Positions 1-64,000 of a stretch of DNA of 64,000 nt are shown here, one piece after another; the first letter of the stretch is position 1, and each line of letters opens with the position of its first letter. Source of the stretch: Litorivicinus sp. (lineage in GTDB: Bacteria; Pseudomonadota; Gammaproteobacteria; Pseudomonadales; Litorivicinaceae); the NCBI GenBank assembly GCA_028339155.1, contig JAOLBK010000006.1:1-64000 (forward strand), in the 5' to 3' direction. The notes under the pieces were generated by a model. The model was not told where the DNA came from, ran no database searches, and was given only the letters and a program-made list of their open reading frames with translations. A program made the position numbers and the translations under genes.

Positions 1-569
1 ACACCCGACTGAGGAATGGTATCGTGACATACGTGAGTTGCGATCAAGTCATCATGCACACCGAAAGCCCGGAGAGCACTTTTTCCGAACTCGCACGCAT
101 CACCGATCGAATCGATGGCGAGGTCGCATGTTATTTCTATGCCAAGAAAGCCCTGCCACGAGAACTCCTTGACGACCATTTTCGTATCCAATGCTCGAAA
201 TTGGAGGGGCAAGACCTCTGGGCGATGTCGCAGCAACTGACTGAGCTCGGCAAGAATCTCAGTGCTCTTAGTGTAAGTTTTGATTGTCCAGATATCCCTC
301 AGCTCGGCATTAAAGGTGGGAATTACGATATCCAGCGGTTCATTTATTGGAATTTTCTGAAATGCTTCTGGAACGAGCATCTCGGCGAGGAGACATCGGT
401 ATCCACCAATTTTGATTGGTACAGTCCTAGCAATGCACGCAGGTTTAGCAAAAAAGAGGTTCGGGACATTATTTGCGCCAATGGTATGATTGAGAAATTT
501 TTTCACACCGAAGAGGCCTGCTATTCAGGCCGCTTTGCGCACGACATAGGCAAGAATATCGCTTCTTAG
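1..569 (+). CDS. C-terminal part of a probable SAM-dependent methyltransferase (5' end outside window)
   Basis: The reading frame is open to the left edge with no stop, so only the last part of the gene is present. A GTG at 24 is the first in-window start-like codon, but it sits inside the frame and is probably not the true start. The visible segment (a VSCDQVIMHTESPESTF-like stretch, then ELARI, then ACYFYAKKALPRELLDDHFR) resembles the post-motif-II region of class I methyltransferases, where a 'query' residue run precedes the ranking of the next step. The SAM-binding glycine loop would lie upstream. The tail after residue 110 (YDIQRFIYWNFLKCFWNE) is typical of methyltransferases in glycan clusters. 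It precedes the polysaccharide locus by a 450-base gap, so it may be part of it. Function is inferred from resemblance only. Confidence 0.55.
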   Translation, partial: TRLRNGIVTYVSCDQVIMHTESPESTFSELARITDRIDGEVACYFYAKKALPRELLDDHFRIQCSKLEGQDLWAMSQQLTELGKNLSALSVSFDCPDIPQLGIKGGNYDIQRFIYWNFLKCFWNEHLGEETSVSTNFDWYSPSNARRFSKKEVRDIICANGMIEKFFHTEEACYSGRFAHDIGKNIAS

Positions 570-1022
570 GTAATATACTTTGTGTAGTCCCATCCCTATC
601 CCACCTGCACATGTGTAGATTGAGCGCCATGCAGAAATATCGGTGTAAAGAGTACCGTCATCTTGAGAACGATAGTTTCTAATATTCATTTTTATAAATA
701 TCTGTACTTGTCAATTCAACTTGGAAGAGCAGCAGTTAGTGGCGCTACAGGGACGAAATGCGAGAGTTAATTGAGTTTAATGCTGAAGCATTTCTTCCGT
801 GTAGTGGATGCTTTTTTTTAAGATCTTTTTTATATGCTATTTATTTATAAACATTAGCTCAGGTTACATGCGTGTGTGGCTTTCTTTCATGTACCCTAGC
901 CCTGTTTTTGATCTCTACATATTCCATGATAAATTTAATATTATTACCTTGCCGGGCTTATATGATGCATTTATCCTCTCTCCGCGATTATCAACTGTTC
1001 TTTTGTAAAATGGAAAAGCCAA
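570..1022. other. Intergenic region without a supported gene
   Basis: AT-rich spacer between the partial methyltransferase and the start of the nonulosonate module. A 66-codon frame at 808-1008 has no recognisable motif and no ribosome binding site. The region presumably holds the promoter of the downstream operon, but no convincing -35/-10 pair could be singled out. Confidence 0.5.
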
Positions 1023-2078
1023 GTGATCAAAGACTATAATCAACTAATAGTTTCCGTAGATCAGCACGTTTCGCATGCTTTGCAGATTCTTGACGAGACT
1101 GGAAGTGGGATTGTTCTGGTATGTGACGACAATAGTTTATTGCAGGGAGTGATAACTAATGGTGATCTTCGTAGGCAAATAACATTGGGCGCTTCGCTTA
1201 TTTCTGAGTGCGTGACGAGTGTTATGCAGAAGAAATTTATTTCTGCAGAAGAGAAGTGTGACAAAGAACAGGCTATGCAAATTATGTTGCAGCATGGTCT
1301 TCAACATTTGCCGGTGCTCAGCAGCAAAGGACGTTTGGTTGGTCTTCGCTTTCTTGATGATTTCTTGGCTATTGCTAAGCAGCTCGCCAATCCTGTTGTA
1401 ATTATGGCTGGAGGTTTGGGGACGCGTCTGGGCCAGTTAACTGTTGACACACCTAAACCAATGTTGCTTATTAAGGGTCGTCCTCTTCTCGAGATTTTGG
1501 TAGCTAAGTTGAGATCGTGTGGGTTTACGAATATCTATTTAAGTGTTGGGTATCGAAAAGATCAAATTAAAGCTCACTTCAGAGATGGTTCCGATTTCGG
1601 GGTTAATATAAATTATTTAGAAGAGGATTTCCCTTTGGGCACTGCCGGGGCGCTGCGCAAGATGATCGGGCTTTTGTCTTTACCAGTTGTCGTTGTTAAC
1701 GGCGATATTTTGTCAAAAATTGATTTTGCGGAATTGGTGTCGGAGCACAATAAAGACAAAGCAAGGGATGCTTCGATAGGGTTGCGGTCATACAAGGTAG
1801 CAATTCCATATGGTGTGGTAGACCTAGTGGAGGATAAGGTAATTCAATTCTTAGAAAAGCCGTTAATAGAGAAATATGTAAACGCTGGAATATATGTGTT
1901 TAATCCCGATTTGTTATCAGAAATACCGAGTGGTGTAGATTTTGGAATGGATTCGTTCTTGAATGTTTTATTGGAAAAGGGTTATGAAATTAAGGGATTT
2001 AGAATCTCAGATTATTGGATCGATATTGGATCGCCCTCCACTTTTCATGACGCTCAACAGAGTTGGTTAGAGGAATAA
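1023..2078 (+). CDS. CBS-domain nucleotidyltransferase, PtmE-like (sugar-1-phosphate guanylyltransferase)
   Basis: The protein has 351 residues. Residues 1-120 form a pair of CBS domains, with the motifs GVITNGDLRR near 42-51 and LPVLSSKGRLVGL near 96-108. Residues 124-351 form a nucleotidyltransferase with the sugar-nucleotide motif MAGGLGTRL (128-136) followed by TPKPMLLI (143-150). This fusion is known from PtmE of Campylobacter, which makes GDP-glucosamine as the entry sugar of legionaminic acid synthesis. The GTG start at 1023 follows a weak purine-rich stretch. The next gene overlaps its end, and the following ORFs encode LegF-, LegB- and LegC-like enzymes, which supports a role in nonulosonate supply. 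The specific nucleotide and sugar cannot be read from sequence. Related MPG-type enzymes of heptose or mannose pathways remain possible. Confidence 0.75.
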   Translation: MIKDYNQLIVSVDQHVSHALQILDETGSGIVLVCDDNSLLQGVITNGDLRRQITLGASLISECVTSVMQKKFISAEEKCDKEQAMQIMLQHGLQHLPVLSSKGRLVGLRFLDDFLAIAKQLANPVVIMAGGLGTRLGQLTVDTPKPMLLIKGRPLLEILVAKLRSCGFTNIYLSVGYRKDQIKAHFRDGSDFGVNINYLEEDFPLGTAGALRKMIGLLSLPVVVVNGDILSKIDFAELVSEHNKDKARDASIGLRSYKVAIPYGVVDLVEDKVIQFLEKPLIEKYVNAGIYVFNPDLLSEIPSGVDFGMDSFLNVLLEKGYEIKGFRISDYWIDIGSPSTFHDAQQSWLEE

Positions 2079-2779
2079 AAATTGCACTAATTCCGGCAAG
2101 AGGAGGCTCCAAGCGTTTTTCGAGACAAAATATTAGGAGTTTTGCAGGAAAGCCGCTCATTGATTATTCTATTGAAGCGGCGTTGAAAAGTGGGAAATTT
2201 AATAAGGTTGTTGTATCTAGCGATAGTTCTGTACTATCACATTGCGCTAGAATTTTGGGCGCAGATGCGCTCGAAAGACCGCAGTTGTTATCTAGTGATG
2301 ATGCTTCAAGTTCAAGTGTAGTGATTCATTTTTTGTCCGGATATCCTCAATGTGAGTGGTTTGCGTTACTGCAACCGACCGCACCTCTGAGATCGGTGGT
2401 CGACACTAGAAATGCGGTCGATTTTTATGGGGGAGGCGAGATTATTGAATCCGTTGTAGCGGTCTCCCAGTTGACCGTTCATTTTCAAGGGCTGTCGTTG
2501 GCAACCTCTGAATCCAAGCTGGTGTTTTTAGCAAAGTTTATGAATATGGCGGAAATTTTTGATGAAAATAGTCAATATGTTTACGTTAACGGTTCTATTT
2601 ACACTAGTAGATCGGATCGTATTAGAGAAGGGTTATCCCTAGTTGATCATGATTCTCATTGTCCTTTGGGGCCGAAAATTAGGCCAATTGACATAGATGA
2701 CGAAATAGATTGGGTGGTCGGTGAAGCATTAGCAGAGAAAAGGCAGCTTAATGGGAACAATTTTAGTTACGGGTGCTGA
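2063..2779 (+). CDS. legF: CMP-nonulosonate synthetase (acylneuraminate cytidylyltransferase family), LegF-like
   Basis: The enzyme has 238 residues and would activate a nine-carbon keto-sugar acid with CTP to give the CMP-sugar donor used by glycosyltransferases. The family motif ALIPARGGSKR lies at residues 8-18, followed by NIRSFAGKPLIDYSIEAA, and QPTAPLRS is near residue 111. The start is taken as TTG at 2063, overlapping the upstream gene by 16 bases; no ATG lies between that point and the conserved motif. It also overlaps the next gene by 29 bases, which implies translational coupling. The neighbours LegB and LegC point to a legionaminate- or pseudaminate-type substrate. A second enzyme of the same family is encoded at 6721, so the two may activate different sugar acids. 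Confidence 0.8.
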   Translation: MVRGIKIALIPARGGSKRFSRQNIRSFAGKPLIDYSIEAALKSGKFNKVVVSSDSSVLSHCARILGADALERPQLLSSDDASSSSVVIHFLSGYPQCEWFALLQPTAPLRSVVDTRNAVDFYGGGEIIESVVAVSQLTVHFQGLSLATSESKLVFLAKFMNMAEIFDENSQYVYVNGSIYTSRSDRIREGLSLVDHDSHCPLGPKIRPIDIDDEIDWVVGEALAEKRQLNGNNFSYGC

Positions 2780-3752
2780 TGGTTTTATTGGCTCTCACTT
2801 AGTGGAGGTGTTAGTCGCCAACGGTTATCATGTTAAAAGCATGGTTTGTTACAATGCATTTGGTCATTATGGGTGGCTCGATTCGATTGATCCGAAAATT
2901 ACAGATAGTTGCGAGATTGTAATGGGAGATATTCGAGATCCAGTGTTTGTTGATGAAGCTGTCTCAGGTTGTTCGTTTGTGATGCACTTGGCGGCTTTGA
3001 TTGGGATTCCCTTCTCTTTCCGTGCGCCAGATTCCTATGTCGATGTCAATGTTAAAGGCACTTTGAATATTTTAAATGCGTGCCGAAAACATGACGTTGA
3101 GAGGCTTATCCATACTTCGACTAGTGAGGTTTATGGAACTGCCCAGAGTGTTCCTATTGAAGAGGCTCATCCACTTGTAGGTCAGTCTCCTTACTCAGCC
3201 TCAAAAATTGCAGCAGATAGCCTCGCGCTTTCGTACTATTATTCATTCAATTTGCCAGTGATGATTTTGCGGCCGTTCAATACCTTTGGCCCCCGCCAGT
3301 CAATGCGAGCGGTCATACCCACGATAGCCGTTCAGCTTTTGAGCGATTCTCGTATAGTTAGGTTGGGTGATTTAACACCAACCCGAGACTTTACTTTTGT
3401 AGAAGATACCGCTCTCGGCTTTTTAGCTGCTCTCCGCTCAAGAGATATTGTGGGTGAGGTGGTAAACCTAGGTACTGGTTTTGAGATAAGCATAGCAGAC
3501 CTTGTTCCGCTTATAGCCGGAGTTTTGGGGGTTGATTATGAAATTGAATCTGATTTAGCCCGAGTGCGACCAGCGGCGAGTGAAGTGTTTAGGTTGGTCT
3601 CAGACAATTCCAAAGCCCGAAACAGAATGGGATGGAGCCCAAATTTTGATGGACATGAAGGTCTTATCCGGGGTTTGCAGGCAACAATTGAATGGTTGCG
3701 TGCGAATCGAGTAGGTGGATTGTTTACTGGTCGAAGTGGATACGTGATCTGA
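2751..3752 (+). CDS. legB: NAD-dependent sugar-nucleotide 4,6-dehydratase, LegB-like
   Basis: Extended short-chain dehydrogenase/reductase of 333 residues. The Rossmann motif TGADGFIGS is at residues 7-15, and the catalytic pair is Tyr148 and Lys152 in SPYSASK. A TSEVYG motif at 124-129 and RPFNTFGPRQS further on are typical of the 4,6-dehydratase subgroup. In legionaminic acid synthesis LegB converts the NDP-HexNAc to a 4-keto-6-deoxy sugar that LegC then aminates. The ATG at 2751 lies inside the end of the cytidylyltransferase gene. The stop TGA overlaps the ATG of the next gene by one base, so dehydratase and aminotransferase are probably translated together. UDP- versus GDP-sugar specificity is not visible, though the PtmE-like neighbour favours GDP. 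Confidence 0.82.
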   Translation: MGTILVTGADGFIGSHLVEVLVANGYHVKSMVCYNAFGHYGWLDSIDPKITDSCEIVMGDIRDPVFVDEAVSGCSFVMHLAALIGIPFSFRAPDSYVDVNVKGTLNILNACRKHDVERLIHTSTSEVYGTAQSVPIEEAHPLVGQSPYSASKIAADSLALSYYYSFNLPVMILRPFNTFGPRQSMRAVIPTIAVQLLSDSRIVRLGDLTPTRDFTFVEDTALGFLAALRSRDIVGEVVNLGTGFEISIADLVPLIAGVLGVDYEIESDLARVRPAASEVFRLVSDNSKARNRMGWSPNFDGHEGLIRGLQATIEWLRANRVGGLFTGRSGYVI

Positions 3753-4924
3753 TGTCTGTGGATGTGCTCTCTACGCGACTCAGAAGACACTTCAGTTCTA
3801 AAAAAATTGGACTGCACGAGCCTCAATTTAATTGTGATGATTCTCATGCGTTACTTCAATGTTTAGAATCCTCCTTTGTGTCTTCTGCAGGACCTCAAGT
3901 TGATATTTTCGAAACCTTACTTTGCGAGTTTACGGGAACTCGATTTGCCGTAGCGACTAATTCTGGGACGTCAGGATTGCATCTGAGCCTTCTTGCTAAC
4001 GAAATTGGCCCTGGCGACGAAGTGCTATTGCCGGCGCTAACCTTTTGCGCGTCAGCCAATGCGATTTTATATACAGGGGCAACTCCCAATTTTTTAGATA
4101 TCGACAATGAAACTTTGGGGATCCATATGGATGCTTTATCTGAGTGGTTAAAACACTGCTCTGAAAAGTGTGGGTCGAGTTATCGAAACCGCTATACGGG
4201 TCGTCGCTTGGCAGCGATTATGCCAGTGCATCTTTATGGCCACATCGGTGACATGGATAGGCTTCAGGAAATTGCTGATGAGTATAAACTTAGAGTGGTA
4301 GAGGATGCTGCCGAAGCATTGGGGAGTTGTTATAATGGTGTTCATCCCGGAAACTTTGGGCAATGCGGCGTTTTGAGTTTTAACGGGAATAAAATTATCA
4401 CCACCGGGGGCGGTGGCATGGTCTTAACCAACGATAAGGTGGTGTATAAAAGGGTTAAGCATCTTGCATCTACAGCGCGTGTAGCGGGAAGTGCGCCCCT
4501 GACTCATGATAGCTTGGGTTACAATTATACTATGCCCTCTCTGAACGCAGCTTTAGGAATATCGCAATTTAAAAAAATTAGAAGATATTTAAAAGAAAAA
4601 CGTTATCTTTTCGATGTTTATAAAAAGATCTGTTCAGAGATTGACGGTATCGAGATCTTTGAGGAGCCAAGGTATTGCAAATCCAACTACTGGTTGAACA
4701 ACTGTGTCTTCGATGAGCCGCTTGATGATATCGCGGGCACTATTGGCCGGTTTGCACAGGACGGCATTGAAGTTAGGGCGGCATGGGATTTAATGCCGAA
4801 ACTGCCGTACCTAAGAGAGTTTCCTTGTGCGCCAATACCAAATTCTTCGCTGATGTCCAAGAGGCTTTTGAATATTCCGAGCGGTCCTAAAGCCTTTCAG
4901 AGTTGGAATCAAGCAGATGGTTGA
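3752..4924 (+). CDS. legC: PLP-dependent sugar 4-aminotransferase, LegC-like (DegT/DnrJ/EryC1 family)
   Basis: The protein has 390 residues counted from the ATG at 3752, which overlaps the dehydratase stop (TGATG). A longer frame opens at 3692 inside the upstream gene and is unlikely. DegT-family features include NSGTSGLHLSLLA around 70-82, DEVLLPALTFCASANAI at 89-105, VVEDAAEALGS at 182-192 with the cofactor-binding Asp185, and the PLP lysine Lys214 in FNGNKIITTGGGG. LegC transfers an amino group to C4 of the 4-keto-6-deoxy sugar made by LegB. The downstream ABC transporter gene starts within its last codons. The acetyltransferase, hydrolysing epimerase and NeuB-like synthase expected for a full pathway are not in the window. 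Confidence 0.85.
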   Translation: MSVDVLSTRLRRHFSSKKIGLHEPQFNCDDSHALLQCLESSFVSSAGPQVDIFETLLCEFTGTRFAVATNSGTSGLHLSLLANEIGPGDEVLLPALTFCASANAILYTGATPNFLDIDNETLGIHMDALSEWLKHCSEKCGSSYRNRYTGRRLAAIMPVHLYGHIGDMDRLQEIADEYKLRVVEDAAEALGSCYNGVHPGNFGQCGVLSFNGNKIITTGGGGMVLTNDKVVYKRVKHLASTARVAGSAPLTHDSLGYNYTMPSLNAALGISQFKKIRRYLKEKRYLFDVYKKICSEIDGIEIFEEPRYCKSNYWLNNCVFDEPLDDIAGTIGRFAQDGIEVRAAWDLMPKLPYLREFPCAPIPNSSLMSKRLLNIPSGPKAFQSWNQADG

Positions 4925-6704
4925 TCTTAATGTATTGCGCTTTTTTTATTCCATGTTGGGGGCTCGCATTTTTGTTCTAGGAGTCCTATTTGTGGTCGCA
5001 GCCTTATTTGAAGGACTGGGCATTGTGGCTGTGATCCCAATAGTTGAAAATTTGATCCAAAGTGGTAATGGATCGATTTTACCTGATTATTTCGAAGTTT
5101 TCGGATATCGGCTAAGCATGCAACTGAATTTAGGGGGATGGTTTCTGACTCTGACGTCTGCGGTCTTGTTGAAGACAGGGGCGCTTGTATTTATCTATAG
5201 ATACAGTGCATCTGCTCGCTCGGATTTATTGTGCGAGTTAAAAGAACGAATTTTGAATTTACATGTTAGTCGAGCTCATTTTGAATTTTCATCAGCTTCT
5301 CATGGGTCGCTTTTGAACATTGCTGGGGAGCAAGTTTGGAGGAGTTTGCAGAGTTTTTTTGCGTTGACGCAGCTGTTTGGTGTCGCGGTCATGTTGGTGG
5401 TGTATTTAGTTTTAGTTGGATACTTGGCCGTTGAATTACTAATTGCTGCCTCTTTCATGGGGTTATTAGTTTTAATTTTTTTTAAGGCAGTTAACAAGCG
5501 TGTCTCTAATGCGTCAAAAAAATTGGCCGAAGCATCTCAGTTTGTTAGCAAAGAATATCTGACCATCCTTGGAGGGCTTAAATATTTTCGCATCACAGGA
5601 GAGCTCCCTAAATTTTATGCTGTAGCTGTGAGTAGAGTGGCTGAGCAAGCTTTCGCCGTAAGGGAGTTGGGTAATTGGAGTGCAGTGACAATGGGTGGGC
5701 GAGAGTTGATGATATTTGTGTGTCTATCTGGTACGTGGTTGCTAGTGTATGCGATGAATCCAACTCTGGCAGCTGGATCTTTTCTAGTCTCTCTGGCTGT
5801 TATGTATCGAGCGTTCAGCAGTGTTTTAGCCTTTCAAGGGAATTTCCAATCGTACCTGGAAAGTAGATCAAGCGTGTTGGCCGTGTCTGATCTGTTGAAT
5901 GTCACTGAACAAGCATTTAAAAAAAATGTTGCGACGGTTTCAGAGAGACCTTCGGTTATAAATGAAGATCATTGGATTGAACTTAGAGCGGTATCTGTAA
6001 AGTATCCGTTGAGTGACAATGCTGTATTCGACCAAATTTCCTTTGATTTACGAAAGGGCCGAAGTATCGGCCTAATAGGCGTGTCTGGCTCTGGTAAGAC
6101 TACCTTGATTGATACTCTACTCGGTTTGATTAATCCGAGTGGCGGTATCGTAGCGGCGGATAGCACTTTAATTTTTGGTGATGCCTTTGTCGGAAGCTCA
6201 GACTTCGGTTACGTTGGTCAGCAGCCAATGGTCTTCCATGGTAGTGTGCTGGAAAATATAACTGTGATTTTAAAATGTAAATGGGAATCAATAACTGACG
6301 CTCAAAGGGGTCGAATAATAGAGTTGTGCGACTCGATGGGTTTGACCGATTTGGTGTCCCAGTTGCCTGATGGCTTTGATAGTTTGATTTCTGAAGATCA
6401 AATTTCAGGAGGGCAAAAGCAGAAGATTGCGCTAGCCAGAGAATTGTTAAAGAATCCCAAAATCTTAGTGCTTGATGAACCATTCAGCGCCTTGGATGCA
6501 GCTAGTCGCTCTGATATCATTGCAATATTACAAAACCGCGTAGGGTTTAGTAACGATGCGACACTCCTCATTATAGGACACGCTAAAGGTGATATTGATT
6601 GGGTCGATGATCTTTTGATGATCGAGGATGGGAAAATTACAAATTCTATATCGTCCTCCGCGAGTAATTTAAATCGCGGTGATTTAAGTTATTTGTTGAA
6701 ATAA
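4917..6704 (+). CDS. ABC exporter/flippase with fused membrane and ATPase domains (PglK/MsbA-like)
   Basis: The protein has 595 residues. The N-terminal ~320 residues carry about six membrane segments, beginning with FVLGVLFVVAALFEGLGIVA. The C-terminal ATPase domain has Walker A GVSGSGKTT near residue 388, the signature ISGGQKQK near 495, Walker B ILVLDEPFSALD just after, and an H-loop IIGHAKGD. The organisation matches PglK and similar half-transporters that flip undecaprenyl-linked oligosaccharides. No Wzx-type flippase was seen in the locus, so this is the obvious candidate for moving the finished glycan or lipid-linked unit across the inner membrane. Start ATG 4917 overlaps the LegC stop by eight bases. 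Export of a glycolipid other than an undecaprenyl oligosaccharide is an alternative. Confidence 0.8.
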   Translation: MVDLNVLRFFYSMLGARIFVLGVLFVVAALFEGLGIVAVIPIVENLIQSGNGSILPDYFEVFGYRLSMQLNLGGWFLTLTSAVLLKTGALVFIYRYSASARSDLLCELKERILNLHVSRAHFEFSSASHGSLLNIAGEQVWRSLQSFFALTQLFGVAVMLVVYLVLVGYLAVELLIAASFMGLLVLIFFKAVNKRVSNASKKLAEASQFVSKEYLTILGGLKYFRITGELPKFYAVAVSRVAEQAFAVRELGNWSAVTMGGRELMIFVCLSGTWLLVYAMNPTLAAGSFLVSLAVMYRAFSSVLAFQGNFQSYLESRSSVLAVSDLLNVTEQAFKKNVATVSERPSVINEDHWIELRAVSVKYPLSDNAVFDQISFDLRKGRSIGLIGVSGSGKTTLIDTLLGLINPSGGIVAADSTLIFGDAFVGSSDFGYVGQQPMVFHGSVLENITVILKCKWESITDAQRGRIIELCDSMGLTDLVSQLPDGFDSLISEDQISGGQKQKIALARELLKNPKILVLDEPFSALDAASRSDIIAILQNRVGFSNDATLLIIGHAKGDIDWVDDLLMIEDGKITNSISSSASNLNRGDLSYLLK

Positions 6705-6720
6705 TGATCAGGAAAAAAAA

Positions 6721-7407
6721 TTGTCAGTAATAGCTATTATCCCGGCGCGTGGAGGCTCTAAAGGGATCCCGCGAAAGAACCTATTGCCGATGGGTTCCTC
6801 ATCATTGCTCGGTCATGCCATCGAATGTGCCGTAGAGTCTAAAGTGTTCGATGAAATTATAGTTACTACTGAGGATCAAGAGATTGCGGAAGAAGCCGCT
6901 AAATTTGATGTTGGTGTATCTCATCGCCCACTCGAGCACGCCGGAGATTCGGCTGAAGTGGACCCCTTATTACTTTGGACACTTACCAATCACCATTTTA
7001 AAAGTGGTACACCTGACTCCTGTGCGCTGTTGTATGCAACAGCACCTCTGAGGCGGTCAAATCATGTGAAGGAAGCTTATGAAGAATTCGTTAGTGGTGG
7101 ATTTGACAGTCTGTTGTCTTTGGTTGCTGACAACAGCTATCTTTGGGAACGAAAGCTAGGAGGTAAGACGGTTCAGGCGACGAATTACGAACCAGCTCGC
7201 AGAGCAGCTCGACAGGATGAAAATTGGAATCAATTTTACGAAAACAAAGCAATTTACTTTTTTAATGTAAAGGGTTTTTTGGATACAAAATGTAGACTTT
7301 TTGGTGAAATTGGTTTTTACGAAATGTCTAAGGCGAGTTCGATTGATATTGACTCTAAAGAAGATTACGAACTCGCGAAGCTACTTAGATTGCATGGGCT
7401 TAGCTAA
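6721..7407 (+). CDS. Second CMP-sugar-acid synthetase (acylneuraminate cytidylyltransferase family)
   Basis: The enzyme has 228 residues, with the family motif IIPARGGSKGIPRKN at residues 5-19, YATAPLRR near 105 and a conserved acidic tail SSIDIDSKEDYELA. It is only distantly similar to the LegF-like protein at 2063, so it is a different subfamily rather than a recent duplicate. The start is TTG 6721, preceded by CAGGA at a normal distance. The next ORF starts inside its last codons. The following genes encode a sugar-acid dehydratase and a uronate-dehydrogenase-like enzyme instead of nonulosonate enzymes, so this synthetase may activate a 3-deoxy-2-keto sugar acid made by them. That substrate assignment is inference; an ordinary sialate-like substrate is also possible. 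Confidence 0.75.
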   Translation: MSVIAIIPARGGSKGIPRKNLLPMGSSSLLGHAIECAVESKVFDEIIVTTEDQEIAEEAAKFDVGVSHRPLEHAGDSAEVDPLLLWTLTNHHFKSGTPDSCALLYATAPLRRSNHVKEAYEEFVSGGFDSLLSLVADNSYLWERKLGGKTVQATNYEPARRAARQDENWNQFYENKAIYFFNVKGFLDTKCRLFGEIGFYEMSKASSIDIDSKEDYELAKLLRLHGLS

Positions 7408-7612
7408 AATTCGGCTACACAATGGGGATAATATTGAAACAGTGGTGGATCAATCTTCTCTATTATTCGGGCAAAAAGTAGCGTGTCGTGAAATAGCAAA
7501 AGGTGAGCCAATCTTCAAGGGTGGGATCATTATTGGGGTCGCATTATTATTAATCTCTGTTGGAGATATTGTTGACAGAAACTCATTACGCTCCACATTT
7601 TCAGAATTCTGA
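7394..7612 (+). CDS. SAF-domain small subunit of a split UxaA/GarD-family sugar-acid dehydratase
   Basis: A frame of 72 residues from ATG 7394, overlapping the cytidylyltransferase gene by 14 bases and the next ORF by about 53 bases. The sequence (KIRLHNGDNIET, then ACREIAKGEPIFKGGIIIG, then SVGDIVDRNSL) fits the SAF domain that forms the N-terminus of altronate and galactarate dehydratases, including the typical 'I.KGEPI.KyG..IG.A...I..G..V' layout. In most bacteria this domain is fused to the catalytic part. Here the frame stops at 7612 and the catalytic ORF continues in another frame. A sequencing frameshift cannot be excluded, but separate small SAF subunits exist in the family. Confidence 0.65.
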   Translation: MGLAKIRLHNGDNIETVVDQSSLLFGQKVACREIAKGEPIFKGGIIIGVALLLISVGDIVDRNSLRSTFSEF

Positions 7613-8759
7613 AGGGTTTTATGGTTACCTTAGAGCCGGATCTAGGGGTATAGGGATACGGAATTATACAATAGTTTGTAGTCTTGCCCCATGCACCGAC
7701 TCCTGGATTGTTGACGTTCCCCGAAAATTTGCTCCGTCAGTTAAAGCGATACCTTCCCCGGGGTTTTGCAGCAGGGACGCGGGTTTTTTAGACAGGCTAA
7801 TGAAATTATTGTCAAATCCTAATGTCTTTTCGGTCATCTTTGTTGACCAGCGCTGTAGTAGTATAGATTTGGACTATGTGGTCAACGGACTCAAATCTCA
7901 GGGTATTCCTTCGTACTCTCTAGCAATTGATTCGTTTGAATGCTTGGCAGATTTTCATTGTCATTTAGACGCCGTAATTAATCAAAATTTGAATGAGGCA
8001 TCAGCTATTTCACGCAGCTCGGCATCATGGTCCTCTTTGTGTATTGGTGCTAAGTGCGGAGGCTCTGATTGGACTACCGGTCTTTTTGCAAATCCTCTAG
8101 TTAGGTCAATTTTTGAGGAGTTAATTAGTCTCAACGGCTGGGGCATGGTCTCTGAACTGGGTGAGTACTTGGGTGTTGAGAGTCTTATTTTAGATCAAAT
8201 TAAAGATGCCGCTTTGCAGGAGAAATTTCTTTATGCATTAAAGTTGAAATTCGATAAATTGAGAAGCTTCGGTACTGATGCGTTTATGGTGAAAGGCAAT
8301 TTAGATGGTGGTTTGTTTACGCCCGAAGAGAAAGCGCTCGGTTCCTATGCCAAATTTTCTGGGCTGAAAATTATTGAAGTGCTTGATGTCAATCCTAAGG
8401 TCGAAGTATTCGATAGGATGCGACGAGATGGTGGAATCGTACTTCAATTGGGTTCGAATCAAGAGCCGCAAGTTTTTACTGAGATGGCGTATGCTGGTTG
8501 TGTTGGTGCGCTTTTTACAACTGGCTTAGGCGGCGGATTCAATCATCCTTTGACGCCGTTATTTGTAATATCACCGAGGGTGAGTGTTGAAAAAAAGATG
8601 TCTACTTTTTTTGCGGACTTTTCCCCGTCACCCGAAGAGTGCGTCGAAGATGTCGAATCGTTAAGAGATAAGCTATTTAGCAAATTTGAGCGGTGGATAA
8701 ATGGTGAGCTAAGTAAGGTTGAGAAGGAAAGTGTTGATGCGTTTCAATGGAGTCTATAG
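7560..8759 (+). CDS. UxaA/GarD-family dehydratase, catalytic subunit
   Basis: The protein has up to 399 residues. It begins with GFYGYLRAGSRGIGIRNY (residues 19-36), equivalent to the 'GY.R.dGr.GvRNy' opening of altronate/galactarate dehydratase catalytic domains. It contains the diagnostic GAKCGGSDWTTGLFANP, here with W replacing the usual G after SD, and SELGEYLGVESL. Late in the protein comes a GCVGALFTTGLGGGFNHPLTP segment, in the place of the family's 'G...i.FTTGrGs..G....P' motif. The reaction would be removal of water from an aldonic or aldaric acid to give a 2-keto-3-deoxy acid. The start is uncertain: TTG 7560, 7569 or 7572, all overlapping the SAF ORF. Its place between a CMP-sugar synthetase and a uronate-dehydrogenase-like gene in a glycan locus is unusual and suggests a biosynthetic role. 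Confidence 0.72.
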   Translation: MEILLTETHYAPHFQNSEGFYGYLRAGSRGIGIRNYTIVCSLAPCTDSWIVDVPRKFAPSVKAIPSPGFCSRDAGFLDRLMKLLSNPNVFSVIFVDQRCSSIDLDYVVNGLKSQGIPSYSLAIDSFECLADFHCHLDAVINQNLNEASAISRSSASWSSLCIGAKCGGSDWTTGLFANPLVRSIFEELISLNGWGMVSELGEYLGVESLILDQIKDAALQEKFLYALKLKFDKLRSFGTDAFMVKGNLDGGLFTPEEKALGSYAKFSGLKIIEVLDVNPKVEVFDRMRRDGGIVLQLGSNQEPQVFTEMAYAGCVGALFTTGLGGGFNHPLTPLFVISPRVSVEKKMSTFFADFSPSPEECVEDVESLRDKLFSKFERWINGELSKVEKESVDAFQWSL

Positions 8760-9563
8760 TTGACTTTTAAAACTAAAGTAGTTGTTACTGGTTCTTCTGG
8801 GTTGGCTTGCAGTTTGTTGCTCGATCGGTTTTCACAACTTGAAGCTTATTCATTTCTGTTTACGGATAATAGATCTGGATGTGCTAGCGAAAAAAATTTT
8901 ATTATGGGAGACATCACGAGTTACGAATTTTGTCTCACTCTCTTAAAGGGAGCGTCTTGCCTGATTCATTTGGCTGGGTGCAGTAACCCTGATGGTTCGG
9001 CTCGCGATATTTTGTCGGCAAATATTGTTGGGGCGCATAACTTATTTACTGCATGTGCGGAAAATGAAGTTAATAAGATTATTTTTGCCTCCTCAAATCG
9101 TGTTGTTGAGGGGTTGGAAGATGATTGCTTGAATTCAGTCGAATCTGTGCAAACGGAACATGATACGGAAAACCTTCAATTTTTTCCTACTCGGCTATAT
9201 GGCGCCTCAAAGGTTTGGGGCGAGGCATTATTAGACGTCTTTTGTAGTGAGGATCCACGTCGAAAAGCGATTTCTCTGAGAGTAGGAACACTATGGCCGG
9301 TCGAGTTTGATGCATTGTCGACTGATGAACTTGTTCGTACGATCCTTGAGAATAATGGAGGTTTTTATAATGAAATTGATGTGGCATCGTTTCGCCGCCG
9401 CCAAAGTTTTCTTAGAGTTTCATCAAGAAAGTGGCAATCAGCAATTGAGAAGATTCTTGGCACAGAGTGGACTGGGCATGTAATTCGAGCGCTGGATGCT
9501 AACGGTGAGAGTTGGATAACTGAGCGGCGTGGTAGTAGTAATTTTAAGTTTTTTGGTGAGTAG
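8760..9563 (+). CDS. NAD(P)-dependent SDR, uronate-dehydrogenase-like
   Basis: The protein has 267 residues from TTG 8760, one base after the stop of the dehydratase gene. An N-terminal Rossmann motif reads TGSSGLACS (residues 11-19), with the third glycine replaced by Ala. Later segments SANIVGAHNLF, IFASSNRVVEG, YGASKVWGEALL (catalytic Tyr and Lys) and ISLRVGTLWP follow the pattern of bacterial uronate dehydrogenases, in which the serine of the triad lies in an ASSN motif. Uronate dehydrogenase oxidises glucuronate or galacturonate to the aldarolactone, the precursor of substrates for galactarate/glucarate dehydratases. Together with the upstream UxaA/GarD-type enzyme this makes a coherent sugar-acid path. 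A sugar epimerase or reductase role cannot be excluded. Confidence 0.62.
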   Translation: MTFKTKVVVTGSSGLACSLLLDRFSQLEAYSFLFTDNRSGCASEKNFIMGDITSYEFCLTLLKGASCLIHLAGCSNPDGSARDILSANIVGAHNLFTACAENEVNKIIFASSNRVVEGLEDDCLNSVESVQTEHDTENLQFFPTRLYGASKVWGEALLDVFCSEDPRRKAISLRVGTLWPVEFDALSTDELVRTILENNGGFYNEIDVASFRRRQSFLRVSSRKWQSAIEKILGTEWTGHVIRALDANGESWITERRGSSNFKFFGE

Positions 9564-9579
9564 TCTGCGGATTTTAATT

Positions 9580-10893
9580 ATGGAAAAAATTAGTGTAGTC
9601 ATTCGTACATTCAATGAGGAGGCCTGGATCGGTCTTGTGTTGAAGCAAATTTTAAAACAAAAAACTGAGCGCGAGGTTGAGATTGTAATAGTAGATAACA
9701 AATCCACTGATCGCACTGTCGATAGAGCTTTATCTATTTGCCCTGATGTCAAATATACAGAAATTAATGATTTTTTTCCTGGAAAAGCGTTGAATTTAGG
9801 TGTGGAGGCGTCTTCGGGCGATTATGTAGTATTTTTATCTGCTCATTGCGTTCCAGTCGACGAATACTGGATAGATAATTTAGTTAAGTCGCTCAAAGAA
9901 GATTCTGTGGTGGCTTGTTATGGCCGCCAAGTCCCGGTGGAAAGTACTAGTGCTCTTGATAAGCGAGATCTTTGGATTACCTTTGGCATAGAAGACAGGT
10001 ATCAGATTGTTGATTCTTTTTTCCATAATGCAAATTCTGCCATGCTCCGTTCATATGCATGTCAGTATCCTTTTGATGAAAGTGTTACGAATCTTGAAGA
10101 CAGGGTATGGAGTTGTGAACAACTGAAGAATGGTAATGTAATAAAATATAGCGCTAACGCCACAGTTTTCCATCACCACGGCATACACCATGGCGCGAGT
10201 GAGTCCAGAGCCAAAAAGGTGGTGGCGGTTATGGAAGAACTGCATCGAGACGATACGAATTATTCTGGTTTTAGAAGTCTCATTGATGACGTAAGTCGCT
10301 GCATAGTTTTCCCGATATCTTCCAGGTACGACAAAGCCGACATAAAATCGTTAGAAAGTAAATTGGACTCGTTGCAGAAGCTAGAGAAACATGGTTGGAA
10401 CGTTGTAATAGCAACGTCAACAACGGAGCAAGGCAAGAGATGCAGAGAGCTCGGCCTGTCAGTCTGTGAGGCTCGCGACTACTCTGATGTGCAGGCTATT
10501 CCACCATTGGTCGAAGACATTTCAGTAATAGTAGAATTTTTCGATATGAAAAGTCAGTATTTTGATTTTTTTGGGTTTGCAGATATACGTAAGTTTGATT
10601 TATCCCCAGACGGTCTTGACAGCGTCTTAAGAGCGTTATGGCATTCTGATGCTTGCCTTGCGGTTGCTGCTATACATAGTCGAAGTCACAAAATGAATAT
10701 TGTAAATATGAGCGATTTTCAAGGCAATCAAGCCGTCATGTCGAGAGGTAGATGGGGTGATAATTTAATGGCCGAAAATGAAAATGTGATTATCGATCCA
10801 GCGAGACTAATTTTGGGAACCCAATCAGCTTATCGTAGAAAAAATATTTTTGATCAGCCAGTATTTTTGTATTCTTTATCGGGTAAACTTTAG
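9580..10893 (+). CDS. Family 2 glycosyltransferase with an extra C-terminal domain of unknown type
   Basis: The protein has 437 residues from ATG 9580; a longer frame from 9529 overlaps the previous gene and lacks motifs. Residues 1-210 are a GT-A fold family 2 transferase: ISVVIRTFNEEAWIG at 4-18, VDNKSTDRT around 36-44, a DYVVFLSAHCVP acceptor region and an LEDRVWS segment. From about residue 230 a second domain of ~200 residues begins (CIVFPISSRYDKAD), ending with IIDPARLILGTQSAYRRKNIFD. Its alternation of strand and helix and the RYDKAD/SVLRALWHSDA segments faintly recall a cytidylyltransferase fold, but the nucleotide-binding signature is absent. It may be a sugar-recognition or degenerate nucleotidyltransferase module. 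Substrate unknown. Confidence 0.72.
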   Translation: MEKISVVIRTFNEEAWIGLVLKQILKQKTEREVEIVIVDNKSTDRTVDRALSICPDVKYTEINDFFPGKALNLGVEASSGDYVVFLSAHCVPVDEYWIDNLVKSLKEDSVVACYGRQVPVESTSALDKRDLWITFGIEDRYQIVDSFFHNANSAMLRSYACQYPFDESVTNLEDRVWSCEQLKNGNVIKYSANATVFHHHGIHHGASESRAKKVVAVMEELHRDDTNYSGFRSLIDDVSRCIVFPISSRYDKADIKSLESKLDSLQKLEKHGWNVVIATSTTEQGKRCRELGLSVCEARDYSDVQAIPPLVEDISVIVEFFDMKSQYFDFFGFADIRKFDLSPDGLDSVLRALWHSDACLAVAAIHSRSHKMNIVNMSDFQGNQAVMSRGRWGDNLMAENENVIIDPARLILGTQSAYRRKNIFDQPVFLYSLSGKL

Positions 10894-10968
10894 TTTTTAG
10901 ATTTTTTTCGTGCTGAAAATCAGAGATTTACATAAGCATCTAGGTAATTAATTTCTTCGCCGAAAAAG

Positions 10969-10996
10969 ATTTTGGCTTCGTAGGCGAATCCAAAAT
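10969..10996. repeat. Imperfect inverted repeat between two glycosyltransferase genes
   Basis: Arms ATTTTGG and CCAAAAT enclose an inner TTCG/CGAA pairing with a four-base loop, giving an 11-pair stem broken by one mismatch. It lies in the 225-base spacer between the glycosyltransferase ending at 10893 and the one starting at 11119. On the - strand it would be followed by CTTTTT; on the + strand there is no T-run. It is therefore not a clear terminator for the + operon. Confidence 0.5.
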
Positions 10997-11118
10997 GCAA
11001 GATTCTCTATTCGTTAATGTTGCTGGTCTAACTAGGACTTTTCGGGCTCAGTAGATGAACTTACTTATTTTTTGGGGTAGATCATTGCTCCTCGAAGGTG
11101 CGCTGGATTCAATGAGTT

Positions 11119-12243
11119 ATGAAAAAGATTGTGATCGTTACCACCGGGTTACGTAATGGGGGTGCCGAAAGAGCACTATACCAGTTAGTAATTGAGGCAT
11201 CTAAAAAGATGGAGGTGTATGTGGTAAGTCTTGTTCCTCCAACGTACTACAAAAATGATTTTCTAGATCTACCTATTTCTTTGGTCGACTCGGATTCGAA
11301 TAGATTTTACTTTATCAAACAGTTGTTGCAGTTATATTTTTTAATTCGTCGTCAACGCCCCGATGCCGTGCAGACCTGGATGTACCATGCTGATATTTTT
11401 GGTGGTCTTGTGGCTAAATTTGCCGGGGCAAACCGCATCATTTGGGGGGTTCGTTCTTCAGTTCTAAGGTGGGGTGAAGCAAAGGCAACAACTCTTTTGT
11501 TGGTGAAGGTTGGTATTTTATTATCCAGAATTATTCCCGATGCGATAATCTTTTGCTCGCGCGTCTCACTGAATGCTCATCTGAAAATTGGATACGACAA
11601 GAAGAAGGTCCAGTTAATAAATAACTCGTTCCGAGAGTCTGAATTCCATGTAATGACAACTCAGTCTACAAACCAGAAGTTTTTTCACTTGGGATTTATA
11701 GGTAGATTCGATCCAGTGAAAAATATACCATTAATTTTGCAAAGTACTAGTGAATGTATTCACCAAGGTGTGCCGGTTAGATTATCGATGTGCGGTACTG
11801 ATATTTCTTCTGAGAATAAAAATCTTCTCAATCTAATTCGCCAGAAGAATCTCGAGTCTCACATAAATCTTTGCGGGGAAGTGAAAAACTTGAGGCGTTT
11901 ATACAATTCAATGGATTTGTTAATCGTTGGAAGTTTATCTGAGAGTTTCCCTAATGTTATTCTTGAAGCGAAAGGGTGTGGTTGCATGGCGGTTTCCTCG
12001 GATGTTGGCGCGGCCCGCGAAATCATTGGTCGATATGGATTAATAGTTCAGTCGTATGATCCTCTCGACTTTGCGTCCGCTATTAAGCGGATATATTCTT
12101 TTAAGAATCGATGGTCGCCCCAGGCTTGGAAAAAGTTGCGTAAAAAAATTAGTCGAGATGCGAAATTACGCTATTCTCAGTTGGCTGCTTTAAGCGCTTA
12201 TGAGCAAGTTTGGTTTCCGAAAGGTGGCAGTGGTAATGGCTAG
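11119..12243 (+). CDS. Family 4 glycosyltransferase
   Basis: The protein has 374 residues with a GT-B fold. The N-terminal domain opens with KIVIVTTGLRNGGAERALYQL, the 'GGaEr' acceptor loop typical of GT4 enzymes. The C-terminal domain has FIGRFDPVKNIPLIL around 195-209, and the retaining GT4 signature region SESFPNVILEAKGCG near 275-290, where the E-x7-E element is visible as SESFPNVILEA. The enzyme would add one sugar from a nucleotide donor on the cytoplasmic side of the membrane. It follows a 225-base spacer, so a new transcript may begin here. The next gene starts within its final bases. Confidence 0.85.
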   Translation: MKKIVIVTTGLRNGGAERALYQLVIEASKKMEVYVVSLVPPTYYKNDFLDLPISLVDSDSNRFYFIKQLLQLYFLIRRQRPDAVQTWMYHADIFGGLVAKFAGANRIIWGVRSSVLRWGEAKATTLLLVKVGILLSRIIPDAIIFCSRVSLNAHLKIGYDKKKVQLINNSFRESEFHVMTTQSTNQKFFHLGFIGRFDPVKNIPLILQSTSECIHQGVPVRLSMCGTDISSENKNLLNLIRQKNLESHINLCGEVKNLRRLYNSMDLLIVGSLSESFPNVILEAKGCGCMAVSSDVGAAREIIGRYGLIVQSYDPLDFASAIKRIYSFKNRWSPQAWKKLRKKISRDAKLRYSQLAALSAYEQVWFPKGGSGNG

Positions 12244-13657
12244 TAATGGCATAATTTTTCGGGCAAATGGAAAAAGAGCCGAAATTTTCAAGGATGTAAT
12301 AGATCAATTTAATTTTGACTACACATGTCTTATTAGTGATAAAGAGCCTCAATTTGAAGTTGATAACTATTATTTTTTTAGAGATTGTATATTTGGCGAT
12401 ACATATAAAGAACATCATATTTCCAATCTAGATGATGAATTTTTAAAGGCGATGTCTGATTCAGAGTCATTATTTTATGAAATGTTGGAGCGATATAATC
12501 TTTTTCAGCATTTTTGGCATTATAGAGAGAGGCGTTTTTTTTATCTTAAGTGCTTATCTTTTTGGAAAAAAATTCTTATAGAAAAGCGAGTGAAGGTTAT
12601 CGTTTTCATGACGATCCCTCACACTGGCTTTGATTTCTTAATATTTAAATTAGCAAAAATTCTTAATATAGAGACAATTTCTTTTTATCGACTGCCGACT
12701 GTCGGTCATTTCTGTTCACTGTACCTGCTTCGTGATTTGGACGACCCTTTGCCTGCATTGAAAAACGTATCGAAAGAAGTGATCGATGGAAATGGTAATG
12801 AGTATTTATCTGATCGTATTTCTTGTTTTCTGAAAGTAAATGCGACCCCGGAATACGCTACTTTCACAGGAGCAGAATCAAGCACTAATTTGGTTGAATG
12901 TAGGAATTTTTCAAATCTTGAGTTCGCTTTGAAAAAAATTAAAAAGCGATTAGAAGCGATTTCAAGATTATGGAGTTATCTCAGATTATTGGATTTCATC
13001 CCTAGATTATTGATTAAATTTGACGATATCAGAGCAAAACAGCGAGTAAATGTTATAGATCCCGGTACGTTAAATCGTTTCGTGCTTGTCCCGCTGCATT
13101 TTCAGCCAGAGGCGTCTACTTCTCCATTGGGTGGCCATTACGTGTTGCAGTTTCTGTTTATAAATCAAATCGCCGATTTGTTGCCTGACGATGTGCAAAT
13201 CGCAATTAAATTTAATCCCAGAAATGGCGATTTGTCACGTTTTTTGAGGGGTTTGATGCCCTTGTCAGATAAGATTGTATTTATTGATAAATCTTTTGAT
13301 TCGTCGCTGCTAATTGAGAAATCGATCTGCGTGGCAACTGTGACCGGGACGGTTGGCTGGGAAGCAGTGGCGAAAGGTAAGCCGGTATTATTGTTTGGTG
13401 ATTGTTTTTATAAATATGCACCTGGCGTGTTTAGGATCAGAAGTTTTGCCTCACTGGTTGAGGCGCTTGAGATTATCCTCGCCGGAGAGGGAGGTGCTTC
13501 AGAGTCGGAGTTCACAAAATTCTTATGGATGTTGCAGAAAAATACTTTTGAGGGGTGGGTCGATCATAGATATCAGGCAATATCGAGGCTTGATGCAAAT
13601 GAAAACAACATTATTTTAAAAAATAAAATTTTTGAAGCGATAGATCAGTCTAGATGA
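12236..13657 (+). CDS. Capsule-synthesis-like protein (putative glycosyltransferase)
   Basis: The protein has 473 residues from ATG 12236, overlapping the upstream stop by eight bases and preceded by AAAGGTGG; an earlier ATG at 12200 is possible. The first 270 residues show no recognised motif and are rich in Phe and Lys. The C-terminal part has FVLVPLHFQPEASTSPLGG, IAIKFNPRNGDLS and VATVTGTVGWEAVAKGKPVLLFG. This order matches the capsule polysaccharide synthesis family (KpsC/KpsS-like and relatives), where TGT/TGS.GWEA binds the donor nucleotide. Its likely role is a glycosyltransferase of the locus; donor and acceptor are unknown. The overlapping next start (ATGA) indicates coupling. Confidence 0.65.
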   Translation: MASNGIIFRANGKRAEIFKDVIDQFNFDYTCLISDKEPQFEVDNYYFFRDCIFGDTYKEHHISNLDDEFLKAMSDSESLFYEMLERYNLFQHFWHYRERRFFYLKCLSFWKKILIEKRVKVIVFMTIPHTGFDFLIFKLAKILNIETISFYRLPTVGHFCSLYLLRDLDDPLPALKNVSKEVIDGNGNEYLSDRISCFLKVNATPEYATFTGAESSTNLVECRNFSNLEFALKKIKKRLEAISRLWSYLRLLDFIPRLLIKFDDIRAKQRVNVIDPGTLNRFVLVPLHFQPEASTSPLGGHYVLQFLFINQIADLLPDDVQIAIKFNPRNGDLSRFLRGLMPLSDKIVFIDKSFDSSLLIEKSICVATVTGTVGWEAVAKGKPVLLFGDCFYKYAPGVFRIRSFASLVEALEIILAGEGGASESEFTKFLWMLQKNTFEGWVDHRYQAISRLDANENNIILKNKIFEAIDQSR

Positions 13658-15195
13658 TTCTTTCAGAAGCCCTTTTCATTGCAATTGGCGTCGGGATTTT
13701 AAACTTGGTTACCAGATTAGGTTTGGCTTATTCCTCTCCGCCTGGCTTCGACTCTTTTGGGCACCAATATTATTGTAGTAAGGTATTGTCCTCGAAAGCT
13801 TTTTTTGGGCCAATCGAGGTCGATACTGTTCCCCCTTTAAGTTTGCGCCATCCTTTTATTTTTCATTTTTTGGTTGGTTGGCTCGATAGAATCAACCCCT
13901 TACCAGTTAGTATTTTTAAGGTTTTTAATCCGATATTGGAAAGCTGCTTCGTCGTGTGGCTTTTTTTAGTGCTCAATGAAATGAACACTGAATTATCGTT
14001 GGTCTTATCTCTTGCTTATGTTTTTGGCCCGTTTGCTTTTTCTTCGATTACCCTGGGTCCTCGATCTACGGGCTTCACTGGCCGTCTGTTTCCTGAGTTA
14101 TCATTTGGCGTGTTCCTGTTTTGTCTCGAAAGCTATGAGTTAGATAGCGTCTATTTCTATGTTGGATTGACGATTGGATTTTTAGGTTTTTTGTCTAGTA
14201 AATTTTCAATCCAAGCCTATGTCCTGATTTTCTTACCAAGTGCGGTCTTTTTTTATCAACCTCTGTGGCTGGTATTTTTAGTTGCTTTTATTTTGGTGGG
14301 CGCGGCAATTTTTCCCACTTCTTTCATTCCTGCGTTGAGGCTTCAACTGGGGCATTTGACCGGATACTTTGCATTGCACAAACGACGACGGGAGATCTGG
14401 ATTCACTTAAATGGTATTTCTTTGCGTCGAACTCTGCTGATACTTCATAACTTCAATCTAAAAAATGTCGCAAAGGTCTTGTATTTATTGATCAACAGCA
14501 ATCCAATTTTTGCTGTAATATTTCGATACTCAATATTTGTACTATATTTGGTTGTTATTTTCTTTGAGTCTTTTGTGTACACCGGATTTGCGATGTGGGC
14601 GATTTTCGGATGGTTGGCCTGGTTGATCACTTCGGATGGGCCCTTGAGAATTCTGGGGGAGTCCGAGCGTTATCTCAATTATGTCACTGTGCCAGTTTTC
14701 TTGGGCCTTGCTCAGCAAGGCATCGATGATTTTCTATTGTGGGGCTTTGTTTTTTATGGCCTTGTCTATTTCACGGTCGAATTGTGCTCGTTTTATTTTG
14801 ACGGATATTCTTGGAGGAAATGGCGGCAAGACGGTGAAGTTCTATCATTAATAAAAGAGCATCCCGAGATTAATTACTGGCTTCTTAATCCCGTTCATTG
14901 TGTCGGTGTTTGGCGAATGATGTTGCATGGGAAGAAAGTTTTCTTTCCTTGGGTAAATCTGGCTGAGTACTATAAGCAAGGTGGTACCGAGGCAGAGGCT
15001 TCTTATCCATCATTTAGTGAAAGTGCAATAATTCGAGCGATAATAAAATGGAATATAGAAGGAGTCGTTCTGGCAAAGGAGGAGTGTGGTTCTGAGGTTG
15101 TAGCTCGTATAAAGCAACATGGATTTTACGTTGCCAACGAGCCTCTTTCAGAATATCGGGTCTTGCTGAAGGAAGGAGTAAATGGATTCTCTTGA
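13654..15195 (+). CDS. Polytopic membrane protein, possible GT-C type glycosyltransferase or polymerase
   Basis: The protein has 513 residues, starting at ATG 13654, which overlaps the previous stop (ATGA). There are about ten hydrophobic segments up to residue ~395, then a soluble tail of roughly 115 residues. A short conserved-looking loop after the first segment, SSPPGFDSFGHQYY (residues 28-41), places an Asp in the first periplasmic loop as in GT-C glycosyltransferases. RSTGFTGRLFPEL near 134-146 could be a second catalytic loop. In this context it could polymerise, ligate or extend the glycan with a polyprenyl-phosphate sugar. No family was recognised with confidence, so this is a context-based guess. 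Confidence 0.5.
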   Translation: MILSEALFIAIGVGILNLVTRLGLAYSSPPGFDSFGHQYYCSKVLSSKAFFGPIEVDTVPPLSLRHPFIFHFLVGWLDRINPLPVSIFKVFNPILESCFVVWLFLVLNEMNTELSLVLSLAYVFGPFAFSSITLGPRSTGFTGRLFPELSFGVFLFCLESYELDSVYFYVGLTIGFLGFLSSKFSIQAYVLIFLPSAVFFYQPLWLVFLVAFILVGAAIFPTSFIPALRLQLGHLTGYFALHKRRREIWIHLNGISLRRTLLILHNFNLKNVAKVLYLLINSNPIFAVIFRYSIFVLYLVVIFFESFVYTGFAMWAIFGWLAWLITSDGPLRILGESERYLNYVTVPVFLGLAQQGIDDFLLWGFVFYGLVYFTVELCSFYFDGYSWRKWRQDGEVLSLIKEHPEINYWLLNPVHCVGVWRMMLHGKKVFFPWVNLAEYYKQGGTEAEASYPSFSESAIIRAIIKWNIEGVVLAKEECGSEVVARIKQHGFYVANEPLSEYRVLLKEGVNGFS

Positions 15196-15245
15196 TTTGC
15201 AGCTAGGCAGTAGATCCTTTTTATTTTTTATTTTTTTGGTTTCTT

Positions 15246-16514
15246 ATGATTGATATTTTGTATGTAATTCCATTCGGTTCCTCCCTTTCTGAAGCAGAGT
15301 GTAGAAAGATGCTTTTGGAAACCGAGATGAGTTGGTCGGTCATGCATCATTCTAACTATGTTACCAATCAGGAACCCAAAGGCAGCTTACCGTATTCGAT
15401 CATCGGGGTAGATCGCCAATTTTGTGATTATTCTCTTCAGTCAGGTAAGTTTCGTAAACGAAAAACTTTTTACGACGCGGTCAAGGTTGGTGAAGAAATC
15501 CAACGGCTTGATCCTCGATTGGTCGTCAGCCATGTCTCAGATAATGGATTTTCTCACTTGGTGACTTTAATTTGTAAGAGAATTGGGATACCTGCTTGCG
15601 CTCTTTCAGTCTGCCCTTTTTGGCCTGGCCGTCAGTATCTATTAGATCCTCTAAGGATGCTCCCGCTTAACATGCAAAGTATCGGTAAATATCTCCAGGT
15701 TGATAAGAGGCTGAATTCTTCTGAGCCGACTTTTTGTCCTCAATTATCGATCTCTAAATACAATAAGATCTCAAAATTTTGGGGCCGAGGATTTAGATTT
15801 AATAGGAATATATTCGGCATACTGAAAGATTTTTTTATTGCACTGAAACGTTATCGGTTTCAATTTATCCTAGGGCTACTTATTTCTTGGAATAAAAAAA
15901 CCAAGCATTATTCGCAATGTATTAATAGCGCTTCAGAATGCAGGAAGTTTTTATTAGCGTTGCATATGCAGCCTGAGGCTATGCTGCTATGCGGAGACAA
16001 TCGTTTTGCCGATTCAGCCAATCTTTGCGAATGGATTAGCTACAATATGCCATTAGACGCTGCGATGGTTGTGAAGGAGCATCCTGCGCAATTTTTCCGG
16101 ACTCTTTCATTTCACAACAGATTATCTGCGTTGCCAAACGTTGTATATTACAGTGGAGTCAGTGGGGTTTCGGAGATTCTAGAAGACTTTGAGATAGTTT
16201 TTGTAGTGAGTGGAAATGCAGGCTTTGAGGCCTTGCAGAGAGGTTTGAAGGTTGTCATCTTCGATGAGGCATTTTTCAGTGGTTGTCCAAATGTTTACAC
16301 GTTTGATTTCAACGTGCGATTAGATGATTTTTTGGCACATGTGATTGAGCAGCCGATTCAGCCTCTGAGTCATGTTAATGATTGGATGGCGTCTTACGAA
16401 CTCTGGTTGTACGACAACTCAGTAGCCGTGAGCGAACAAGATTTGATTGGTAAGTCTTTTGAGACTGGGATCAAGAGGCTTGAAGCTCTGTATGAAATAT
16501 ACCAAGTAATCTGA
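15246..16514 (+). CDS. Capsule-synthesis-like protein, putative glycosyltransferase
   Basis: The protein has 422 residues. The opening MIDILYVIPFGSSLSEAE and a middle domain with LDPRLVVSHVSDNGFSHLVTLICKRIGIPACAL suggest a GT-B-like N-terminal domain. The C-terminal region, ALHMQPEAMLLCGDN, then MVVKEHPAQFFR, then FVVSGNAGFEALQRGLKVVIF, resembles the capsule polysaccharide synthesis family and the protein at 12236 (compare HFQPEAST and VTGTVGWEA). The two are distant paralogues at best. It probably acts on the cytoplasmic face in assembly of the same glycan. It follows the membrane protein gene by 50 bases. Confidence 0.6.
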   Translation: MIDILYVIPFGSSLSEAECRKMLLETEMSWSVMHHSNYVTNQEPKGSLPYSIIGVDRQFCDYSLQSGKFRKRKTFYDAVKVGEEIQRLDPRLVVSHVSDNGFSHLVTLICKRIGIPACALSVCPFWPGRQYLLDPLRMLPLNMQSIGKYLQVDKRLNSSEPTFCPQLSISKYNKISKFWGRGFRFNRNIFGILKDFFIALKRYRFQFILGLLISWNKKTKHYSQCINSASECRKFLLALHMQPEAMLLCGDNRFADSANLCEWISYNMPLDAAMVVKEHPAQFFRTLSFHNRLSALPNVVYYSGVSGVSEILEDFEIVFVVSGNAGFEALQRGLKVVIFDEAFFSGCPNVYTFDFNVRLDDFLAHVIEQPIQPLSHVNDWMASYELWLYDNSVAVSEQDLIGKSFETGIKRLEALYEIYQVI

Positions 16515-16526
16515 GAGACCTACGCA

Positions 16527-17600
16527 GTGGAATTCAAGCGAATCATCATTGTCGCACCTGGTTCTTCTGGCGGGGGCACCGAGGTCTCGGCCGTAAAGTT
16601 AGGTCACTACCTAAAATTTATTGGAGTCGACGTTGTTTTTCTAGATGCATCCAAACTATTAGGAAAAAAAAGCTATGGTAAAGATTGCGTTTGTTTAAAA
16701 ATTTATCTTTATTTAAAGAAGATATTTTATTTGAGGAGAGTGTTTCAAGAATTTAATCCCTGTGTTGTCATATCTCTGCTTATAAATACTAATCTACTTA
16801 CACTGAGTGCAGGTGTTGGACTGTCTCTACCAGTAATTATTTCCGAGCGATCGTTCCCGGGCGCCAGAGATTATGGTCTGGTTGTAAGCGCGCTGAGGTT
16901 TTTTTTATACCGATCAGCTTCAGCTCTGGTTGTTCAGACTTCCAGTTCGGCTGACTGGTTTATGCAAAAGGGTTGGGAACGCTCTCGCGTATTCGTCATA
17001 CCAAATTCAGTCGAATTCGCTGAAGGCGATCCTGAACACAAAGAATTTTTTGGGGCCACTCATTTTCAGTTGTATTCACTTTGCCGTTTGATCCCTTCGA
17101 AACGAGTGGAGTTTTTGATTTTCGCCATGAAGGAATTGGCACTGGTCCGTCACGATTGGCATTTTACAATTTTTGGCGAAGGGCCGTGCCTGTCTTCACT
17201 GCAGGAACTAGTCAAGTCATTGGGTTTGTCTGAGAAGATTTCCTTTGCGGGATGGTGTGGGGATAAATCCTTGGTCTCTACTCCAATGGATGTATTCATG
17301 TCTGCTTCGGTTGTGGAAGGTTTCCCGAATAGCTTGCTTGAGGCTATGAGCTATGGACATGTTTGCATGCATTCTAGGTGTCAGGCAGGTCCGTCTGATG
17401 TTATAACCAGTGAAGATATTGGGATTTTGATGGATATAGATGCATCATGTTTTGATTGGGCTAAGAAGTTAGATGAATTGTTAAACCATCGCGAAGATCT
17501 CAAAAAAATTTCAATAAATGCTATTTCGCGGGCGAAGGATTATAGCGACAAAAATATTCTAAAGCTTTGGATAGAACCTATTATGCAAGTATTAGAGTGA
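16527..17600 (+). CDS. Family 4 glycosyltransferase
   Basis: The protein has 357 residues from GTG 16527, twelve bases after the previous stop. GT-B fold with an N-terminal glycine-rich acceptor loop (IIIVAPGSSGGGTEVSAVKLG), ISERSFPG around residue 111, and a C-terminal donor domain with YSLCRLIPSKRVEFLI and the signature VVEGFPNSLLEAMSYG, containing the E-x7-E pair of retaining GT4 enzymes. ISERSFPGARD resembles GT4 enzymes acting on N-acetylhexosamine acceptors such as PglJ/PglH, but that likeness is weak. Adds one residue to the growing lipid-linked oligosaccharide. Confidence 0.84.
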   Translation: MEFKRIIIVAPGSSGGGTEVSAVKLGHYLKFIGVDVVFLDASKLLGKKSYGKDCVCLKIYLYLKKIFYLRRVFQEFNPCVVISLLINTNLLTLSAGVGLSLPVIISERSFPGARDYGLVVSALRFFLYRSASALVVQTSSSADWFMQKGWERSRVFVIPNSVEFAEGDPEHKEFFGATHFQLYSLCRLIPSKRVEFLIFAMKELALVRHDWHFTIFGEGPCLSSLQELVKSLGLSEKISFAGWCGDKSLVSTPMDVFMSASVVEGFPNSLLEAMSYGHVCMHSRCQAGPSDVITSEDIGILMDIDASCFDWAKKLDELLNHREDLKKISINAISRAKDYSDKNILKLWIEPIMQVLE

Positions 17601-17607
17601 GATTATA

Positions 17608-18720
17608 ATGTTATCACTTTTTTATGCTCTGCCCATCTATATGCAAATAATAGAGATATTTATCCTAATGTCATTTCTTGGCCTAGGGCTAAGACTTAAA
17701 GCTCTTTCTAATTTGTCAGTTTCGTTATTTTCTGTTGCCGTTTATATTCTTTTTTGGTGGATTCTAGGATCTCGCCTGCCAAGCGCTGATGAACAGTATT
17801 TTTTTGATGCAGGAACAGCGATTGTCGATAGTTTTGGAAATAGTAAAATTCTAAATATTAATTTGTTTTCATTGTTTGGTTGGCATTTTCTTTATCCTTT
17901 AATAAATTTTGGGTTTGGTTGGCTTGGGTTTCCTGAAGCTATTTTATTTTTCAATCTTGCGTGTACTTTACTGACTGCAAAAATTCTTTCAGTTATATAC
18001 CGCGAAACATTCCCAAAATCTGTATTTGGGATTGATATTTTGACGGTGCTTTTTTATATCTCATTTTTATTATCAGGATGGCCTGTGGCCACAAACTTTA
18101 AAGGAGCACTAGCGAATTTTTTGATTGTCGGTTTAATCTATTATTTTATGCAAGCTAGTAAAGCTGTGACTGCATCAAGACTGATAGCTATTGCTTTTTT
18201 TGTTACTTGCCTGATATTTACGCGGTTTTATTCGGCTTTTGTCCTCGTTTTTTGCTTTGCCCTTTGCCATTTTTTGAGCAACCGTAGGATAATGAATCCT
18301 CTGGCTGTGTGCGCAATGTTTTTTGGGAGCGCGTATTTTTTTGTGATGTCTGGCCTAGCTGAATTTTTGATTGGCAAAATTAACGTTTCTTTTGAATCTT
18401 TTTATAATCTCGTCAATTTTTTAATCACACCTTTGCCTTGGAATATTGTTAGTGATTATAAGTTTGTGTTGTTGGGTGTGTGGCAATATTGGTTAGCGAT
18501 TCCATTTTTTATGTTGGGGCTTGTACGAGCTCTCTTGTCAAAAAAAATAAATCTAACCGCTATAGCTATGATAGTGCTCGTAAGTATTGTTTCGTTCAGT
18601 ATAATTCCCGGCTATGATGGTGTAAGGCACAGGCACGGGTTTTTTTCTTTAATAGTTTTTATGCAGATCGCGGGATTTGAATTGCTAGGAATTTCAATTA
18701 GGCGTAGGTTTTATGGTTAA
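17608..18720 (+). CDS. Polytopic membrane protein, possible O-unit polymerase or GT-C enzyme
   Basis: The protein has 370 residues and is almost entirely hydrophobic, with nine to eleven predicted membrane segments. A polar loop after the second segment contains LPSADEQYFFDAG (residues 56-68). A long loop around 85-100 and the segment IIPGYDGVRHRHGFF near the C-terminus carry clustered charged residues that could be catalytic. These features are seen in Wzy-like polymerases and in EpsG-like proteins, which have poor sequence conservation, so no firm family is claimed. As no other polymerase is evident, this and the protein at 13654 are the two candidates. The next gene overlaps by eight bases. 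Confidence 0.5.
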   Translation: MLSLFYALPIYMQIIEIFILMSFLGLGLRLKALSNLSVSLFSVAVYILFWWILGSRLPSADEQYFFDAGTAIVDSFGNSKILNINLFSLFGWHFLYPLINFGFGWLGFPEAILFFNLACTLLTAKILSVIYRETFPKSVFGIDILTVLFYISFLLSGWPVATNFKGALANFLIVGLIYYFMQASKAVTASRLIAIAFFVTCLIFTRFYSAFVLVFCFALCHFLSNRRIMNPLAVCAMFFGSAYFFVMSGLAEFLIGKINVSFESFYNLVNFLITPLPWNIVSDYKFVLLGVWQYWLAIPFFMLGLVRALLSKKINLTAIAMIVLVSIVSFSIIPGYDGVRHRHGFFSLIVFMQIAGFELLGISIRRRFYG

Positions 18721-19675
18721 TCACTCCTGCACAAGTGATGCCTGCACTTTCCTTGTATGTCCCTGCGGCTCCAATCAAGCTTTAAATTTTGGTGCGAAAA
18801 AAAAACTTTTAGTTTGCACCGATGGGAGCTGTCCTCACTCTAAACTAGGGAATGAATTTCCGATTATTAATGGTACTCCGATATTGATCCCAGATTTGAA
18901 GTGCGACACAGCTTTCACTAGGGGAAATACGCGTTCCTACGTAAGTCGAGCGACACACGATCTCCCAAGTTTTATGTTGAAAATTCGTCAGTGGTTGATG
19001 GGAGATATTACTACTCGGGAAAATGTTGATCATTTCAGGCGACTTTTTGATTGTGAAAATAAAATTCGAATTCTGGTGATCGGTGGTGGCACCGTTGGTG
19101 TTGGATTGGATTTGCTAATCAAAGATCTTGATTGCGAGATTGTGGTGGTTGATGTCTACGCTTCCGACGCGGTTGACTATGTCTGTGACTCTCATTATTT
19201 GCCTTTCAAAGATTCCTCTTTTGATGCGGTTTGGATTCAGGCTGTTTTAGAACATGTTATTGACCCCAAAATGGTCGTTGCGCAGATCGCTAGAGTTTTG
19301 AAACCGAAAGGTGCTGTTTATGCGGAAACCCCATTTATGCAACCAGTTCATGAAGGTGCATATGATTACACACGTTTCACTGTGTTAGGCCATAGATACC
19401 TTTTTCGAGATTTTCGGGCTGTTAAGTTTGGCGCTAATCGCGGAGCTGATATAGCGCTCGCCTGGAGTTTAAAATATTTTATGACCGCGTTATTGCGTAG
19501 TAAAAACATTGGTCGTGCGTGCTTTTATCTTGCGATTATTTTCCTTTTACCGGTACGACCGCTTTTGTCTAGATGGATAAGTGCAGATTCCGCTTCTGGC
19601 GTTTTTTTCGTGGGAGTGAAAACAGAATCGAGATTGACACATCGCGAACTCCCCAAACTCTATAGAATTAAGTAA
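18713..19675 (+). CDS. SAM-dependent methyltransferase with Trm112-like N-terminus
   Basis: The protein has 320 residues. The first ~60 residues resemble a Trm112-like zinc-ribbon module: CPCGSNQALNF, then VCTDGSCPHSK, then FPIINGTPILIPD, with four cysteines. The methyltransferase domain starts near residue 115 with RILVIGGGTVGVGLD (motif I), IVVVDVYASDAVDYVCD (motif II) and DAVWIQAVLEHVIDPKMVVAQIARVLKPKG, the typical type 11 methyltransferase core. C-terminal hydrophobic segments (ACFYLAIIFLLPVRPLL) may attach it to the membrane. It could O-methylate or N-methylate a sugar of the glycan or its lipid carrier. The target is not visible from sequence. Confidence 0.75.
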   Translation: MVNHSCTSDACTFLVCPCGSNQALNFGAKKKLLVCTDGSCPHSKLGNEFPIINGTPILIPDLKCDTAFTRGNTRSYVSRATHDLPSFMLKIRQWLMGDITTRENVDHFRRLFDCENKIRILVIGGGTVGVGLDLLIKDLDCEIVVVDVYASDAVDYVCDSHYLPFKDSSFDAVWIQAVLEHVIDPKMVVAQIARVLKPKGAVYAETPFMQPVHEGAYDYTRFTVLGHRYLFRDFRAVKFGANRGADIALAWSLKYFMTALLRSKNIGRACFYLAIIFLLPVRPLLSRWISADSASGVFFVGVKTESRLTHRELPKLYRIK

Positions 19676-19799
19676 ATTTTTGGGAATAAAGTTGTTTGAG
19701 GTTCGTCTAGATATTTGTTTTTTGGTCAAGAAATACTTTTTATTTTAAAGGATTCTTGTAAGTTTCCTATTTGGGCCGAAATTTTTTTTGGAATAAATA

Positions 19800-20927
19800 A
19801 TGCAGAAAAGATTAGCGTTAGTTGGTTCTCCTGGGTCTGCCTTTTTGAATTTTCGATTGTCGTTTATACGGCTTTTGGTTAAACGAGGTGTAAAAGTGAT
19901 ATGTGTGGCACCACAGTTTAGTGATTCCGAGGAACAGATATTGCGAGATAGCGGAGCTGAAGTTTTTAATCTTGGGTTTGCGAGAATGTCTATTTCTATT
20001 TTTGAGTTTGGCCGAGTAGTGTTTCGTCTTGTCAAACTGTTTCGCAGCAAGAATATTAGTCATTGCGTCAGCTTTTTCCATAAACCAAATATTTTGTGTG
20101 GGTTCGCTTGTATCATTTGTAAGGGTGTGAAGTTTGTACCGATAATTGAGGGTCTTGGAACGCTTTTTGGTAAAAATAAAATGCTCAGGTTCTGGTTGCT
20201 GAGAAAGTTATTAATTATTGGGTATCGTATTACTTTGATTACTGCAAAGCGGGTGGTTTTTTTGAATCAATTTGATCGCACGTACTTTGTCGAAAGATCG
20301 ATTGCTCCTGTGGAAAGATGTGAATTATTGGGCCCGATCGGAGTAGATTTAAAAAAATTCAATGCTAGTGGTGCCGAAGTAGAAAATATTGGGTTTGTAT
20401 TCGCTGGACGCCTGTTAGTATCGAAAGGTATTTTGATTTTTCAAGACGCTGTCAATCATTTGGAAGCTTTAGGTCGGTTGTCTAACGTCGAAATAATGGT
20501 GGCTGGTGAAATTGATGAGAATTTTGATTCAATTTCTGCCGACCAATTAAATGATATTAAGTCAAATAAGAATATTTCTTATCTAGGACATTGTTCTTTA
20601 AGTGGAGTGTTAAGAAAAGGCCGAATTTTAGTGCTCCCGACATGGTATCGAGAGGGTGTTCCAATGGTTTTGCAAGAAGCGATGGCATCCGGGCTACCAG
20701 TAATTTGTACGGACTGGCCAGGATGCAGAGATATTACTATTGATGGTTACAACGGTTTATTGATACCGCCACAAGACAGTAAAGCATTGGCTAAAGCAAT
20801 GATATTTTTTTTAGATGATTGTACGAAAGTTTTTGAATTTGGAACCAATGCGAGATTATATGCTGAGCAAAATTTGGGCTCCGCGGATAAGAACGATTTG
20901 CTCTACAATTTTGTGGAGTCCAGTTAA
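19800..20927 (+). CDS. Family 4 glycosyltransferase (PglA/TuaC-like)
   Basis: The protein has 375 residues. The N-terminal domain opens with RLALVGSPGSAFLNFRLSFI, the 'F.fr..li' layout of the PglA subgroup. The C-terminal domain contains FVFAGRLLVSKGILIFQDA and PTWYREGVPMVLQEAMASGLPVICTD, where EGVPMVLQE is the E-x7-E signature of retaining GT4 enzymes. Related enzymes transfer a HexNAc to an undecaprenyl-diphosphate-linked sugar, often as the second step after a WecA- or PglC-type initiator, and WecA is encoded nearby. A 124-base spacer separates it from the methyltransferase gene. Confidence 0.85.
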   Translation: MQKRLALVGSPGSAFLNFRLSFIRLLVKRGVKVICVAPQFSDSEEQILRDSGAEVFNLGFARMSISIFEFGRVVFRLVKLFRSKNISHCVSFFHKPNILCGFACIICKGVKFVPIIEGLGTLFGKNKMLRFWLLRKLLIIGYRITLITAKRVVFLNQFDRTYFVERSIAPVERCELLGPIGVDLKKFNASGAEVENIGFVFAGRLLVSKGILIFQDAVNHLEALGRLSNVEIMVAGEIDENFDSISADQLNDIKSNKNISYLGHCSLSGVLRKGRILVLPTWYREGVPMVLQEAMASGLPVICTDWPGCRDITIDGYNGLLIPPQDSKALAKAMIFFLDDCTKVFEFGTNARLYAEQNLGSADKNDLLYNFVESS

Positions 20928-21261
20928 TCCCGAAATGTCATTCGAATTGCTGGGCTTCAGTTTACCGCGGTGCAGTAAGTATTTATTTAGTACTCCCAAT
21001 CTCAAATGGAGCGATTGCCTAAAAATTTGGTGCCATCCTAATTAGTGCTTTTGGTGGCGTTTTAGCTTGATATTGCGAAGCGGAGTAATTGGCGCAAAAA
21101 GAATCCAATTATGAAGCTGATATAATAAACGTAAGGAGCAAACCAGTTTGTAGTCGAGAATCTTCTCATGGATGTTATCCTTGAAAAGCTGAAGCTAAAT
21201 AGAGCCGAATTTCCAGATTAATCTTAGGACTTAGTTACCAACCTTGAGAGATACGGATGTT
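20928..21261. other. Intergenic region without a supported gene
   Basis: About 330 bases between a glycosyltransferase and the phosphatase-superfamily gene. All six frames are short or broken. A frame continuing to 21045 is only a shadow of the upstream gene. No terminator with a T-run was found; the sequence GTAAGGAG near 21133 has no downstream frame of note. Confidence 0.45.
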
Positions 21262-22587
21262 ATGAAAGACGCTAGACGAGTTTTATTTATAGAATTAAAT
21301 GAGCTCAATATGGATATCGTGAAAGAGTACATCTCGCTTGGATACGCTTTGCCTAATTTTAGTAAATTACTCTCCGGCGGGATGGTTCGGACGTCAGCGG
21401 AGACAGAGGTTGAGTTACTCGAGCCATGGATTCAATGGGCATCGGTTCATACAGGAAAATCCTTTGATGAGCACAAGATTTTCCGCTTAGGAGACATTAC
21501 ACAAAACAAACAAAGGCAAGTATTCGAAGAAATTGAGAGTCGAGGCTACAAAGTTGGCTGTTTGTCCCCAATGAACAGTAGAAATGAGTTAGAAAATCCA
21601 GCTTTTTTTATTCCTGATCCTTGGACGTTAACCCATTCAGATAATTCATTCGCATCCCGATTGTTGGCGTCGGCTATGAAGCAATTAGTTAACGACAACG
21701 CACAGGCTAAACTGACTTTTGGAAGTGTCTGGAAGTTGTGTTTAGCGTTGTTGTTAATAGTACCGATACGAGATTTGCTTACTCTGTCTAGAACGCTAAA
21801 GAGTTCGGTAACTCAGCCTTGGAGAAAAGCTATTTTCTTCGATACGCTACTCCATGTCGTTTTTGAGAATTTAGTAAAACGAACTCAACCTGACTTCGCG
21901 GTTCTGTTCTTGAATGCTGGAGCCCATATTCAACACCACTATATGCATTCATCCAAGGTGCTCTCGAATTTGACCGGTTGCCGGAATCCAGAGTGGTATG
22001 TTCCTAAAGGATTTGACCCTCTCGCAGAGCTTTTGATGGCATACGATGGAATCGTTGGGCAGCTTACAAATCGTGTAGATTATGAATATGTTATTGCTAC
22101 GGGATTGACGCAAAAAATTTATTCAGAGCCTGAATTTTATTATCGCCTAAAGGACCATGCAGAGTTTTTGAATCTCCTTGACATAACTTATTCTTCAGTA
22201 ACACCTAGGATGAGTCGTGATTTTTTGGTGTCATTTATTGATAACCAAGATCGGAATAGGGCAGCAAAGCAACTGCTACAGGTAACGATTGATGGTATTG
22301 CTATTTTTCAAAATATAGAGATTCGGGATTTTCAAATCTTCGCTACTCTGGAGCATCCGAAAGAAATCTTACCCACTGCAGAAGTTTTGACTGGTTCGGG
22401 CTGTCGTTACTTTGCCTTGAACCACTTGGTTATTGTTGCAATAAAAAATGGCGGTCACGATTCCGAGGGGTTCTTATTTAAATCGGATTCTTTGCCAAAC
22501 TATGGATATCTCTCAGACAAAGATCATGTAAAAAATATTTTTTACTATTTACAAGACCTATTCCCAAGCGCAACTTCTGCCCAGTAA
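21262..22587 (+). CDS. Alkaline-phosphatase-superfamily protein (phosphodiesterase/sulfatase-like)
   Basis: The protein has 441 residues from ATG 21262; an upstream TTG at 21244 gives six more. The opening RVLFIELNELNMDIVKEYISLG resembles the first metal-site strand of the alkaline phosphatase superfamily, though the usual D is an E here. LEPWIQWASVHTGKS (about 50-65) holds the expected Thr/Ser nucleophile region 'P..W.S..TG', and VLFLNAGAHIQHHYMHS provides the His-rich metal-site region. Related proteins in O-antigen and capsule loci are annotated as nucleotide pyrophosphatase-like, and may modify or trim phosphorylated glycans. There is no signal peptide; a hydrophobic stretch near 160-175 (LCLALLLIVPI) may be membrane-associated. 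Substrate unknown. Confidence 0.6.
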   Translation: MKDARRVLFIELNELNMDIVKEYISLGYALPNFSKLLSGGMVRTSAETEVELLEPWIQWASVHTGKSFDEHKIFRLGDITQNKQRQVFEEIESRGYKVGCLSPMNSRNELENPAFFIPDPWTLTHSDNSFASRLLASAMKQLVNDNAQAKLTFGSVWKLCLALLLIVPIRDLLTLSRTLKSSVTQPWRKAIFFDTLLHVVFENLVKRTQPDFAVLFLNAGAHIQHHYMHSSKVLSNLTGCRNPEWYVPKGFDPLAELLMAYDGIVGQLTNRVDYEYVIATGLTQKIYSEPEFYYRLKDHAEFLNLLDITYSSVTPRMSRDFLVSFIDNQDRNRAAKQLLQVTIDGIAIFQNIEIRDFQIFATLEHPKEILPTAEVLTGSGCRYFALNHLVIVAIKNGGHDSEGFLFKSDSLPNYGYLSDKDHVKNIFYYLQDLFPSATSAQ

Positions 22588-22953
22588 AAATAGGTGGATC
22601 ACTTGAGTTTGCTTTTTTTTCTTCAAGATTCGGCTGCACTCTATTGCGTTCTTCAATAGGCCACGTCCAAATTTTTCGCAACGTTTGCGTGGCAAGGCCA
22701 CGTTTTAGCCTGTCAAAAAGTTATTGCGCTAAGTCTTTTGTCCTTGCGGGCACTCAGGTTACTGGTTTTTTTGGATTTTCTACTGTGATATTTCAATGTT
22801 CTACGGTGGGCTTTACTGAGAGATTATGATCCTAGGGGCGTGATTCGGGTCCAAAAGAGCGTTGATTGGTGGCGGCGGATTAACACTCGTTAACGAGACA
22901 GCGTATAGTCATAGATTGTGGTATCTTAACATGCATTTATTTGATTTATTTAT
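22588..22953. other. Intergenic region without a supported gene
   Basis: A 366-base spacer between the phosphatase-superfamily gene and the WecA-like gene. A 61-codon frame at 22644-22829 lacks any motif. The region probably contains the promoter of wecA, but no strong -35/-10 pair stands out. The gap marks the end of the compact, AT-rich polysaccharide operon. Confidence 0.45.
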
Positions 22954-24003
22954 ATGGCTTTCAATCAAGTTATTTTTTTGGTCGGATTGCCGATTATTTC
23001 GGGAATTGCGGCTGTAGGTTTGATCATGGTGCTTACACCGCTTGCTGCGTTAGTGGGTGCGATTGACGAACCAGACGACCGTAAGCATCATGCTGGACCG
23101 ACCCCAATGGTTGGTGGTTTTGCTATCTACCTAGTGCTTTTGGCAGTAATCCTTCTCATCGATCCTCCAGAGAAAATAACGTGGATCATGGCAGCTTCAA
23201 CTCTGCTGCTTTTTGTTGGATTTTTAGACGATGCATTTGATTTGGGTGTAAAAGTACGCTTTTTAGTGCAGATCATAGCCGTTGGCATCATGGTATTTGG
23301 TGGGAACTTATCGATTCAGACGCTCGGTTTTACGTTTTTAGGCATGAATGAACTTGGTTTATGGGGTTTGGCGCTAACATGTCTGGCTGTTGTTGGTTTA
23401 ACCAATGCCTTTAATATGGTTGACGGAATTGATGGGTTGGCTTCGGGACACTTATTGATCGGAATGCTGTCATTAATCGCCATTCAGTTAGTATTTTCAG
23501 GTGAAGTCTATCAATTAACTTGGTTATCGGTTCTGTTGGCGACTGTATTTGCTTTTTGGTTGGTGAATATGTCACTAACACCTTTGAGAAAAGTATTTCT
23601 TGGTGATGCGGGTTCATTATTGCTTGGCTTTTTAATGAGCTGGTTGCTGATTTACTACTCCCAAGATCCTATATCGCTGGTACATCCGGTCGCAGCGTTA
23701 TGGTGCGTCACTTTGCCAGTTTATGACACAGTCATTGTGATTATGAAACGCTTGAGAAAGAGCATGTCTCCTTTTCAACCAGACCGAAATCACCTTCACC
23801 ATCTTTTGATCGATGCGGGAGTGCCAGCCAAATTGGCTCTTTTTTGGATTCTCGCGGCATCAGTTTTGTTGAACGTGACGGGCATCGTAATCACCTATCT
23901 TGTTTCACCGATAGTGGGTTTGATTGCATTTTTCATAGTAATGTTGATATTCGCATTTTTTCTGCTGCAAGGCAGAGAGAAGCCAACAGGAAAATATTGT
24001 TGA
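22954..24003 (+). CDS. wecA: Undecaprenyl-phosphate N-acetylhexosamine-1-phosphate transferase, WecA-like
   Basis: The protein has 349 residues and about eleven membrane segments, of the MraY/WecA family. It would start glycan assembly by moving HexNAc-1-phosphate from UDP-HexNAc onto undecaprenyl phosphate at the inner membrane. Visible family motifs are DEPDDRKHHAGPTPMVGG (residues 39-56), the Mg-binding LLFVGFLDDAFDLG (about 86-99), LTNAFNMVDGIDGLASG (150-166), VFLGDAGSLLLGF and the C-terminal PDRNHLHHLL. The HLHH motif is typical of WecA rather than MraY. Length matches the family. It likely initiates the lipid-linked unit extended by the glycosyltransferases upstream. Confidence 0.9.
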   Translation: MAFNQVIFLVGLPIISGIAAVGLIMVLTPLAALVGAIDEPDDRKHHAGPTPMVGGFAIYLVLLAVILLIDPPEKITWIMAASTLLLFVGFLDDAFDLGVKVRFLVQIIAVGIMVFGGNLSIQTLGFTFLGMNELGLWGLALTCLAVVGLTNAFNMVDGIDGLASGHLLIGMLSLIAIQLVFSGEVYQLTWLSVLLATVFAFWLVNMSLTPLRKVFLGDAGSLLLGFLMSWLLIYYSQDPISLVHPVAALWCVTLPVYDTVIVIMKRLRKSMSPFQPDRNHLHHLLIDAGVPAKLALFWILAASVLLNVTGIVITYLVSPIVGLIAFFIVMLIFAFFLLQGREKPTGKYC

Positions 24004-24232
24004 GGATTAGAGTACTTGGTTAGTGATCCGCCTCGATGCTTTGGTGTGAGCATTCGTTTTGATAGTTTGAGCGCTATCGAACGTGTAACTAAATCTTCTG
24101 GAAACATTATACTTTTTAGTGTGGGTAAATTTTACAAGGTATTCGAACAGTAATTCATGGCGTTGTTATTGGATAAAAAATGTCACCGCAGGTTTATTGG
24201 TATAGCACTGCTTGGCGGATACGAACGGCATT

Positions 24233-25075
24233 ATGGAATATACAATGATTAATAAATGCTTATTACCCGTCGCTGGCTACGGCACTCGGTTTTTACCGGC
24301 CACTAAATCATCGCCAAAAGAGATGTTACCTATCGTTAATAAGCCGCTGATTGAGTATGCGGTGCAGGAAACGGTTGAAGCTGGTTTGACGCGGATCGGT
24401 TTTGTTACTGGTCGGGGTAAACGTGCGATTGAAGATCATTTTGATAAGAACTATGAATTGGAAGATCAAATTCGAGGCACTGGCAAAGAAGACTTGCTCC
24501 AAGCGACTCGCGATTTAATTGATCAATGCGAATTTTCTTATACGCGACAAAAGGAAATGAAAGGCTTAGGTCACGCTATTTTGACTGGTGAGACTCTGAT
24601 TGGAGATGAGCCTTTTGCGGTCGTATTGGCTGACGATCTATGTTTTGGTGGTGACGATGGTGTTTTAGCCCAAATGGTGAAGCTATTTGATCAGTATCGC
24701 TGTTCAATTGTGGCGGTCGAAGAGGTTCCTGACGACTCGATTCACCAATATGGCGTCATTGCTGGAGAGGCGATCCATGAGGGTATTTATCGAGTCACTG
24801 ACATGATCGAAAAGCCCTCGATAGAGGATGCTCCATCGAATTTTGGAATTATCGGTCGTTACATTCTGACACCTGATATTTTTGAGTTGTTGCGCAATAC
24901 TCTTCCTGGAAAAAACGGTGAGATACAGATCACCGATGCATTGAAAATGCAGGCTGAGCAGGGCTGTGTTCTGGCGTACCGATTCAAGGGTCGTCGTTTT
25001 GATTGTGGATCGATTGATGGGTTTGTTGAGGCGACTAACTTTTGCTATGAAAAATTTTATAAAAATGGGCTTTGA
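24233..25075 (+). CDS. galU: UTP-glucose-1-phosphate uridylyltransferase
   Basis: The protein has about 280 residues. It makes UDP-glucose from UTP and glucose-1-phosphate. The nucleotide-binding motif LLPVAGYGTRFLPATKSSPKEMLP lies near the N-terminus (split here as LLPVAGYGTRF and LPATKSSPKEMLP), followed by KPLIEYAVQE, and later FAVVLADDL and YGVIAGE segments, then VTDMIEKP and GRYILTP. The start is uncertain: ATG 24233 or ATG 24245, with an upstream TTG at 24212 judged unlikely. The UDP-glucose dehydrogenase gene follows after six bases, so the pair channels glucose-1-phosphate to UDP-glucuronate. Confidence 0.95.
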   Translation: MEYTMINKCLLPVAGYGTRFLPATKSSPKEMLPIVNKPLIEYAVQETVEAGLTRIGFVTGRGKRAIEDHFDKNYELEDQIRGTGKEDLLQATRDLIDQCEFSYTRQKEMKGLGHAILTGETLIGDEPFAVVLADDLCFGGDDGVLAQMVKLFDQYRCSIVAVEEVPDDSIHQYGVIAGEAIHEGIYRVTDMIEKPSIEDAPSNFGIIGRYILTPDIFELLRNTLPGKNGEIQITDALKMQAEQGCVLAYRFKGRRFDCGSIDGFVEATNFCYEKFYKNGL

Positions 25076-25081
25076 AAGTTT

Positions 25082-26410
25082 ATGAAATTAGCGGTGATTG
25101 GAACCGGTTATGTTGGGCTTGTTACCGGTGCTTGTTTTGCTGAAATGGGCAACCACGTGGTATGTGTGGATGTGGATCAAGAGAAATTGGTCCGACTGAA
25201 GCGCGGCGAAATTCCGATTTATGAGCCAGGGCTTGGGGAGATTGTTCAACGAAATTTTGCTCGGGGATCTTTAGAGTTTACGGATGACTCAAAAGCCGCG
25301 CTTGACGGCACTCAGGTGGCGATGATTGCGGTGGGAACTCCGCCTGGTGACGACGGGTCGGCGGATCTCCGGTATGTGCTTGAAGTGGCGCGGGGCCTTG
25401 GTGAGCATATGACCGATTATTTAGTGATTGCTGATAAATCGACGGTTCCAGTTGGTACGGCTGACAAAGTCTCTGAGGAGATTCTGAGAGCACTTGAGGT
25501 TCGCGGCGTTGACATTGCATATGATGTGGTTAGCAATCCTGAATTTTTGAAAGAAGGTGCTGCGATTGAGGATTTCATGCGCCCAGACCGCATTGTGTTG
25601 GGTACGGATTCTGATCGCGCTCGCGAATTGTTGTCAGAGCTTTACGAACCGTTTAGCCGGACTCGAGATAAACTCATTTTTATGGGCGTTCGCGATGCTG
25701 AAATGACCAAATATGCGGCGAATGCGATGTTGGCGACGAAGATTTCGTTCATGAATGAAATTGCCAATTTGTGTGAGCTGCTTGACGTGGATGTTGAGAA
25801 TGTTCGTAAGGGAATCGGCTCAGATCCGCGAATAGGATTCAGTTTTATTTATCCTGGTTGTGGTTATGGTGGATCTTGCTTTCCAAAAGATGTCAAAGCG
25901 ATCATTGGAATGGCTAAAGAAGTCGATTTCTCACCCATTGTTATGCAGGCGGTTGAGGACCGGAATCAGTTGCAGAAATATCGTTTGGTAGAACGCGTTT
26001 TAGAATCTTATGGCGAAGATCTTTCTGGATTGATCTTCGGAATGTGGGGCCTTGCCTTTAAACCAGGCACGGACGATGTCCGAGAAGCTTCTTCCGCGGT
26101 CATTATTCACGAACTTGTAAAGCGCGGAGCCATTATCCAAGCGTTTGATCCGGCAGCGATGACTACGATCATTCAAGAAATCAATGCTGAGTGGGTCGGA
26201 GAAAAGGTGCTGCTTTGTGCAGATCAATACGATGCAGTGAAAGATGCGGATGCGTTGATCTTGGTGACTGAGTGGAATTTGTTTCGTCAACCAGATTTTC
26301 TGGCAATGGAACGTTCGATGAAACGCAAAGCAATTTTTGATGGCCGCAATCAATATGATTCCAAGCGCTTAAGGGAGCAGGGTTGGGAGTATGTCGGAAT
26401 CGGACGGTGA
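25082..26410 (+). CDS. ugd: UDP-glucose 6-dehydrogenase
   Basis: The protein has 442 residues. It oxidises UDP-glucose twice with NAD to UDP-glucuronate. The NAD-binding motif GTGYVGLVTGACFAEMGN is at residues 7-24; TPPGDDGSAD follows near 90. The catalytic cysteine is in the CGYGGSCFPKD motif near residue 263, and the C-terminal domain has FGMWGLAFKPGTDDVREASS. Length and motif order are normal. It forms an operon with galU and overlaps the following histone-deacetylase-family gene by four bases (GTGA). UDP-glucuronate could feed the polysaccharide locus and, through the epimerase at 31211, UDP-galacturonate. Confidence 0.96.
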   Translation: MKLAVIGTGYVGLVTGACFAEMGNHVVCVDVDQEKLVRLKRGEIPIYEPGLGEIVQRNFARGSLEFTDDSKAALDGTQVAMIAVGTPPGDDGSADLRYVLEVARGLGEHMTDYLVIADKSTVPVGTADKVSEEILRALEVRGVDIAYDVVSNPEFLKEGAAIEDFMRPDRIVLGTDSDRARELLSELYEPFSRTRDKLIFMGVRDAEMTKYAANAMLATKISFMNEIANLCELLDVDVENVRKGIGSDPRIGFSFIYPGCGYGGSCFPKDVKAIIGMAKEVDFSPIVMQAVEDRNQLQKYRLVERVLESYGEDLSGLIFGMWGLAFKPGTDDVREASSAVIIHELVKRGAIIQAFDPAAMTTIIQEINAEWVGEKVLLCADQYDAVKDADALILVTEWNLFRQPDFLAMERSMKRKAIFDGRNQYDSKRLREQGWEYVGIGR

Positions 26411-27315
26411 GCCTGCTACCGATCGTCTGGGATGCCCGATATAGTCCGGTTTTCCCGGAATCGCACCGCTTTCCGATGGCGAAATTCCAGTTGTTGAAAG
26501 ACTGGGTAGATCTACACGTCCCAAAGACGCGCTGTTACTCACCGACCCCCTGCGCGTTAGAAATTCTGACCGCTACTCATCACCCTGATTATGTTCAGGG
26601 GTTTCAAACAGGAACCCTTGATCAAAAAGCCATGCGTGAGATTGGACTGCCTTGGAGTGCTGGCCTTCGTGATCGGACGCTGTTGGCACTTGGCGGATCC
26701 ATTAAGACCTGTGAGTTGGCCAGAGAGTTCGGACTGGCAAGCCATCTTGCTGGTGGCACCCATCACGCGCACTATGATCGTGGTTCTGGTTTTTGTATCT
26801 ATAACGATTTGGCTGTGTCTGCACGGTATTTGGTCAGTCAGGGTTTCGCCTCTCGGGTGCTAATTTTTGACTGCGATGTGCACCAAGGTGATGGTACCGC
26901 TGCGATTCTTGCAAATGATGCACACACCTTTACTTGTTCGATTCACGCAAAGAAGAATTTTCCGGTACGAAAAGTCGGCAGTGACCTGGATATGAATTGT
27001 CCAGATGGCATGACGGATGATGCCTATGTCAGTCTGGTGTTAGAGACGTTGGATGCAGTGATCGCTAGCTGGCATCCAGATTTTGTCATTTATGACGCAG
27101 GCAGCGATGTGCATGTCGATGACGTACTGGGTCGGCTGTCTGTGACGACCGAGGGTTTGTACGCGCGCGATTATGGAGTGATCTCAAGGATCCGGGGTTT
27201 GGGGATTCCTTGTGCCACTGTCATCGGTGGTGGATATGACAAAGATCGTGTGCGAGTGGCTGCTCGTCATGGGGTTGTGGTTCGCGCAGCACAGGCGGTT
27301 TTTGCTCAGGATTAA
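26407..27315 (+). CDS. Histone-deacetylase/acetylpolyamine-amidohydrolase family protein
   Basis: The protein has 302 residues from GTG 26407, whose last two bases and the next A form the stop of ugd; the longer frame from 26383 runs inside ugd. The class I/II-like HDAC motifs are present: AGGTHHAHYDRGSGFCIYNDLA, with the His-His pair and Tyr, then LIFDCDVHQGDGT (zinc ligands Asp and His), YDAGSDVHVDD with the second zinc Asp, and GGGYDKD in place of the usual GGGY. It would hydrolyse an acetyl group from a small substrate such as an acylated amine; bacterial members are not histone-directed. Translational coupling to ugd is unusual and hints at, but does not prove, an acetyl-sugar substrate. 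Confidence 0.88.
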   Translation: MSLLPIVWDARYSPVFPESHRFPMAKFQLLKDWVDLHVPKTRCYSPTPCALEILTATHHPDYVQGFQTGTLDQKAMREIGLPWSAGLRDRTLLALGGSIKTCELAREFGLASHLAGGTHHAHYDRGSGFCIYNDLAVSARYLVSQGFASRVLIFDCDVHQGDGTAAILANDAHTFTCSIHAKKNFPVRKVGSDLDMNCPDGMTDDAYVSLVLETLDAVIASWHPDFVIYDAGSDVHVDDVLGRLSVTTEGLYARDYGVISRIRGLGIPCATVIGGGYDKDRVRVAARHGVVVRAAQAVFAQD

Positions 27316-27350
27316 TCATCGAATTCTTTGTAAAAAATTCCAGTAGGGCC

Positions 27351-27378
27351 TTGCACTTCGCGCATGCACTGGCATAAT
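27351..27378 (+). promoter_or_regulatory. Sigma-70-type promoter of the tRNA-Glu/tRNA-Gly operon
   Basis: A -35 box TTGCAC at 27351-27356 and a -10 box CATAAT at 27373-27378 are separated by 16 bases. A GC-rich discriminator (GCGCGC) follows, as in growth-rate-controlled stable RNA promoters. It lies about 50 bases upstream of the first tRNA. Confidence 0.7.
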
Positions 27379-27431
27379 GCGCGCTGTTTCGTTAATGCCC
27401 TACTAGGCCAGGGTTTAGGAACACTCGGTTA

Positions 27432-27507
27432 GTCCCGTTCGTCTAGAGGCCTAGGACTCCGCCCTTTCACGGCGGCAACAGGGGTTCGAATCCCCTACGG
27501 GACGCCA
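27432..27507 (+). tRNA. tRNA-Glu (anticodon TTC)
   Basis: A 76-base cloverleaf with encoded CCA. The acceptor arms GTCCCGT and ACGGGAC pair perfectly. The anticodon loop contains CCTTTCA with anticodon TTC, and the T-arm is GGGGTTCGAATCCCC. The first nucleotides after the acceptor stem (TCGTCTAGAGG) are typical of bacterial tRNA-Glu. Confidence 0.97.
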
Positions 27508-27510
27508 CTT

Positions 27511-27586
<76 letters not shown>

Positions 27587-27591
27587 AATTC

Positions 27592-27623
27592 AAAAGCCCG
27601 GTGGTGACATCGGGCTTTTTTTT
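27592..27623 (+). terminator. Rho-independent terminator of the tRNA operon
   Basis: A perfect 9-base stem AAAAGCCCG/CGGGCTTTT (27592-27600 and 27611-27619) with a 10-base loop, running into eight Ts, six bases after the tRNA-Gly CCA. Confidence 0.92.
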
Positions 27624-27887
27624 AGATTGATCCTCTAATCCTCAAAATGACGGCGGTAACAAGAAACTATCGCAACGGAGAATCACGGTTTTAGCATGGT
27701 GTCTGGTATAATTTTCGTCTATTTTTATTTAATTCTTTTGGTGGCTTATCTGTCTCTACCTGAGGTTTGTGCCTTTTGGTTAAATGGGGGTTGGGGGCAA
27801 GTTAAAGATGTTAGCCGCTGGAAGGTGATGAGGTTTTGGCATTTTTGAATCATTTTATTCATTTTCAACAGTGGAAATTGGAGCATT

Positions 27888-28808
27888 GTGTCGTACGCAC
27901 TCGAAATTAAAGGATTAAAGAAAACCTATGATAATGGGTTTGAAGCGCTGAAGGGGATTGATCTAGCGGTGGAAGAAGGCGATTTCTTCGCACTTCTAGG
28001 GCCAAACGGAGCCGGGAAAAGCACAACGATTGGCGTGCTCTGCTCACTGGTTAATAAAACGGCTGGCCAGGTTCATGTGATGGGTTATGACATCGATACC
28101 GATTTTTCAATGGCGAAGCGTCGTGTGGGCGTTGTGCCTCAGGAATTCAACTTTAATCAGTTTGAGAAAACACAAAATATTTTAATCAATACGGCTGGAT
28201 ACCATGGGATTCCGAGAGCAGAGGCATTGCCGCGTATTGAGCATTATTTAAAGCGTCTCGGGCTGTGGGAAAAAAAAGATAACCCCTCTCGGGCACTTTC
28301 TGGTGGCATGAAACGCCGGTTGCTGATCGCTCGCGCTTTGATTCATCAGCCTGATTTACTGATTCTCGATGAGCCTACTGCTGGCGTTGATATTGAGTTG
28401 CGTCGTGGGATGTGGGATTTCCTCAAAGAGATTAATGATCAGGGTACAACGATTATTTTGACCACCCATTACCTCGAGGAAGCAGAAGCGCTGTGCCGGA
28501 ATGTCTCAATCATCAATAACGGTGAAATTATTGCAAATTCGTCGACTCGTGACTTACTGGCCACCCTGAATACTGTGACCTTTGTCTGCGATTTGGCAGA
28601 TCCTTTGACAGAGGTACCAATTATTGAGGGTTATGAATGTTTACTGGCCAGCCCGCAAACTTTGGAAGTCGAAGTAGACCAGGGTCAGTCACTAAATGCA
28701 GTCTTTTCAGCCCTATCATCTCGTAATGTGTCGGTGACAAGTATGCGAACAAAGACAAATAGGCTCGAAGAACTTTTCGTTACTATGACCTCAGGGTCGA
28801 ATGGATGA
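27888..28808 (+). CDS. yadG: ABC transporter ATP-binding protein, YadG-like
   Basis: The protein has 306 residues from GTG 27888. Single ABC domain with Walker A GPNGAGKSTT near residue 38, Q-loop VVPQEFNF, signature LSGGMKRRLLIARAL near 140, Walker B LLILDEPTAGVD, and the H-loop TTHYLEEAE. The C-terminal ~70 residues are the regulatory tail common in ABC-2 exporters. The next gene encodes the membrane partner and starts inside the stop codon (ATGA), so the two subunits are co-translated. YadGH-type exporters have no well-defined substrate. Confidence 0.9.
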   Translation: MSYALEIKGLKKTYDNGFEALKGIDLAVEEGDFFALLGPNGAGKSTTIGVLCSLVNKTAGQVHVMGYDIDTDFSMAKRRVGVVPQEFNFNQFEKTQNILINTAGYHGIPRAEALPRIEHYLKRLGLWEKKDNPSRALSGGMKRRLLIARALIHQPDLLILDEPTAGVDIELRRGMWDFLKEINDQGTTIILTTHYLEEAEALCRNVSIINNGEIIANSSTRDLLATLNTVTFVCDLADPLTEVPIIEGYECLLASPQTLEVEVDQGQSLNAVFSALSSRNVSVTSMRTKTNRLEELFVTMTSGSNG

Positions 28809-29614
28809 GTCAACTTGCAAATTACGAGCAGACTGCCAAGAATTTTGGCAACCCTAACTGGGTAGCTTATAAGACCATCGTTCGTACTGAAATTAGGCGG
28901 TTTGCCCGGATCTGGGTCCAGACATTGATCCCACCTGCAATCACAATGATGCTTTATTTTATTATTTTTGGAACTCTTATCGGGCGCCGAATTGGTGATA
29001 TGGGTGGTTTCGATTATATGGCCTATATCGTACCAGGGCTGATTATGATGAGTGTTGTGACTAATTCGTACACGAATGTATCGAGTTCTTTTTTTGGAGC
29101 GAAATTTGGTCGTTTCGTCGAAGAAATGCTCGTATCACCAATATCAAATCAGACGATTTTATTGGGCTATGTTACCGGTGGCGTGGCCCGAGCACTCCTG
29201 GTTGCGATTATAGTAACGCTTGTCTCTCTTTTTTTTACACGTCTTCTTATCCATGACATTTTTGCTGTCATTTCAATTACCATTTTAACGTCGGTTTTGT
29301 TTTCTCTTCTCGGTTTTATTAATGGTGTTTATGCAACGCGATTTGATGACATCAGTATCATACCGACCTTTGTACTAACTCCTTTGACTTATCTCGGAGG
29401 CGTATTTTTTAGCATTGATTTATTGCCTGAGTTTTGGGCGAGTGTTGCCCAATTGAATCCAATCTTGTACGTCGTCAATGCATTCCGTTTCGGAATTCTC
29501 GGTATTAGTGATGTGTCACTGGTTTATGCCTACGGTATTTTAATTTCAGTGACCATCTTGTCTTATCTAGTGGCTTTGCATTTGTTGTCCAAGGGTGCAG
29601 GAGTTCGTTCATAG
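28805..29614 (+). CDS. yadH: ABC-2 type transporter permease, YadH-like
   Basis: The protein has 269 residues and six membrane segments: after a 30-residue cytoplasmic N-terminus, segments near 40-60, 75-95, 115-140, 145-170, 175-200 and 235-260. GRFVEEMLVSPISNQTILLGYV and LTPLTYLGGVFFSIDLLPEFW are typical of ABC-2 permeases. It pairs with the ATPase encoded directly upstream, with which it overlaps by four bases, to form an exporter. The stop codon overlaps the queF start by one base, but no functional link to queuosine is implied. Confidence 0.9.
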   Translation: MSQLANYEQTAKNFGNPNWVAYKTIVRTEIRRFARIWVQTLIPPAITMMLYFIIFGTLIGRRIGDMGGFDYMAYIVPGLIMMSVVTNSYTNVSSSFFGAKFGRFVEEMLVSPISNQTILLGYVTGGVARALLVAIIVTLVSLFFTRLLIHDIFAVISITILTSVLFSLLGFINGVYATRFDDISIIPTFVLTPLTYLGGVFFSIDLLPEFWASVAQLNPILYVVNAFRFGILGISDVSLVYAYGILISVTILSYLVALHLLSKGAGVRS

Positions 29615-30453
29615 TGGCGAACCGAACGGGGCTTGAGGGCGTCCAAGACCAGTTGCCGCTTGGCCAAAACTCGGCGCAACCCATTACGTATGATCCTTCG
29701 GTGCTTGTACCCGTTAAAAGGTCCTTGTCTCGGAAGGTAGAGGGTATTAATGAGTCTCTATTTTTTGGCCATGATCTTTGGAATTGCTGGGAAGTTTCAT
29801 GGTTAAATCCAGATGGTCGCCCTGAAATTCGGATTGGGCAATTGGTCGTGCCTGCCAGCAGTCCTCATTTGTGTGAATCCAAGTCACTCAAGCTCTTTTT
29901 GAATAGCTTCGCAAATGATCGCTTTATCTCAGATCAAGTGTTGATCGATAAAGTTTGTGGCGACTTGGAGGCAGTGCTTGGTGTGAGGCCTGATTTTCAT
30001 CTCTATTCTGCGTCAGATCAGCGATTTGCTGTGGAAGCCCCGAAAGGGATCTGCCTTGATACTTTAAACGTTAATTTAGCAGTCTATACCCCAGATGCTC
30101 GGCTACTCCAGGTGGACCCAAACAGGGAAGTGTCTGAAAGGTTTCATACACACTTATTTCGCTCTAATTGCCCGGTTACTGGTCAGCCTGACTGGGCCAC
30201 GGTGGTCGTTAAATATGCTGCCGGTGTCGCCTTATTTCCCCAGTCCTTGCTCGCTTACTTGGTCTCTTATCGAAACCATACGGGCTTTCACGAGGCGTGT
30301 ATCGAGAGAATCTATCAGGACCTTTATGAGTGTCTTAATCCATCGGAACTTGTCGTGTGGGCGGGCTTTCTTCGACGAGGTGGTTTGGACATCAATCCGG
30401 TTCGTAGTCTGAACGTAAATAATTTCTTGCCACCAAGACTGTCTAGACACTAA
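29614..30453 (+). CDS. queF: NADPH-dependent 7-cyano-7-deazaguanine reductase
   Basis: The protein has 279 residues, the long two-domain form known from E. coli and relatives. It reduces the nitrile preQ0 to the amine preQ1 for queuosine in tRNA. Visible features are the substrate-binding LCESKSLKLFLNSF (near residue 88) and the catalytic cysteine in RSNCPVTGQPDWATV (near 190), followed by a Glu-containing FHEACIERI and DINPVRS at the C-terminus. Start GTG 29614 shares a base with the stop of the upstream permease gene. Length and motif order match the family. Confidence 0.96.
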   Translation: MANRTGLEGVQDQLPLGQNSAQPITYDPSVLVPVKRSLSRKVEGINESLFFGHDLWNCWEVSWLNPDGRPEIRIGQLVVPASSPHLCESKSLKLFLNSFANDRFISDQVLIDKVCGDLEAVLGVRPDFHLYSASDQRFAVEAPKGICLDTLNVNLAVYTPDARLLQVDPNREVSERFHTHLFRSNCPVTGQPDWATVVVKYAAGVALFPQSLLAYLVSYRNHTGFHEACIERIYQDLYECLNPSELVVWAGFLRRGGLDINPVRSLNVNNFLPPRLSRH

Positions 30454-30484
30454 CGTTAATTTTTATTGTATGAAGGGGTATAAA

Positions 30485-31039
30485 ATGACGCCTATTGAAA
30501 CGCTACTGTCCCGTGTTTCCATTCCTCGGGTTATTGAACCAGGCGTGACAGGAGAGGAACTTGATTTAATACTCCGAGGAGGCCTTAGAGCCTGCGATCA
30601 CGGCCGGCTGAAGCCTTTTCGTTTTATTGTATTAGAAGGTGATGCAAGAGCTCGCTTGGGTCACACCATGGCTGAGTATTCGCGCAGTAATTCGGCAGAA
30701 ATGTCCGAAGAAATGATTCAGGCAACTAAAAACAAAGCACTGCGTGCACCCACTATTTTATCGGTAATTTTTTCGCCAAAAGAGAGCGCAAAGATCTCTA
30801 AAAGTGAGCAGTTAGTTTCTGCTGGTTGTGCTGCACAGATGATTGTGACAGCCGCTCATATGTTGGGTTTGGGAGCTATATGGCGAACTGGAGAGGCCTC
30901 ATACTCAAGTGAAGTGGCAACTATGATGGAACTTGAAAAGCATGAGCAAGTGGTTGCGATGATTTATATTGGTCGCCCGGTCGCTGAGCCTCCATTACCC
31001 ACCGATTTAGATCCAGTGGATTTTTTGACTCGGCTTTGA
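30485..31039 (+). CDS. NAD(P)H nitroreductase, YdjA-like
   Basis: The protein has 184 residues from ATG 30485; an ATG at 30470 adds five residues. It is a flavin (FMN) nitroreductase: RGGLRACDHGRLKPFRFIVLEG (about 30-51) replaces the usual 'R.APSH...PWrf' segment, SAGCAAQMIVTAAHMLGLGAIWRTG near 120-144 is the FMN-contact helix, and YIGRP near the end is conserved. The short length and the ACDHG.L.PFRF form match the YdjA subgroup, which has no assigned physiological substrate. It is transcribed downstream of queF with a 31-base spacer. Confidence 0.85.
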   Translation: MTPIETLLSRVSIPRVIEPGVTGEELDLILRGGLRACDHGRLKPFRFIVLEGDARARLGHTMAEYSRSNSAEMSEEMIQATKNKALRAPTILSVIFSPKESAKISKSEQLVSAGCAAQMIVTAAHMLGLGAIWRTGEASYSSEVATMMELEKHEQVVAMIYIGRPVAEPPLPTDLDPVDFLTRL

Positions 31040-31042
31040 TTC

Positions 31043-31071
31043 TGGAAAGTCAGCGGCTCAGCGGGTATAGT
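31043..31071 (+). promoter_or_regulatory. Possible promoter of tRNA-Ser
   Basis: A -10-like TATAGT at 31066-31071 sits 11 bases before the tRNA and is followed by a GC-rich discriminator. The -35 match (TGGAAA at 31043-31048, 17-base spacing) is poor, so the call is tentative. Confidence 0.35.
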
Positions 31072-31082
31072 GCCCGCCTCCC

Positions 31083-31172
31083 GGAGAGGTGCCTGAGCGG
31101 TTGAAAGGGCTCGCCTGGAAAGCGAGTATACGGGTAACCGTATCGGGGGTTCGAATCCCCCTCTCTCCGCCA
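31083..31172 (+). tRNA. tRNA-Ser (anticodon GGA)
   Basis: A 90-base tRNA with a long variable arm (TATACGGGTAACCGTA region) and encoded CCA. The acceptor arms GGAGAGG and TCTCTCC pair with one G-T wobble. The anticodon loop CTGGAAA contains GGA, and the T-arm is GGGGGTTCGAATCCCCC. It lies between a + strand nitroreductase gene and the 3' end of a - strand epimerase gene. Confidence 0.96.
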
Positions 31173-31210
31173 AATTAGTGCGATTATTAATATTGTGAAA
31201 TGCGTAATAC

Positions 31211-32218
31211 TTACACTTTGAAATATGCGCGATACCATTGGACGAAGTTAGCAACGCCGTCTTCAACGGAAGTTGATGGCTTGTAATTGAATTGCTCGAT
31301 TAAATCATCAACGTTAGCGTATGTGTCTGGAACATCGCCGGGTTGTAGTGGAAGTAGATTTATTTTGGCCCTTTTTCCTAATGCTTTTTCTAGTGCACTG
31401 ATGTAATCCATGAGCTCCACTGGCTGACTGTTACCGATATTATAAATGCGCCAGGGCGCCTTGCTGGTGCCCGGATCAGGGCTATCGCTGTCCCAGTTGG
31501 GATTGGATTCTGCTGGTTTGTCGAGCACGCGAATTACGCCTTCAACAATATCATCTACGTAAGTGAAATCGCGGCGGTGTTTTCCATAGTTAAAAACGTT
31601 AATGGGTTCTTCGGCCAAAATAGCTTTAGTGAACTTAAAGGGTGCCATATCTGGACGACCCCAAGGGCCATACACTGTGAAGAAGCGAAGACCTGTAGTG
31701 GATAGGCTATAGAGATAACTGTAGGTGTGTGCCATCAATTCATTGGATTTCTTGCTAGCAGCGTACAGAGATAAGGGATGATCAACATTGTCGTGTACTG
31801 AAAACGGCATACGTGTGTTGGCGCCGTAGACACTGGATGAGCTGGCATATGCTAGATGCTCGACATCGTTGTGGCGGCAACCCTCGAGGATGTTCGCGAA
31901 GCCCACAATATTACTGTCAATATAAGCGAGTGGATTCTCGATGGAGTACCGCACCCCAGCTTGAGCTGCCAGGGCCACTACGCGTTGCGGCTTATGGTCT
32001 TGAAATAGCTTGCTCATACCTTCTCGGTCGGCAATATCAAGACGCAAGTGCTTGTAGTTAGGGTGATCTAGGTGTCTCGCGAGACGGGCTTCTTTTATCG
32101 CAGGATCGTAATAATCATTGTGGTTATCAATCCCGATGACCGTGTCGCCGCGATCAAGGAGCCTTATGGTTAATGCAGATCCAATAAAGCCGGCTGCGCC
32201 GGTGACAAGTATTTTCAT
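31211..32218 (-). CDS. UDP-glucuronate 4-epimerase (NAD-dependent epimerase/dehydratase family)
   Basis: The protein has 335 residues of the extended SDR fold. It would interconvert UDP-glucuronate and UDP-galacturonate. The motif [11 protein letters not shown] is at residues 6-16, the [15 protein letters not shown] segment near 32-46 is diagnostic for the CapI/LspL/WbnF-type glucuronate epimerases, and the catalytic YAASK lies near residue 147, followed by [15 protein letters not shown], another hallmark. Length matches the family. It is a single gene on the - strand, apart from ugd at 25082 that makes its substrate. It probably supplies UDP-galacturonate to the polysaccharide locus. Confidence 0.93.
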
Positions 32219-32874
32219 GGGCTCTTCTTGGGTCGTTCTGAGACGTAACTTAGCACTGCAGAGGAGGATTTTTTTGGTGCTGTTCCCAAACTATACTTCG
32301 GATTATGAAAACCAGACATTATTCACTCCAGAAGCTTTTAGCATTCCATAATAATTTTAATAAGAATACGGGAAATTAACTATCATAAATAGTTTGTTTC
32401 AGGTCAATATGGTCGACAAGTCTCTTTTATGGTTGCAACTTTTTCTACGACTAATTCTAAGGGATGTAGTCATTACCGCTTTATATTTATATGGGAAGTG
32501 ACTGGCTTGAATGAGTTAGTGATTTTGGAAATCTAATTGAATATTATCCGTTAGCTTTATGATCTATATTAATAGATAAAACCCTCTATTGACAAAGTTG
32601 CCCCTAACGAGGCAAAGAGCGCAGAAAAAATGCACATACTCAATGGGCTGATTACTGAAATCCATCATTTCGTTCTGTTTCTAAACCAACCCGATTCGGG
32701 AGCTCAGTCTAGCGATAACCTCTGAGGTAATATAGATGTGAGATTAAGGATTAAAACTTAAGTACTGCTCCTGCAGTGCAGGTGATCTTGAGTCGATAAG
32801 ATGACATCGCGTCTTTTGTTGACCAAGTTGCTCTGATAATTTCTATGATCAACTTAACCTTTTTAAGGATGACG
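32219..32874. other. Intergenic region without a supported gene
   Basis: About 650 AT-rich bases between two divergent genes, the epimerase on the - strand and the nitroreductase on the + strand. Frames are short, and none carries a recognisable motif. The region must hold both promoters; the only clear translation signal is AAGGA just before the + gene. Confidence 0.5.
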
Positions 32875-33453
32875 ATGCATTTCTCAAAAGAATCAATATT
32901 TACCGATGCTCGGTCACACAAAAAATATCATGGGAATTCATTAACTGAAAAAGAACTCCGCGAAATCTATGAACTTACGAAGTGTGCGCCTTCTGCAAAC
33001 AACTCATGCCCGTTGCGAATGGTGTTTGTGAATACACCAGAGTCAATGGAGATGCTCGCGTTGTGTGCAATGGATTTTAATCAAGAGAAAACGCGCACCG
33101 CTGGAAGCGCCGCTATTTTAGCTTACGACCTTGAGTTCTATAAGAATTTTAGCAAATTAGCGCCTCATATGAAGCAGCCTACACCCCATTTTTCCTGGTC
33201 TGAGGAGCAACTAGACCGTTATGCTCTTGCTAATTCAAACATGCAGGCAGGCTTCTTTATCGCGGCTTCACGAGCGCTTGGGTTCGATTGCGGACCGCTG
33301 GGTGGGTTTTATACTAATGAAGTGAAAGATAAGTTCTTTAAAGACACGCACTGGAAATTCAATTGTGTTGTTCTTTTAGGGAGTGGGGACCGGTCTGTAT
33401 TACATCCACGGGGCGCGCGACTCGAGTTTGAAGAAGCTTGTCGAATCATATAG
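32875..33453 (+). CDS. Nitroreductase-family protein, RutE-like
   Basis: The protein has 192 residues from ATG 32875, chosen because AAGGA lies six bases upstream; an earlier frame from 32845 is longer by ten residues. The sequence FTDARSHKKYHGNSLTEKELREIYELTKCAPSANNSCPLRMVFV (residues near 8-51, split by family motif) matches the RutE/HadB subgroup, with 'l....ARs...w....l....l..ly.l.k.aPSa.N..P.r..fv'. GPLGGFYTNEVKDKFF near 140-155 is the FMN/substrate segment. RutE reduces malonic semialdehyde in pyrimidine breakdown, but no other rut gene is nearby, so the role here is unknown. A short perfect inverted repeat overlaps the stop codon. Confidence 0.8.
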   Translation: MHFSKESIFTDARSHKKYHGNSLTEKELREIYELTKCAPSANNSCPLRMVFVNTPESMEMLALCAMDFNQEKTRTAGSAAILAYDLEFYKNFSKLAPHMKQPTPHFSWSEEQLDRYALANSNMQAGFFIAASRALGFDCGPLGGFYTNEVKDKFFKDTHWKFNCVVLLGSGDRSVLHPRGARLEFEEACRII

Positions 33454-33495
33454 CTGCTTGAAGCAGCTGAATGGCCTCAATAAAATCCTCATTGA

Positions 33496-33639
33496 TATAA
33501 AAGCCCAGTCAATCGACACGAGCTGGCAAGTACGAACATCTGGCTAGGCGCCGATGTTTACTATGGCGATCCCGATGGCCTTTACGGGCAGTTCGATGAT
33601 CAGGATCTCGTCACTGTTGGATTTGAATGGGGCTTTTAA
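33496..33639 (+). pseudogene. Remnant of an outer-membrane beta-barrel protein (C-terminal end only)
   Basis: One frame of 47 residues ends in a stop at 33637-33639 and has no start codon. Its last 30 residues (WLGADVYYGDPDGLYGQF, then DDQDLVTVGFEWGF) alternate hydrophobic and polar residues and finish with Phe, as the final strands of outer-membrane barrels do. The GQFD.N/QD..T.G layout resembles C-termini of DUF1302-type outer-membrane proteins. An in-frame TGA lies just upstream, and no continuation of the barrel was found before it. I read this as the surviving 3' end of a deleted gene. Chance similarity is possible because the piece is short. Confidence 0.45.
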
Positions 33640-33827
33640 GCCTTTCTCAACAATTCTTTAATCGCCATTAATTACTCATCCTTCGTCTCACCCCAACTCG
33701 GGAATGACACCAAATATAGTAGAACCAGAGTTAGGATGAATAGAGTTCTCATATTTTTCTTTAATTTTAAATTTATATCCAATGAACTTAATTTAGTTGG
33801 ATAAGGCACCGGAGAAGACTCTTAGGT

Positions 33828-35984
33828 TTAGCACACTTTACGCCAAACACTCATTTCCGCGACGCTATGTTGAAATTTACGAGCCGTTTCGCGGATCACG
33901 AAGGGGATGTCTTGCGGGTCGCCAACCAGCTCAAACTCTGATGACAGATTGTCCGCCAAGCCTTCCAGCGTTGTATAGCTTTCACCTGTTTGCGCCTTGT
34001 ATCCACCCAACCAATTTTCCTTGGGTGTGAAGTCTTCCAACCACGTGTAAGGAGACGTGATGACGAGCAACCCACCCTTACGAATGCGACCCTTAATGGC
34101 GGCCAGAAAATCAGTCGGTTTATACAGCCGGTCGATCAAGTTCCCCGCAAACACGAGGTCATAATCGGTGTATTTGTCAGTTAGGTTACATGCATCACCT
34201 TGCATGAATGAGATTTTGTCTTTGATCTGCTCATAACCTTCAAAGTCGGTCAGCTTCACCTCTTTGAAATCAACAAGATCGCCTTGCGTCTTGATGATAT
34301 AACGCTGCGATCCAGTCGTCTGTAGGGTGGATGGCGCTTCGACGAAACGGGCCGAGAAGTCCAGTGCATCGACGTGGTCAAACACTTTGGCTAGTTCGAA
34401 CGACGAGCGGCCTGTGGCGCACCCCAAGTCCAACGCACGCTCAGTCGTCATGTCCTTTGTGTGCGGGAGCAGAGCCTCGATACAGGCCACAGGAAAATTC
34501 TTTACACCGTAGTGTTCCTCACCGTAATGGAATTCGATGTATTGCGAGATTTGTTCGTCGGTTTCATAGATGTTCATGGCTGGGTTCTCGGCCTCTTCGC
34601 CTTCGATATATCGAAGGCCTGAGTATTGGACAAAGTGGCGACGGAATGCGTAGCGGGAATCTTTGATTGAGTAGTTACCCGTTGAAATCCAGCACCCTCC
34701 CTTAAAAATATTGTGTTTACCATCGAATGTAGGTGATGAAAAATCATCATAGATCGGGTGGACGTTGTAGCCCTCAAAGCCATCAATAGGCGTCTCGGTC
34801 CACTGCCACACATTGCCGATGATATCAAAGAAGCCACCTTGGAATTCATGGCGGTCCACTGGGCAAGGGGACATCTCGTATTCAAGATTGATGTTACCCG
34901 GCGCTTTCGCCCAATAGGGTTGATCCGTGTCGGTGTTTTGGTCGCGCAAATGGTACCACTCGGCTTCCGTTAGCATGCGAATGCTCTTACCGGTCTGCGC
35001 TGACTTCCAGTTGCAAAACGCTTTGGACTCCAAGTAGTTCAGGTCGGCTGGCCAGTTCCATGGCATATCGATCATTTCGAGCATTGAGCGGTATTTATAG
35101 TCGTTGCCGTCTTTTACCCAATAGACCGGATGTTCAGCTCTTACATATTGAACCCAGTGCCAACCTTCGTCGTCCCAGTTGCTGCGGGTTTGGTAGCCAT
35201 CAGCCTTAATAAATTCTAGGAATTCCATGTTAGAGACAAGATATTTTGACGCTTTAAATTTTTTGATTACGGCTTTGGCATGACCAAACTCATTGTCCCA
35301 ACCGTACAGCGGATTAGACTTATCTTTGCCGTAAGCGACCTCACCACCGGGCACATCGATCAGCTCGTTCAGGGGACCGGCGCCTGTTTCCGTGCAGATG
35401 TTACTCCAGATTTTATGGGATCTCACTTTATCCAAAGGCAGTTCACGGACCAATACAGCGGAGGTCTCAAGATGAATTCGCTCATGCTCGATTCCCATAA
35501 TGATGACCCACATCGGATCGTCAAATGTGATGGGCAGGGTGAAATCGTAGGTTCTGATGAAGGTGTCGACAATGTCACGGGTTTTATCGCGATAGGCTTT
35601 TACTGTGGCGGGTGTCGGCCAATCGTAATGCGCTTCGTTCAGATCATCCCACGACATTTCGTCAACACCGATGGCCAATGTTGACTCGAGATGCGGATCA
35701 ATCCGTTCGTTGATCAGCTTGGCCACGTTTAGCTTGTTGATATAGAAAACTGCTGTGTGGCCGTAATAGAATATCAGCGGATGGCGCAACATGTTGGCGC
35801 GAGCGTAGTACGCGTCATCGTCGACCAAGCAGTCAAAGAGACTCTCGTACAGAGAGAACGTTTTATGAAAGTACGCTAAAATCTCCTTTCGCTTTGACTC
35901 GACCGTACCGTCGTTTAGGAGTGGCGTCTTGGTCACAACAGATGTCGAGTTGAAAAATTCAGAACTGGTTAGAATAGCGTTCAT
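33828..35984 (-). CDS. ovoA: 5-histidylcysteine sulfoxide synthase / 4-mercaptohistidine N-methyltransferase (ovothiol synthesis)
   Basis: The protein has about 718 residues from the ATG at 35984, preceded by AGGAGA; an upstream ATG at 36008 adds eight residues. Three domains are visible: an N-terminal DinB-like helical domain with the metal-binding GIEHERIHLETS (near 165-176), a formylglycine-generating-enzyme-like sulfoxide synthase domain with LDVPGGEVAYG-type start and GNVWQWTETPIDGFEGY, and a C-terminal SAM methyltransferase starting near residue 490 with ALDLGCATGRSSFELAKVFDHVDALDFS. The fused methyltransferase separates OvoA from EgtB. The enzyme joins cysteine and histidine through an iron-dependent C-S bond; the methyltransferase domain completes ovothiol A. 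No EgtE/OvoB-like lyase was seen next to it. Confidence 0.94.
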   Translation of the reverse strand: MNAILTSSEFFNSTSVVTKTPLLNDGTVESKRKEILAYFHKTFSLYESLFDCLVDDDAYYARANMLRHPLIFYYGHTAVFYINKLNVAKLINERIDPHLESTLAIGVDEMSWDDLNEAHYDWPTPATVKAYRDKTRDIVDTFIRTYDFTLPITFDDPMWVIIMGIEHERIHLETSAVLVRELPLDKVRSHKIWSNICTETGAGPLNELIDVPGGEVAYGKDKSNPLYGWDNEFGHAKAVIKKFKASKYLVSNMEFLEFIKADGYQTRSNWDDEGWHWVQYVRAEHPVYWVKDGNDYKYRSMLEMIDMPWNWPADLNYLESKAFCNWKSAQTGKSIRMLTEAEWYHLRDQNTDTDQPYWAKAPGNINLEYEMSPCPVDRHEFQGGFFDIIGNVWQWTETPIDGFEGYNVHPIYDDFSSPTFDGKHNIFKGGCWISTGNYSIKDSRYAFRRHFVQYSGLRYIEGEEAENPAMNIYETDEQISQYIEFHYGEEHYGVKNFPVACIEALLPHTKDMTTERALDLGCATGRSSFELAKVFDHVDALDFSARFVEAPSTLQTTGSQRYIIKTQGDLVDFKEVKLTDFEGYEQIKDKISFMQGDACNLTDKYTDYDLVFAGNLIDRLYKPTDFLAAIKGRIRKGGLLVITSPYTWLEDFTPKENWLGGYKAQTGESYTTLEGLADNLSSEFELVGDPQDIPFVIRETARKFQHSVAEMSVWRKVC

Positions 35985-36177
35985 GGGTCTCCTGTTAGAT
36001 TGGATCATGGTTTTATAGCAAATTAGCGCTGCATCTAGCCTATTTTTTACTCACACTTTATTTATATGCGCCCTAGAGTGCGAGATTGATACCGCCATGC
36101 AATTCTTTCTGCCGCACCTAGATCAACTGATGGCAGTTACAGTGATATCTATGAAAGATTTCATCAAGTTTTTATAT

Positions 36178-37266
36178 CTAGGCATTGGAGCGATATTTGA
36201 TTTCCTTAGTGTGAATTAATGTGCTCTCTGCATGTTCTGGTTGAATCAAGTTTTGCGGATGCGCTCTTGAACACACGGGGTCCGCTGCTGCTGGATCGCC
36301 CAAAATAGCGAGTGCTTGGCAACGACAACCGCCAAAATCTATGTCTTTACGGTCGCAGCTTTTGCAGACATCAGGCATCCATGAATCACCACGATAAGCA
36401 TTAAAAGCTTCTGACTCGTACCAAATATTCTCGAGTGATGCGTCATTAACGTTTGTAAAATTAAGGTGTTTGAGGTTTGTTGCGTTGTGACAAGGCAAAA
36501 CAGATCCATCAGGTGCAACAATTAAAGCGACTCGGCCCCATCCGTTCATGCACGCCTTTGGGTATTCGGCATAGTGATCAACGGGTACGTAATCAATAAG
36601 TAATCGGCCTTGATGCTCTTGTCGAGCCTGATCAACAATTTGATTTGTTGCGTCCGATTGTTCTCTCGTTGGCATCAAAACTGACTTATTTAACTCAGCC
36701 CATCCGTGATACTGCACGTTTGCAATTTCTAAGCGACGTGCGCCTAGTGCGATTGCGAGGTCAATTGTCTCTGGCAGTCGATCCAGATTTAATCGATGCA
36801 TAACGGCATTTAGCGTTAGCGGCACTGACGCATCAGTGACCCAGCGCGCAAACTTAAGTTTTTTCTCAAGACTGCCGCTTGAGTTACTGATAAGTTCGGC
36901 GCCATCAGGATCAACGTCTTGAATAGACAATTGAATGTGGTCGCAGCCGGCTTCGATGATCTCCGTGAGACGTTGCTGGGTAAATCCAATTCCAGAAGTT
37001 ATGAGGTTAACGTACAGGTCGGCGTCGCGAGCAGCTTTGATTAAATTCGTTAAATCACGGCGAGCAGCTGGTTCGCCACCAGAAATACTTACTTGTAATA
37101 CACCGAGAGAAGCAGCTTCAGCAAAGACTCGTTGCCATGCTTCTGTCGAAATCTCAGTTTGTTTTTTAATTAACTCTGTTGGATTCGAGCAGTAAGGGCA
37201 TTGTAAGGGACAGCGGTGAGTCACTTCTGCCAAAAGCACTTGAGGTGCGAGGATCGTTTGGTTCAT
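36178..37266 (-). CDS. pqqE: PqqA peptide cyclase (radical SAM, PQQ biosynthesis)
   Basis: The protein has 362 residues from the ATG at 37266, which overlaps the pqqD stop (ATGA); a longer frame runs into pqqD. Forms the C-C bond between the Glu and Tyr of PqqA. The radical SAM cluster motif RCPLQCPYC is at residues 18-26, with SISGGEP near 65, a GGEP-loop for SAM binding. The SPASM-type C-terminus has CHNATNL, CKSCDRKDIDFGGCRCQA and a last Cys in DPVCSRAH, giving ligands for two auxiliary clusters. It is the last gene of the pqqABCDE operon, and the region after it contains no further pqq gene. Confidence 0.97.
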   Translation of the reverse strand: MNQTILAPQVLLAEVTHRCPLQCPYCSNPTELIKKQTEISTEAWQRVFAEAASLGVLQVSISGGEPAARRDLTNLIKAARDADLYVNLITSGIGFTQQRLTEIIEAGCDHIQLSIQDVDPDGAELISNSSGSLEKKLKFARWVTDASVPLTLNAVMHRLNLDRLPETIDLAIALGARRLEIANVQYHGWAELNKSVLMPTREQSDATNQIVDQARQEHQGRLLIDYVPVDHYAEYPKACMNGWGRVALIVAPDGSVLPCHNATNLKHLNFTNVNDASLENIWYESEAFNAYRGDSWMPDVCKSCDRKDIDFGGCRCQALAILGDPAAADPVCSRAHPQNLIQPEHAESTLIHTKEIKYRSNA

Positions 37267-37547
37267 GGCATCAGTACTCGTCGCATTACCATCGACGTAC
37301 AAAATTCAGTAACGTCCATCTCGATATCCCTCGGTTCAACTTGGAATTGTTCGGCCAAACTTTGAATGACAGTTTGTAAGTCTGCTTCTCCATCAACCTT
37401 GCTCATGATTGCGGTCCCAGTTTCGTTAAGCTCAACCAACATTTCAGGCCCTAAAACAACGTATCTGCTGCGCACCGCGTCATGCTTCAATCGCACTCCA
37501 GACTCGAATTGCAAAATTGTAGCGGAAGTAATTAATTGACTACTCAC
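37263..37547 (-). CDS. pqqD: PqqA-binding chaperone PqqD
   Basis: The protein has 94 residues, a RiPP recognition element that presents PqqA to PqqE. It contains RSRYVVLGPEMLVELNETGTAIM, the usual 'r..yVLl.PE.....n..a..IL' pattern, and a C-terminal helix ending in VEPRDIEMDVTEF. It overlaps pqqC at its start by eight bases and pqqE at its end by four, consistent with coupled translation. Length fits stand-alone PqqD proteins. Confidence 0.95.
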   Translation of the reverse strand: MSSQLITSATILQFESGVRLKHDAVRSRYVVLGPEMLVELNETGTAIMSKVDGEADLQTVIQSLAEQFQVEPRDIEMDVTEFCTSMVMRRVLMP

Positions 37548-38310
37548 TTACATTGTCTCGTAGGGCATCACTTTTTATTTCTGGATTCCAAGCTTCTGGT
37601 GGGATTGTTCCGCCTAAGTGATAGGCAGATGCCAGCGCGTCAAGCATCGCCCAGAGTATGCTGCATTTGAATCGTAGTGCGTTCAGGCATAATTCCTGAT
37701 CTTCGCGTGTGCCCGCGTGTCGGTCTATATACTCTAGGGCCCAGTTGGAGTCTCGGTTGGCTTGCGATTTTCGGTAAGAAAAGTAAGTCAGGCTCTCTTC
37801 AGTAATGAAATCATAGCTGTTGAGCATGCCTTGCACCCTTTCAACAATAATGCTTGGCGAAAAAAGTTCTGTCAGTGATGAAGCAACAGCTTCAAGAACA
37901 GAGCGTTCTTGAACGAAGGTTAGATAGGCGTTGGCCGCAAATTGGGTCGCAGGAAGCGCTCCTTTCATCGACGTGACGTAACTTTTATCAAATCCGAGTT
38001 GGCGTGTCAGTGCGAGCCATCGTCGTAAGCCACCTTCAGGATGATCAGCGATCTCTCCATCGTGGTCCACAACCCGTTGACGCCATTCCCGCCGATCTTC
38101 GACGTCGTCTAGGCGCGCCATGATTAATGCGTCTTTTGTCGGAATAATTCGTTGGTAACAAAACCGATTCAGAGCCCAAGCTCGTATTTCATCAATACTG
38201 CAATGCCCTTTGTGCATACGATGATGATACGGATGATTGTTGTGGTATTGACTCGCCCCGATTGCTTTTAATTCAGTTTCAAATTGTTGCCTGGAAAGTT
38301 TGGTCGTCAT
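37540..38310 (-). CDS. pqqC: Pyrroloquinoline-quinone synthase PqqC
   Basis: The protein has 256 residues, an all-helical oxidase that catalyses the final ring closure and eight-electron oxidation to PQQ. Family motifs are seen from residue 22: YHNNHPYHHRMHKG, then WALNRFCYQRIIPTKDALIM and WRQRVVDHDG, near residues 78-87, followed by GGLRRWLAL. The C-terminal half has LTELFSPSIIVERV and ITEESLTYFSYRKSQA with conserved Tyr and Arg. The start overlaps pqqB by four bases. Length and motif order are normal. Confidence 0.96.
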   Translation of the reverse strand: MTTKLSRQQFETELKAIGASQYHNNHPYHHRMHKGHCSIDEIRAWALNRFCYQRIIPTKDALIMARLDDVEDRREWRQRVVDHDGEIADHPEGGLRRWLALTRQLGFDKSYVTSMKGALPATQFAANAYLTFVQERSVLEAVASSLTELFSPSIIVERVQGMLNSYDFITEESLTYFSYRKSQANRDSNWALEYIDRHAGTREDQELCLNALRFKCSILWAMLDALASAYHLGGTIPPEAWNPEIKSDALRDNVSE

Positions 38311-39212
38311 AAATCAATTACCATCCCGTCTCTGCAAATATCCCATCCAGCCTTCTGAATTGTCTTGTACTCGTCAGATTCATTGTCCCAGATTGGATTT
38401 GAGTTATTGATATGGAAGAATAATTTTCGAAATACTGGGTGATTTGCTATTTGAGCGATTGGTCCATCTGCAGCCGAGATAGGTAGGTGGCCCATACGAC
38501 GCCCCGTTTTTACTCCAAGTCCGAAATTTTGCATCTCTTTATCTTCGAAAACGGTGCCGTCGAATAAAAGATTATCGGCCGTTGAGATTCGCTCTAAGAG
38601 AACTTGATCAAGTTCCGCGCAACTCGAAATAATCAGGGTCTTTGAAGAGCTGGTGCGCAGTTCAATGCCGCTCGTGAATCCAAGATGCCCTGATTCGCTA
38701 CCAAGACTTTCTTCCAAATATAATGGCGCTTTCCCAGCAACGTTAAACAATTCAATTTCAAGACCTTTAATGGGCCGAATAACTTCGTTGGTTTCAAGTG
38801 GATATTGCTTTACGAAATCGGGATCTAGGACCTCAAAAATTGGGTTGTCACGTAAGATTTCGAGGACTTTGGTGGGTCCATAAATGGCAAGGTCTTGTTT
38901 CTCTCTCAGGTTTAATAGCCCCGCGACGTTGTCAACATCCGCATTGGTTACCACTACGCCCTTGATAGGAGTGTTACGTACACCATCAGGATGCTTTGGT
39001 TTTGGGTGAAGTTGAGGAGCCAGTATGATTTGTTGGCGTAAATCAGGGGAAGCATTAATAACAACGTACCCAGTCTCTTTACTACCAACCGCAACACTAG
39101 CCTGGGTTTGAGGTTCTAAAGATCCTGCCCATACACGACTACTTTGGCCACCAGCACAATTCCACTGAGGAAGGCCGCCGCCAGCTGCGGCCCCAAGAAC
39201 GACTAATTCCAA
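38307..39212 (-). CDS. pqqB: PQQ biosynthesis protein PqqB (metallo-beta-lactamase fold)
   Basis: The protein has about 301 residues taken from TTG 39212, because family members begin immediately before the LVVLGAAAGGGLPQWNC segment; the frame extends upstream to another TTG at 39248. It belongs to the metallo-beta-lactamase fold and is thought to hydroxylate the cross-linked Glu-Tyr intermediate. VVTNADVDNVAGLLNLRE, near residues 85-102, takes the place of the zinc-binding HxHxDH motif, as in known PqqB proteins. GRRMGHLPIS and FFHINNSNPI in the C-terminal half are conserved. No ATG is available, which is unusual within this operon. Confidence 0.93.
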   Translation of the reverse strand: MELVVLGAAAGGGLPQWNCAGGQSSRVWAGSLEPQTQASVAVGSKETGYVVINASPDLRQQIILAPQLHPKPKHPDGVRNTPIKGVVVTNADVDNVAGLLNLREKQDLAIYGPTKVLEILRDNPIFEVLDPDFVKQYPLETNEVIRPIKGLEIELFNVAGKAPLYLEESLGSESGHLGFTSGIELRTSSSKTLIISSCAELDQVLLERISTADNLLFDGTVFEDKEMQNFGLGVKTGRRMGHLPISAADGPIAQIANHPVFRKLFFHINNSNPIWDNESDEYKTIQKAGWDICRDGMVIDL

Positions 39213-39251
39213 AATAAACCTATTACTAAAGTGAATATTTCTTATCAAAAT

Positions 39252-39273
39252 CTCAGGGGGTCACCCCCCTGAG
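39252..39273 (-). terminator. Intercistronic hairpin between pqqA and pqqB
   Basis: A perfect 9-base stem, CTCAGGGGG with CCCCCTGAG, and a 4-base loop, seven bases after the pqqA stop. It lacks a T-run, so it is more likely a processing or partial-attenuation element that raises pqqA mRNA relative to pqqBCDE than a full terminator. Comparable hairpins are known after pqqA in other bacteria. Confidence 0.7.
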
Positions 39274-39279
39274 AACCGC

Positions 39280-39369
39280 TCAGAACAGAGGGCGATCGCC
39301 TTCTGCTGGCGAATACATATTAATTTCACAACCACATGATACTTCGATTGCTGATGGCTTCGTCCACAT
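39280..39369 (-). CDS. pqqA: PQQ precursor peptide PqqA
   Basis: A short gene of 29 codons, below the usual ORF length limit. The peptide reads MWTKPSAIEVSCGC then EINMYSPAEGDRPLF. MWTKP is the conserved N-terminus of PqqA, and Glu15 and Tyr19 in the ExxxY motif are the two residues that become PQQ. A GGAG sequence lies eight bases before the ATG at 39369. It is the first gene of the operon and is followed by a strong hairpin. Two cysteines (12 and 14) just before the reacting Glu are unusual compared with the common forms I know, which carry hydrophobic or Gly residues there. Confidence 0.93.
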   Translation of the reverse strand: MWTKPSAIEVSCGCEINMYSPAEGDRPLF

Positions 39370-40042
39370 AATTACTATCTCCAATAAATTTATTTTTTAT
39401 TTGTTAAGTCAAGCGTACTTGACGACTTCCAAGGTGCATAAAAAAATTCCTTAAGTCAAGTGATCGCGACGGTTGCCTAGGTAAAAAGCTACCGATGGGT
39501 ACAAATCCTCAGGGTTCTTACAAATCTTGCCTGATGAATTTGAGTCAATAATAAGATTTAGCCATTGATTATAAGATATTTTTTCCGAATAGGTCTCTGT
39601 TCTTATGCTGTGATAACTACTTTGATTCGCAGGCTATTATTAATCTTCCCCATTGCCTGTAAAACTTCGTCGTCTAAAGCTCTTATTCTTTTTTTTATAC
39701 CTCTTTTAACTTTTAATTCATTAATGTTTGACAGCTGTGAAGCTATTAATGACTGGTGAAAGTGCTTTTCATAAACGTATCTAAGTCTCGCTAAAATTCA
39801 TTAAATATTGTTAAAAATTTTTAAATGCTATGAAATGTAATTATATTCAGAGAGATTAGATAAATGTTGAGAGTTGTGCTTTTGCCGGCTTCGTGTGGAG
39901 ACTGGGTTTGTGTGATTTTGGGAAAATTGACTCGGTTCTATTAGGTTGGCTAAGGCTTATCAAATTGCTTTCAAGGATTTAAAAGAGAAAAAGCTGACTA
40001 TAGGTGTCGCCAAAAATGCAGGGTAGCTGAGGACGTCATCCT
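39370..40042. other. pqqA upstream region and spacer, no supported gene
   Basis: About 670 AT-rich bases between pqqA and the end of the photosystem operon, both on the - strand. A 64-codon + frame at 39565 is a chance frame. The 100 bases before pqqA contain repeated TTAAGTCAAG elements (separate entry), so this is the control region of the pqq operon. No hairpin that would terminate the photosystem transcript was recognised. Confidence 0.5.
39404..39460. promoter_or_regulatory. Repeated TTAAGTCAAG elements and a palindrome upstream of pqqA
   Basis: The 10-base sequence TTAAGTCAAG occurs at 39404-39413 and again at 39451-39460, 47 bases apart. The first copy is part of an inverted repeat GTCAAG-CGTA-CTTGAC (39408-39423). 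Read on the - strand, both give CTTGACTTAA, which contains a good -35 hexamer (TTGACT). They lie 35-90 bases upstream of the pqqA start codon, so they may be operator sites overlapping a promoter. Confidence 0.45.
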
Positions 40043-40375
40043 TTACTCAGATCCAAAAACCCTGAATATTTCTATAATTAAAATAGATGCTGCGATGCCA
40101 ACCATTATGAACATTGCAGTCCGTACTTTATTGGGAAAGCTTGGGTCAATTGCTCGCCCTTTAGTGTCAGGCACATTGGACTGGATATTCCTCGGAATTT
40201 CTTTTGTGTGGGTATCGTCCAGAATTGCGACTGCTCTAAAAAAGCCAGAGACAGCTTCTGCATCATTTAATTCAAATGCTTGCTCTGAGGACGTTATTCT
40301 TATTCCGAATTGCGGTTTTTTTTCTATCCTGTAAACGCTGCCTTGGCTATCGCTCCATTCTAGTTTATCGATCAT
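40043..40375 (-). CDS. Small membrane-anchored protein of unknown function, last gene of the photosystem operon
   Basis: The protein has 110 residues from ATG 40375, two bases downstream of the idi stop and preceded by GGAGGA; a longer frame runs into idi. I do not recognise the family. Residues 1-55 look like a small beta-rich domain (KLEWSDSQGSVYRIEKKPQF, then GIRITSSEQAFELNDAEAV), the middle is polar, and residues 86-106 (MFIMVGIAASILIIEIFRVFG) form one membrane helix near the C-terminus, giving a cytoplasmic domain anchored by a tail. Its strong ribosome binding site and position make it part of the proteorhodopsin/carotenoid transcript. It could act in retinal handling or light response, but that is only context. 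Confidence 0.7.
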   Translation of the reverse strand: MIDKLEWSDSQGSVYRIEKKPQFGIRITSSEQAFELNDAEAVSGFFRAVAILDDTHTKEIPRNIQSNVPDTKGRAIDPSFPNKVRTAMFIMVGIAASILIIEIFRVFGSE

Positions 40376-40377
40376 AA

Positions 40378-41394
40378 TTATTTTTCCTCCATTATTTGGC
40401 ATTCGTTCAACTGAGTTACTTGACTTACTCCTGTGCCAAAGCAAGCAATTTTTAATTCATAAATTAGTCTTGATAGTCTCGCGATTACTGCGTCAGTGGA
40501 TTCCAGTGCGGATCCGAGTACGGTGCCAGCGACTCCGGCAGCCGAGGCACCCAAGCACAACGATTTCGCTATATCCAGCCCATCTCTGATTCCTCCAGAA
40601 GCCCAGAGTGTAGAGTCCGGAAAGTCAGAGTGCAAAGCTCTCAATGATTCAACGGTTGAGTAACCCCAGTTCTTGAAGGCAGTATTTGAAATTTCAGGCC
40701 GCTCTGTGCCGGCCGCGAGCTCTTGTTCAATTTCATCGAAGCGAGTGCCCCCTTGGCCAGCCACATCGAGCACAGAAACTCCTGCGTCTAAGAGTCGTTT
40801 GGCACTCTCTCGGTCAAGACCAAAACCAACCTCTTTTACAACAACAGGCACAGGGGCCCAGGAACAAACAGCGTCGATAGCGTCTAAAACACCTTTCCAG
40901 TTTGTATCCCCACGACACTGGAAAATTTCTTGCATTGGGTTGAGGTGAAGTATGATTGCATCTGCTTCTAGGGGATCCAAAACATATCCAAGATCAGAGA
41001 TAGACTTTAGAGTGAGCAAGTTGACGGCACCAAAGTTCGCCATCAGCGGGCATCTGCCGATCGCATCTCGGATAGTTGATGTCATCCCTGATTTCTTTCC
41101 TTGTTCAATCGCGATCCGTTGTGATCCAACACCCATCGCTAAACCGAGTTCGCAGACGGCCTCTGCCAAGTGCCGGTTGATTCGCTCGGCACGTAGCGGG
41201 CCTCCTGTCATTGAACTGACGAAAAGTGGAGCTGATAGTTTATATGATAGGAATTGGACGGAAAGATCGATGTCTTGAAAATTCACTTCCGGAAGTGCTC
41301 GGTGCCTCAGGCGGACTTGATCGAAGTCGGATGAGCTGTCTTGTTGTTGAAGAGCGAGATCAATGTGTCCATTTTTTCTGTCGACGTCATTCAT
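40378..41394 (-). CDS. fni: Isopentenyl-diphosphate delta-isomerase, type 2 (FMN-dependent)
   Basis: The protein has 338 residues. It interconverts IPP and DMAPP, supplying the allylic starter for carotenoid synthesis. Type 2 features are RKNGHIDLAL (near 6-15), FVSSMTGGPLRAERIN with a conserved MTGG motif, GVGSQRIAIE, VVVKEVGFGLDRESAKRL, LDVAGQGGTRFDEIE and a GGIRDGLDIAKSLCLGA phosphate/FMN loop. It overlaps blh by eight bases and is the penultimate gene of the photosystem operon, the standard place for idi in marine proteorhodopsin clusters. Confidence 0.95.
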   Translation of the reverse strand: MNDVDRKNGHIDLALQQQDSSSDFDQVRLRHRALPEVNFQDIDLSVQFLSYKLSAPLFVSSMTGGPLRAERINRHLAEAVCELGLAMGVGSQRIAIEQGKKSGMTSTIRDAIGRCPLMANFGAVNLLTLKSISDLGYVLDPLEADAIILHLNPMQEIFQCRGDTNWKGVLDAIDAVCSWAPVPVVVKEVGFGLDRESAKRLLDAGVSVLDVAGQGGTRFDEIEQELAAGTERPEISNTAFKNWGYSTVESLRALHSDFPDSTLWASGGIRDGLDIAKSLCLGASAAGVAGTVLGSALESTDAVIARLSRLIYELKIACFGTGVSQVTQLNECQIMEEK

Positions 41395-42163
41395 TAAAAG
41401 CCTCTCCGGTCCATTCCAGCAGAAGCATGTGCGGTACTGTGAGGCCAGCTAATCCGATAAAAATCAATTGATAGCTGAGGGTATTCAGATCTTCATAATA
41501 TTTCTCGAACATTGCACCTGCGAATACAGCAATGACAAGTGTTGCGATCGTTGTCGTTAGCATGACCAGATAAACAATCAGTCGATGATTTGGCTTAACT
41601 TGCCGGAACTCAGGTATCAGGTGTCTTGGACTGTGCAGTGCGCAGAAATAAATAACAAAGTACCAGAGAGGCGAAAAGATCCAGGCGCATATTGCGAGTC
41701 CTAAAAGTTCAGTCAGTCTAATAATGTTAATATTTCGCCATTCTAGGGCCAGTATGATTATCCCCGTCACTCCCAGAATACTCACTATACGGATCGTGAA
41801 TATTGGGGATTCGCCAAACAATAAAAATTCAAAAATTTGCTGAACATCGGTAGGGTGTATCAATGAGGGCAACCCAAGTACGAACGCCCCGTAACCAAAG
41901 CCTCTAACTTTGAGTGGGTGCCGCCAATCACGACCAAAATGCCATGCTGAGATGAGTAAAAAAATAGTCAGTGTAGTTGATGGAAGCCATAGCCAAACAC
42001 TAATTACAGAGCCCACAATTGCTAGGTAAAGGCCCGTGAAACCAAGGGCCGATCCGGGCCCTTTGATGAGCCCATGCCGGTGTGCTATTACAGGATCCAG
42101 TGCCCCGTGTGGGAGGCCTATCAGGGAGATTAAGCAGGCGGCGAGCACTAAGCTTAGATCCAT
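41387..42163 (-). CDS. blh: Beta-carotene 15,15'-dioxygenase, Brp/Blh family
   Basis: The protein has 258 residues with about seven membrane segments. It cleaves beta-carotene into two molecules of retinal, the chromophore of proteorhodopsin. The Blh motifs are LPHGALDPVIA (residues 17-27) with a conserved metal-binding His, ISAWHFGRDW (about 71-80) and YFCALHSPRHL (about 170-180), which supply the other histidines. It overlaps crtY by ten bases and idi by eight. Length and histidine pattern are those of functional Blh proteins. Confidence 0.95.
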   Translation of the reverse strand: MDLSLVLAACLISLIGLPHGALDPVIAHRHGLIKGPGSALGFTGLYLAIVGSVISVWLWLPSTTLTIFLLISAWHFGRDWRHPLKVRGFGYGAFVLGLPSLIHPTDVQQIFEFLLFGESPIFTIRIVSILGVTGIIILALEWRNINIIRLTELLGLAICAWIFSPLWYFVIYFCALHSPRHLIPEFRQVKPNHRLIVYLVMLTTTIATLVIAVFAGAMFEKYYEDLNTLSYQLIFIGLAGLTVPHMLLLEWTGEAFNE

Positions 42164-43218
42164 GAGGATAATCCAAGCGCGGCTAGGATGAATGGTTTTT
42201 TCGGAGACGATAAAATAACTCTTATCGCGTCCGATAATCGAGTTTGCATCATGAACTGAGCAAATTGATCGCCGGAAAGATGCTCTGCTAAGTGCTCAAA
42301 AATTGATGGCACTACATCTGGGCGTTTTGCGATCAACTGCAATAGCAAGCCATCCATTTGAGAGAATAGGAATGAACTAGGGTACTGTCGAGGGGGTTGG
42401 CCAGATACCAGAGCTTTGGCGGTCGCAGAAGCCCAGTGCTGCATGGTTGAAAAACCATATCCCGTAGCCGCCCGCGTCATGCCCCCGCGTGTTCCAATAG
42501 GGATGCCGAGATGAGGCGTTTCAATTTTGAATCCCATTGGTATGTGCGCCGCTTCCATCCTTAATTCAATAAATTTATCCGCAAACTGCTGTTCTAGCCA
42601 TGCATGATTTAAAATTTTAAGCGCCTCAAGATTAGCTGGCCTAGTTGAGAACTCAGTGTATTCGACAAGAAGTCGGTCTTCTGACAATGGAAGCGCGTAT
42701 CGAAATCGGATGCCTGTCTTGGTTGACTCAAGATCATCCATGAGTCCTGCATGTATTAGATTATGCGGTTCAGAAAGTTTCACTTCTGTACCGTAAAAGC
42801 TTTGCGTAATTAGATGCTCCTTAATGTTCGGTGGTCGGCTATCAAATACGAACTGAGCGCTTGGTTTTTTTGTGAGCATTTCCTCTTTACGCTTCATCAT
42901 TGGATGACCATCGATCTTTTGAATTGCTTCCGTATAAAAATTACCGGCACTTCGTATGCCGTAGTGGTAAATATTTCCCGCCATAATGGTGTTTTTAGCA
43001 ATGCTGGAAATCGTCCATTTTTTTAATTCATTTTCTGGCTTTAGTTGGGCCCGCTCGCTTTCTAGAAACCAGAAGCTAAATGTTTTGTCATTTGCGTAAG
43101 CAGATCTTGGGTCGCTGATTACCAATGTTCCAGGAAGATTTGGATAATTTGCGAGTTCTCTCGCAAGTGAGAGGCCTGCTACACCTCCGCCAATAATGTG
43201 TACCCAAGGCTTATCCAT
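42154..43218 (-). CDS. crtY: Lycopene beta-cyclase
   Basis: The protein has 354 residues, a flavoprotein that converts lycopene to beta-carotene. An N-terminal FAD-binding motif, VHIIGGGVAGLSLARELA, sits at residues 6-23, followed by DKTFSFWF (43-50) and YYG-type segments; later YALPLSEDRLLVEYTEFS (196-213) and GTRGGMTRAATGYGF are classic CrtY motifs, and PIGTRGGM lines the substrate tunnel. Start ATG 43218 overlaps the crtB stop by one base (TAATG). It is somewhat shorter than plant-type cyclases but normal for bacterial CrtY. Confidence 0.94.
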   Translation of the reverse strand: MDKPWVHIIGGGVAGLSLARELANYPNLPGTLVISDPRSAYANDKTFSFWFLESERAQLKPENELKKWTISSIAKNTIMAGNIYHYGIRSAGNFYTEAIQKIDGHPMMKRKEEMLTKKPSAQFVFDSRPPNIKEHLITQSFYGTEVKLSEPHNLIHAGLMDDLESTKTGIRFRYALPLSEDRLLVEYTEFSTRPANLEALKILNHAWLEQQFADKFIELRMEAAHIPMGFKIETPHLGIPIGTRGGMTRAATGYGFSTMQHWASATAKALVSGQPPRQYPSSFLFSQMDGLLLQLIAKRPDVVPSIFEHLAEHLSGDQFAQFMMQTRLSDAIRVILSSPKKPFILAALGLSSWI

Positions 43219-44111
43219 TAGGTGGCGCAGTCAACGCCTGGACGGGGTGCGAGGCCTCGATGTAGGTTTGCGTCATGACAGGTTTGATAGCGGTGGACCT
43301 TTCGCGAAAAAATGTAAGTGATTATGCCGCGCATTGTTGTTAAGACCTTGGTCATGACAGAAGTATGTGCTCTGGGCAGCCAGATATTGTAACTGCGGCC
43401 GGCGACAATCATGCCGATCTCTCGGTATAAAAGACCTGCAACTAAAATTGCTAGCCTAGCGCGTGGCGGTAAAAAAGGGAGTCCCGCGAACCCTGATTCA
43501 TATCTAATCTCCGCTTGTTCCAATAGCCATGCTACGCCGGTTTTGATTTGTTTAGCCTGCTCATGTGTTGGCGACAGTATTTCACTTGGTGAGAGTTCGC
43601 CAACAAGAGATGAAGGTAAGTATCGGCGATTATTTTCTGCATCTTCTTTGACGTCTCGAGAAATATTGGTTAATTGCATCGCGACTCCCAGATCCACCGC
43701 GTGGTGACGCGCTTCAGGGTTGTGAACACCGAATACGTCACACATTAATAGACCCACTGTACCGGCTACTTGGTAGCAATATTGTAAGAGCTCTGTTTCC
43801 GATCGCATGCGCACATCTAAAATGTCTCCAGCAACGCCCTCGATCAGTTCAGCCAGAACATCAAGATCTATTTCTGGCGTTATCTGACCGGCTTCATTCG
43901 CAAATTGATGCGAGAAATTTTTGGTACGTATAGCGCTAAGAATTTCCTGCAGTTGCTGGTCTTTTTGCGGATTATCATTTTTGTCCGCAAGATCATCTAA
44001 GCGACGACAAATGCCATAGAGTTTGGCCGCTGATTCAAAGTGCACCCGCGAAAGAAAAAAACTCGCAAAGTGAAACGATTTTCCATGTTCCTTAAGTTCT
44101 TGTTCGCTCAT
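43218..44111 (-). CDS. crtB: Phytoene synthase
   Basis: The protein has 297 residues and condenses two GGPP into phytoene. The two aspartate-rich Mg-binding motifs are present: RRLDDLADKND near residue 36 and the second, LTNISRDVKEDAENNRRYLP, near 150-169, which matches the squalene/phytoene synthase signature. KSFHFASFFL at the N-terminus is also typical. It starts one base after the crtI stop. The normal length and complete motifs indicate an active enzyme. Confidence 0.96.
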   Translation of the reverse strand: MSEQELKEHGKSFHFASFFLSRVHFESAAKLYGICRRLDDLADKNDNPQKDQQLQEILSAIRTKNFSHQFANEAGQITPEIDLDVLAELIEGVAGDILDVRMRSETELLQYCYQVAGTVGLLMCDVFGVHNPEARHHAVDLGVAMQLTNISRDVKEDAENNRRYLPSSLVGELSPSEILSPTHEQAKQIKTGVAWLLEQAEIRYESGFAGLPFLPPRARLAILVAGLLYREIGMIVAGRSYNIWLPRAHTSVMTKVLTTMRGIITYIFSRKVHRYQTCHDANLHRGLAPRPGVDCAT

Positions 44112-45611
44112 TTATGGGTTGACCTGGGTCGTCTCCCTCGTCAGAGATTCTTGAACTAGGCGTTCAACTATTTTGGCGGATGAGATAACGCCTGGCATAC
44201 CGGCTCCTGGATGGGTTCCGGCCCCTGCAAGATATAGGTTTTCAAAACCTTCTGCTTTGTTATGAAATCTAAACCAGGCGGACTGGCTAAATAGTGGGGC
44301 AATTGAAAATCCTGATCCTTTGTAGCTCAGATAATCTTCTGAAAAATCATCAGGAGTCATCGCAAAAGGCGCTTGAATATGGCTTTTCAAGCCGGGGAGC
44401 ATAGTGCGATCGAGCGCATCCAAAATGCGCTCCCGAAGCTTCGGTTCTTCAACGTGCCAGTCGATGTTTGCACCCTGGTGAGGCACAGGTGCAAGAATAT
44501 AAAAACTGTCATGACCTGCCGGGGCAAATGAAGGATCCGTTGCTGTTGGTCGATGGATATATAGTGAGAAATCATCTGCTAAGATTTGACGATGGAAAAT
44601 ATCATCGAGGAGTTCCCGATAACGTTGGCCCATCCAAATAGTATGGTGTGCCACGTCTGTATATTTACAGTCAGTCCCAAAAAATAGTACGTAAAGTCCC
44701 ATCGAGAGTTTGGCATTATCTCGTTTAACCCGCGTACTCAAAGGTAATGAATGGTTGGGTATCAGTTCATGATAAAGATGCATTGGATCCCCATTATAAA
44801 CAACGTGATCAGCATATAAAGCGTCACCATTTTCGAGTCTCACGCCTAGGATTCTTCGTTTTTCAACAATCATTTCGGAGACTGTTGCGCCAGTCTGGAT
44901 TGTAATGCCGTGACGTCCCATTAACTCTTCGAGTGCTTTGACTAAAGCACCAGTGCCTCCCATTGCGAAATAGATGCCGTAAGCGCGTTCTAGATAATGA
45001 ATTAGGCCGTAAATGCTGGTGGTATCGAAAGGGGATCCTCCAACCAATAGTGGTTGGATTGAAAACGCTTGCCTGAGTTTGTCGTTAGAGAGGTGATGAC
45101 AGACCAAGTTCCATACAGTCCGATCGCTGCGAAGTTTCAATAGTGCTGGTATTTGCTTAACCATATTACTAAATTTATGAAAGGGTTCATGCGCAAGTTT
45201 GGAGAAGCCGACATTGAATATCGCTTTTGACTGTTTGACTAACGATTCATAGCCTTTGCAGTCTTTTGGTTCAATCCGGGCGATTTCCGTCAAGGTGTCG
45301 GCCAGCGAGCCACCATAGTCAAAATGATCACCATCAGGAAATAAGAAACGATACCAGGGCGTTAGCTCGCGAAATTCGATGTGATGTTCGCGTGTTTCGC
45401 CAAATAGTTCGAATAGTTCATCAAATAAAAATGGAGCCGTGATCACGGTGGGCCCCGCATCGTGGCGATACCCACCGTGCTCAAAAACCTGTGCTCGACC
45501 ACCGACTGTATCAAGATGCTCGATTAGATGGACATCTAGGCCAAGTGCTCTTAAACGAAGCGCAGAGGCAATCCCACCGAATCCTGACCCAATAACTAGT
45601 GCTCTTGCCAT
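44112..45611 (-). CDS. crtI: Phytoene desaturase (lycopene-forming)
   Basis: The protein has 499 residues and performs the four desaturations from phytoene to lycopene. An N-terminal dinucleotide motif, VIGSGFGGIASALRLRALG (residues 5-23), binds FAD, and HDAGPTVITAPFLFDELF (51-68) follows. The C-terminal bacterial phytoene dehydrogenase signature reads NLYLAGAGTHPGAGMPGVISSAK near residues 460-482. Its stop is adjacent to the crtB start and its start shares one base with the crtE stop region. Confidence 0.96.
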   Translation of the reverse strand: MARALVIGSGFGGIASALRLRALGLDVHLIEHLDTVGGRAQVFEHGGYRHDAGPTVITAPFLFDELFELFGETREHHIEFRELTPWYRFLFPDGDHFDYGGSLADTLTEIARIEPKDCKGYESLVKQSKAIFNVGFSKLAHEPFHKFSNMVKQIPALLKLRSDRTVWNLVCHHLSNDKLRQAFSIQPLLVGGSPFDTTSIYGLIHYLERAYGIYFAMGGTGALVKALEELMGRHGITIQTGATVSEMIVEKRRILGVRLENGDALYADHVVYNGDPMHLYHELIPNHSLPLSTRVKRDNAKLSMGLYVLFFGTDCKYTDVAHHTIWMGQRYRELLDDIFHRQILADDFSLYIHRPTATDPSFAPAGHDSFYILAPVPHQGANIDWHVEEPKLRERILDALDRTMLPGLKSHIQAPFAMTPDDFSEDYLSYKGSGFSIAPLFSQSAWFRFHNKAEGFENLYLAGAGTHPGAGMPGVISSAKIVERLVQESLTRETTQVNP

Positions 45612-46528
45612 TATGCGGCGGCCTTTCTGAAAGTTGGATATTTATGATGAAGTGCTTCGATGAGGACCTCGAAAGCCTCGGCGGGAACATCGGAAAGGTT
45701 CGCGACTGACTCACGGGCATTGGTTAAGTGCCATTCGAAACGGGCGCGTAGCTCTGATTCAATATCTATTTGATCGCCACTATTTTCTTGAATGACCCAG
45801 TAACCATTTAAGCGTTGGCCGTAATCATCTTCTCGATCGTTTAAGTCGTCTGCCAGTTGGTACGCAATGCCAATAGACGACGCGCCACTGAGGATATTCG
45901 TCACTTGATCATCTGTGCCGCCATTCACCAATAAAATCATGGCGATTGGAAGACCGAGGAGCGGCCCACTTTTATGGCGCACGATCTGTTCATATTGTGC
46001 AAGTGAGAGAAGACTGCCAGGGGTCCATTGACAGTCTAAGGCCTGGCCTGCAGCCATGGTGCTCACCCCTCTGGATAACATAATTGTTAGCCTAGCGAGA
46101 TGGTAACTGTAAGGTTCAGGAAGCATTGCTAATTGTTCGAAAGCTGCGGCGATCATATTGTCACCAAGACAAATAGCTGTCGATTCACCAGCTAGGTCCC
46201 ATATTGCAGTAGAGCCCCGGCGAATAGAGTCTTGATCTTGAATGTCGTCATGGATCAGAGAGGCTTGATGAAGGAGTTCTACGCTTGTTGCGATGGGAAG
46301 CCTTACGGAGTCGGGGAGGGCGAGCTTAATACCAGCGGCCAAAGCCAAGAATGCTCGTGTTCGTGAACCGCCAGAGTTTAAATGCGTTTGGAATAGTTTA
46401 TTGAGACTCGTTTCATTTTCGACTGCTCGCGCGCCACACTTTTTAAGTCGCAGCTCAAGATTTGTTAGATCTTGTGTCAAAATTGCGCATTCAAATGACG
46501 GCATGTCTATCTTTCGTTTGACGTCCAT
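45611..46528 (-). CDS. crtE: Geranylgeranyl diphosphate synthase
   Basis: The protein has 305 residues and makes GGPP from IPP and allylic diphosphates, the first committed step of the carotenoid branch. The first aspartate-rich motif is SLIHDDIQDQDSIRRG (residues near 92-107), and the second is AYQLADDLNDREDDYG near 225-240. SGGSRTRAFLALAA near 52-65 is the IPP-binding region. The ATG at 46528 was kept; ATG 46504 is an alternative. It is separated from the upstream rhodopsin gene by 100 bases holding two hairpins, so its expression may be set separately from rhodopsin. Confidence 0.94.
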   Translation of the reverse strand: MDVKRKIDMPSFECAILTQDLTNLELRLKKCGARAVENETSLNKLFQTHLNSGGSRTRAFLALAAGIKLALPDSVRLPIATSVELLHQASLIHDDIQDQDSIRRGSTAIWDLAGESTAICLGDNMIAAAFEQLAMLPEPYSYHLARLTIMLSRGVSTMAAGQALDCQWTPGSLLSLAQYEQIVRHKSGPLLGLPIAMILLVNGGTDDQVTNILSGASSIGIAYQLADDLNDREDDYGQRLNGYWVIQENSGDQIDIESELRARFEWHLTNARESVANLSDVPAEAFEVLIEALHHKYPTFRKAAA

Positions 46529-46548
46529 CTCTGCTTCTTACTTTATGC

Positions 46549-46618
46549 ACTCCGTTTTCCAGGCACACACATCTTTCGAATGAGTGTGCCTGGAAAACGG
46601 AGTCTCACTTGAGACTCC
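46549..46618 (-). promoter_or_regulatory. Two overlapping perfect hairpins between the proteorhodopsin gene and crtE
   Basis: Hairpin A has a perfect 20-base stem (arms 46549-46568 and 46584-46603, loop of 15). Hairpin B has a perfect 8-base stem GGAGTCTC/GAGACTCC (46599-46606 and 46611-46618, loop of four). They share five bases, 46599-46603, so they cannot form fully at once in the - strand transcript, where B is made first. There is no T-run after either, so they resemble an RNA-processing or stability element, or a switch, more than a simple terminator. Confidence 0.75.
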
Positions 46619-46628
46619 GAGTTGCAAG

Positions 46629-47426
46629 TTAAGCAGTTGCTTCCTTGCTTTCCGATGTAGCGGCGTACCAGATTAGTAGGCCAAATGCGATTTTATTTAC
46701 GACGTCGGCGAGGTTATAAATAATGTTTAGAGCCTGACTAGCCGCTGCTGTTGTGTTGCCAGCATCATCGACATAAACGAAGTAGCCGAAAACATATCCG
46801 AGCGGATAAATAGCCCATCCCACCGTTACGACCCAGCGCATTGTGTTGTATGCACTTTGAACAGCTGGCGACGCTTTTTCCGACGCCATCTGGCCAGCTT
46901 CACCTGCAAATATCTCGTAAAGGATGTAGAACCAACCGAGCATTCCAATTACGAATCCAATAGTTTTGTCCATATATCCGGCTTCGCCCAAGAAACCAGG
47001 TACAAGCATTACAAGAGTACCAATAAGAAGGCGCCAGAAAATGCCGCCGGAGGCTGCGCCAATAGCTCTTAAAATCAAAAAGAATTCAATCATTAAGAGT
47101 GGCACGGTTAACAGCCAGTCAATATAACGGTAAACAGTTGGCGTTTCTCCCGTTGCGATCCAGACATCCCGCATATAAAAATAATGAACTGCGGCGATAA
47201 ATGTTACTAGACCTGACACCACGAGCGATGTCTTCCACTTTCCGTCAACGCTCTGAGTTTCCCAAAGAAAGAAGACTGTTGCAGCCATAAGAGCCATAGA
47301 GATCAGCCAAAATGAAATTCCGACGAAATCATCTGATTGAAGGTTGGCCGCCGCGAATGCGGATGACGGCAAAGCGGAAAGTAAACCAACGGGTGCCATA
47401 CCCTTGAGTAGTTTTTTTAAATTCAT
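46629..47426 (-). CDS. Proteorhodopsin, green-absorbing light-driven proton pump
   Basis: The protein has 265 residues from the ATG at 47426, chosen because GGAGG lies nine bases upstream and a signal peptide (LLSALPSSAFAAA) follows; the frame extends upstream to 47495. Seven membrane helices. Key residues in YRYIDWLLTVPLLMIEFFLI (99-118): Asp103 is the Schiff-base counterion, Thr107 the second motif residue and Glu114 the proton donor, giving the DTE signature of proton pumps. His81 corresponds to the counterion-complex His75 of green proteorhodopsin, and Leu111 to tuning residue 105 (Leu means green). Lys245 in VVNKIAFGLL binds retinal. All genes for retinal follow in the same direction. 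Confidence 0.98.
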   Translation of the reverse strand: MNLKKLLKGMAPVGLLSALPSSAFAAANLQSDDFVGISFWLISMALMAATVFFLWETQSVDGKWKTSLVVSGLVTFIAAVHYFYMRDVWIATGETPTVYRYIDWLLTVPLLMIEFFLILRAIGAASGGIFWRLLIGTLVMLVPGFLGEAGYMDKTIGFVIGMLGWFYILYEIFAGEAGQMASEKASPAVQSAYNTMRWVVTVGWAIYPLGYVFGYFVYVDDAGNTTAAASQALNIIYNLADVVNKIAFGLLIWYAATSESKEATA

Positions 47427-47466
47427 CGTTGTGCCTCCCCAGGCATTGGAAAAAGTAACTATGTTT

Positions 47467-47495
47467 CTTTTATTGATTCGGCTCCATCCATTCAA
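47467..47495 (-). promoter_or_regulatory. Possible promoter of the proteorhodopsin gene
   Basis: On the - strand TTGAAT (47495-47490) and TAAAAG (47472-47467) are separated by 17 bases, 40 bases before the start codon. The -10 match is weak, so the call is tentative. Confidence 0.3.
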
Positions 47496-48085
47496 TTCTT
47501 TTTGATAAAATCGAGGGCAGTGTTTTACTGAATCCTTAATTTTTCAAAACAGCGCCGTTTTCCATGCCGACGCCCATTACCTATATCATATCTTTTGTCT
47601 TGGACAAAAGGTGGAAAATTTTCCATTTTTGAAAATGGATCCTTTCTGACTCTGATTCGCTTAAATAAGACAGCTAAACTCTTGTTTTTACCAATCCAAC
47701 GATCCTTGAAAGCCTATTTTTTAGAGGTTTTTTGATTTTTTGTATCAATAAGTTTTGAGAAATGATCAAAATAGCATCGCTATATAGGGCCTAACAAATT
47801 GATCTGGCTAGCTACAGCTGAAATAGTAAAGGATGAATTGTGATCTGTAATTAGTCAGCGTTCTTTCCCGGAGCTTCGTCGTTAATTCGAAGGAATGGTG
47901 GTGTAATTTGCCCAGGCCACTGCCAGGAAGCGGGCAGTAATATGGCGGCGGGAGTCGTTCGTTCCTGAATTTTTTCCTAAACGGTGGGCGACTACGTCTT
48001 CATGATTTGATCCGAAAAGCAGGGCAGCTTCCGATGGTTTGGTCAAACGGTTAGACTAGAGGTCCTTTGACTGGAATTCTTACGC
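47496..48085. other. Divergent control region between proteorhodopsin and the ATP-grasp gene
   Basis: Nearly 600 bases with no supported gene. It contains three adjacent inverted repeats (separate entry) and must carry the promoters of the - strand photosystem operon and the + strand ATP-grasp operon. The distal part, 47800-48085, shows no obvious structure. Confidence 0.5.
47592..47639. repeat. Three adjacent inverted repeats upstream of proteorhodopsin
   Basis: In 48 bases there are CTTTTGTC-TTG-GACAAAAG (47592-47610), the perfect palindrome TGGAAAATTTTCCA (47612-47625) and TCCATTTT-TG-AAAATGGA (47622-47639). The second and third share CCA. Such a cluster 165-215 bases before the rhodopsin start suggests binding sites for dimeric regulators, though an RNA role is possible. 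Confidence 0.6.
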
Positions 48086-50509
48086 ATGCATGATCTCAAT
48101 AACTCAGCTATACGGTCTGCTTGGGAAACGCTGTCGGCCGCTCTTGATTTTGATAACGGTAATCAACAGGTACGATGGTCGGAGGAAGTTGAGCGTCGTC
48201 TTAAAGAGAACGGCCTAACCTATCAGGCACATACCTCTCGGGATTATGAAAGCCGTCAGGGGCAACTTGATGTTGTTCCGTATTTGATGGATGAATCCAC
48301 CTATGAGCTTTTGGCGCTGGGATTATCACAACGGGTTCGATTTTTCGAGGCTTTGCTAGCCGATCTCTACGGAGAGCGACGCCTCATAGCGGATGGTTCG
48401 ATCCCCGCTGAATTATTATTTGCGAATCCAGAGTATCTTATCGAGGTTCATGGTTTGAACCCGAATTCGCCTTGGATTAGTTTTTTAGCTCATGACTTGG
48501 TCCGTGATTCTGAGGGGCAGTGGTTTGTTTTGGGACAAAGTACGCGTGCGCCTGCTGGGTTAGGATATGTGCTTGAGCGGCGGATGATTATGTCGCGAGT
48601 GATGGGGTATTTATTACGGCGAATGTCGGTCAAGCGGTTGTCTGGTTTTTTTAGAACTTTACGTTCGTTTCTGCGTGCTGATAGCCGGGATAATGATTTA
48701 TCGATTTTGTTAACCCCGGGCCATACGGTTGAGAGCTATTTCGAGCACGCTTTTTTGGCAAATCACTTGGATTTTACGCTGGCCGAAGGAGATGACTTGA
48801 CGGTTCGAGGGAATCGCTTGATGCTAAAAACTTTGAGTGGTTTGCGCCCTGTTTCTGGCGTACTCCGCCGAGTAGTGGACAAGGATCTTGATCCATTGGA
48901 GTTGAATCCACAGAGTCGTCATGGAATCCCGGGTCTGATGGAGGTGGTTCGTTCTGGTGGCGTTCGCATGGGCAATGTGCCTGGGTCGGGAGTAATCGAT
49001 TCGCCTCTCTGGATGGGTCGATTCGATGGCTTATGTCAGAAACTCCTCGGTGAAGAATTGATTCTCAAATCGATTCCGGCTTTATGGTTTGGCGATTCTG
49101 ACGAGCATGAGGAATGTTTCTCACTGTGGCCGAATTTATTGGTTCGCCATGCGGGCGCTTATCCCACGAGCGAATCCTTTGTTGTTCATGATTTAGAGCC
49201 AATCGAGCAAGTGCGCTTACGCGCGCGGATTGAAGCTGATCCCTGCGGATGGGTTGCCTGGGCTGCTATCGACTTGGAGCGAGTTCCTGTTGCTAACGGG
49301 TCGGTCCGCGACGAGTCCCACGCCGTCATTCGCATGTACACAGCGCAATCTCAAGATAAAAAGATCGACGTTATGCCGGGGGGCTTAGCAGCTTGTAATC
49401 ATAGTGCTGCGTGGGCCCAGCTACGACCAAATACTCCAGAGCAATACAAAGATATTTGGGTCATGGGGGCGGAGCCGGACACCCAGTTGTCGATCTTTGC
49501 CGAAATGGATGTTTTTGTCATTGGATCGAATGACCAATCGATGACGCCGTCACGAGTTGCAGATGCCATGTTTTGGCTTGGTCGTTATATTGAACGAGCA
49601 GATGCATTGACCCGATTAGTGCGTGAAGTGCTTGCAGGCGTGATTGATGTCCGAACTGAAAAACAGCAAGCCGCGCACTGGTTGTTGGGCGCGCAAATAA
49701 ACACTGAAGATATAACCCTCGAAGATGCAGCTTTTGATATCCATCAGGCATTTTTTGTTCGGGATGCCCCGGGTGGATTTTCTGAGTTGATTGATGCGAT
49801 TATGCGAAATGCGCGGGCTACTCCAGATTACTTGAGTGACGACTCATGGCGAGCGTTAGTGAACTTGGAGCAGATGATTAATCGTATCGCTTGGATGAAG
49901 CGCTCGGATGCAGGACGATTACTGGATCAGGTGGATTTAATTCTGATGCAACTAGCGGCTGTCTCCGGATTGAATAATGACACAATGAGTCGGACGTATG
50001 CCAATTGCTTTATGGATATTGGACGACACTTAGAGCGGGCTAGTAAGACGCTAATTCTATTGAACTATGCGTTCCAAAGTCTAAAACCTCAGGATATCAG
50101 CCAGTGGGAGATGGTGCTGGAGGTTACTGATACTGTGATGACTTATAGGCGACGTTACAGAACACGGTTGCATCCAACTGCCATCTTGGATCTGTTGTTA
50201 TTGGACGCCGATACACCGCGTTCAATAAGTTATTTAGCGGCTCGTTTGGAAAAGTTAGTGAATACTTTGCCTGTCCAGCAGTTAGGGAGTCGTAAAACAC
50301 AGCTACAGCAGACGGCCTTTGCTATCCATGCAAATCTGCAGATGGCAGCTATAGACAATTATATGACGACACAGGGATCCGCAAAGAGACCTTTGATTGA
50401 GAATCTGGATCAGATGATTGAGCAACTCGCGGGTCTAGGTGAAGCAATCACGCTGGCATATTTTAGTCATGCTGATGTGCCTCAACATCTGGTCAAAGTA
50501 GGACGATGA
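48086..50509 (+). CDS. Circularly permuted ATP-grasp protein fused to an alpha-E domain
   Basis: The protein has 807 residues. Residues 1-470 form a circularly permuted type 2 ATP-grasp domain: DVVPYLMDESTYELLALGLSQR (62-83), LFANPEYLIEVHG, VLGQSTRAPAGLGYVLERR and GVRMGNVPGSGVIDSPL are all typical. Residues ~490-800 form the alpha-helical alpha-E domain (DUF403), with ADAMFWLGRYIERADALTRLVR (near 492-513) and CFMDIGRHLERASKT. The family is always found with transglutaminase-like proteins, as here, and is thought to join or modify peptides, but no reaction is firmly assigned. It ends in ATGA, overlapping the transglutaminase gene. Confidence 0.93.
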   Translation: MHDLNNSAIRSAWETLSAALDFDNGNQQVRWSEEVERRLKENGLTYQAHTSRDYESRQGQLDVVPYLMDESTYELLALGLSQRVRFFEALLADLYGERRLIADGSIPAELLFANPEYLIEVHGLNPNSPWISFLAHDLVRDSEGQWFVLGQSTRAPAGLGYVLERRMIMSRVMGYLLRRMSVKRLSGFFRTLRSFLRADSRDNDLSILLTPGHTVESYFEHAFLANHLDFTLAEGDDLTVRGNRLMLKTLSGLRPVSGVLRRVVDKDLDPLELNPQSRHGIPGLMEVVRSGGVRMGNVPGSGVIDSPLWMGRFDGLCQKLLGEELILKSIPALWFGDSDEHEECFSLWPNLLVRHAGAYPTSESFVVHDLEPIEQVRLRARIEADPCGWVAWAAIDLERVPVANGSVRDESHAVIRMYTAQSQDKKIDVMPGGLAACNHSAAWAQLRPNTPEQYKDIWVMGAEPDTQLSIFAEMDVFVIGSNDQSMTPSRVADAMFWLGRYIERADALTRLVREVLAGVIDVRTEKQQAAHWLLGAQINTEDITLEDAAFDIHQAFFVRDAPGGFSELIDAIMRNARATPDYLSDDSWRALVNLEQMINRIAWMKRSDAGRLLDQVDLILMQLAAVSGLNNDTMSRTYANCFMDIGRHLERASKTLILLNYAFQSLKPQDISQWEMVLEVTDTVMTYRRRYRTRLHPTAILDLLLLDADTPRSISYLAARLEKLVNTLPVQQLGSRKTQLQQTAFAIHANLQMAAIDNYMTTQGSAKRPLIENLDQMIEQLAGLGEAITLAYFSHADVPQHLVKVGR

Positions 50510-51357
50510 AATACCGTATTCGGCACAAAAATCGATACCAATACGGACAGCCTGTGAGTCTTTGCCATAGCTCGGCATGCTTGCTTCCCCGAGATACCTT
50601 AAATCAACAGGTTTTAAGTGCTCGCTTAGTGATCTTGCCGGTCGTTGATCATGTTGGAGAACGGAAGGATCTGTTTGGCAACCGATTGTCTCGGTTTTCA
50701 ATTGAAGAACTTCACAGTGATCTAATGGTATTGGCAGAGAGTGAGGTGGAAGTGCGGCCGGCCCGAAATGATGGCATCCGCCAGATTGCCTGGGATAATC
50801 TTGCGCCGATCCCACCAAAAACCCGTCTTTATTTGCGTCCAAGTTTATATGTGCCGACTGCAGGCACTGCACTCAAGGCGTTTGCTGAGAAATTTTTTGT
50901 ATCAGGCACTGACTTGCTTGATGCGATTGAGTCACTCAATGAATATATATTTAATGAATTTATTTATGACTCCGAATTTAGTGATTTAGAAACTCCTGTA
51001 AACTTCGTATTGGCAGAAAAGCGAGGGGTTTGTCAGGATTTTTCACATCTCATGCTCGCGGTACTTAGAAGTCGGGGTATAGCCTGCCGTTATGTTTCCG
51101 GCTATTTAGAGACAGATCCATTGCCAGGCCAGTCAAAACTATTAGGTGCAGATGCATCACATGCATGGATCTCCGTATTTGTGCCAGGGGCAGGTTGGGT
51201 TGATCTCGATCCAACGAATGGCCTGAGGCCCGGTGATCGTCATATTACTTTGGCTTGGGGTCGCGATTATTCTGATGTGATTCCTCTGAAAGGATTAATG
51301 ACGGGTGGGTCGAAGCACGTGCTTGACGTCTCTGTAGATGTGACGCGCTTAGAGTAA
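50506..51357 (+). CDS. Transglutaminase-like protein with bacterial N-terminal domain
   Basis: The protein has 283 residues from the ATG at 50506, which overlaps the previous stop. An N-terminal domain of ~80 residues (YRIRHKNRYQYGQPVSLCHSSACLLPRD) is the bacterial transglutaminase-associated module. The catalytic triad is seen in KRGVCQDFSHLMLAVLRSRG (Cys near residue 171), ASHAWISVFVPGAG (His near 208) and WVDLDPTNG (Asp). The fold can work as a protease or amidotransferase. Its co-translation with the ATP-grasp/alpha-E protein is the standard arrangement for this uncharacterised system. It converges on the CitE-like gene, overlapping it by nine bases. Confidence 0.92.
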   Translation: MKYRIRHKNRYQYGQPVSLCHSSACLLPRDTLNQQVLSARLVILPVVDHVGERKDLFGNRLSRFSIEELHSDLMVLAESEVEVRPARNDGIRQIAWDNLAPIPPKTRLYLRPSLYVPTAGTALKAFAEKFFVSGTDLLDAIESLNEYIFNEFIYDSEFSDLETPVNFVLAEKRGVCQDFSHLMLAVLRSRGIACRYVSGYLETDPLPGQSKLLGADASHAWISVFVPGAGWVDLDPTNGLRPGDRHITLAWGRDYSDVIPLKGLMTGGSKHVLDVSVDVTRLE

Positions 51358-52212
51358 TCGCGCTTGAATCGTTTCTGCGAGTTTGAGAATTTGCTTGGCC
51401 TCTTCTAAATGTAAATTCTCAATCAAAGTACCATTCAAAACGCACAATCCTTCGCCCTTAAGCTCGGCCTCTCGAAATGCCAAGACGATTTCCTGAGAGC
51501 GAGCGACGTCCTCTTCCGTGGGCGCAAAGACTTGGTTGCAGATCTCAATTTGTGATGGATGAATCAGGGTTTTGCCGTCAAATCCAAGGGTCTTCCCTTG
51601 GACACACTGTGATTTGAACAGTTTGCTATCCGTGAAATCTAAGCACACCCCATCTAAGATATCTAGATTTGCAGCGCGAGCTGCAAGCACGCACGTTGAA
51701 AGGGCCTGAACTAGGCCGTCTCGGTTTGGTGTTTGCCGAACTCGAAGACATTTTGCAAGATCTGATGTGCCCATGAATATAGTGCTGATTCGCGGATGCG
51801 CTTGGCACAGAGCATTAATGTTTAATACGCCAAGTGGAGTTTCCGCCATTAGCCAGAGCCTTACCTGCTCTGGATAGCCTATTTGATTCATATAATCGCC
51901 GAGTAACCGGATCTCTTCCGGAGACTCTGCCTTTGGGATAACCAAGGCATTTAAGGAGTTGGAAACGAATGCTGCGAGATCTTCTTTGTGCCAGGGGGTT
52001 CCTAGGCCATTCACGCGAATAGCTAATTCGCGGGGGGCAAATCCTTTTTCTGTGATCTCTTTTTTTGCGCTATGTCTCGCCTGTACTTTTTTATCTGGCG
52101 CGATCGAGTCTTCTAAGTCGAGAATGATTGCATCGCAAGCGAGCGTCTTCGCTTTCAAAATAGCCCGTAGATTGTTTGCGGGCATGAACAGTGCGCTGCG
52201 TTTCAATGTCAT
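51349..52212 (-). CDS. HpcH/HpaI-family CoA-ester lyase, CitE-like
   Basis: The protein has 287 residues from the ATG at 52212, preceded by TGAGGA; the frame extends upstream to 52260, inside the neighbouring gene. The TIM-barrel aldolase family features are seen: RSALFMPANNLRAILKA at the N-terminus, ACDAIILDLEDSIAPDKK (near 25-42) with the metal-binding Asp/Glu, LVIPKAESPEEI and WLMAETPLGVLN, with a Mg-ligand Glu. DFTDSKLFKSQC and GKTLIHPSQIEICNQVFAPTEEDV close the protein as in citrate lyase beta and malyl-CoA lyase homologues. Stand-alone CitE-like proteins often act on malyl-CoA or citramalyl-CoA. The CoA substrate is not determined. Confidence 0.85.
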   Translation of the reverse strand: MTLKRSALFMPANNLRAILKAKTLACDAIILDLEDSIAPDKKVQARHSAKKEITEKGFAPRELAIRVNGLGTPWHKEDLAAFVSNSLNALVIPKAESPEEIRLLGDYMNQIGYPEQVRLWLMAETPLGVLNINALCQAHPRISTIFMGTSDLAKCLRVRQTPNRDGLVQALSTCVLAARAANLDILDGVCLDFTDSKLFKSQCVQGKTLGFDGKTLIHPSQIEICNQVFAPTEEDVARSQEIVLAFREAELKGEGLCVLNGTLIENLHLEEAKQILKLAETIQARLL

Positions 52213-52219
52213 AAAGTCC

Positions 52220-53263
52220 TCAGGGAGATGGATTGGGTTGTGCAGTATGAATGACCTCAATGTCAGCGATAATTTCTGCTGAGAGCGTGAGGCTGTGAGT
52301 ATCTATATTTTCTTTTAATTGTTTGAGAGTGGTTGCGCCAATAATATTTGAGGTTACAAAAGAACGACTGGTGACATATGCCAAAGACATGGCCGTCAAC
52401 GATAGTCCGTATCGATCGGCCACACTTGCATAGGCCTCAGTCGCCTTATTCGCCTCGGGATTTGAATAACGGGTGAAACGCTCAAAAAGCTTCAGTCTAG
52501 ATCCATTCGGATTTTCTCCATTCAAATATTTTCCCGAAAGCACGCCAAATCCAAGGGGCGAGTACGCTAACAAGCCAACAGACTCTCGATGCGCAATTTC
52601 AGCGAGACCAATCTCAAATGTTCTATTCAATAATGAGTAGGGATTCTGAATGGAGGCGACAATAGGAAGGCGCTCTCGCCGAGCGATTTCGAGAAAGCTC
52701 ATGACGCCCCATGGATTTTCATTCGATAGGCCAATCGCTCGGATTTTACCACTGGTGACCAGAGTTTCGAGCGCACGAAGAGTTTCTTCGATTGGTGTTT
52801 CGTCAACGCTGCTGTCGTGCGTGTAACCTAACTTTCCAAAATAATTCGTATTTCGGTCGGGCCAATGTAATTGATAAAGATCAATATAATCGGTAGTCAT
52901 TCGTTTCAATGATGAGTTGACCGCTTCTATTAAATGCGTAGCGGTGTGCCGAGGTCCGCTTCGAAAATAATTGACCCACTCGCCGGGCCCACATGCCTTG
53001 GTTGCGATGATTAGATCGTCTCGTTTGGCTCGTTGACTCAGCCAAGTGCCTATGAAGGATTCAGTTCGCCCCTGGGTATCAGGCTTTGGAGGAACAGGAT
53101 AGAGTTCAGCAGTATCGATGAAGTTGAGGCCACGTTCTTCTATGGCATAAGACAATTGTTGATGCGCATCGGCTTCTGTGTTCTGTTCACCAAAAGTCAT
53201 GCTGCCAAGACATAGTGCAGTGACGTTTATGCCCGTTTTTCCAAGAGCTCGTTTTTCAATCAT
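52220..53263 (-). CDS. tas: Aldo/keto reductase, Tas-like
   Basis: The protein has 347 residues, the same length as E. coli Tas. NADPH-dependent reductase of the (beta/alpha)8 family. LGSMTFGEQNTEADAHQQLSYA (residues 20-41) and the catalytic DTAELYPVPPKPDTQGRTESFIG (residues near 50-72; Asp50 and Tyr55) match Tas closely, as does LYQLHWPDRNTNYFGKLGY, with the catalytic His. NADPH contacts follow in the C-terminal FVTSNIIGATTLKQL. Its native substrate is not known in E. coli either. It sits 31 bases upstream of the MalY-like gene on the same strand and just upstream of the CitE-like gene. Confidence 0.92.
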   Translation of the reverse strand: MIEKRALGKTGINVTALCLGSMTFGEQNTEADAHQQLSYAIEERGLNFIDTAELYPVPPKPDTQGRTESFIGTWLSQRAKRDDLIIATKACGPGEWVNYFRSGPRHTATHLIEAVNSSLKRMTTDYIDLYQLHWPDRNTNYFGKLGYTHDSSVDETPIEETLRALETLVTSGKIRAIGLSNENPWGVMSFLEIARRERLPIVASIQNPYSLLNRTFEIGLAEIAHRESVGLLAYSPLGFGVLSGKYLNGENPNGSRLKLFERFTRYSNPEANKATEAYASVADRYGLSLTAMSLAYVTSRSFVTSNIIGATTLKQLKENIDTHSLTLSAEIIADIEVIHTAQPNPSP

Positions 53264-53294
53264 TTTAACGTTCCAAAAATATATGTGAGAAGGC

Positions 53295-54413
53295 TTACAG
53301 TGCTGAATTCATTCGGTTCAGAGCTTCTGTCAGGGTGTCTGGAGAGCACCCAAAATTTAATCGAACGGCCTCAGGATCTCCAAAAGGAGTGCCGCCTGAA
53401 AGTCGTACGCCGGCATTGCAAAATCGAGTGTTCAGATAGGCATCGGCATTGCGTGATTTGATCCATGCCAAAAAGCTCGCGTCGCCAGTAATAATCGACA
53501 ACTCCGGATGACTTTTCGCCCACTCAGTGATCTGGTTTTTATTGGCTCTTAGGGCCTCGATTAGGCCCTGGTACCAATCTTGTCCCTCTTTTAAACAAGC
53601 TTCGGTAATTTTATACGCAATCGGCATCACATGAGGCATTGCAATCAGTGTTTCTTTGAATCGCTTGCGAGTATTAGCCTCTGGAATAATTGCAACTGCA
53701 CAGCCGAAACCAGCGACGTTGAATGTTTTGGTTGCAGCCATTAGTGTAATTGTCGGCTGGTTTTCCGGTGCCATTTTACCAATGGGAACGTGCGATTTCT
53801 CGCTCAAAATTAAGTCCGCCCAGATTTCGTCGCTGATGATGAGTGCGTTTGCGTTCTCAGCTTCGGCACACAAGTTCTTAATAAATGATTCGCAATACAC
53901 GGTGCCACCTGGATTTTGGGGGTTGCACCAGAGAATTGCTGGCCGATTTTTGGTTGAAAGCAAGGCTTTTTTGATGGCTTCAGTTTCTGGGTATAGCGCA
54001 CCGTTTTGAGGCCAAAGGTTGACCGGAAAGTGCGTTCGGCCTTCAATTTTCGGTACGGTTTGGAAGTAGGGGTAGCATGGACTTGGTATGAGAATATCTC
54101 GGCATTCTGGATGAGCCATCAGTGCCATTCTCATTCCGGGCACGACGCCAGCGACTGGGCAAATCCAGTCTGGATTGATCTCCCATTGATGGCGTAATTT
54201 TAAGTGAGTAACCCAAGCGTCCCGGAATCCTGGGGATTCAAGTCCATAACCAAAAATGCCATGCTGAATAGCCGCTTTTAAGATTTCATTGACGCAGGGC
54301 GGTGATACACAATCCATATCAGCCACCCAAAGCGGCAGTTCGTTGTCAGAATAGGTACACCACTTTGCGCTAGAGTGTTGTCTGCGCTCAGCGGGGTTTT
54401 GATGCCACTGCAT
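53295..54413 (-). CDS. PLP-dependent C-S lyase/aminotransferase, MalY/PatB-like
   Basis: The protein has 372 residues of fold type I. The N-terminal WCTYSDNELPLWVADMDCVSPP (residues 18-39) is the hallmark of the MalY/PatB cystathionine beta-lyase subgroup. LWCNPQNPGGTVY (near 160) contacts PLP, IISDEIWADLIL carries the Asp, and the PLP lysine is in LMAATKTFNVAGFG (near 230). FNFGCSP near the end holds the carboxylate-binding Arg region (RLNFGC). The enzyme likely splits cystathionine or cysteine conjugates. It overlaps the downstream end of the EamA transporter gene by 26 bases. Confidence 0.88.
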   Translation of the reverse strand: MQWHQNPAERRQHSSAKWCTYSDNELPLWVADMDCVSPPCVNEILKAAIQHGIFGYGLESPGFRDAWVTHLKLRHQWEINPDWICPVAGVVPGMRMALMAHPECRDILIPSPCYPYFQTVPKIEGRTHFPVNLWPQNGALYPETEAIKKALLSTKNRPAILWCNPQNPGGTVYCESFIKNLCAEAENANALIISDEIWADLILSEKSHVPIGKMAPENQPTITLMAATKTFNVAGFGCAVAIIPEANTRKRFKETLIAMPHVMPIAYKITEACLKEGQDWYQGLIEALRANKNQITEWAKSHPELSIITGDASFLAWIKSRNADAYLNTRFCNAGVRLSGGTPFGDPEAVRLNFGCSPDTLTEALNRMNSAL

Positions 54414-55287
54414 AGGATTGCCTCAATGCTAAGTAAAGCCCGGCGGCGATTAAGCCGCCGGCAATTAGGTGATGATTTGTGAATGCTTCATCAAGGAAGG
54501 CGGTAGCGAGAATTACACCAAAAAATGGCATCATATGAATATATTGGCCAGCCAGTTGTGCGCCCAATGATGCCACACCATAGTTCCAACAAACGTAAGC
54601 GCCTAGTGACGCGAAAACAGCAACATAACCGACCGCATAAAAGTTTTCCAGCGTCCAAAGAAAGGGCGGCTCAGATAGCGGATTAATGACGAGAAGCAAG
54701 CCATTAAAGCAGACCCCGAAAATCACAATGTAGGAAAGAAAGCCGATTCCCGATAATCCCGCTGGGCGTTTGCGTAGAGTGAGCGAATACAGAGCCCAAC
54801 CAATGGATGAAGATAAGACCCACAAATCTCCAGGATTGATTTTTAGATGGTTCGTTTGGCCATTTGACAAAAGTAGATAAGCCACTCCGGCCAAAGAGAC
54901 AGTTATGCCAAGAACCCGTTGAATCGTAATTCTGTCGCCGAAGAAAATTACTCCTAAAGCAACAATCCATACAGGAATAGATGAATTGATGAGTAGCCCG
55001 TTGGTGGCTTCAGTGTCTCTGAGGCCGATGTACAAAAGGACATTGAAACTTGCTACTGACAATAGAGCGAGTAATGACAAGATGGGTAGATTGCCTACGA
55101 TAAGCTGCCACTCGCGACGAACCGTATTAAATGCGAAGGGAGTTAGGATTAAAAGGGCTAGGGTCCAGCGATAAAATGATAACGAGATTGCACCAATATC
55201 CGCCGAAAAAGCCCGTCCGACTACAAAATTCCCGGCCCAAAATAGGGGCGGAAATAGAAGAATAATATAGGGCCAGGCTCGTTGCAT
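54388..55287 (-). CDS. EamA-family (DMT superfamily) transporter
   Basis: The protein has 299 residues with ten membrane helices in two five-helix repeats, the classic EamA arrangement. PPLFWAGNFVVGRAF (near 14-28) and LSFYRWTLALLILTPFA match the first repeat; GDLWVLSSSIGWALYSLTLRKR starts the second. These proteins usually export amino acids or metabolites. Its neighbours are MalY-like and Tas-like genes, so a sulfur amino acid or its product could be the substrate, but this is only context. The start overlaps the ettA stop by one base. Confidence 0.88.
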   Translation of the reverse strand: MQRAWPYIILLFPPLFWAGNFVVGRAFSADIGAISLSFYRWTLALLILTPFAFNTVRREWQLIVGNLPILSLLALLSVASFNVLLYIGLRDTEATNGLLINSSIPVWIVALGVIFFGDRITIQRVLGITVSLAGVAYLLLSNGQTNHLKINPGDLWVLSSSIGWALYSLTLRKRPAGLSGIGFLSYIVIFGVCFNGLLLVINPLSEPPFLWTLENFYAVGYVAVFASLGAYVCWNYGVASLGAQLAGQYIHMMPFFGVILATAFLDEAFTNHHLIAGGLIAAGLYLALRQSYAVASKPR

Positions 55288-56957
55288 CAGTCGGCCAATC
55301 GGCGATATTTTACTCGGGTTGGTATAATTTCTCCGCCCAGCCGTTTTTTTCGGTCAGCTTCATATTCCGTGTAATTACCTTCGAAAAACGTTAACTGAGA
55401 ATCTCCTTCATACGCAAGAACGTGAGTTGCAATTCGATCCAAAAACCAGCGATCGTGCGAGATCACCATGATGGTGCCAGGAAATGAGAGCAAAGCTTCT
55501 TCGAGTGCCCGGAGTGTTTCCACGTCGAGATCGTTGGTTGGTTCATCAAGCAGTAAGACATTGCCTCCTTGTTTTAAGGTCTTTGCGAGATGAAGACGAT
55601 TTCGCTCGCCTCCAGAAAGGTCTTTTACAAATTTTTGTTGATCGCCGCCTTTAAAGTTGAACCGCCCAAGATATGCACGGCTTGGAACCGAATAAGTGCC
55701 CACGGTCATAATATCTTGTCCATCCGATATTTCTTCCCATACCGTTTTTTTACCGTCAAGAGCGTCGCGTGACTGATCGACGTAGGCAAGCTGAACGGTA
55801 TCGCCGAGTTCGACGGATCCTGAATCTGGCGTTTCGGCTCCAGTAATCATCTTAAAAAGTGTCGATTTACCAGCACCGTTTCCGCCAATAATACCTACGA
55901 TTGCGCCGGCCGGAATTGACAGATTTAATTTATCGATCAACATCTTCTCGTCGAAGGCCTTAGATACAGACCCGAATTCAATAACCTTATCTCCAAGTCT
56001 TGGTCCGGGTGGAATATAAATCTCTTGTGTTTCGTTGCGTTTTTGAGTGCTTTGGCTCTGAAGTTCTTCAAACGCCTTAAGGCGCGACTTTGATTTTGCC
56101 TGGCGACCCTTGGCATTTTGTCGGACCCACTCAAGTTCTGACTTGATCGTGCGCTGCTTCGCGTCTTCGGTTTTCTGTTCCAACTCTAAGCGTTTTCCCT
56201 TAGCCTCTAGCCAGGTAGAATAGTTGCCTTCAAAAGGAATGCCACGCCCGCGGTCAAGTTCTAGAATCCAGCCGGCCGCATTATCGAGAAAATAGCGATC
56301 GTGTGTGACAGCGACCACGGTGCCATCGAAGGTGACTAAAAAGTGTTCGAGCCAGGCGACGGATTCGGCATCTAAGTGGTTAGTTGGTTCATCGAGCAAC
56401 AACATATCAGGCTTTTGAAGAAGTAATCGGCAGAGTGCTACGCGTCGTTTTTCACCGCCTGAGAGGTGTTCAATTTTTGAATCCCATGATGGAAGCCTGA
56501 GTGCGTCGGCCGCTTGCTCGAGCGTCCGTTCAAGTTCCCAACCATTAGCTGAATCAATTTGGTTTTGTAGGTCGCCTTGTTCCATTAAAAGATCGTTCAT
56601 TTCATCATCAGACATTGGTTCAGCAAAGGCTGATGAGATTTTATCAAATCGGACTAGGAGATCTTTTATTTCGGTCACGCCCTCTTCAACAATATCGCGA
56701 ACAGTGTGATCGGGATTTAGCTGAGGTTCTTGCGGTAGGTATCCAACATTAATCCCAGGTTGTGGCCGAGCTTCGCCATCAATTTCGGTATCTAAACCCG
56801 CCATAATTCGTAAGAGGGAGGATTTACCAGAACCATTTAAGCCGAGGACGCCGATTTTTGCGCCGGGAAAAAATGAAAGTGAGATGTCTTTGAGGATCTC
56901 ACGTTTAGGTGGAACGATCTTGCTCACCTTATTCATGGTGTATACGAATTGCGCCAT
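55287..56957 (-). CDS. ettA: Energy-dependent translational throttle protein EttA (ABC-F)
   Basis: The protein has 556 residues, the usual length. A soluble ABC-F ATPase that binds the ribosomal E site and gates the first elongation steps according to ATP/ADP. Two ABC cassettes are visible: Walker [10 protein letters not shown] (near 39) and GGNGAGKST (near 358), signatures [11 protein letters not shown] and [11 protein letters not shown], and Walker B motifs [11 protein letters not shown] and [11 protein letters not shown]. The linker holds the EttA-specific arm and a charged coiled-coil ([15 protein letters not shown]). It is the most upstream gene of the - strand group ending at 51349. Confidence 0.96.
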
Positions 56958-57572
56958 GGGAATGGAAACCTTTTTTGATAAACTATTGATAATTAAGTGT
57001 GCGTGCTCGGGTCGGAGAACTCAATGCCTTCCGTCCCCGGCAAAAGATTAAGGTGAGCGTTATGCTTTCCTTTTTTATTTTTTAGGAAAGAGAATTCGCC
57101 AGAATAAATAGTTGAAGTAAATATCGTTCTGGGCCTTTAAGATCTAATCGACAAATAAATGACTGTCGGCTACTTAATCTTGCTTCATTTTTAAAGCGCC
57201 CAGCGAAGTTCCTCTGCACCCGCTGCGCATTCCCGTAAAGTGCGTGGGCTAAGTTGACTTCACGCGGCAAGTTAAGCCGCCCATCGCCCCAGCCAGATGA
57301 ACTTTATAAACGGTTATGTTCGAATTTTAATTTTGTACTTATCCTGCCGTCAGTAATTTTTTAACATTCATGTGCCCCGAGGATATTAACGTTTCCTGTC
57401 CGCTAGTCTAAAATTATACATTCGACAACGGATTGCAGAATAGATGGAGATTGCCTCTAATTCTTCATCATTTAAGAGGTAATTTTCATGTTTTTTATAA
57501 TTTTTGACTAATTTAACCGTTCAATTCGATGGCGACCTCGGGTAACGTTGCAAAAATTCAGTTGTTGTGTGG
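56958..57572. other. Intergenic region without a supported gene
   Basis: About 600 bases between ettA and the pentapeptide gene, which are divergently transcribed. A short - strand frame at 57082-57270 has no motif. The stretch around 57066-57091 can fold into a small AT-rich hairpin (CTTTCC/GGAAAG). Both promoters must lie here, and no further structure is evident. Confidence 0.45.
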
Positions 57573-58112
57573 ATGCTTTTAATCATGTTTAAGCTACTTT
57601 TTTCAGTCGGATTGGTACTCGGCGTTTCGACGATGCCGTTAAGGGCAGCAGATGACGCTCAGTTATCGAAATATTTGATGTCCTTCAAATGTCAGTACTG
57701 CGATCTTACCGGTGCTGATTTAAGTAAAAAATCGTTACAGGGTTCGGATTTAATGAACTCTAATTTGTCGGATGCTATTTTAGCTGGGGCTAATTTAGAG
57801 CCGCGAAAATACGAGAAGAAGGTGGCTCCTACGAACCTCGAAAGTGCCAATCTGAGGCGGGCTGATTTATCCAATGCCAACTTGCGCGACGCTCTGATGT
57901 CCAATGCTTATCTTCGTGAAACAGATCTTTCAAGTATTTCATTGATTGGAGCTGACTTGAGAAATGCGAATTTCAAGGATGCGAAGCTAGCGGGAGCTAA
58001 CTTGACTCGAGCAAATTTATCGGGTGCGAAGGTTACTGCTGCACAACTAAAAGGGGCCGTTCTCTGTAACACTATTCTTGCTGATGGCACTACGGCTGAT
58101 TCCGGTTGTTAG
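57573..58112 (+). CDS. Exported pentapeptide-repeat protein
   Basis: About 179 residues; start ATG 57573 chosen, with ATG 57585 and GTG 57567 as alternatives. A signal peptide (KLLFSVGLVLGVSTMPLRAA) is followed from about residue 42 by A(D/N)LXX pentapeptide repeats such as GADLSKKSLQGSDLMNSNL and NLRRADLSNANLRDALMSNA, which fold into a right-handed quadrilateral beta-helix. A Cys pair CQYC and a second Cys pair near the C-terminus (CNT, SGC) may form disulfides in the periplasm. No enzymatic role is implied; a scaffolding role is likely. It stands alone on the + strand, convergent with the Sel1-repeat gene. Confidence 0.82.
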   Translation: MLLIMFKLLFSVGLVLGVSTMPLRAADDAQLSKYLMSFKCQYCDLTGADLSKKSLQGSDLMNSNLSDAILAGANLEPRKYEKKVAPTNLESANLRRADLSNANLRDALMSNAYLRETDLSSISLIGADLRNANFKDAKLAGANLTRANLSGAKVTAAQLKGAVLCNTILADGTTADSGC

Positions 58113-58134
58113 CTGTAAATTAGCACTACGCAGA

Positions 58135-58620
58135 CTATTTTTCTGGCCGCCACCTATTCGCTCGCTGGATAGCTTCCTTGACGTCAGACTCAGTTAATTT
58201 TTTTGAGACCGTTGAGGCGAGGCGTTGAGCCTCTGGATCCCCGTTTGAACCTGCAAGAATTAGCCATTTCAATGCTTCAACACTATTTGAGTTGGTCCCT
58301 CGCCCTTCGTATAGTGCCTCACCAACATTAAACATGGCTGTTGGAAATCCATGATTTGCGGCTTTGCGGTACCAGACAAGTGCCAATTTATCGTTTTGGT
58401 GGACGATCAACCCTTTTTCGTGGGCATATCCGAGATTATTCATTGCTACTATGTCACCCAACGCAGCGAGACCTTGCCAATGCGTGACAGCGGTTTTGCT
58501 GTCTCCATTAATGAATGCCTCCTCGGCTATTTGCAGCGACCAATTTTCTGCAGCGGAGAGGGTTCCAGCAATAGTTAGGCATTGAAACAAAAAGACGCAA
58601 TGTGTGATTAATTTGAGCAT
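58135..58620 (-). CDS. Exported Sel1-repeat protein
   Basis: The protein has 161 residues from the ATG at 58620, preceded by AGGGGAAAG; an upstream ATG at 58662 lacks a binding site. A signal peptide (CVFLFQCLTIAGTLSAA) precedes an N-terminal helix with AEEAFINGDSKTAVTHW, then Sel1/TPR-like repeats: GDIVAMNNLGYAHEKGLIV, ALVWYRKAANHGFPTAMFNVGEAL and ALKWLILAGSNGDPEAQRL. Such proteins act as periplasmic scaffolds for protein-protein contacts. No partner can be read from the neighbours, which are a pentapeptide protein and the PQQ dehydrogenase. Confidence 0.82.
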   Translation of the reverse strand: MLKLITHCVFLFQCLTIAGTLSAAENWSLQIAEEAFINGDSKTAVTHWQGLAALGDIVAMNNLGYAHEKGLIVHQNDKLALVWYRKAANHGFPTAMFNVGEALYEGRGTNSNSVEALKWLILAGSNGDPEAQRLASTVSKKLTESDVKEAIQRANRWRPEK

Positions 58621-58899
58621 GTACTGCTTTCCCCTGATAAATTTCTGATTACTTAGTCTCATTTTTTTAAATTTTACTGACTTTCTGATTCTCGGCTCTT
58701 GTAATTATTGTTTTTTTCTTTATTTACATCATATTTTTCAATGCGTTGAGAAAAATTAATAAGCCTTAGTATTTTCTTCATTGGTGTAAAGTTGATCGAA
58801 CAAAAATTGTAGCGTAGATTTACTTTTAATGATTATGATCGCTGCTAAAAATAATTTTTAGTGTTTTGTAATTAAAAAAAATAAAAAAAGGAGTCTAGT

Positions 58900-60570
58900 G
58901 TGAAAAAACTAGCAATAATCCTCTCGGCGCTGGTGTTGAGTGCAGGTGTGTCTGCAGCAACAAAGTACGGAGATATGAAGACAGTCACCCAAGACATGCT
59001 CGACCGAGCAGCGTCGGACGGCAATAATTTTTTGCACACGAATGGTAACTACGAGCAAACTCGCTTTTACCCAAACAAGCAGATCAATGTAGCAAACGTG
59101 AAAAACTTAGCTCCAGCTTGGATTTTCCAGACAGAAATTGTCGATTCTTTGGAAACTACGCCGATTGTTGTTGATGGAGTCATGTACGTCACGACATCGT
59201 ATAATCACGTTCATGCGCTTGATGCAAAGACCGGTGAAGAACTTTGGCACTACAAACAGAAACTAGGTCCAATCACAACGTATTGTTGTGGTCCGAATAA
59301 TCGTGGTGTTGCGGTTTCTGGCGATAAAGTATTCATGGCGACTCTTGATGCGAAGATGGTGGCTTTGGATGCCAAGACAGGTCGCTCGATTTGGGAAACT
59401 GAGTTGGCTGATCCAGAGCTCGGTTATTCTGAGACGATGGCGCCTTCAGTCGTAGGTAATAAAGTACTAATTGGAACCAATGGTGGCGAGTACGGTATCC
59501 GTGGCTTTGTTAAAGCGCTTGATACTGAGACTGGGAAAGTACTGTGGACATTCCACACAATTCCAGAAAACTCAGTTGGTGAATGGGCTACACACGATGC
59601 AACTGGTCGTGACATGCTTCGTGACATCAAGGCTGAGAAAGCAGCACTGAAGAAGCTGGGCGACCCCTATGAAACATTGGGTGGTGGTGTTTGGCAGAAT
59701 CCAGCAGTTGATCTGGAAACAAATAGAATCTATTTCGTTGTTGGAAATCCATCGCCAGATTTGGACGGTTCGTTACGCCCGGGTGATAACTTATATACCG
59801 ATTCGCTTGTTGCTATAGATTTGGACACTGGTAAATACGTTTGCCATTTCCAGTACATCGCTCATGACGTTTGGGACTTAGATGCCGTTTCTCCGCCTGT
59901 GATTACTGATATAAATGATGGTGGAAAAATGGTGAAGGGTATTCTTCATGGTGGTAAGTCAGGACACATCTACGCTCACCGGGCTGATGATTGTTCGTTG
60001 ATTCGCTATTCTGAAGCCATGGTCCCACAGGAAAATATGTGGGTATTGCCTACAGCTGCAGGTGCTCGTATGTTACCTGGCGCAAATGGCGGTGTTGAGT
60101 GGTCACCTTTGGCGATTGACCCAGGTCTCGGTCTGAGCTACGCCATCAATCTGCATCAGCCAATGACCTACCATGTTGAAAGTACCCCATACCCAGCCGG
60201 AAAATTATGGCTTGGTGGTGCATTCAAAGTGATTCCGAGTGAAGAGCAGTGGGGTAATGTTACTGCGGTTGATTACCATACTGGTAAAATTCGCTGGAAA
60301 GTTAAGACTGAGCAGCCAATGATTGGTGGGATTTTAGCCACAGCCGGTGGTTTAGTTTTCGCTGGTGAAGGAAACGGGCAGTTTAAAGCATATGACTCTG
60401 AGACTGGTTCAGTACTGTGGAATTTCCAAGCCGGTGCGGGTGTCAATGCCCCACCAGCCTCTTACACAGTGGATGGTGATCAGTACATCGTAGTTGCAGC
60501 TGGCGGTAACGCTCAGCTCGGCTATAAATACGGCAATAATATTATCGCGTTTAAACTCGCTGGTAATTAA
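58900..60570 (+). CDS. Periplasmic PQQ-dependent alcohol/sugar dehydrogenase (quinoprotein, beta-propeller)
   Basis: The protein has 556 residues from GTG 58900, with AAGGAG seven bases upstream. Signal peptide 1-20 ([10 protein letters not shown]). Eight-bladed propeller with W-motifs such as [20 protein letters not shown] and TGKIRWKV. The vicinal disulfide pair Cys129-Cys130 in TTYCCGPNN lies against PQQ. Candidate metal/PQQ ligands are Glu197 in GGEYGIRG, Asn283 in VGNPSPD, Asp326 (catalytic) and Asp328 in HDVWDLDAV. The Asp two residues after the catalytic Asp is found in lanthanide-type enzymes, but also in glucose dehydrogenases (WDMD), so neither metal nor substrate is settled. It needs PQQ from the pqq operon; the cytochromes downstream may accept its electrons. 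Confidence 0.93.
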
Positions 60571-60580
60571 TCCAACCTAT

Positions 60581-60614
60581 AAAAGCGCCTTCTGTCTCAG
60601 AAGGCGCTTTTTTT
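60581..60614 (+). terminator. Rho-independent terminator of the PQQ dehydrogenase gene
   Basis: A perfect 14-base stem AAAAGCGCCTTCTG/CAGAAGGCGCTTTT (60581-60594, 60598-60611), a 3-base loop and a T-run to 60614, beginning ten bases after the stop codon. It probably limits the amount of transcript reaching the fasciclin and cytochrome genes. Confidence 0.95.
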
Positions 60615-60647
60615 GTTTTAAAGAAACACTTAGGCGGGAGCGTAAAT

Positions 60648-61271
60648 ATGTACATGCTAGTAAGCAAAGGTATGATTTTCGGCATTCTATCTCTCTTCGG
60701 CTGCAGCGCGGTTGCAAATGAATATTCCGTTATCGAGTTTTTGAGGGATCAGCCTCAATATTCAACATTGGTTAAGCATCTCGAAACTACCGGATTAGAC
60801 GTTGGCTTGGGATTGCCTCTGAACTGGAAGTGGACTGTTTTTGCGCCAACTAACGACGCATTTGAGAGTCTCTCGAAAGATATGAGGGAAGGTTTTGATA
60901 ATGATCCACAGTTACTGAAAAATTTATTGATTGACCATTTATTGGTAGGTGAACTGTCATCTAACGCAGTTGATGAATCGAAAAAAACGTTAACAGTTAC
61001 AGTTAGTCAAAAGTCTCTTGAGCTATATCGAGACTCAGATCTTTACGTAAAAGATATGATTGTCGTAGAGCAGGATCAATCCGCTGATAATGGCGTTATT
61101 CACGGTATTAATTGCGTGATGTTTGTTCAAAAAAGCAAAAAAGATGACCGATTGACACCACAAACTCAGGATCAATATCCTATTACGGCCTGTTGCCTGA
61201 ATGCTGGGATGCATGACAGTGATTGGCGAGAAAACTACACGAATACTGGACGATCACATTCTAGTAATTAA
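60648..61271 (+). CDS. Exported fasciclin (FAS1) domain protein
   Basis: The protein has 207 residues from ATG 60648, with CGGGAG eight bases upstream. A signal peptide (GMIFGILSLFGCSAVANE) precedes one FAS1 domain at about 26-165: STLVKHLETTGLDVGL, WTVFAPTNDAFESL (the family's 'TVFAPTN.AF' motif), LLIDHLLVGEL and ADNGVIHGINCVMF (H2-like motif). A short tail of about 40 residues rich in polar residues follows. FAS1 proteins mediate adhesion or binding outside the inner membrane. It sits between the PQQ dehydrogenase and two cytochromes c, after a terminator, so a link to electron transfer is only suggested by position. Confidence 0.88.
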   Translation: MYMLVSKGMIFGILSLFGCSAVANEYSVIEFLRDQPQYSTLVKHLETTGLDVGLGLPLNWKWTVFAPTNDAFESLSKDMREGFDNDPQLLKNLLIDHLLVGELSSNAVDESKKTLTVTVSQKSLELYRDSDLYVKDMIVVEQDQSADNGVIHGINCVMFVQKSKKDDRLTPQTQDQYPITACCLNAGMHDSDWRENYTNTGRSHSSN

Positions 61272-61305
61272 TAGAAATATACGAAAATTTTAAGCAGGAG
61301 GTTGT

Positions 61306-61872
61306 ATGAGACCTAAGTGGGTGTCGATCTTGGCAGCCTTCATAACAAGTGTTGTAGTTCAGTGCACTAACGCGGATGAGGTATTTAATAGCCAGGTGGC
61401 CGTGTGTCAGGGGTGTCATGGTCCAACTGTGGTTGAAAATGATCCTAAAGTTCCCGAAATTCAGGGTCAGCACTTTTATTATGTTTACTCTCAGCTCAAA
61501 GACTACAAGGCAAATCGTAGATCACATCAAATTATGACATTGATGTCTGCCGGCTTGGACAAGAAAATGATGAAGCAACTTGCGCAATTCTATTCTGAGC
61601 AAAAGTGGATTAATCGTGCTCCGAACGGTGTTTTAGATGAGCAAATTGCTGGTAATGCGATGGTTGCAGGGCAATGCACGCAGTGTCATGGCAACTACAA
61701 GGGCTTAAATGGGATACCACGACTGGCCGGTCAGAAGGCTAGTTACTTGGAAGAGACGATGCGCGCATTTAAGCAAAGGGAGAGAATGAATGCTGGGGCT
61801 AAGTCAGCATTGTTTTCTACTATGTCGGATTCAGAAATCAAGGCGGTAGCGGATTTTTTAGCTAGCCAGTAG
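61306..61872 (+). CDS. Periplasmic di-haem cytochrome c (c4/c553-like)
   Basis: The protein has 188 residues from ATG 61306, with a strong AGGAGG site. A signal peptide (LAAFITSVVVQCTNA) precedes two CxxCH haem sites: CQGCHG near residue 36 and CTQCHG near 125. The repeat FYYVYSQLKDYKANRRSHQIM and later GIPRLAGQKASYLEETMRAFKQRERMNAG are the typical halves of the cytochrome c4/c553 family, with axial-Met residues (HQIM, RMNAG) that would ligand the irons. It probably accepts electrons from the PQQ dehydrogenase. A paralogue follows after 25 bases. Confidence 0.92.
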   Translation: MRPKWVSILAAFITSVVVQCTNADEVFNSQVAVCQGCHGPTVVENDPKVPEIQGQHFYYVYSQLKDYKANRRSHQIMTLMSAGLDKKMMKQLAQFYSEQKWINRAPNGVLDEQIAGNAMVAGQCTQCHGNYKGLNGIPRLAGQKASYLEETMRAFKQRERMNAGAKSALFSTMSDSEIKAVADFLASQ

Positions 61873-61897
61873 TGTTATTAAATAATTAAATAATTAA

Positions 61898-62491
61898 ATG
61901 GTTGAAATGAAATATTTTTTTGTTGTCTTTAAGTCCTTCTTTTTCATTACGCTTCTCGGTCCAGCCAATCAAATGGCGATCGGAGACGAGGTTTCGACGT
62001 TAATTCTTCAATGTGAGGGCTGCCACGCTGGTGGCGGATTGAAGGCTGATCCACTAGCGCCCAACATTCGAGGCCAGCATTTTTTTTATTTATATACACA
62101 ACTCAAGGACTACAAAGCCGAGCGTCGAAGCCACTCAGTGATGACCTCAATTGCAGCAGAACTCTCTAAGAAGGAAATGAAAGCGTTGGCCAATCACTAT
62201 TCTGAACAGGCTTGGGTAAAGGTTGAATCTAATGTGGATGGGCGAGATGATGCGCGAGCCTCAGAAATCCTTGCTTCTGGAGGGCGTAACGCATGTTTGA
62301 AATGTCATGCGAATTTTATCGGTTTAAATGGGACGCCGCGATTAGCGGGCCAAAAGAGCTCTTACTTGCGAGAAACGATGCAAGGATTTAAACGAAAAAC
62401 CCGGTTAAATGCAGCAACAAAAAATACTCTCTTTAAAGAAATATCAGACTCAGATATTAGTGCGTTAGCTAATTATATTGGTGATCAATAA
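61898..62491 (+). CDS. Second periplasmic di-haem cytochrome c, paralogue of the upstream gene
   Basis: The protein has 197 residues. Signal peptide (FFFITLLGPANQMAIGDE) then two haem motifs, CEGCHA near residue 38 and CLKCHA near 132. FFYLYTQLKDYKAERRSHSVM and GTPRLAGQKSSYLRETMQGF closely parallel the upstream protein, so the two genes arose by tandem duplication. Start ATG 61898, with ATG 61907 as an alternative, and no good ribosome binding site. The family's axial methionines appear in HSVM and RLNA (the latter lacking Met, a difference from the paralogue), so the second haem may have altered ligation or potential. Electron partner inferred from context. Confidence 0.9.
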   Translation: MVEMKYFFVVFKSFFFITLLGPANQMAIGDEVSTLILQCEGCHAGGGLKADPLAPNIRGQHFFYLYTQLKDYKAERRSHSVMTSIAAELSKKEMKALANHYSEQAWVKVESNVDGRDDARASEILASGGRNACLKCHANFIGLNGTPRLAGQKSSYLRETMQGFKRKTRLNAATKNTLFKEISDSDISALANYIGDQ

Positions 62492-62597
62492 CTTCTTAAA
62501 TGGATGCCTCCCAATTGACTCTATCGATTTAATTCACCGTTTAGATTGGACAGTAGTGCCTTTAAGAAGTTCCGCTACAGAGTTCCTTGTTCATTTG

Positions 62598-63461
62598 TTA
62601 TTGATTCTTTATTAGCTGCGCTATCTCTACGTGATTTGTTTGATTCGCATAGTCAAGCGCGGTCAAGTCCCGATTATCAGCATTTAAAGTTGTCGCGCCC
62701 GCCTGCAATAAGATCTGAACGGTTTTCAACGCGTCGTCTGGCGGAGTGTCCGCGGTGTGGCCGGCAGCCCACATGAGAGGAGTTGTCTCATTTATAAAAA
62801 TTTCATTTGGGTCAACACCTGCGTCGAGCAACAGGCTGACGATATTGTGAAAGCCCTTTGCAGCTGAATAAATTAGTGCTGATTTACCAGTATTATCTCG
62901 CTTCGCTGGATCTGCGCCGGCTTTAAGAAGTTGTTTAACAAATTGAATATTTCCATCGAATGCTGCAAGAGAAAGCGGGGTTTCATTGTCTAAAGTTATA
63001 ACATTGACTTCTACATTTTGACTTAAAAGCCATTTGATTGTTTTTTTGCGGTTATTTTTCACAGCTTTTAGCAATGCTGTTGCGCCTCTCAGATTAGGCT
63101 GGTCCAGCCGTCCTCCATGAGAAGTTAAATATTTGAGGGCTTCTAATTGACCGGCTTGCGCAGCACGAATGGTTGGCGTATTGGCTAGTCGATCTTTGAC
63201 GTTGATCAGAGCACCTAACTCGATAAGCCGGGTGACCTCAATTAGGCAACCTTTCTCGCTGGCTTCCAATAGGAGCATAGAATACTCTCGCACCAATGCT
63301 TTATCTCCAAGCGCAATACGCTTGTCTCTGACTAGATCGCAGACCAGCTTATTTTCGCCGGCTTTGTTATGGCCGCCAGCCTCGACTTGAGTCGTTGTCC
63401 CCAGGATAATGGAAGTGAAAAAAATTGTGAGGCCGTAAGAAATGCGTTTGAATAAATACAC
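62598..63461 (-). CDS. Exported ankyrin-repeat protein
   Basis: The protein has 287 residues if GTG 63461 is used; the frame extends to an ATG at 63512, but GTG 63461 directly precedes a proper signal peptide (RISYGLTIFFTSIILGTTTQVEA). About six ankyrin repeats follow from residue ~75: LIEVTRLIELGALINVKDRL, ATPTIRAAQ-type units, GATALLKAVKNNRKKTIKWLL, ETPLSLAAFDGNIQFVKQLL, GKSALIYSAAKGFHNIVSLL and TPLMWAAGH. It would be a periplasmic protein-binding scaffold. It is convergent with the cytochrome genes and divergent from, and slightly overlapping, the hydrolase gene at 63442. Confidence 0.85.
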   Translation of the reverse strand: MYLFKRISYGLTIFFTSIILGTTTQVEAGGHNKAGENKLVCDLVRDKRIALGDKALVREYSMLLLEASEKGCLIEVTRLIELGALINVKDRLANTPTIRAAQAGQLEALKYLTSHGGRLDQPNLRGATALLKAVKNNRKKTIKWLLSQNVEVNVITLDNETPLSLAAFDGNIQFVKQLLKAGADPAKRDNTGKSALIYSAAKGFHNIVSLLLDAGVDPNEIFINETTPLMWAAGHTADTPPDDALKTVQILLQAGATTLNADNRDLTALDYANQTNHVEIAQLIKNQ

Positions 63462-64000
63462 GTTATGGATCTCTAAAATAAAGTTTATCGTTCTATTTAG
63501 TTTAGTCAGCATATTCCAGGCAGTTGAAGCTGCGCCGGATATATCCTATCGCCACGGAGAGATGGTCTCGGTCGGCCTCCTTGACTATCACGTATTTTGC
63601 ACTGGTTCTGGCCAGTCAACAATCATTCTTGAGTCAGGATTAGGTGGAAATTATTTAGATTGGTCTCTTTTACAGCCAATATTGTCAAAAAATGTGGTAG
63701 TGGTCTGCAGTTATGATCGCGCTGGATATGGTTGGTCGTCGATGGGAGAGAAGCCTCGGTTGGCAACTCGGGCCGCGAGTGAGTTCAATGATTTGGCTGC
63801 CCAACTGAAGTTACCTCGACCAATCACATTTGTTGGACACTCATATGGTGGACTGATTGGAGTAGCGATATCGAACTTAACGCCCAGATCAGTCGATGGG
63901 CTGGTTTTTCTTGACTCGATGCATCCGAATCAATTTGAAAGACTAAAAAATGAAGCAAATGTCGACTTACCAGCGAAGCCATCTAGGGCAATTATTTTTT
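63442..64000 (+). CDS. Exported alpha/beta hydrolase, 3' end outside window
   Basis: The frame from ATG 63442 is open to the right edge. It begins with a signal peptide (KIKFIVLFSLVSIFQAVEA), then YHVFCTGSGQSTIILESGLGGNYLDWSLL, the oxyanion-hole region, SYDRAGYGWSS with the conserved 'YDR.G.G.S', and the nucleophile elbow FVGHSYGGLIG with the catalytic Ser. The catalytic Asp and His would follow outside the window. Esterase, lipase or haloalkane-dehalogenase-type substrates are possible; the ESGLGG and GHSYGG motifs favour a serine esterase. The start overlaps the 5' end of the divergent ankyrin gene by about 20 bases. Confidence 0.82.
   Translation, partial: MRLNKYTLWISKIKFIVLFSLVSIFQAVEAAPDISYRHGEMVSVGLLDYHVFCTGSGQSTIILESGLGGNYLDWSLLQPILSKNVVVVCSYDRAGYGWSSMGEKPRLATRAASEFNDLAAQLKLPRPITFVGHSYGGLIGVAISNLTPRSVDGLVFLDSMHPNQFERLKNEANVDLPAKPSRAIIF

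Follow-up and report, generated by a model that had tools for sequence, protein, structure and literature searches.

Introduction

To our knowledge, all known routes to CMP-activated keto-deoxy acids (Kdo, sialic, legionaminic and pseudaminic acids) start with a PEP condensation. Dehydratases of the UxaA/GarD type normally serve sugar catabolism. Its namesakes, UxaA (D-altronate) and GarD (galactarate) of COG2721, have two catalytic domains, four cysteines and a SAF-like domain, and the SuyAB sulfolactate sulfo-lyase has separate SAF and catalytic subunits. In the part of PMC6336799 that we drew on, four cysteines are proposed as Fe ligands in the UxaA/GarD superfamily, and a two-subunit UxaA-type L-fuconate dehydratase of Paraburkholderia mimosarum is inferred from gene context and unpublished data.

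Here we describe a locus of Litorivicinus sp. in which these two fields appear to meet. A separate SAF subunit (SAF) and a UxaA/GarD-type catalytic subunit (DEH) lie between a CMP-sugar-acid synthetase (CMPsyn2) and a short-chain dehydrogenase-like protein (SDR). The pair has the catalytic domains and cysteines of UxaA/GarD, a probable SAF-like domain, and the two-subunit build of SuyAB. It differs from UxaA and GarD in its very long branch, its altered SAF motifs and its location in a glycan operon. It also resembles the P. mimosarum enzyme, likened here by its description in PMC6336799 only, whose setting there is sugar metabolism rather than a glycan operon.

Results

The window is the whole stretch of DNA analysed, 64,000 nt of contig JAOLBK010000006.1 (positions 1 to 64,000, forward strand). 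The initial annotation had described four tightly coupled genes, and all four are present, overlapping or abutting, within a legionaminic-type polysaccharide operon (Table 1). As read from the sequence, CMPsyn2 overlaps SAF by 14 nt, SAF overlaps DEH by 41-53 nt depending on the DEH start codon (TTG at 7560, 7569 or 7572, giving at most 399 aa), and DEH and SDR abut. CMPsyn2 (228 aa) likewise starts with TTG, and the likely SAF gene starts with ATG inside a program-listed ORF at 7301-7612. We consider the genes real and no chance effect because CMPsyn2, DEH and SDR exceed curated Pfam cut-offs and because neither DEH domain is matched by any other gene of the genome. G+C content was 0.42 across the module and 0.38-0.46 along the operon in 1.5 kb steps, with no compositional break.

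Table 1. The four-gene module and recognised genes of the surrounding operon, in window coordinates
Feature	Position	Strand	Basis
CBS plus nucleotidyltransferase of legionaminic-type loci	1023..2078	+	PF00483, PF00571
CMPsyn1, first CMP-sugar synthetase, QPTAP motif	2063..2779	+	PF02348; 6ifd E 3e-17
LegB-like 4,6-dehydratase	2751..3752	+	TIGR04180 463.7 bits, just below cut-off 475
LegC-like aminotransferase	3692..4924	+	TIGR04181 419.3 bits, just below cut-off 420
ABC permease/ATPase, possibly flippase	4917..6704	+	PF00005
CMPsyn2, CMP-sugar-acid synthetase	6721..7407	+	PF02348, 1eyr, pocket motifs YATAP and ENKAIYF
SAF, small subunit, UxaA/GarD N-domain-like, 72 aa	7394..7612	+	3k3s, 3laz, SAF stretches beside UxaA-like genes elsewhere, alignment
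DEH, UxaA/GarD-type catalytic subunit	7560..8759	+	PF20629 and PF04295, 6u7l, Cys columns, tree
SDR, uronate-dehydrogenase-like, 267 aa, Ser/Tyr/Lys kept	8760..9563	+	PF01370, 6mfh, 3ay3, 3rft
Family 2 glycosyltransferase	9580..10893 (listed ORF start 9529)	+	PF00535
Candidate CMP-ulosonate transferase, PF05159-like	12200..13657	+	26.1 bits (cut-off 20)
Second PF05159-like candidate, KEHP motif	15246..16514	+	21.5 bits (cut-off 20); alignment
WecA-like initiating transferase	22954..24003	+	TIGR02380 240.7 bits (below cut-off 326); PF00953
GalU	24212-25075	+	TIGR01099 385.5 bits (cut-off 326.8)
Nucleotide-sugar (probably UDP-glucose) dehydrogenase	25082-26410	+	TIGR03026 429 bits (cut-off 189.8)

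The surrounding genes fit a legionaminic-type setting, and homologues of the first gene in Table 1 adjoin LegC, neuC and neuB in two other loci (L058 and L078). The two PF05159-like genes are weak candidates for a CMP-ulosonate transferase by their profile matches. The first matched WbbB structure entries at E 0.011 across residues 352-407 and has homologues within Pse/Leg loci on four examined plasmids (of seven); the comparison of the second with KpsC was not significant (E 0.72). Window position 1 is also the start of the contig, and any genes further upstream fall outside it.

DEH contains both superfamily domains, GD_AH_second and GD_AH_C. The match to PF20629 had a wide margin (E 6e-35, 121.1 bits, cut-off 26.8), that to PF04295 passed narrowly (E 3e-6, 27.8 bits, cut-off 27.3), and structure 6u7l matched at E 5e-11. 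The initial annotation had named the metal-binding residues as a check on the dehydratase, and by alignment all four proposed Fe cysteines are in place: C45, C70, C99 and C166 align with C144, C179, C215 and C288 of GarD. The ligand rule in the consulted part of PMC6336799 was mapped by order, spacing and conservation rather than through that paper's own sequence. The four cysteines are kept in 25 of the 34 proteins compared, and eight SuyB-like proteins keep the last one only. These SuyB-like proteins also have CGES, whereas DEH has CGGSD, and on the cysteines and this motif we rejected a SuyAB sulfo-lyase reading of the pair. The blocks CGGSD, NP, E..E, GN..GGL.T.EEK and TG.G are intact in DEH.

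Judged by alignment and tree, DEH is extremely divergent within the superfamily. Its terminal branch (3.22) is the longest among 53 proteins, the next longest being 0.68, and it is 21-26% identical to 15 relatives in one alignment (A1). Where a column is conserved across at least 95% of the set, DEH agrees with it in 26 of 31 cases, against 15% identity at variable columns; other members agree at 28 or more of 31-34 such columns, apart from one paralogue that falls below DEH (20/33). Lowering the level to 90% and 80% gives DEH 32 of 44 and 41 of 59 columns. Residues G98, G182, D186 and G267 are lost, and perhaps D352. The apparent D352A change is possibly a one-residue alignment shift, with D353 next to it.

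The small subunit is altered as well. SAF matched nothing in Pfam or NCBIfam at E 0.01, but it matched altronate dehydratase in the N-terminal domain (3k3s, E 7e-4), more weakly 3laz (E 0.19), and is 27-45% identical to SAF stretches that, in other genomes, either directly precede a UxaA-like gene or are fused to one. Its matches being UxaA/GarD N-domains, we set aside the idea of a remnant NeuB C-terminal domain. The domain is short, with GHK changed to GQK and HVHxHN to IVDRNS. Such changes, together with the long branch and the lost near-invariant residues of DEH, could mean that relaxed selection is eroding, or has already abolished, the enzyme function of the pair, or that it serves as a non-catalytic subunit. 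We consider this unlikely: the reading frames are open, the four cysteines and the DEH blocks are intact, and D352 may not be lost. GHK is also missing from the relatives L007-L009 (GNK), and HVH from GarD.

The wider genome bears on whether the pair is catabolic. In the assembly, which is 87.8% complete, no gene but DEH matched PF04295 or PF20629 in a profile search, leaving no second UxaA-family gene, and UxaC and KDPG aldolase each had no match, while the same searches were positive in 7 and 8 of 14 control genomes. The search for further catabolic genes covered these two enzymes. With none of UxaC, a KDPG-type aldolase and a second UxaA turning up in the assembly, a catabolic role in the style of E. 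coli is unlikely. A catabolic or standalone sugar-acid dehydratase could still have been inserted into the polysaccharide operon or be hitch-hiking in it; the UxaA/GarD enzymes named in the consulted part of PMC6336799 are catabolic, and the nearest two-subunit DEH relatives (L007 and L009) adjoin galactonate-dehydratase-like enolase-superfamily genes, which scored below the cut-off. However, no sugar-acid transporter or aldolase was recognised among the annotated operon neighbours, and the genes overlap without a break in composition, making such a reading quite improbable in our estimate. The intact cysteines, the sole UxaA-family gene, the lack of UxaC and KDPG aldolase matches and the weak transferase candidates of the operon favour a working, probably biosynthetic dehydratase.

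CMPsyn2 is, by its profile scores and closest relatives, a member of the NeuA/PseF branch and not a KdsB. It matched PF02348 (E 7e-19) and structure 1eyr (E 2e-25), and scored 113 bits against the PseF model (cut-off 205.7). KdsB, the CMP-Kdo synthetase, belongs to the same superfamily and activates a 3-deoxy-2-ulosonic acid; we ruled out this identity on the low score of CMPsyn2 (25.9 bits, far below the cut-off of 155.2), and the genome's kdsB, over the cut-off, is on contig C16. CMPsyn2 shares the N-terminal ARGGSKGIPRKN and C-terminal DID motifs with NeuA, PseF and LegF synthetases, of which the relatives found are 24-39% identical to it. It differs from them in combining YATAP with ENKAIYF and in adjoining a dehydratase rather than NeuB. 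The Y of YATAP occurs in Pse enzymes, and the position of the K in ENKAIYF holds G in 15 of 17 other proteins, N in one and A in one.

This placement among nine-carbon enzymes supports another reading, in which CMPsyn2 acts on a nonulosonic acid supplied by a NeuB-type synthase that is encoded elsewhere in the genome, while SDR and the SAF/DEH pair make or modify another component, so that the genes share an operon rather than one linear pathway. NeuB and NeuC are on contig C8 and PseB/C/F/I on contig C12; because NeuB and PseI are thus encoded elsewhere in the genome, there is room for a nine-carbon substrate. In addition, any genes upstream of the contig start are unseen, and the legionaminic locus of Rhizobium WL3 likewise has an SDR gene after a CMP synthetase. 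Weighing against it, C8 and C12 each have their own CMP synthetase, CMPsyn1 stands by LegB and LegC, and CMPsyn2 has its unusual residues and its overlap with the SAF gene. We regard this reading as a serious possibility but less likely than not, and slightly less likely than the module proposed below.

The uronate-dehydrogenase likeness of SDR held for its family and catalytic residues and weakened elsewhere. SDR matched PF01370 (E 2e-16), and its solved relatives, alike in family and size, are 6mfh (a mutated uronate dehydrogenase, 8e-11), 3ay3 (presumably a uronate dehydrogenase, 3e-10) and 3rft (uronate dehydrogenase, 4e-7). It retains FASSN and YGASK, as in uronate dehydrogenases (YGxSK), with Ser, Tyr and Lys residues that we take to be catalytic. 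However, the two aligned structures of this type have SSNH where SDR has SSNR (Arg for His), the alignments end at residues 180-185 with the C-terminal half unmatched, and the best NCBIfam profile was Azf glucose-6-phosphate dehydrogenase (67 bits, cut-off 400). SDR is, on these matches, distant from uronate dehydrogenases.

A conserved four-gene order, a further check put forward by the initial annotation, was not found in any of 57 loci, although distant or unsampled copies are possible. We searched for DEH in 390 genomes of the order, 369 of the class, 398 of the phylum and 385 of another class, some drawn repeatedly. The best non-self match was 8e-30 at ~29% identity, and among the matches listed for the class, phylum and other-class searches, E was 1e-22 to 1e-24 or better. 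The loci comprised 29 of 65 non-self places from the order search (the other 36 came without a locus), 6, 16 and 5 new ones from the class, phylum and other-class searches, and L042; the scanned flanks measured ~1.5 kb per side, less in some cases (L007, L023), and 10 kb for L042. None had a CMP synthetase beside the DEH relative, and the four-gene order was seen in one genome only. A scan of 84,980 species' genomes with exact 8-residue patterns, which is insensitive, returned one relative, L042 of a Pelagibacteraceae, SuyB-like by its cysteines and next to a gene that we read by eye as, presumably, sulfoacetaldehyde acetyltransferase.

No relative came from viral contigs, phages (7 and 2 records) and plasmids (188, 79 and 300 records) gave weak matches only, and the linked set was in none of nine plasmid records examined. 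A search with CMPsyn2 in 22 genus and 398 phylum genomes had a best non-self E of 1e-32, and no dehydratase lay beside its relatives in L044, L051-L054 or L055-L058. Among the open-licence PMC papers listed by our literature searches, no title or abstract start linked a UxaA/GarD enzyme with a CMP synthetase or glycan.

Discussion

We tentatively propose, with confidence that stops well short of even, that the four genes together make up a small module for biosynthesis, yielding a 3-deoxy-2-keto acid that is shorter than nine carbons and activated with CMP. Of this, the genes and their coupling are observed, as are the cysteines and the lack of UxaC and KDPG aldolase matches in the genome; two CMP synthetases in one operon also count in its favour. 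Against it, the annotated operon neighbours include no recognised lactonase.

In the proposed pathway, SDR would act on a free sugar, either an aldose or a uronate, oxidising its C1 so that a sugar acid forms. The SAF/DEH heteromer would then act as an iron-dependent dehydratase, abstracting the alpha-proton and eliminating the 3-OH to give a 2-keto-3-deoxy acid. CMPsyn2 would join this acid to CTP, and one of the operon's transferases would attach it to the polysaccharide. We infer the reactions, the iron, the substrate, the order of steps and the transferase. The likeliest product would be a six-carbon 3-deoxy-hex-2-ulosonic acid with a free C6-OH, since an ulosonic acid must be in ring form to be linked to CMP. 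An aldarate-derived product carries a C6 carboxylate and cannot close a 2,6-pyranose ring; oxidation of a uronate to an aldarate therefore fits CMP activation less well than oxidation of an aldose to an aldonate.

The initial annotation had suggested a six-carbon keto-deoxy acid made without NeuB or KdsA, and this idea came through in part. The four cysteines, most invariant core residues, the missing UxaC, KDPG aldolase and second UxaA, and the weak transferase candidates speak for it, while the gene order not found elsewhere, the NeuA/PseF-branch synthetase, the genomic NeuB and PseI and the Arg of SDR in place of the SSNH histidine speak against it. The broader claim would be a new entry to CMP-ulosonic acids, in which a sugar is oxidised, dehydrated by a recruited iron enzyme and activated by a re-tuned NeuA-type synthetase, with no PEP condensation (NeuB, KdsA). 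We think it possible but more doubtful than not.

The capsule of Klebsiella K38 contains 3-deoxy-L-glycero-pentulosonic acid and, if our proposal is true, the Litorivicinus glycan would likewise carry a short 3-deoxy-2-keto acid. The dehydratase route would then add a further type of nucleotide sugar and account for how short 3-deoxy-2-keto acids could come to be built into glycans. Moreover, it would mean that a catabolic enzyme superfamily was recruited to surface polysaccharide synthesis, and a UxaA/GarD gene adjoining a CMP synthetase would become a signature for annotation.

A coupled four-gene module in a polysaccharide operon

The four coupled genes that the initial annotation described within a glycan locus are present at 6721-9563, joined by a 14 nt overlap, a 41-53 nt overlap or direct abutment. 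They encode a CMP-sugar synthetase (CMPsyn2), a SAF subunit, a UxaA/GarD-type catalytic subunit (DEH) and a uronate-dehydrogenase-like SDR, and they are followed by glycosyltransferases, a WecA-like enzyme, GalU and a nucleotide-sugar dehydrogenase. Near the start of the operon, which also carries a first CMP-sugar synthetase (CMPsyn1), the LegB-like and LegC-like genes score slightly below curated cut-offs in profile searches. Because the window, which covers the first 64 kb of contig C31, opens at the contig start, the 5′ end of the operon is missing. G+C is mildly variable across the first 24 kb (0.38-0.46; module 0.42), and GC3 is 0.33-0.39 in the module genes vs. 0.35-0.45 in 12 other genes tested. 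The set is real, coherent and unusual; it was seen once, and we infer its function.

Features of the polysaccharide operon in the window
Feature	Positions	Remark
Contig start	1-569	
CBS-nucleotidyltransferase, CMPsyn1, LegB-like dehydratase, LegC-like aminotransferase	1023-4924	
ABC protein		directly after the preceding block, before CMPsyn2
CMPsyn2	6721-7407	
SAF protein	7394-7612	72 residues
DEH	7560-8759	
SDR	8760-9563	
Candidate PF05159-like ORFs, first and second	12200-13657 and 15246-16514	TRANSFERASES

A divergent predicted dehydratase that keeps its proposed iron cysteines

In DEH, the two catalytic domains of the altronate/galactarate dehydratase superfamily exceed their Pfam cut-offs, one narrowly, and the protein matches the GarD structure 6u7l at E 5e-11. 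Four cysteines have been proposed to bind one iron from EPR and conservation, and sulfolactate sulfo-lyase is described as being without them (both from PMC6336799). On order, spacing and conservation, we equated these with GarD C144, C179, C215 and C288. When DEH was aligned with 34 relatives, including E. coli GarD and UxaA, all four positions were filled (C45, C70, C99 and C166), as they are in 25 of the 34 relatives. By contrast, eight proteins of the sulfo-lyase (SuyB-like) type keep the last cysteine alone, as does one archaeal paralogue. On a Haladaptatus plasmid (L059, 3046-5683), three UxaA-family genes stand in a row, the first without three of the four cysteines.

Elsewhere DEH has diverged strongly. 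It keeps 26 of 31 columns conserved at ≥95%, 32 of 44 at the 90% level and 41 of 59 at the 80% level, with 15% identity at variable columns, whereas at ≥95% the other members keep at least 28 of 31-34, except for one paralogue (20/33). The conserved residues lost are G98R, G182R, D186E, G267S and D352A, the last of which may be an alignment shift, as D353 comes next. In a 53-protein tree, the DEH branch measures 3.22 substitutions per site vs. 0.68 for the next longest, and DEH clusters with a clade including the two-subunit UxaA-like proteins L007-L009 at 87% ultrafast bootstrap, a grouping that falls short of the customary 95% and could reflect long-branch attraction. The SAF subunit is recognized by pairwise similarity only; its GQK replaces GHK (GNK in L007-L009), and its IVDRNS replaces HVHxHN. 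GarD has WIDESM at the latter position. We read SAF plus DEH as a predicted heteromeric dehydratase, working yet strongly re-tuned. A stray enzyme or a decaying one, which between them take whatever probability the two readings below leave, are each less likely.

The SDR and CMPsyn2

Two solved structures, 6mfh (a mutated uronate dehydrogenase) and 3ay3, lie nearest to the SDR, and 3rft (uronate dehydrogenase) ranks third; E runs from 8e-11 to 4e-7 across the three. The SDR shares the expected catalytic Ser, Tyr and Lys with uronate dehydrogenase but differs in having Arg in place of His after SSN and in similarity that ends by residue 185. Its top NCBIfam profile, the glucose-6-phosphate dehydrogenase Azf, scores 67 of 400 bits, far below cut-off.

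Of the proteins with solved structures, CMPsyn2 most resembles CMP-sialic acid synthetases (1eyr, E 2e-25), and it falls below cut-off with the PseF (113 bits; cut-off 205.7) and kdsB (25.9; 155.2) models. Across 18 sequences compared, it combines a Pse-like YATAP motif with an otherwise NeuA-like sequence, and its ENKAIYF has Lys at a position occupied by Gly in 15 of the 17 others, by Asn in one and by Ala in one; both sites are expected to contact the substrate. Across the remaining 21 genomes from this genus, no CMPsyn2 match was better than 1.4e-25 (34% identity).

Genes for nine-carbon acids elsewhere in the genome

NeuB and NeuC, above cut-off, lie with a third CMP synthetase on contig C8, and PseB, PseC, PseF and PseI, also above cut-off, on C12, so nine-carbon acids are probably made by this cell. 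The alternative that CMPsyn2 acts on a nine-carbon acid while the dehydratase belongs to a separate branch therefore stands, as a possible but uncertain account slightly less likely than the route proposed below. With the Pse set, the genome has three or more loci for CMP-nonulosonate synthetases, not counting kdsB, which is above cut-off on C16. On C8 (L046, 2931-4702), short pieces adjoining the intact NeuB, NeuC and CMP synthetase genes match CBS-nucleotidyltransferase residues 277-348 and LegB residues 1-48, suggestive of a second legionaminic set in decay. Within a few genes of the C12 set (L047, 3351-13892) lies one that looks flagellin-like by eye.

PF04295 and PF20629 have one match each genome-wide, both in the DEH gene. 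UxaC and KDPG aldolase had no match in this 1.88 Mb assembly (87.8% complete; about 12% may be missing); the same searches were positive in 7 and 8 of 14 control genomes.

Gene order in other genomes

Relatives of DEH were sought in four genome sets that overlap in part (390, 369, 398 and 385 genomes), and the best reached no better than E 8e-30. Conservation of the four-gene order was not borne out: no CMP synthetase lay beside a DEH relative at any of 57 loci, within the flanking DNA covered, and neither these loci nor a species-wide word scan yielded the order outside this genome. The scan needs exact 8-residue words, so distant copies of the module could escape it.

The nearest two-subunit UxaA-like genes (L049, 1013-3387; L050, 8212-10478) directly precede a galactonate-dehydratase-like gene of the enolase superfamily, which makes sugar-acid dehydratases of two unrelated types direct neighbours. 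A legionaminic locus of Rhizobium sp. WL3 (L078, 13572-34411) has a CMP synthetase then an SDR, plus a glycosyl amidation set, and a second NeuB-family/neuC/CMP synthetase set ~15 kb further on.

Candidate transferases

Both PF05159-like ORFs weakly exceed the cut-off of 20 (first, 26.1 bits; second, 21.5). WbbB Kdo-transferase entries align with the first at E 0.011 (structure 8csb is WbbB; PMC12887879), and KpsC matches the second non-significantly (E 0.72). Relatives of the first occur on seven plasmids, and all four examined sit in Pse or Leg loci. Retaining Kdo transferases carry QXXXD and (K/R)XHP motifs (PMC12887879 and PMC9587256), and one Pse transferase is a KpsC homologue (PMC12887879). 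The window ORFs match these motifs in part: both have QPEA but lack the D, and the HP is confined to the second (KEHP; KFNP in the first). The motif type is PLHxQPEAS / KEHP. The two are transferase candidates, not family members, and they may represent an unnamed family of nonulosonate transferases.

A possible route to a CMP-activated keto-deoxy acid

Dehydratases of the altronate/galactarate superfamily convert sugar acids to 2-keto-3-deoxy acids, the compound class activated by PF02348 sugar-acid CMP synthetases. A 3-deoxy-hex-2-ulosonic acid can adopt the pyranose form found in CMP-Kdo; an aldarate-derived hexulosaric acid has no ring closure through C6. If the module is one pathway, its intermediate is therefore likelier an aldonate than the aldarate that the initial annotation had proposed. 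Among the papers listed by searches of the open-licence literature, none reports a dehydratase route to a CMP-activated keto-deoxy acid. Our tentative first choice is that the module may provide such a route, leading to a CMP-activated short keto-deoxy acid.
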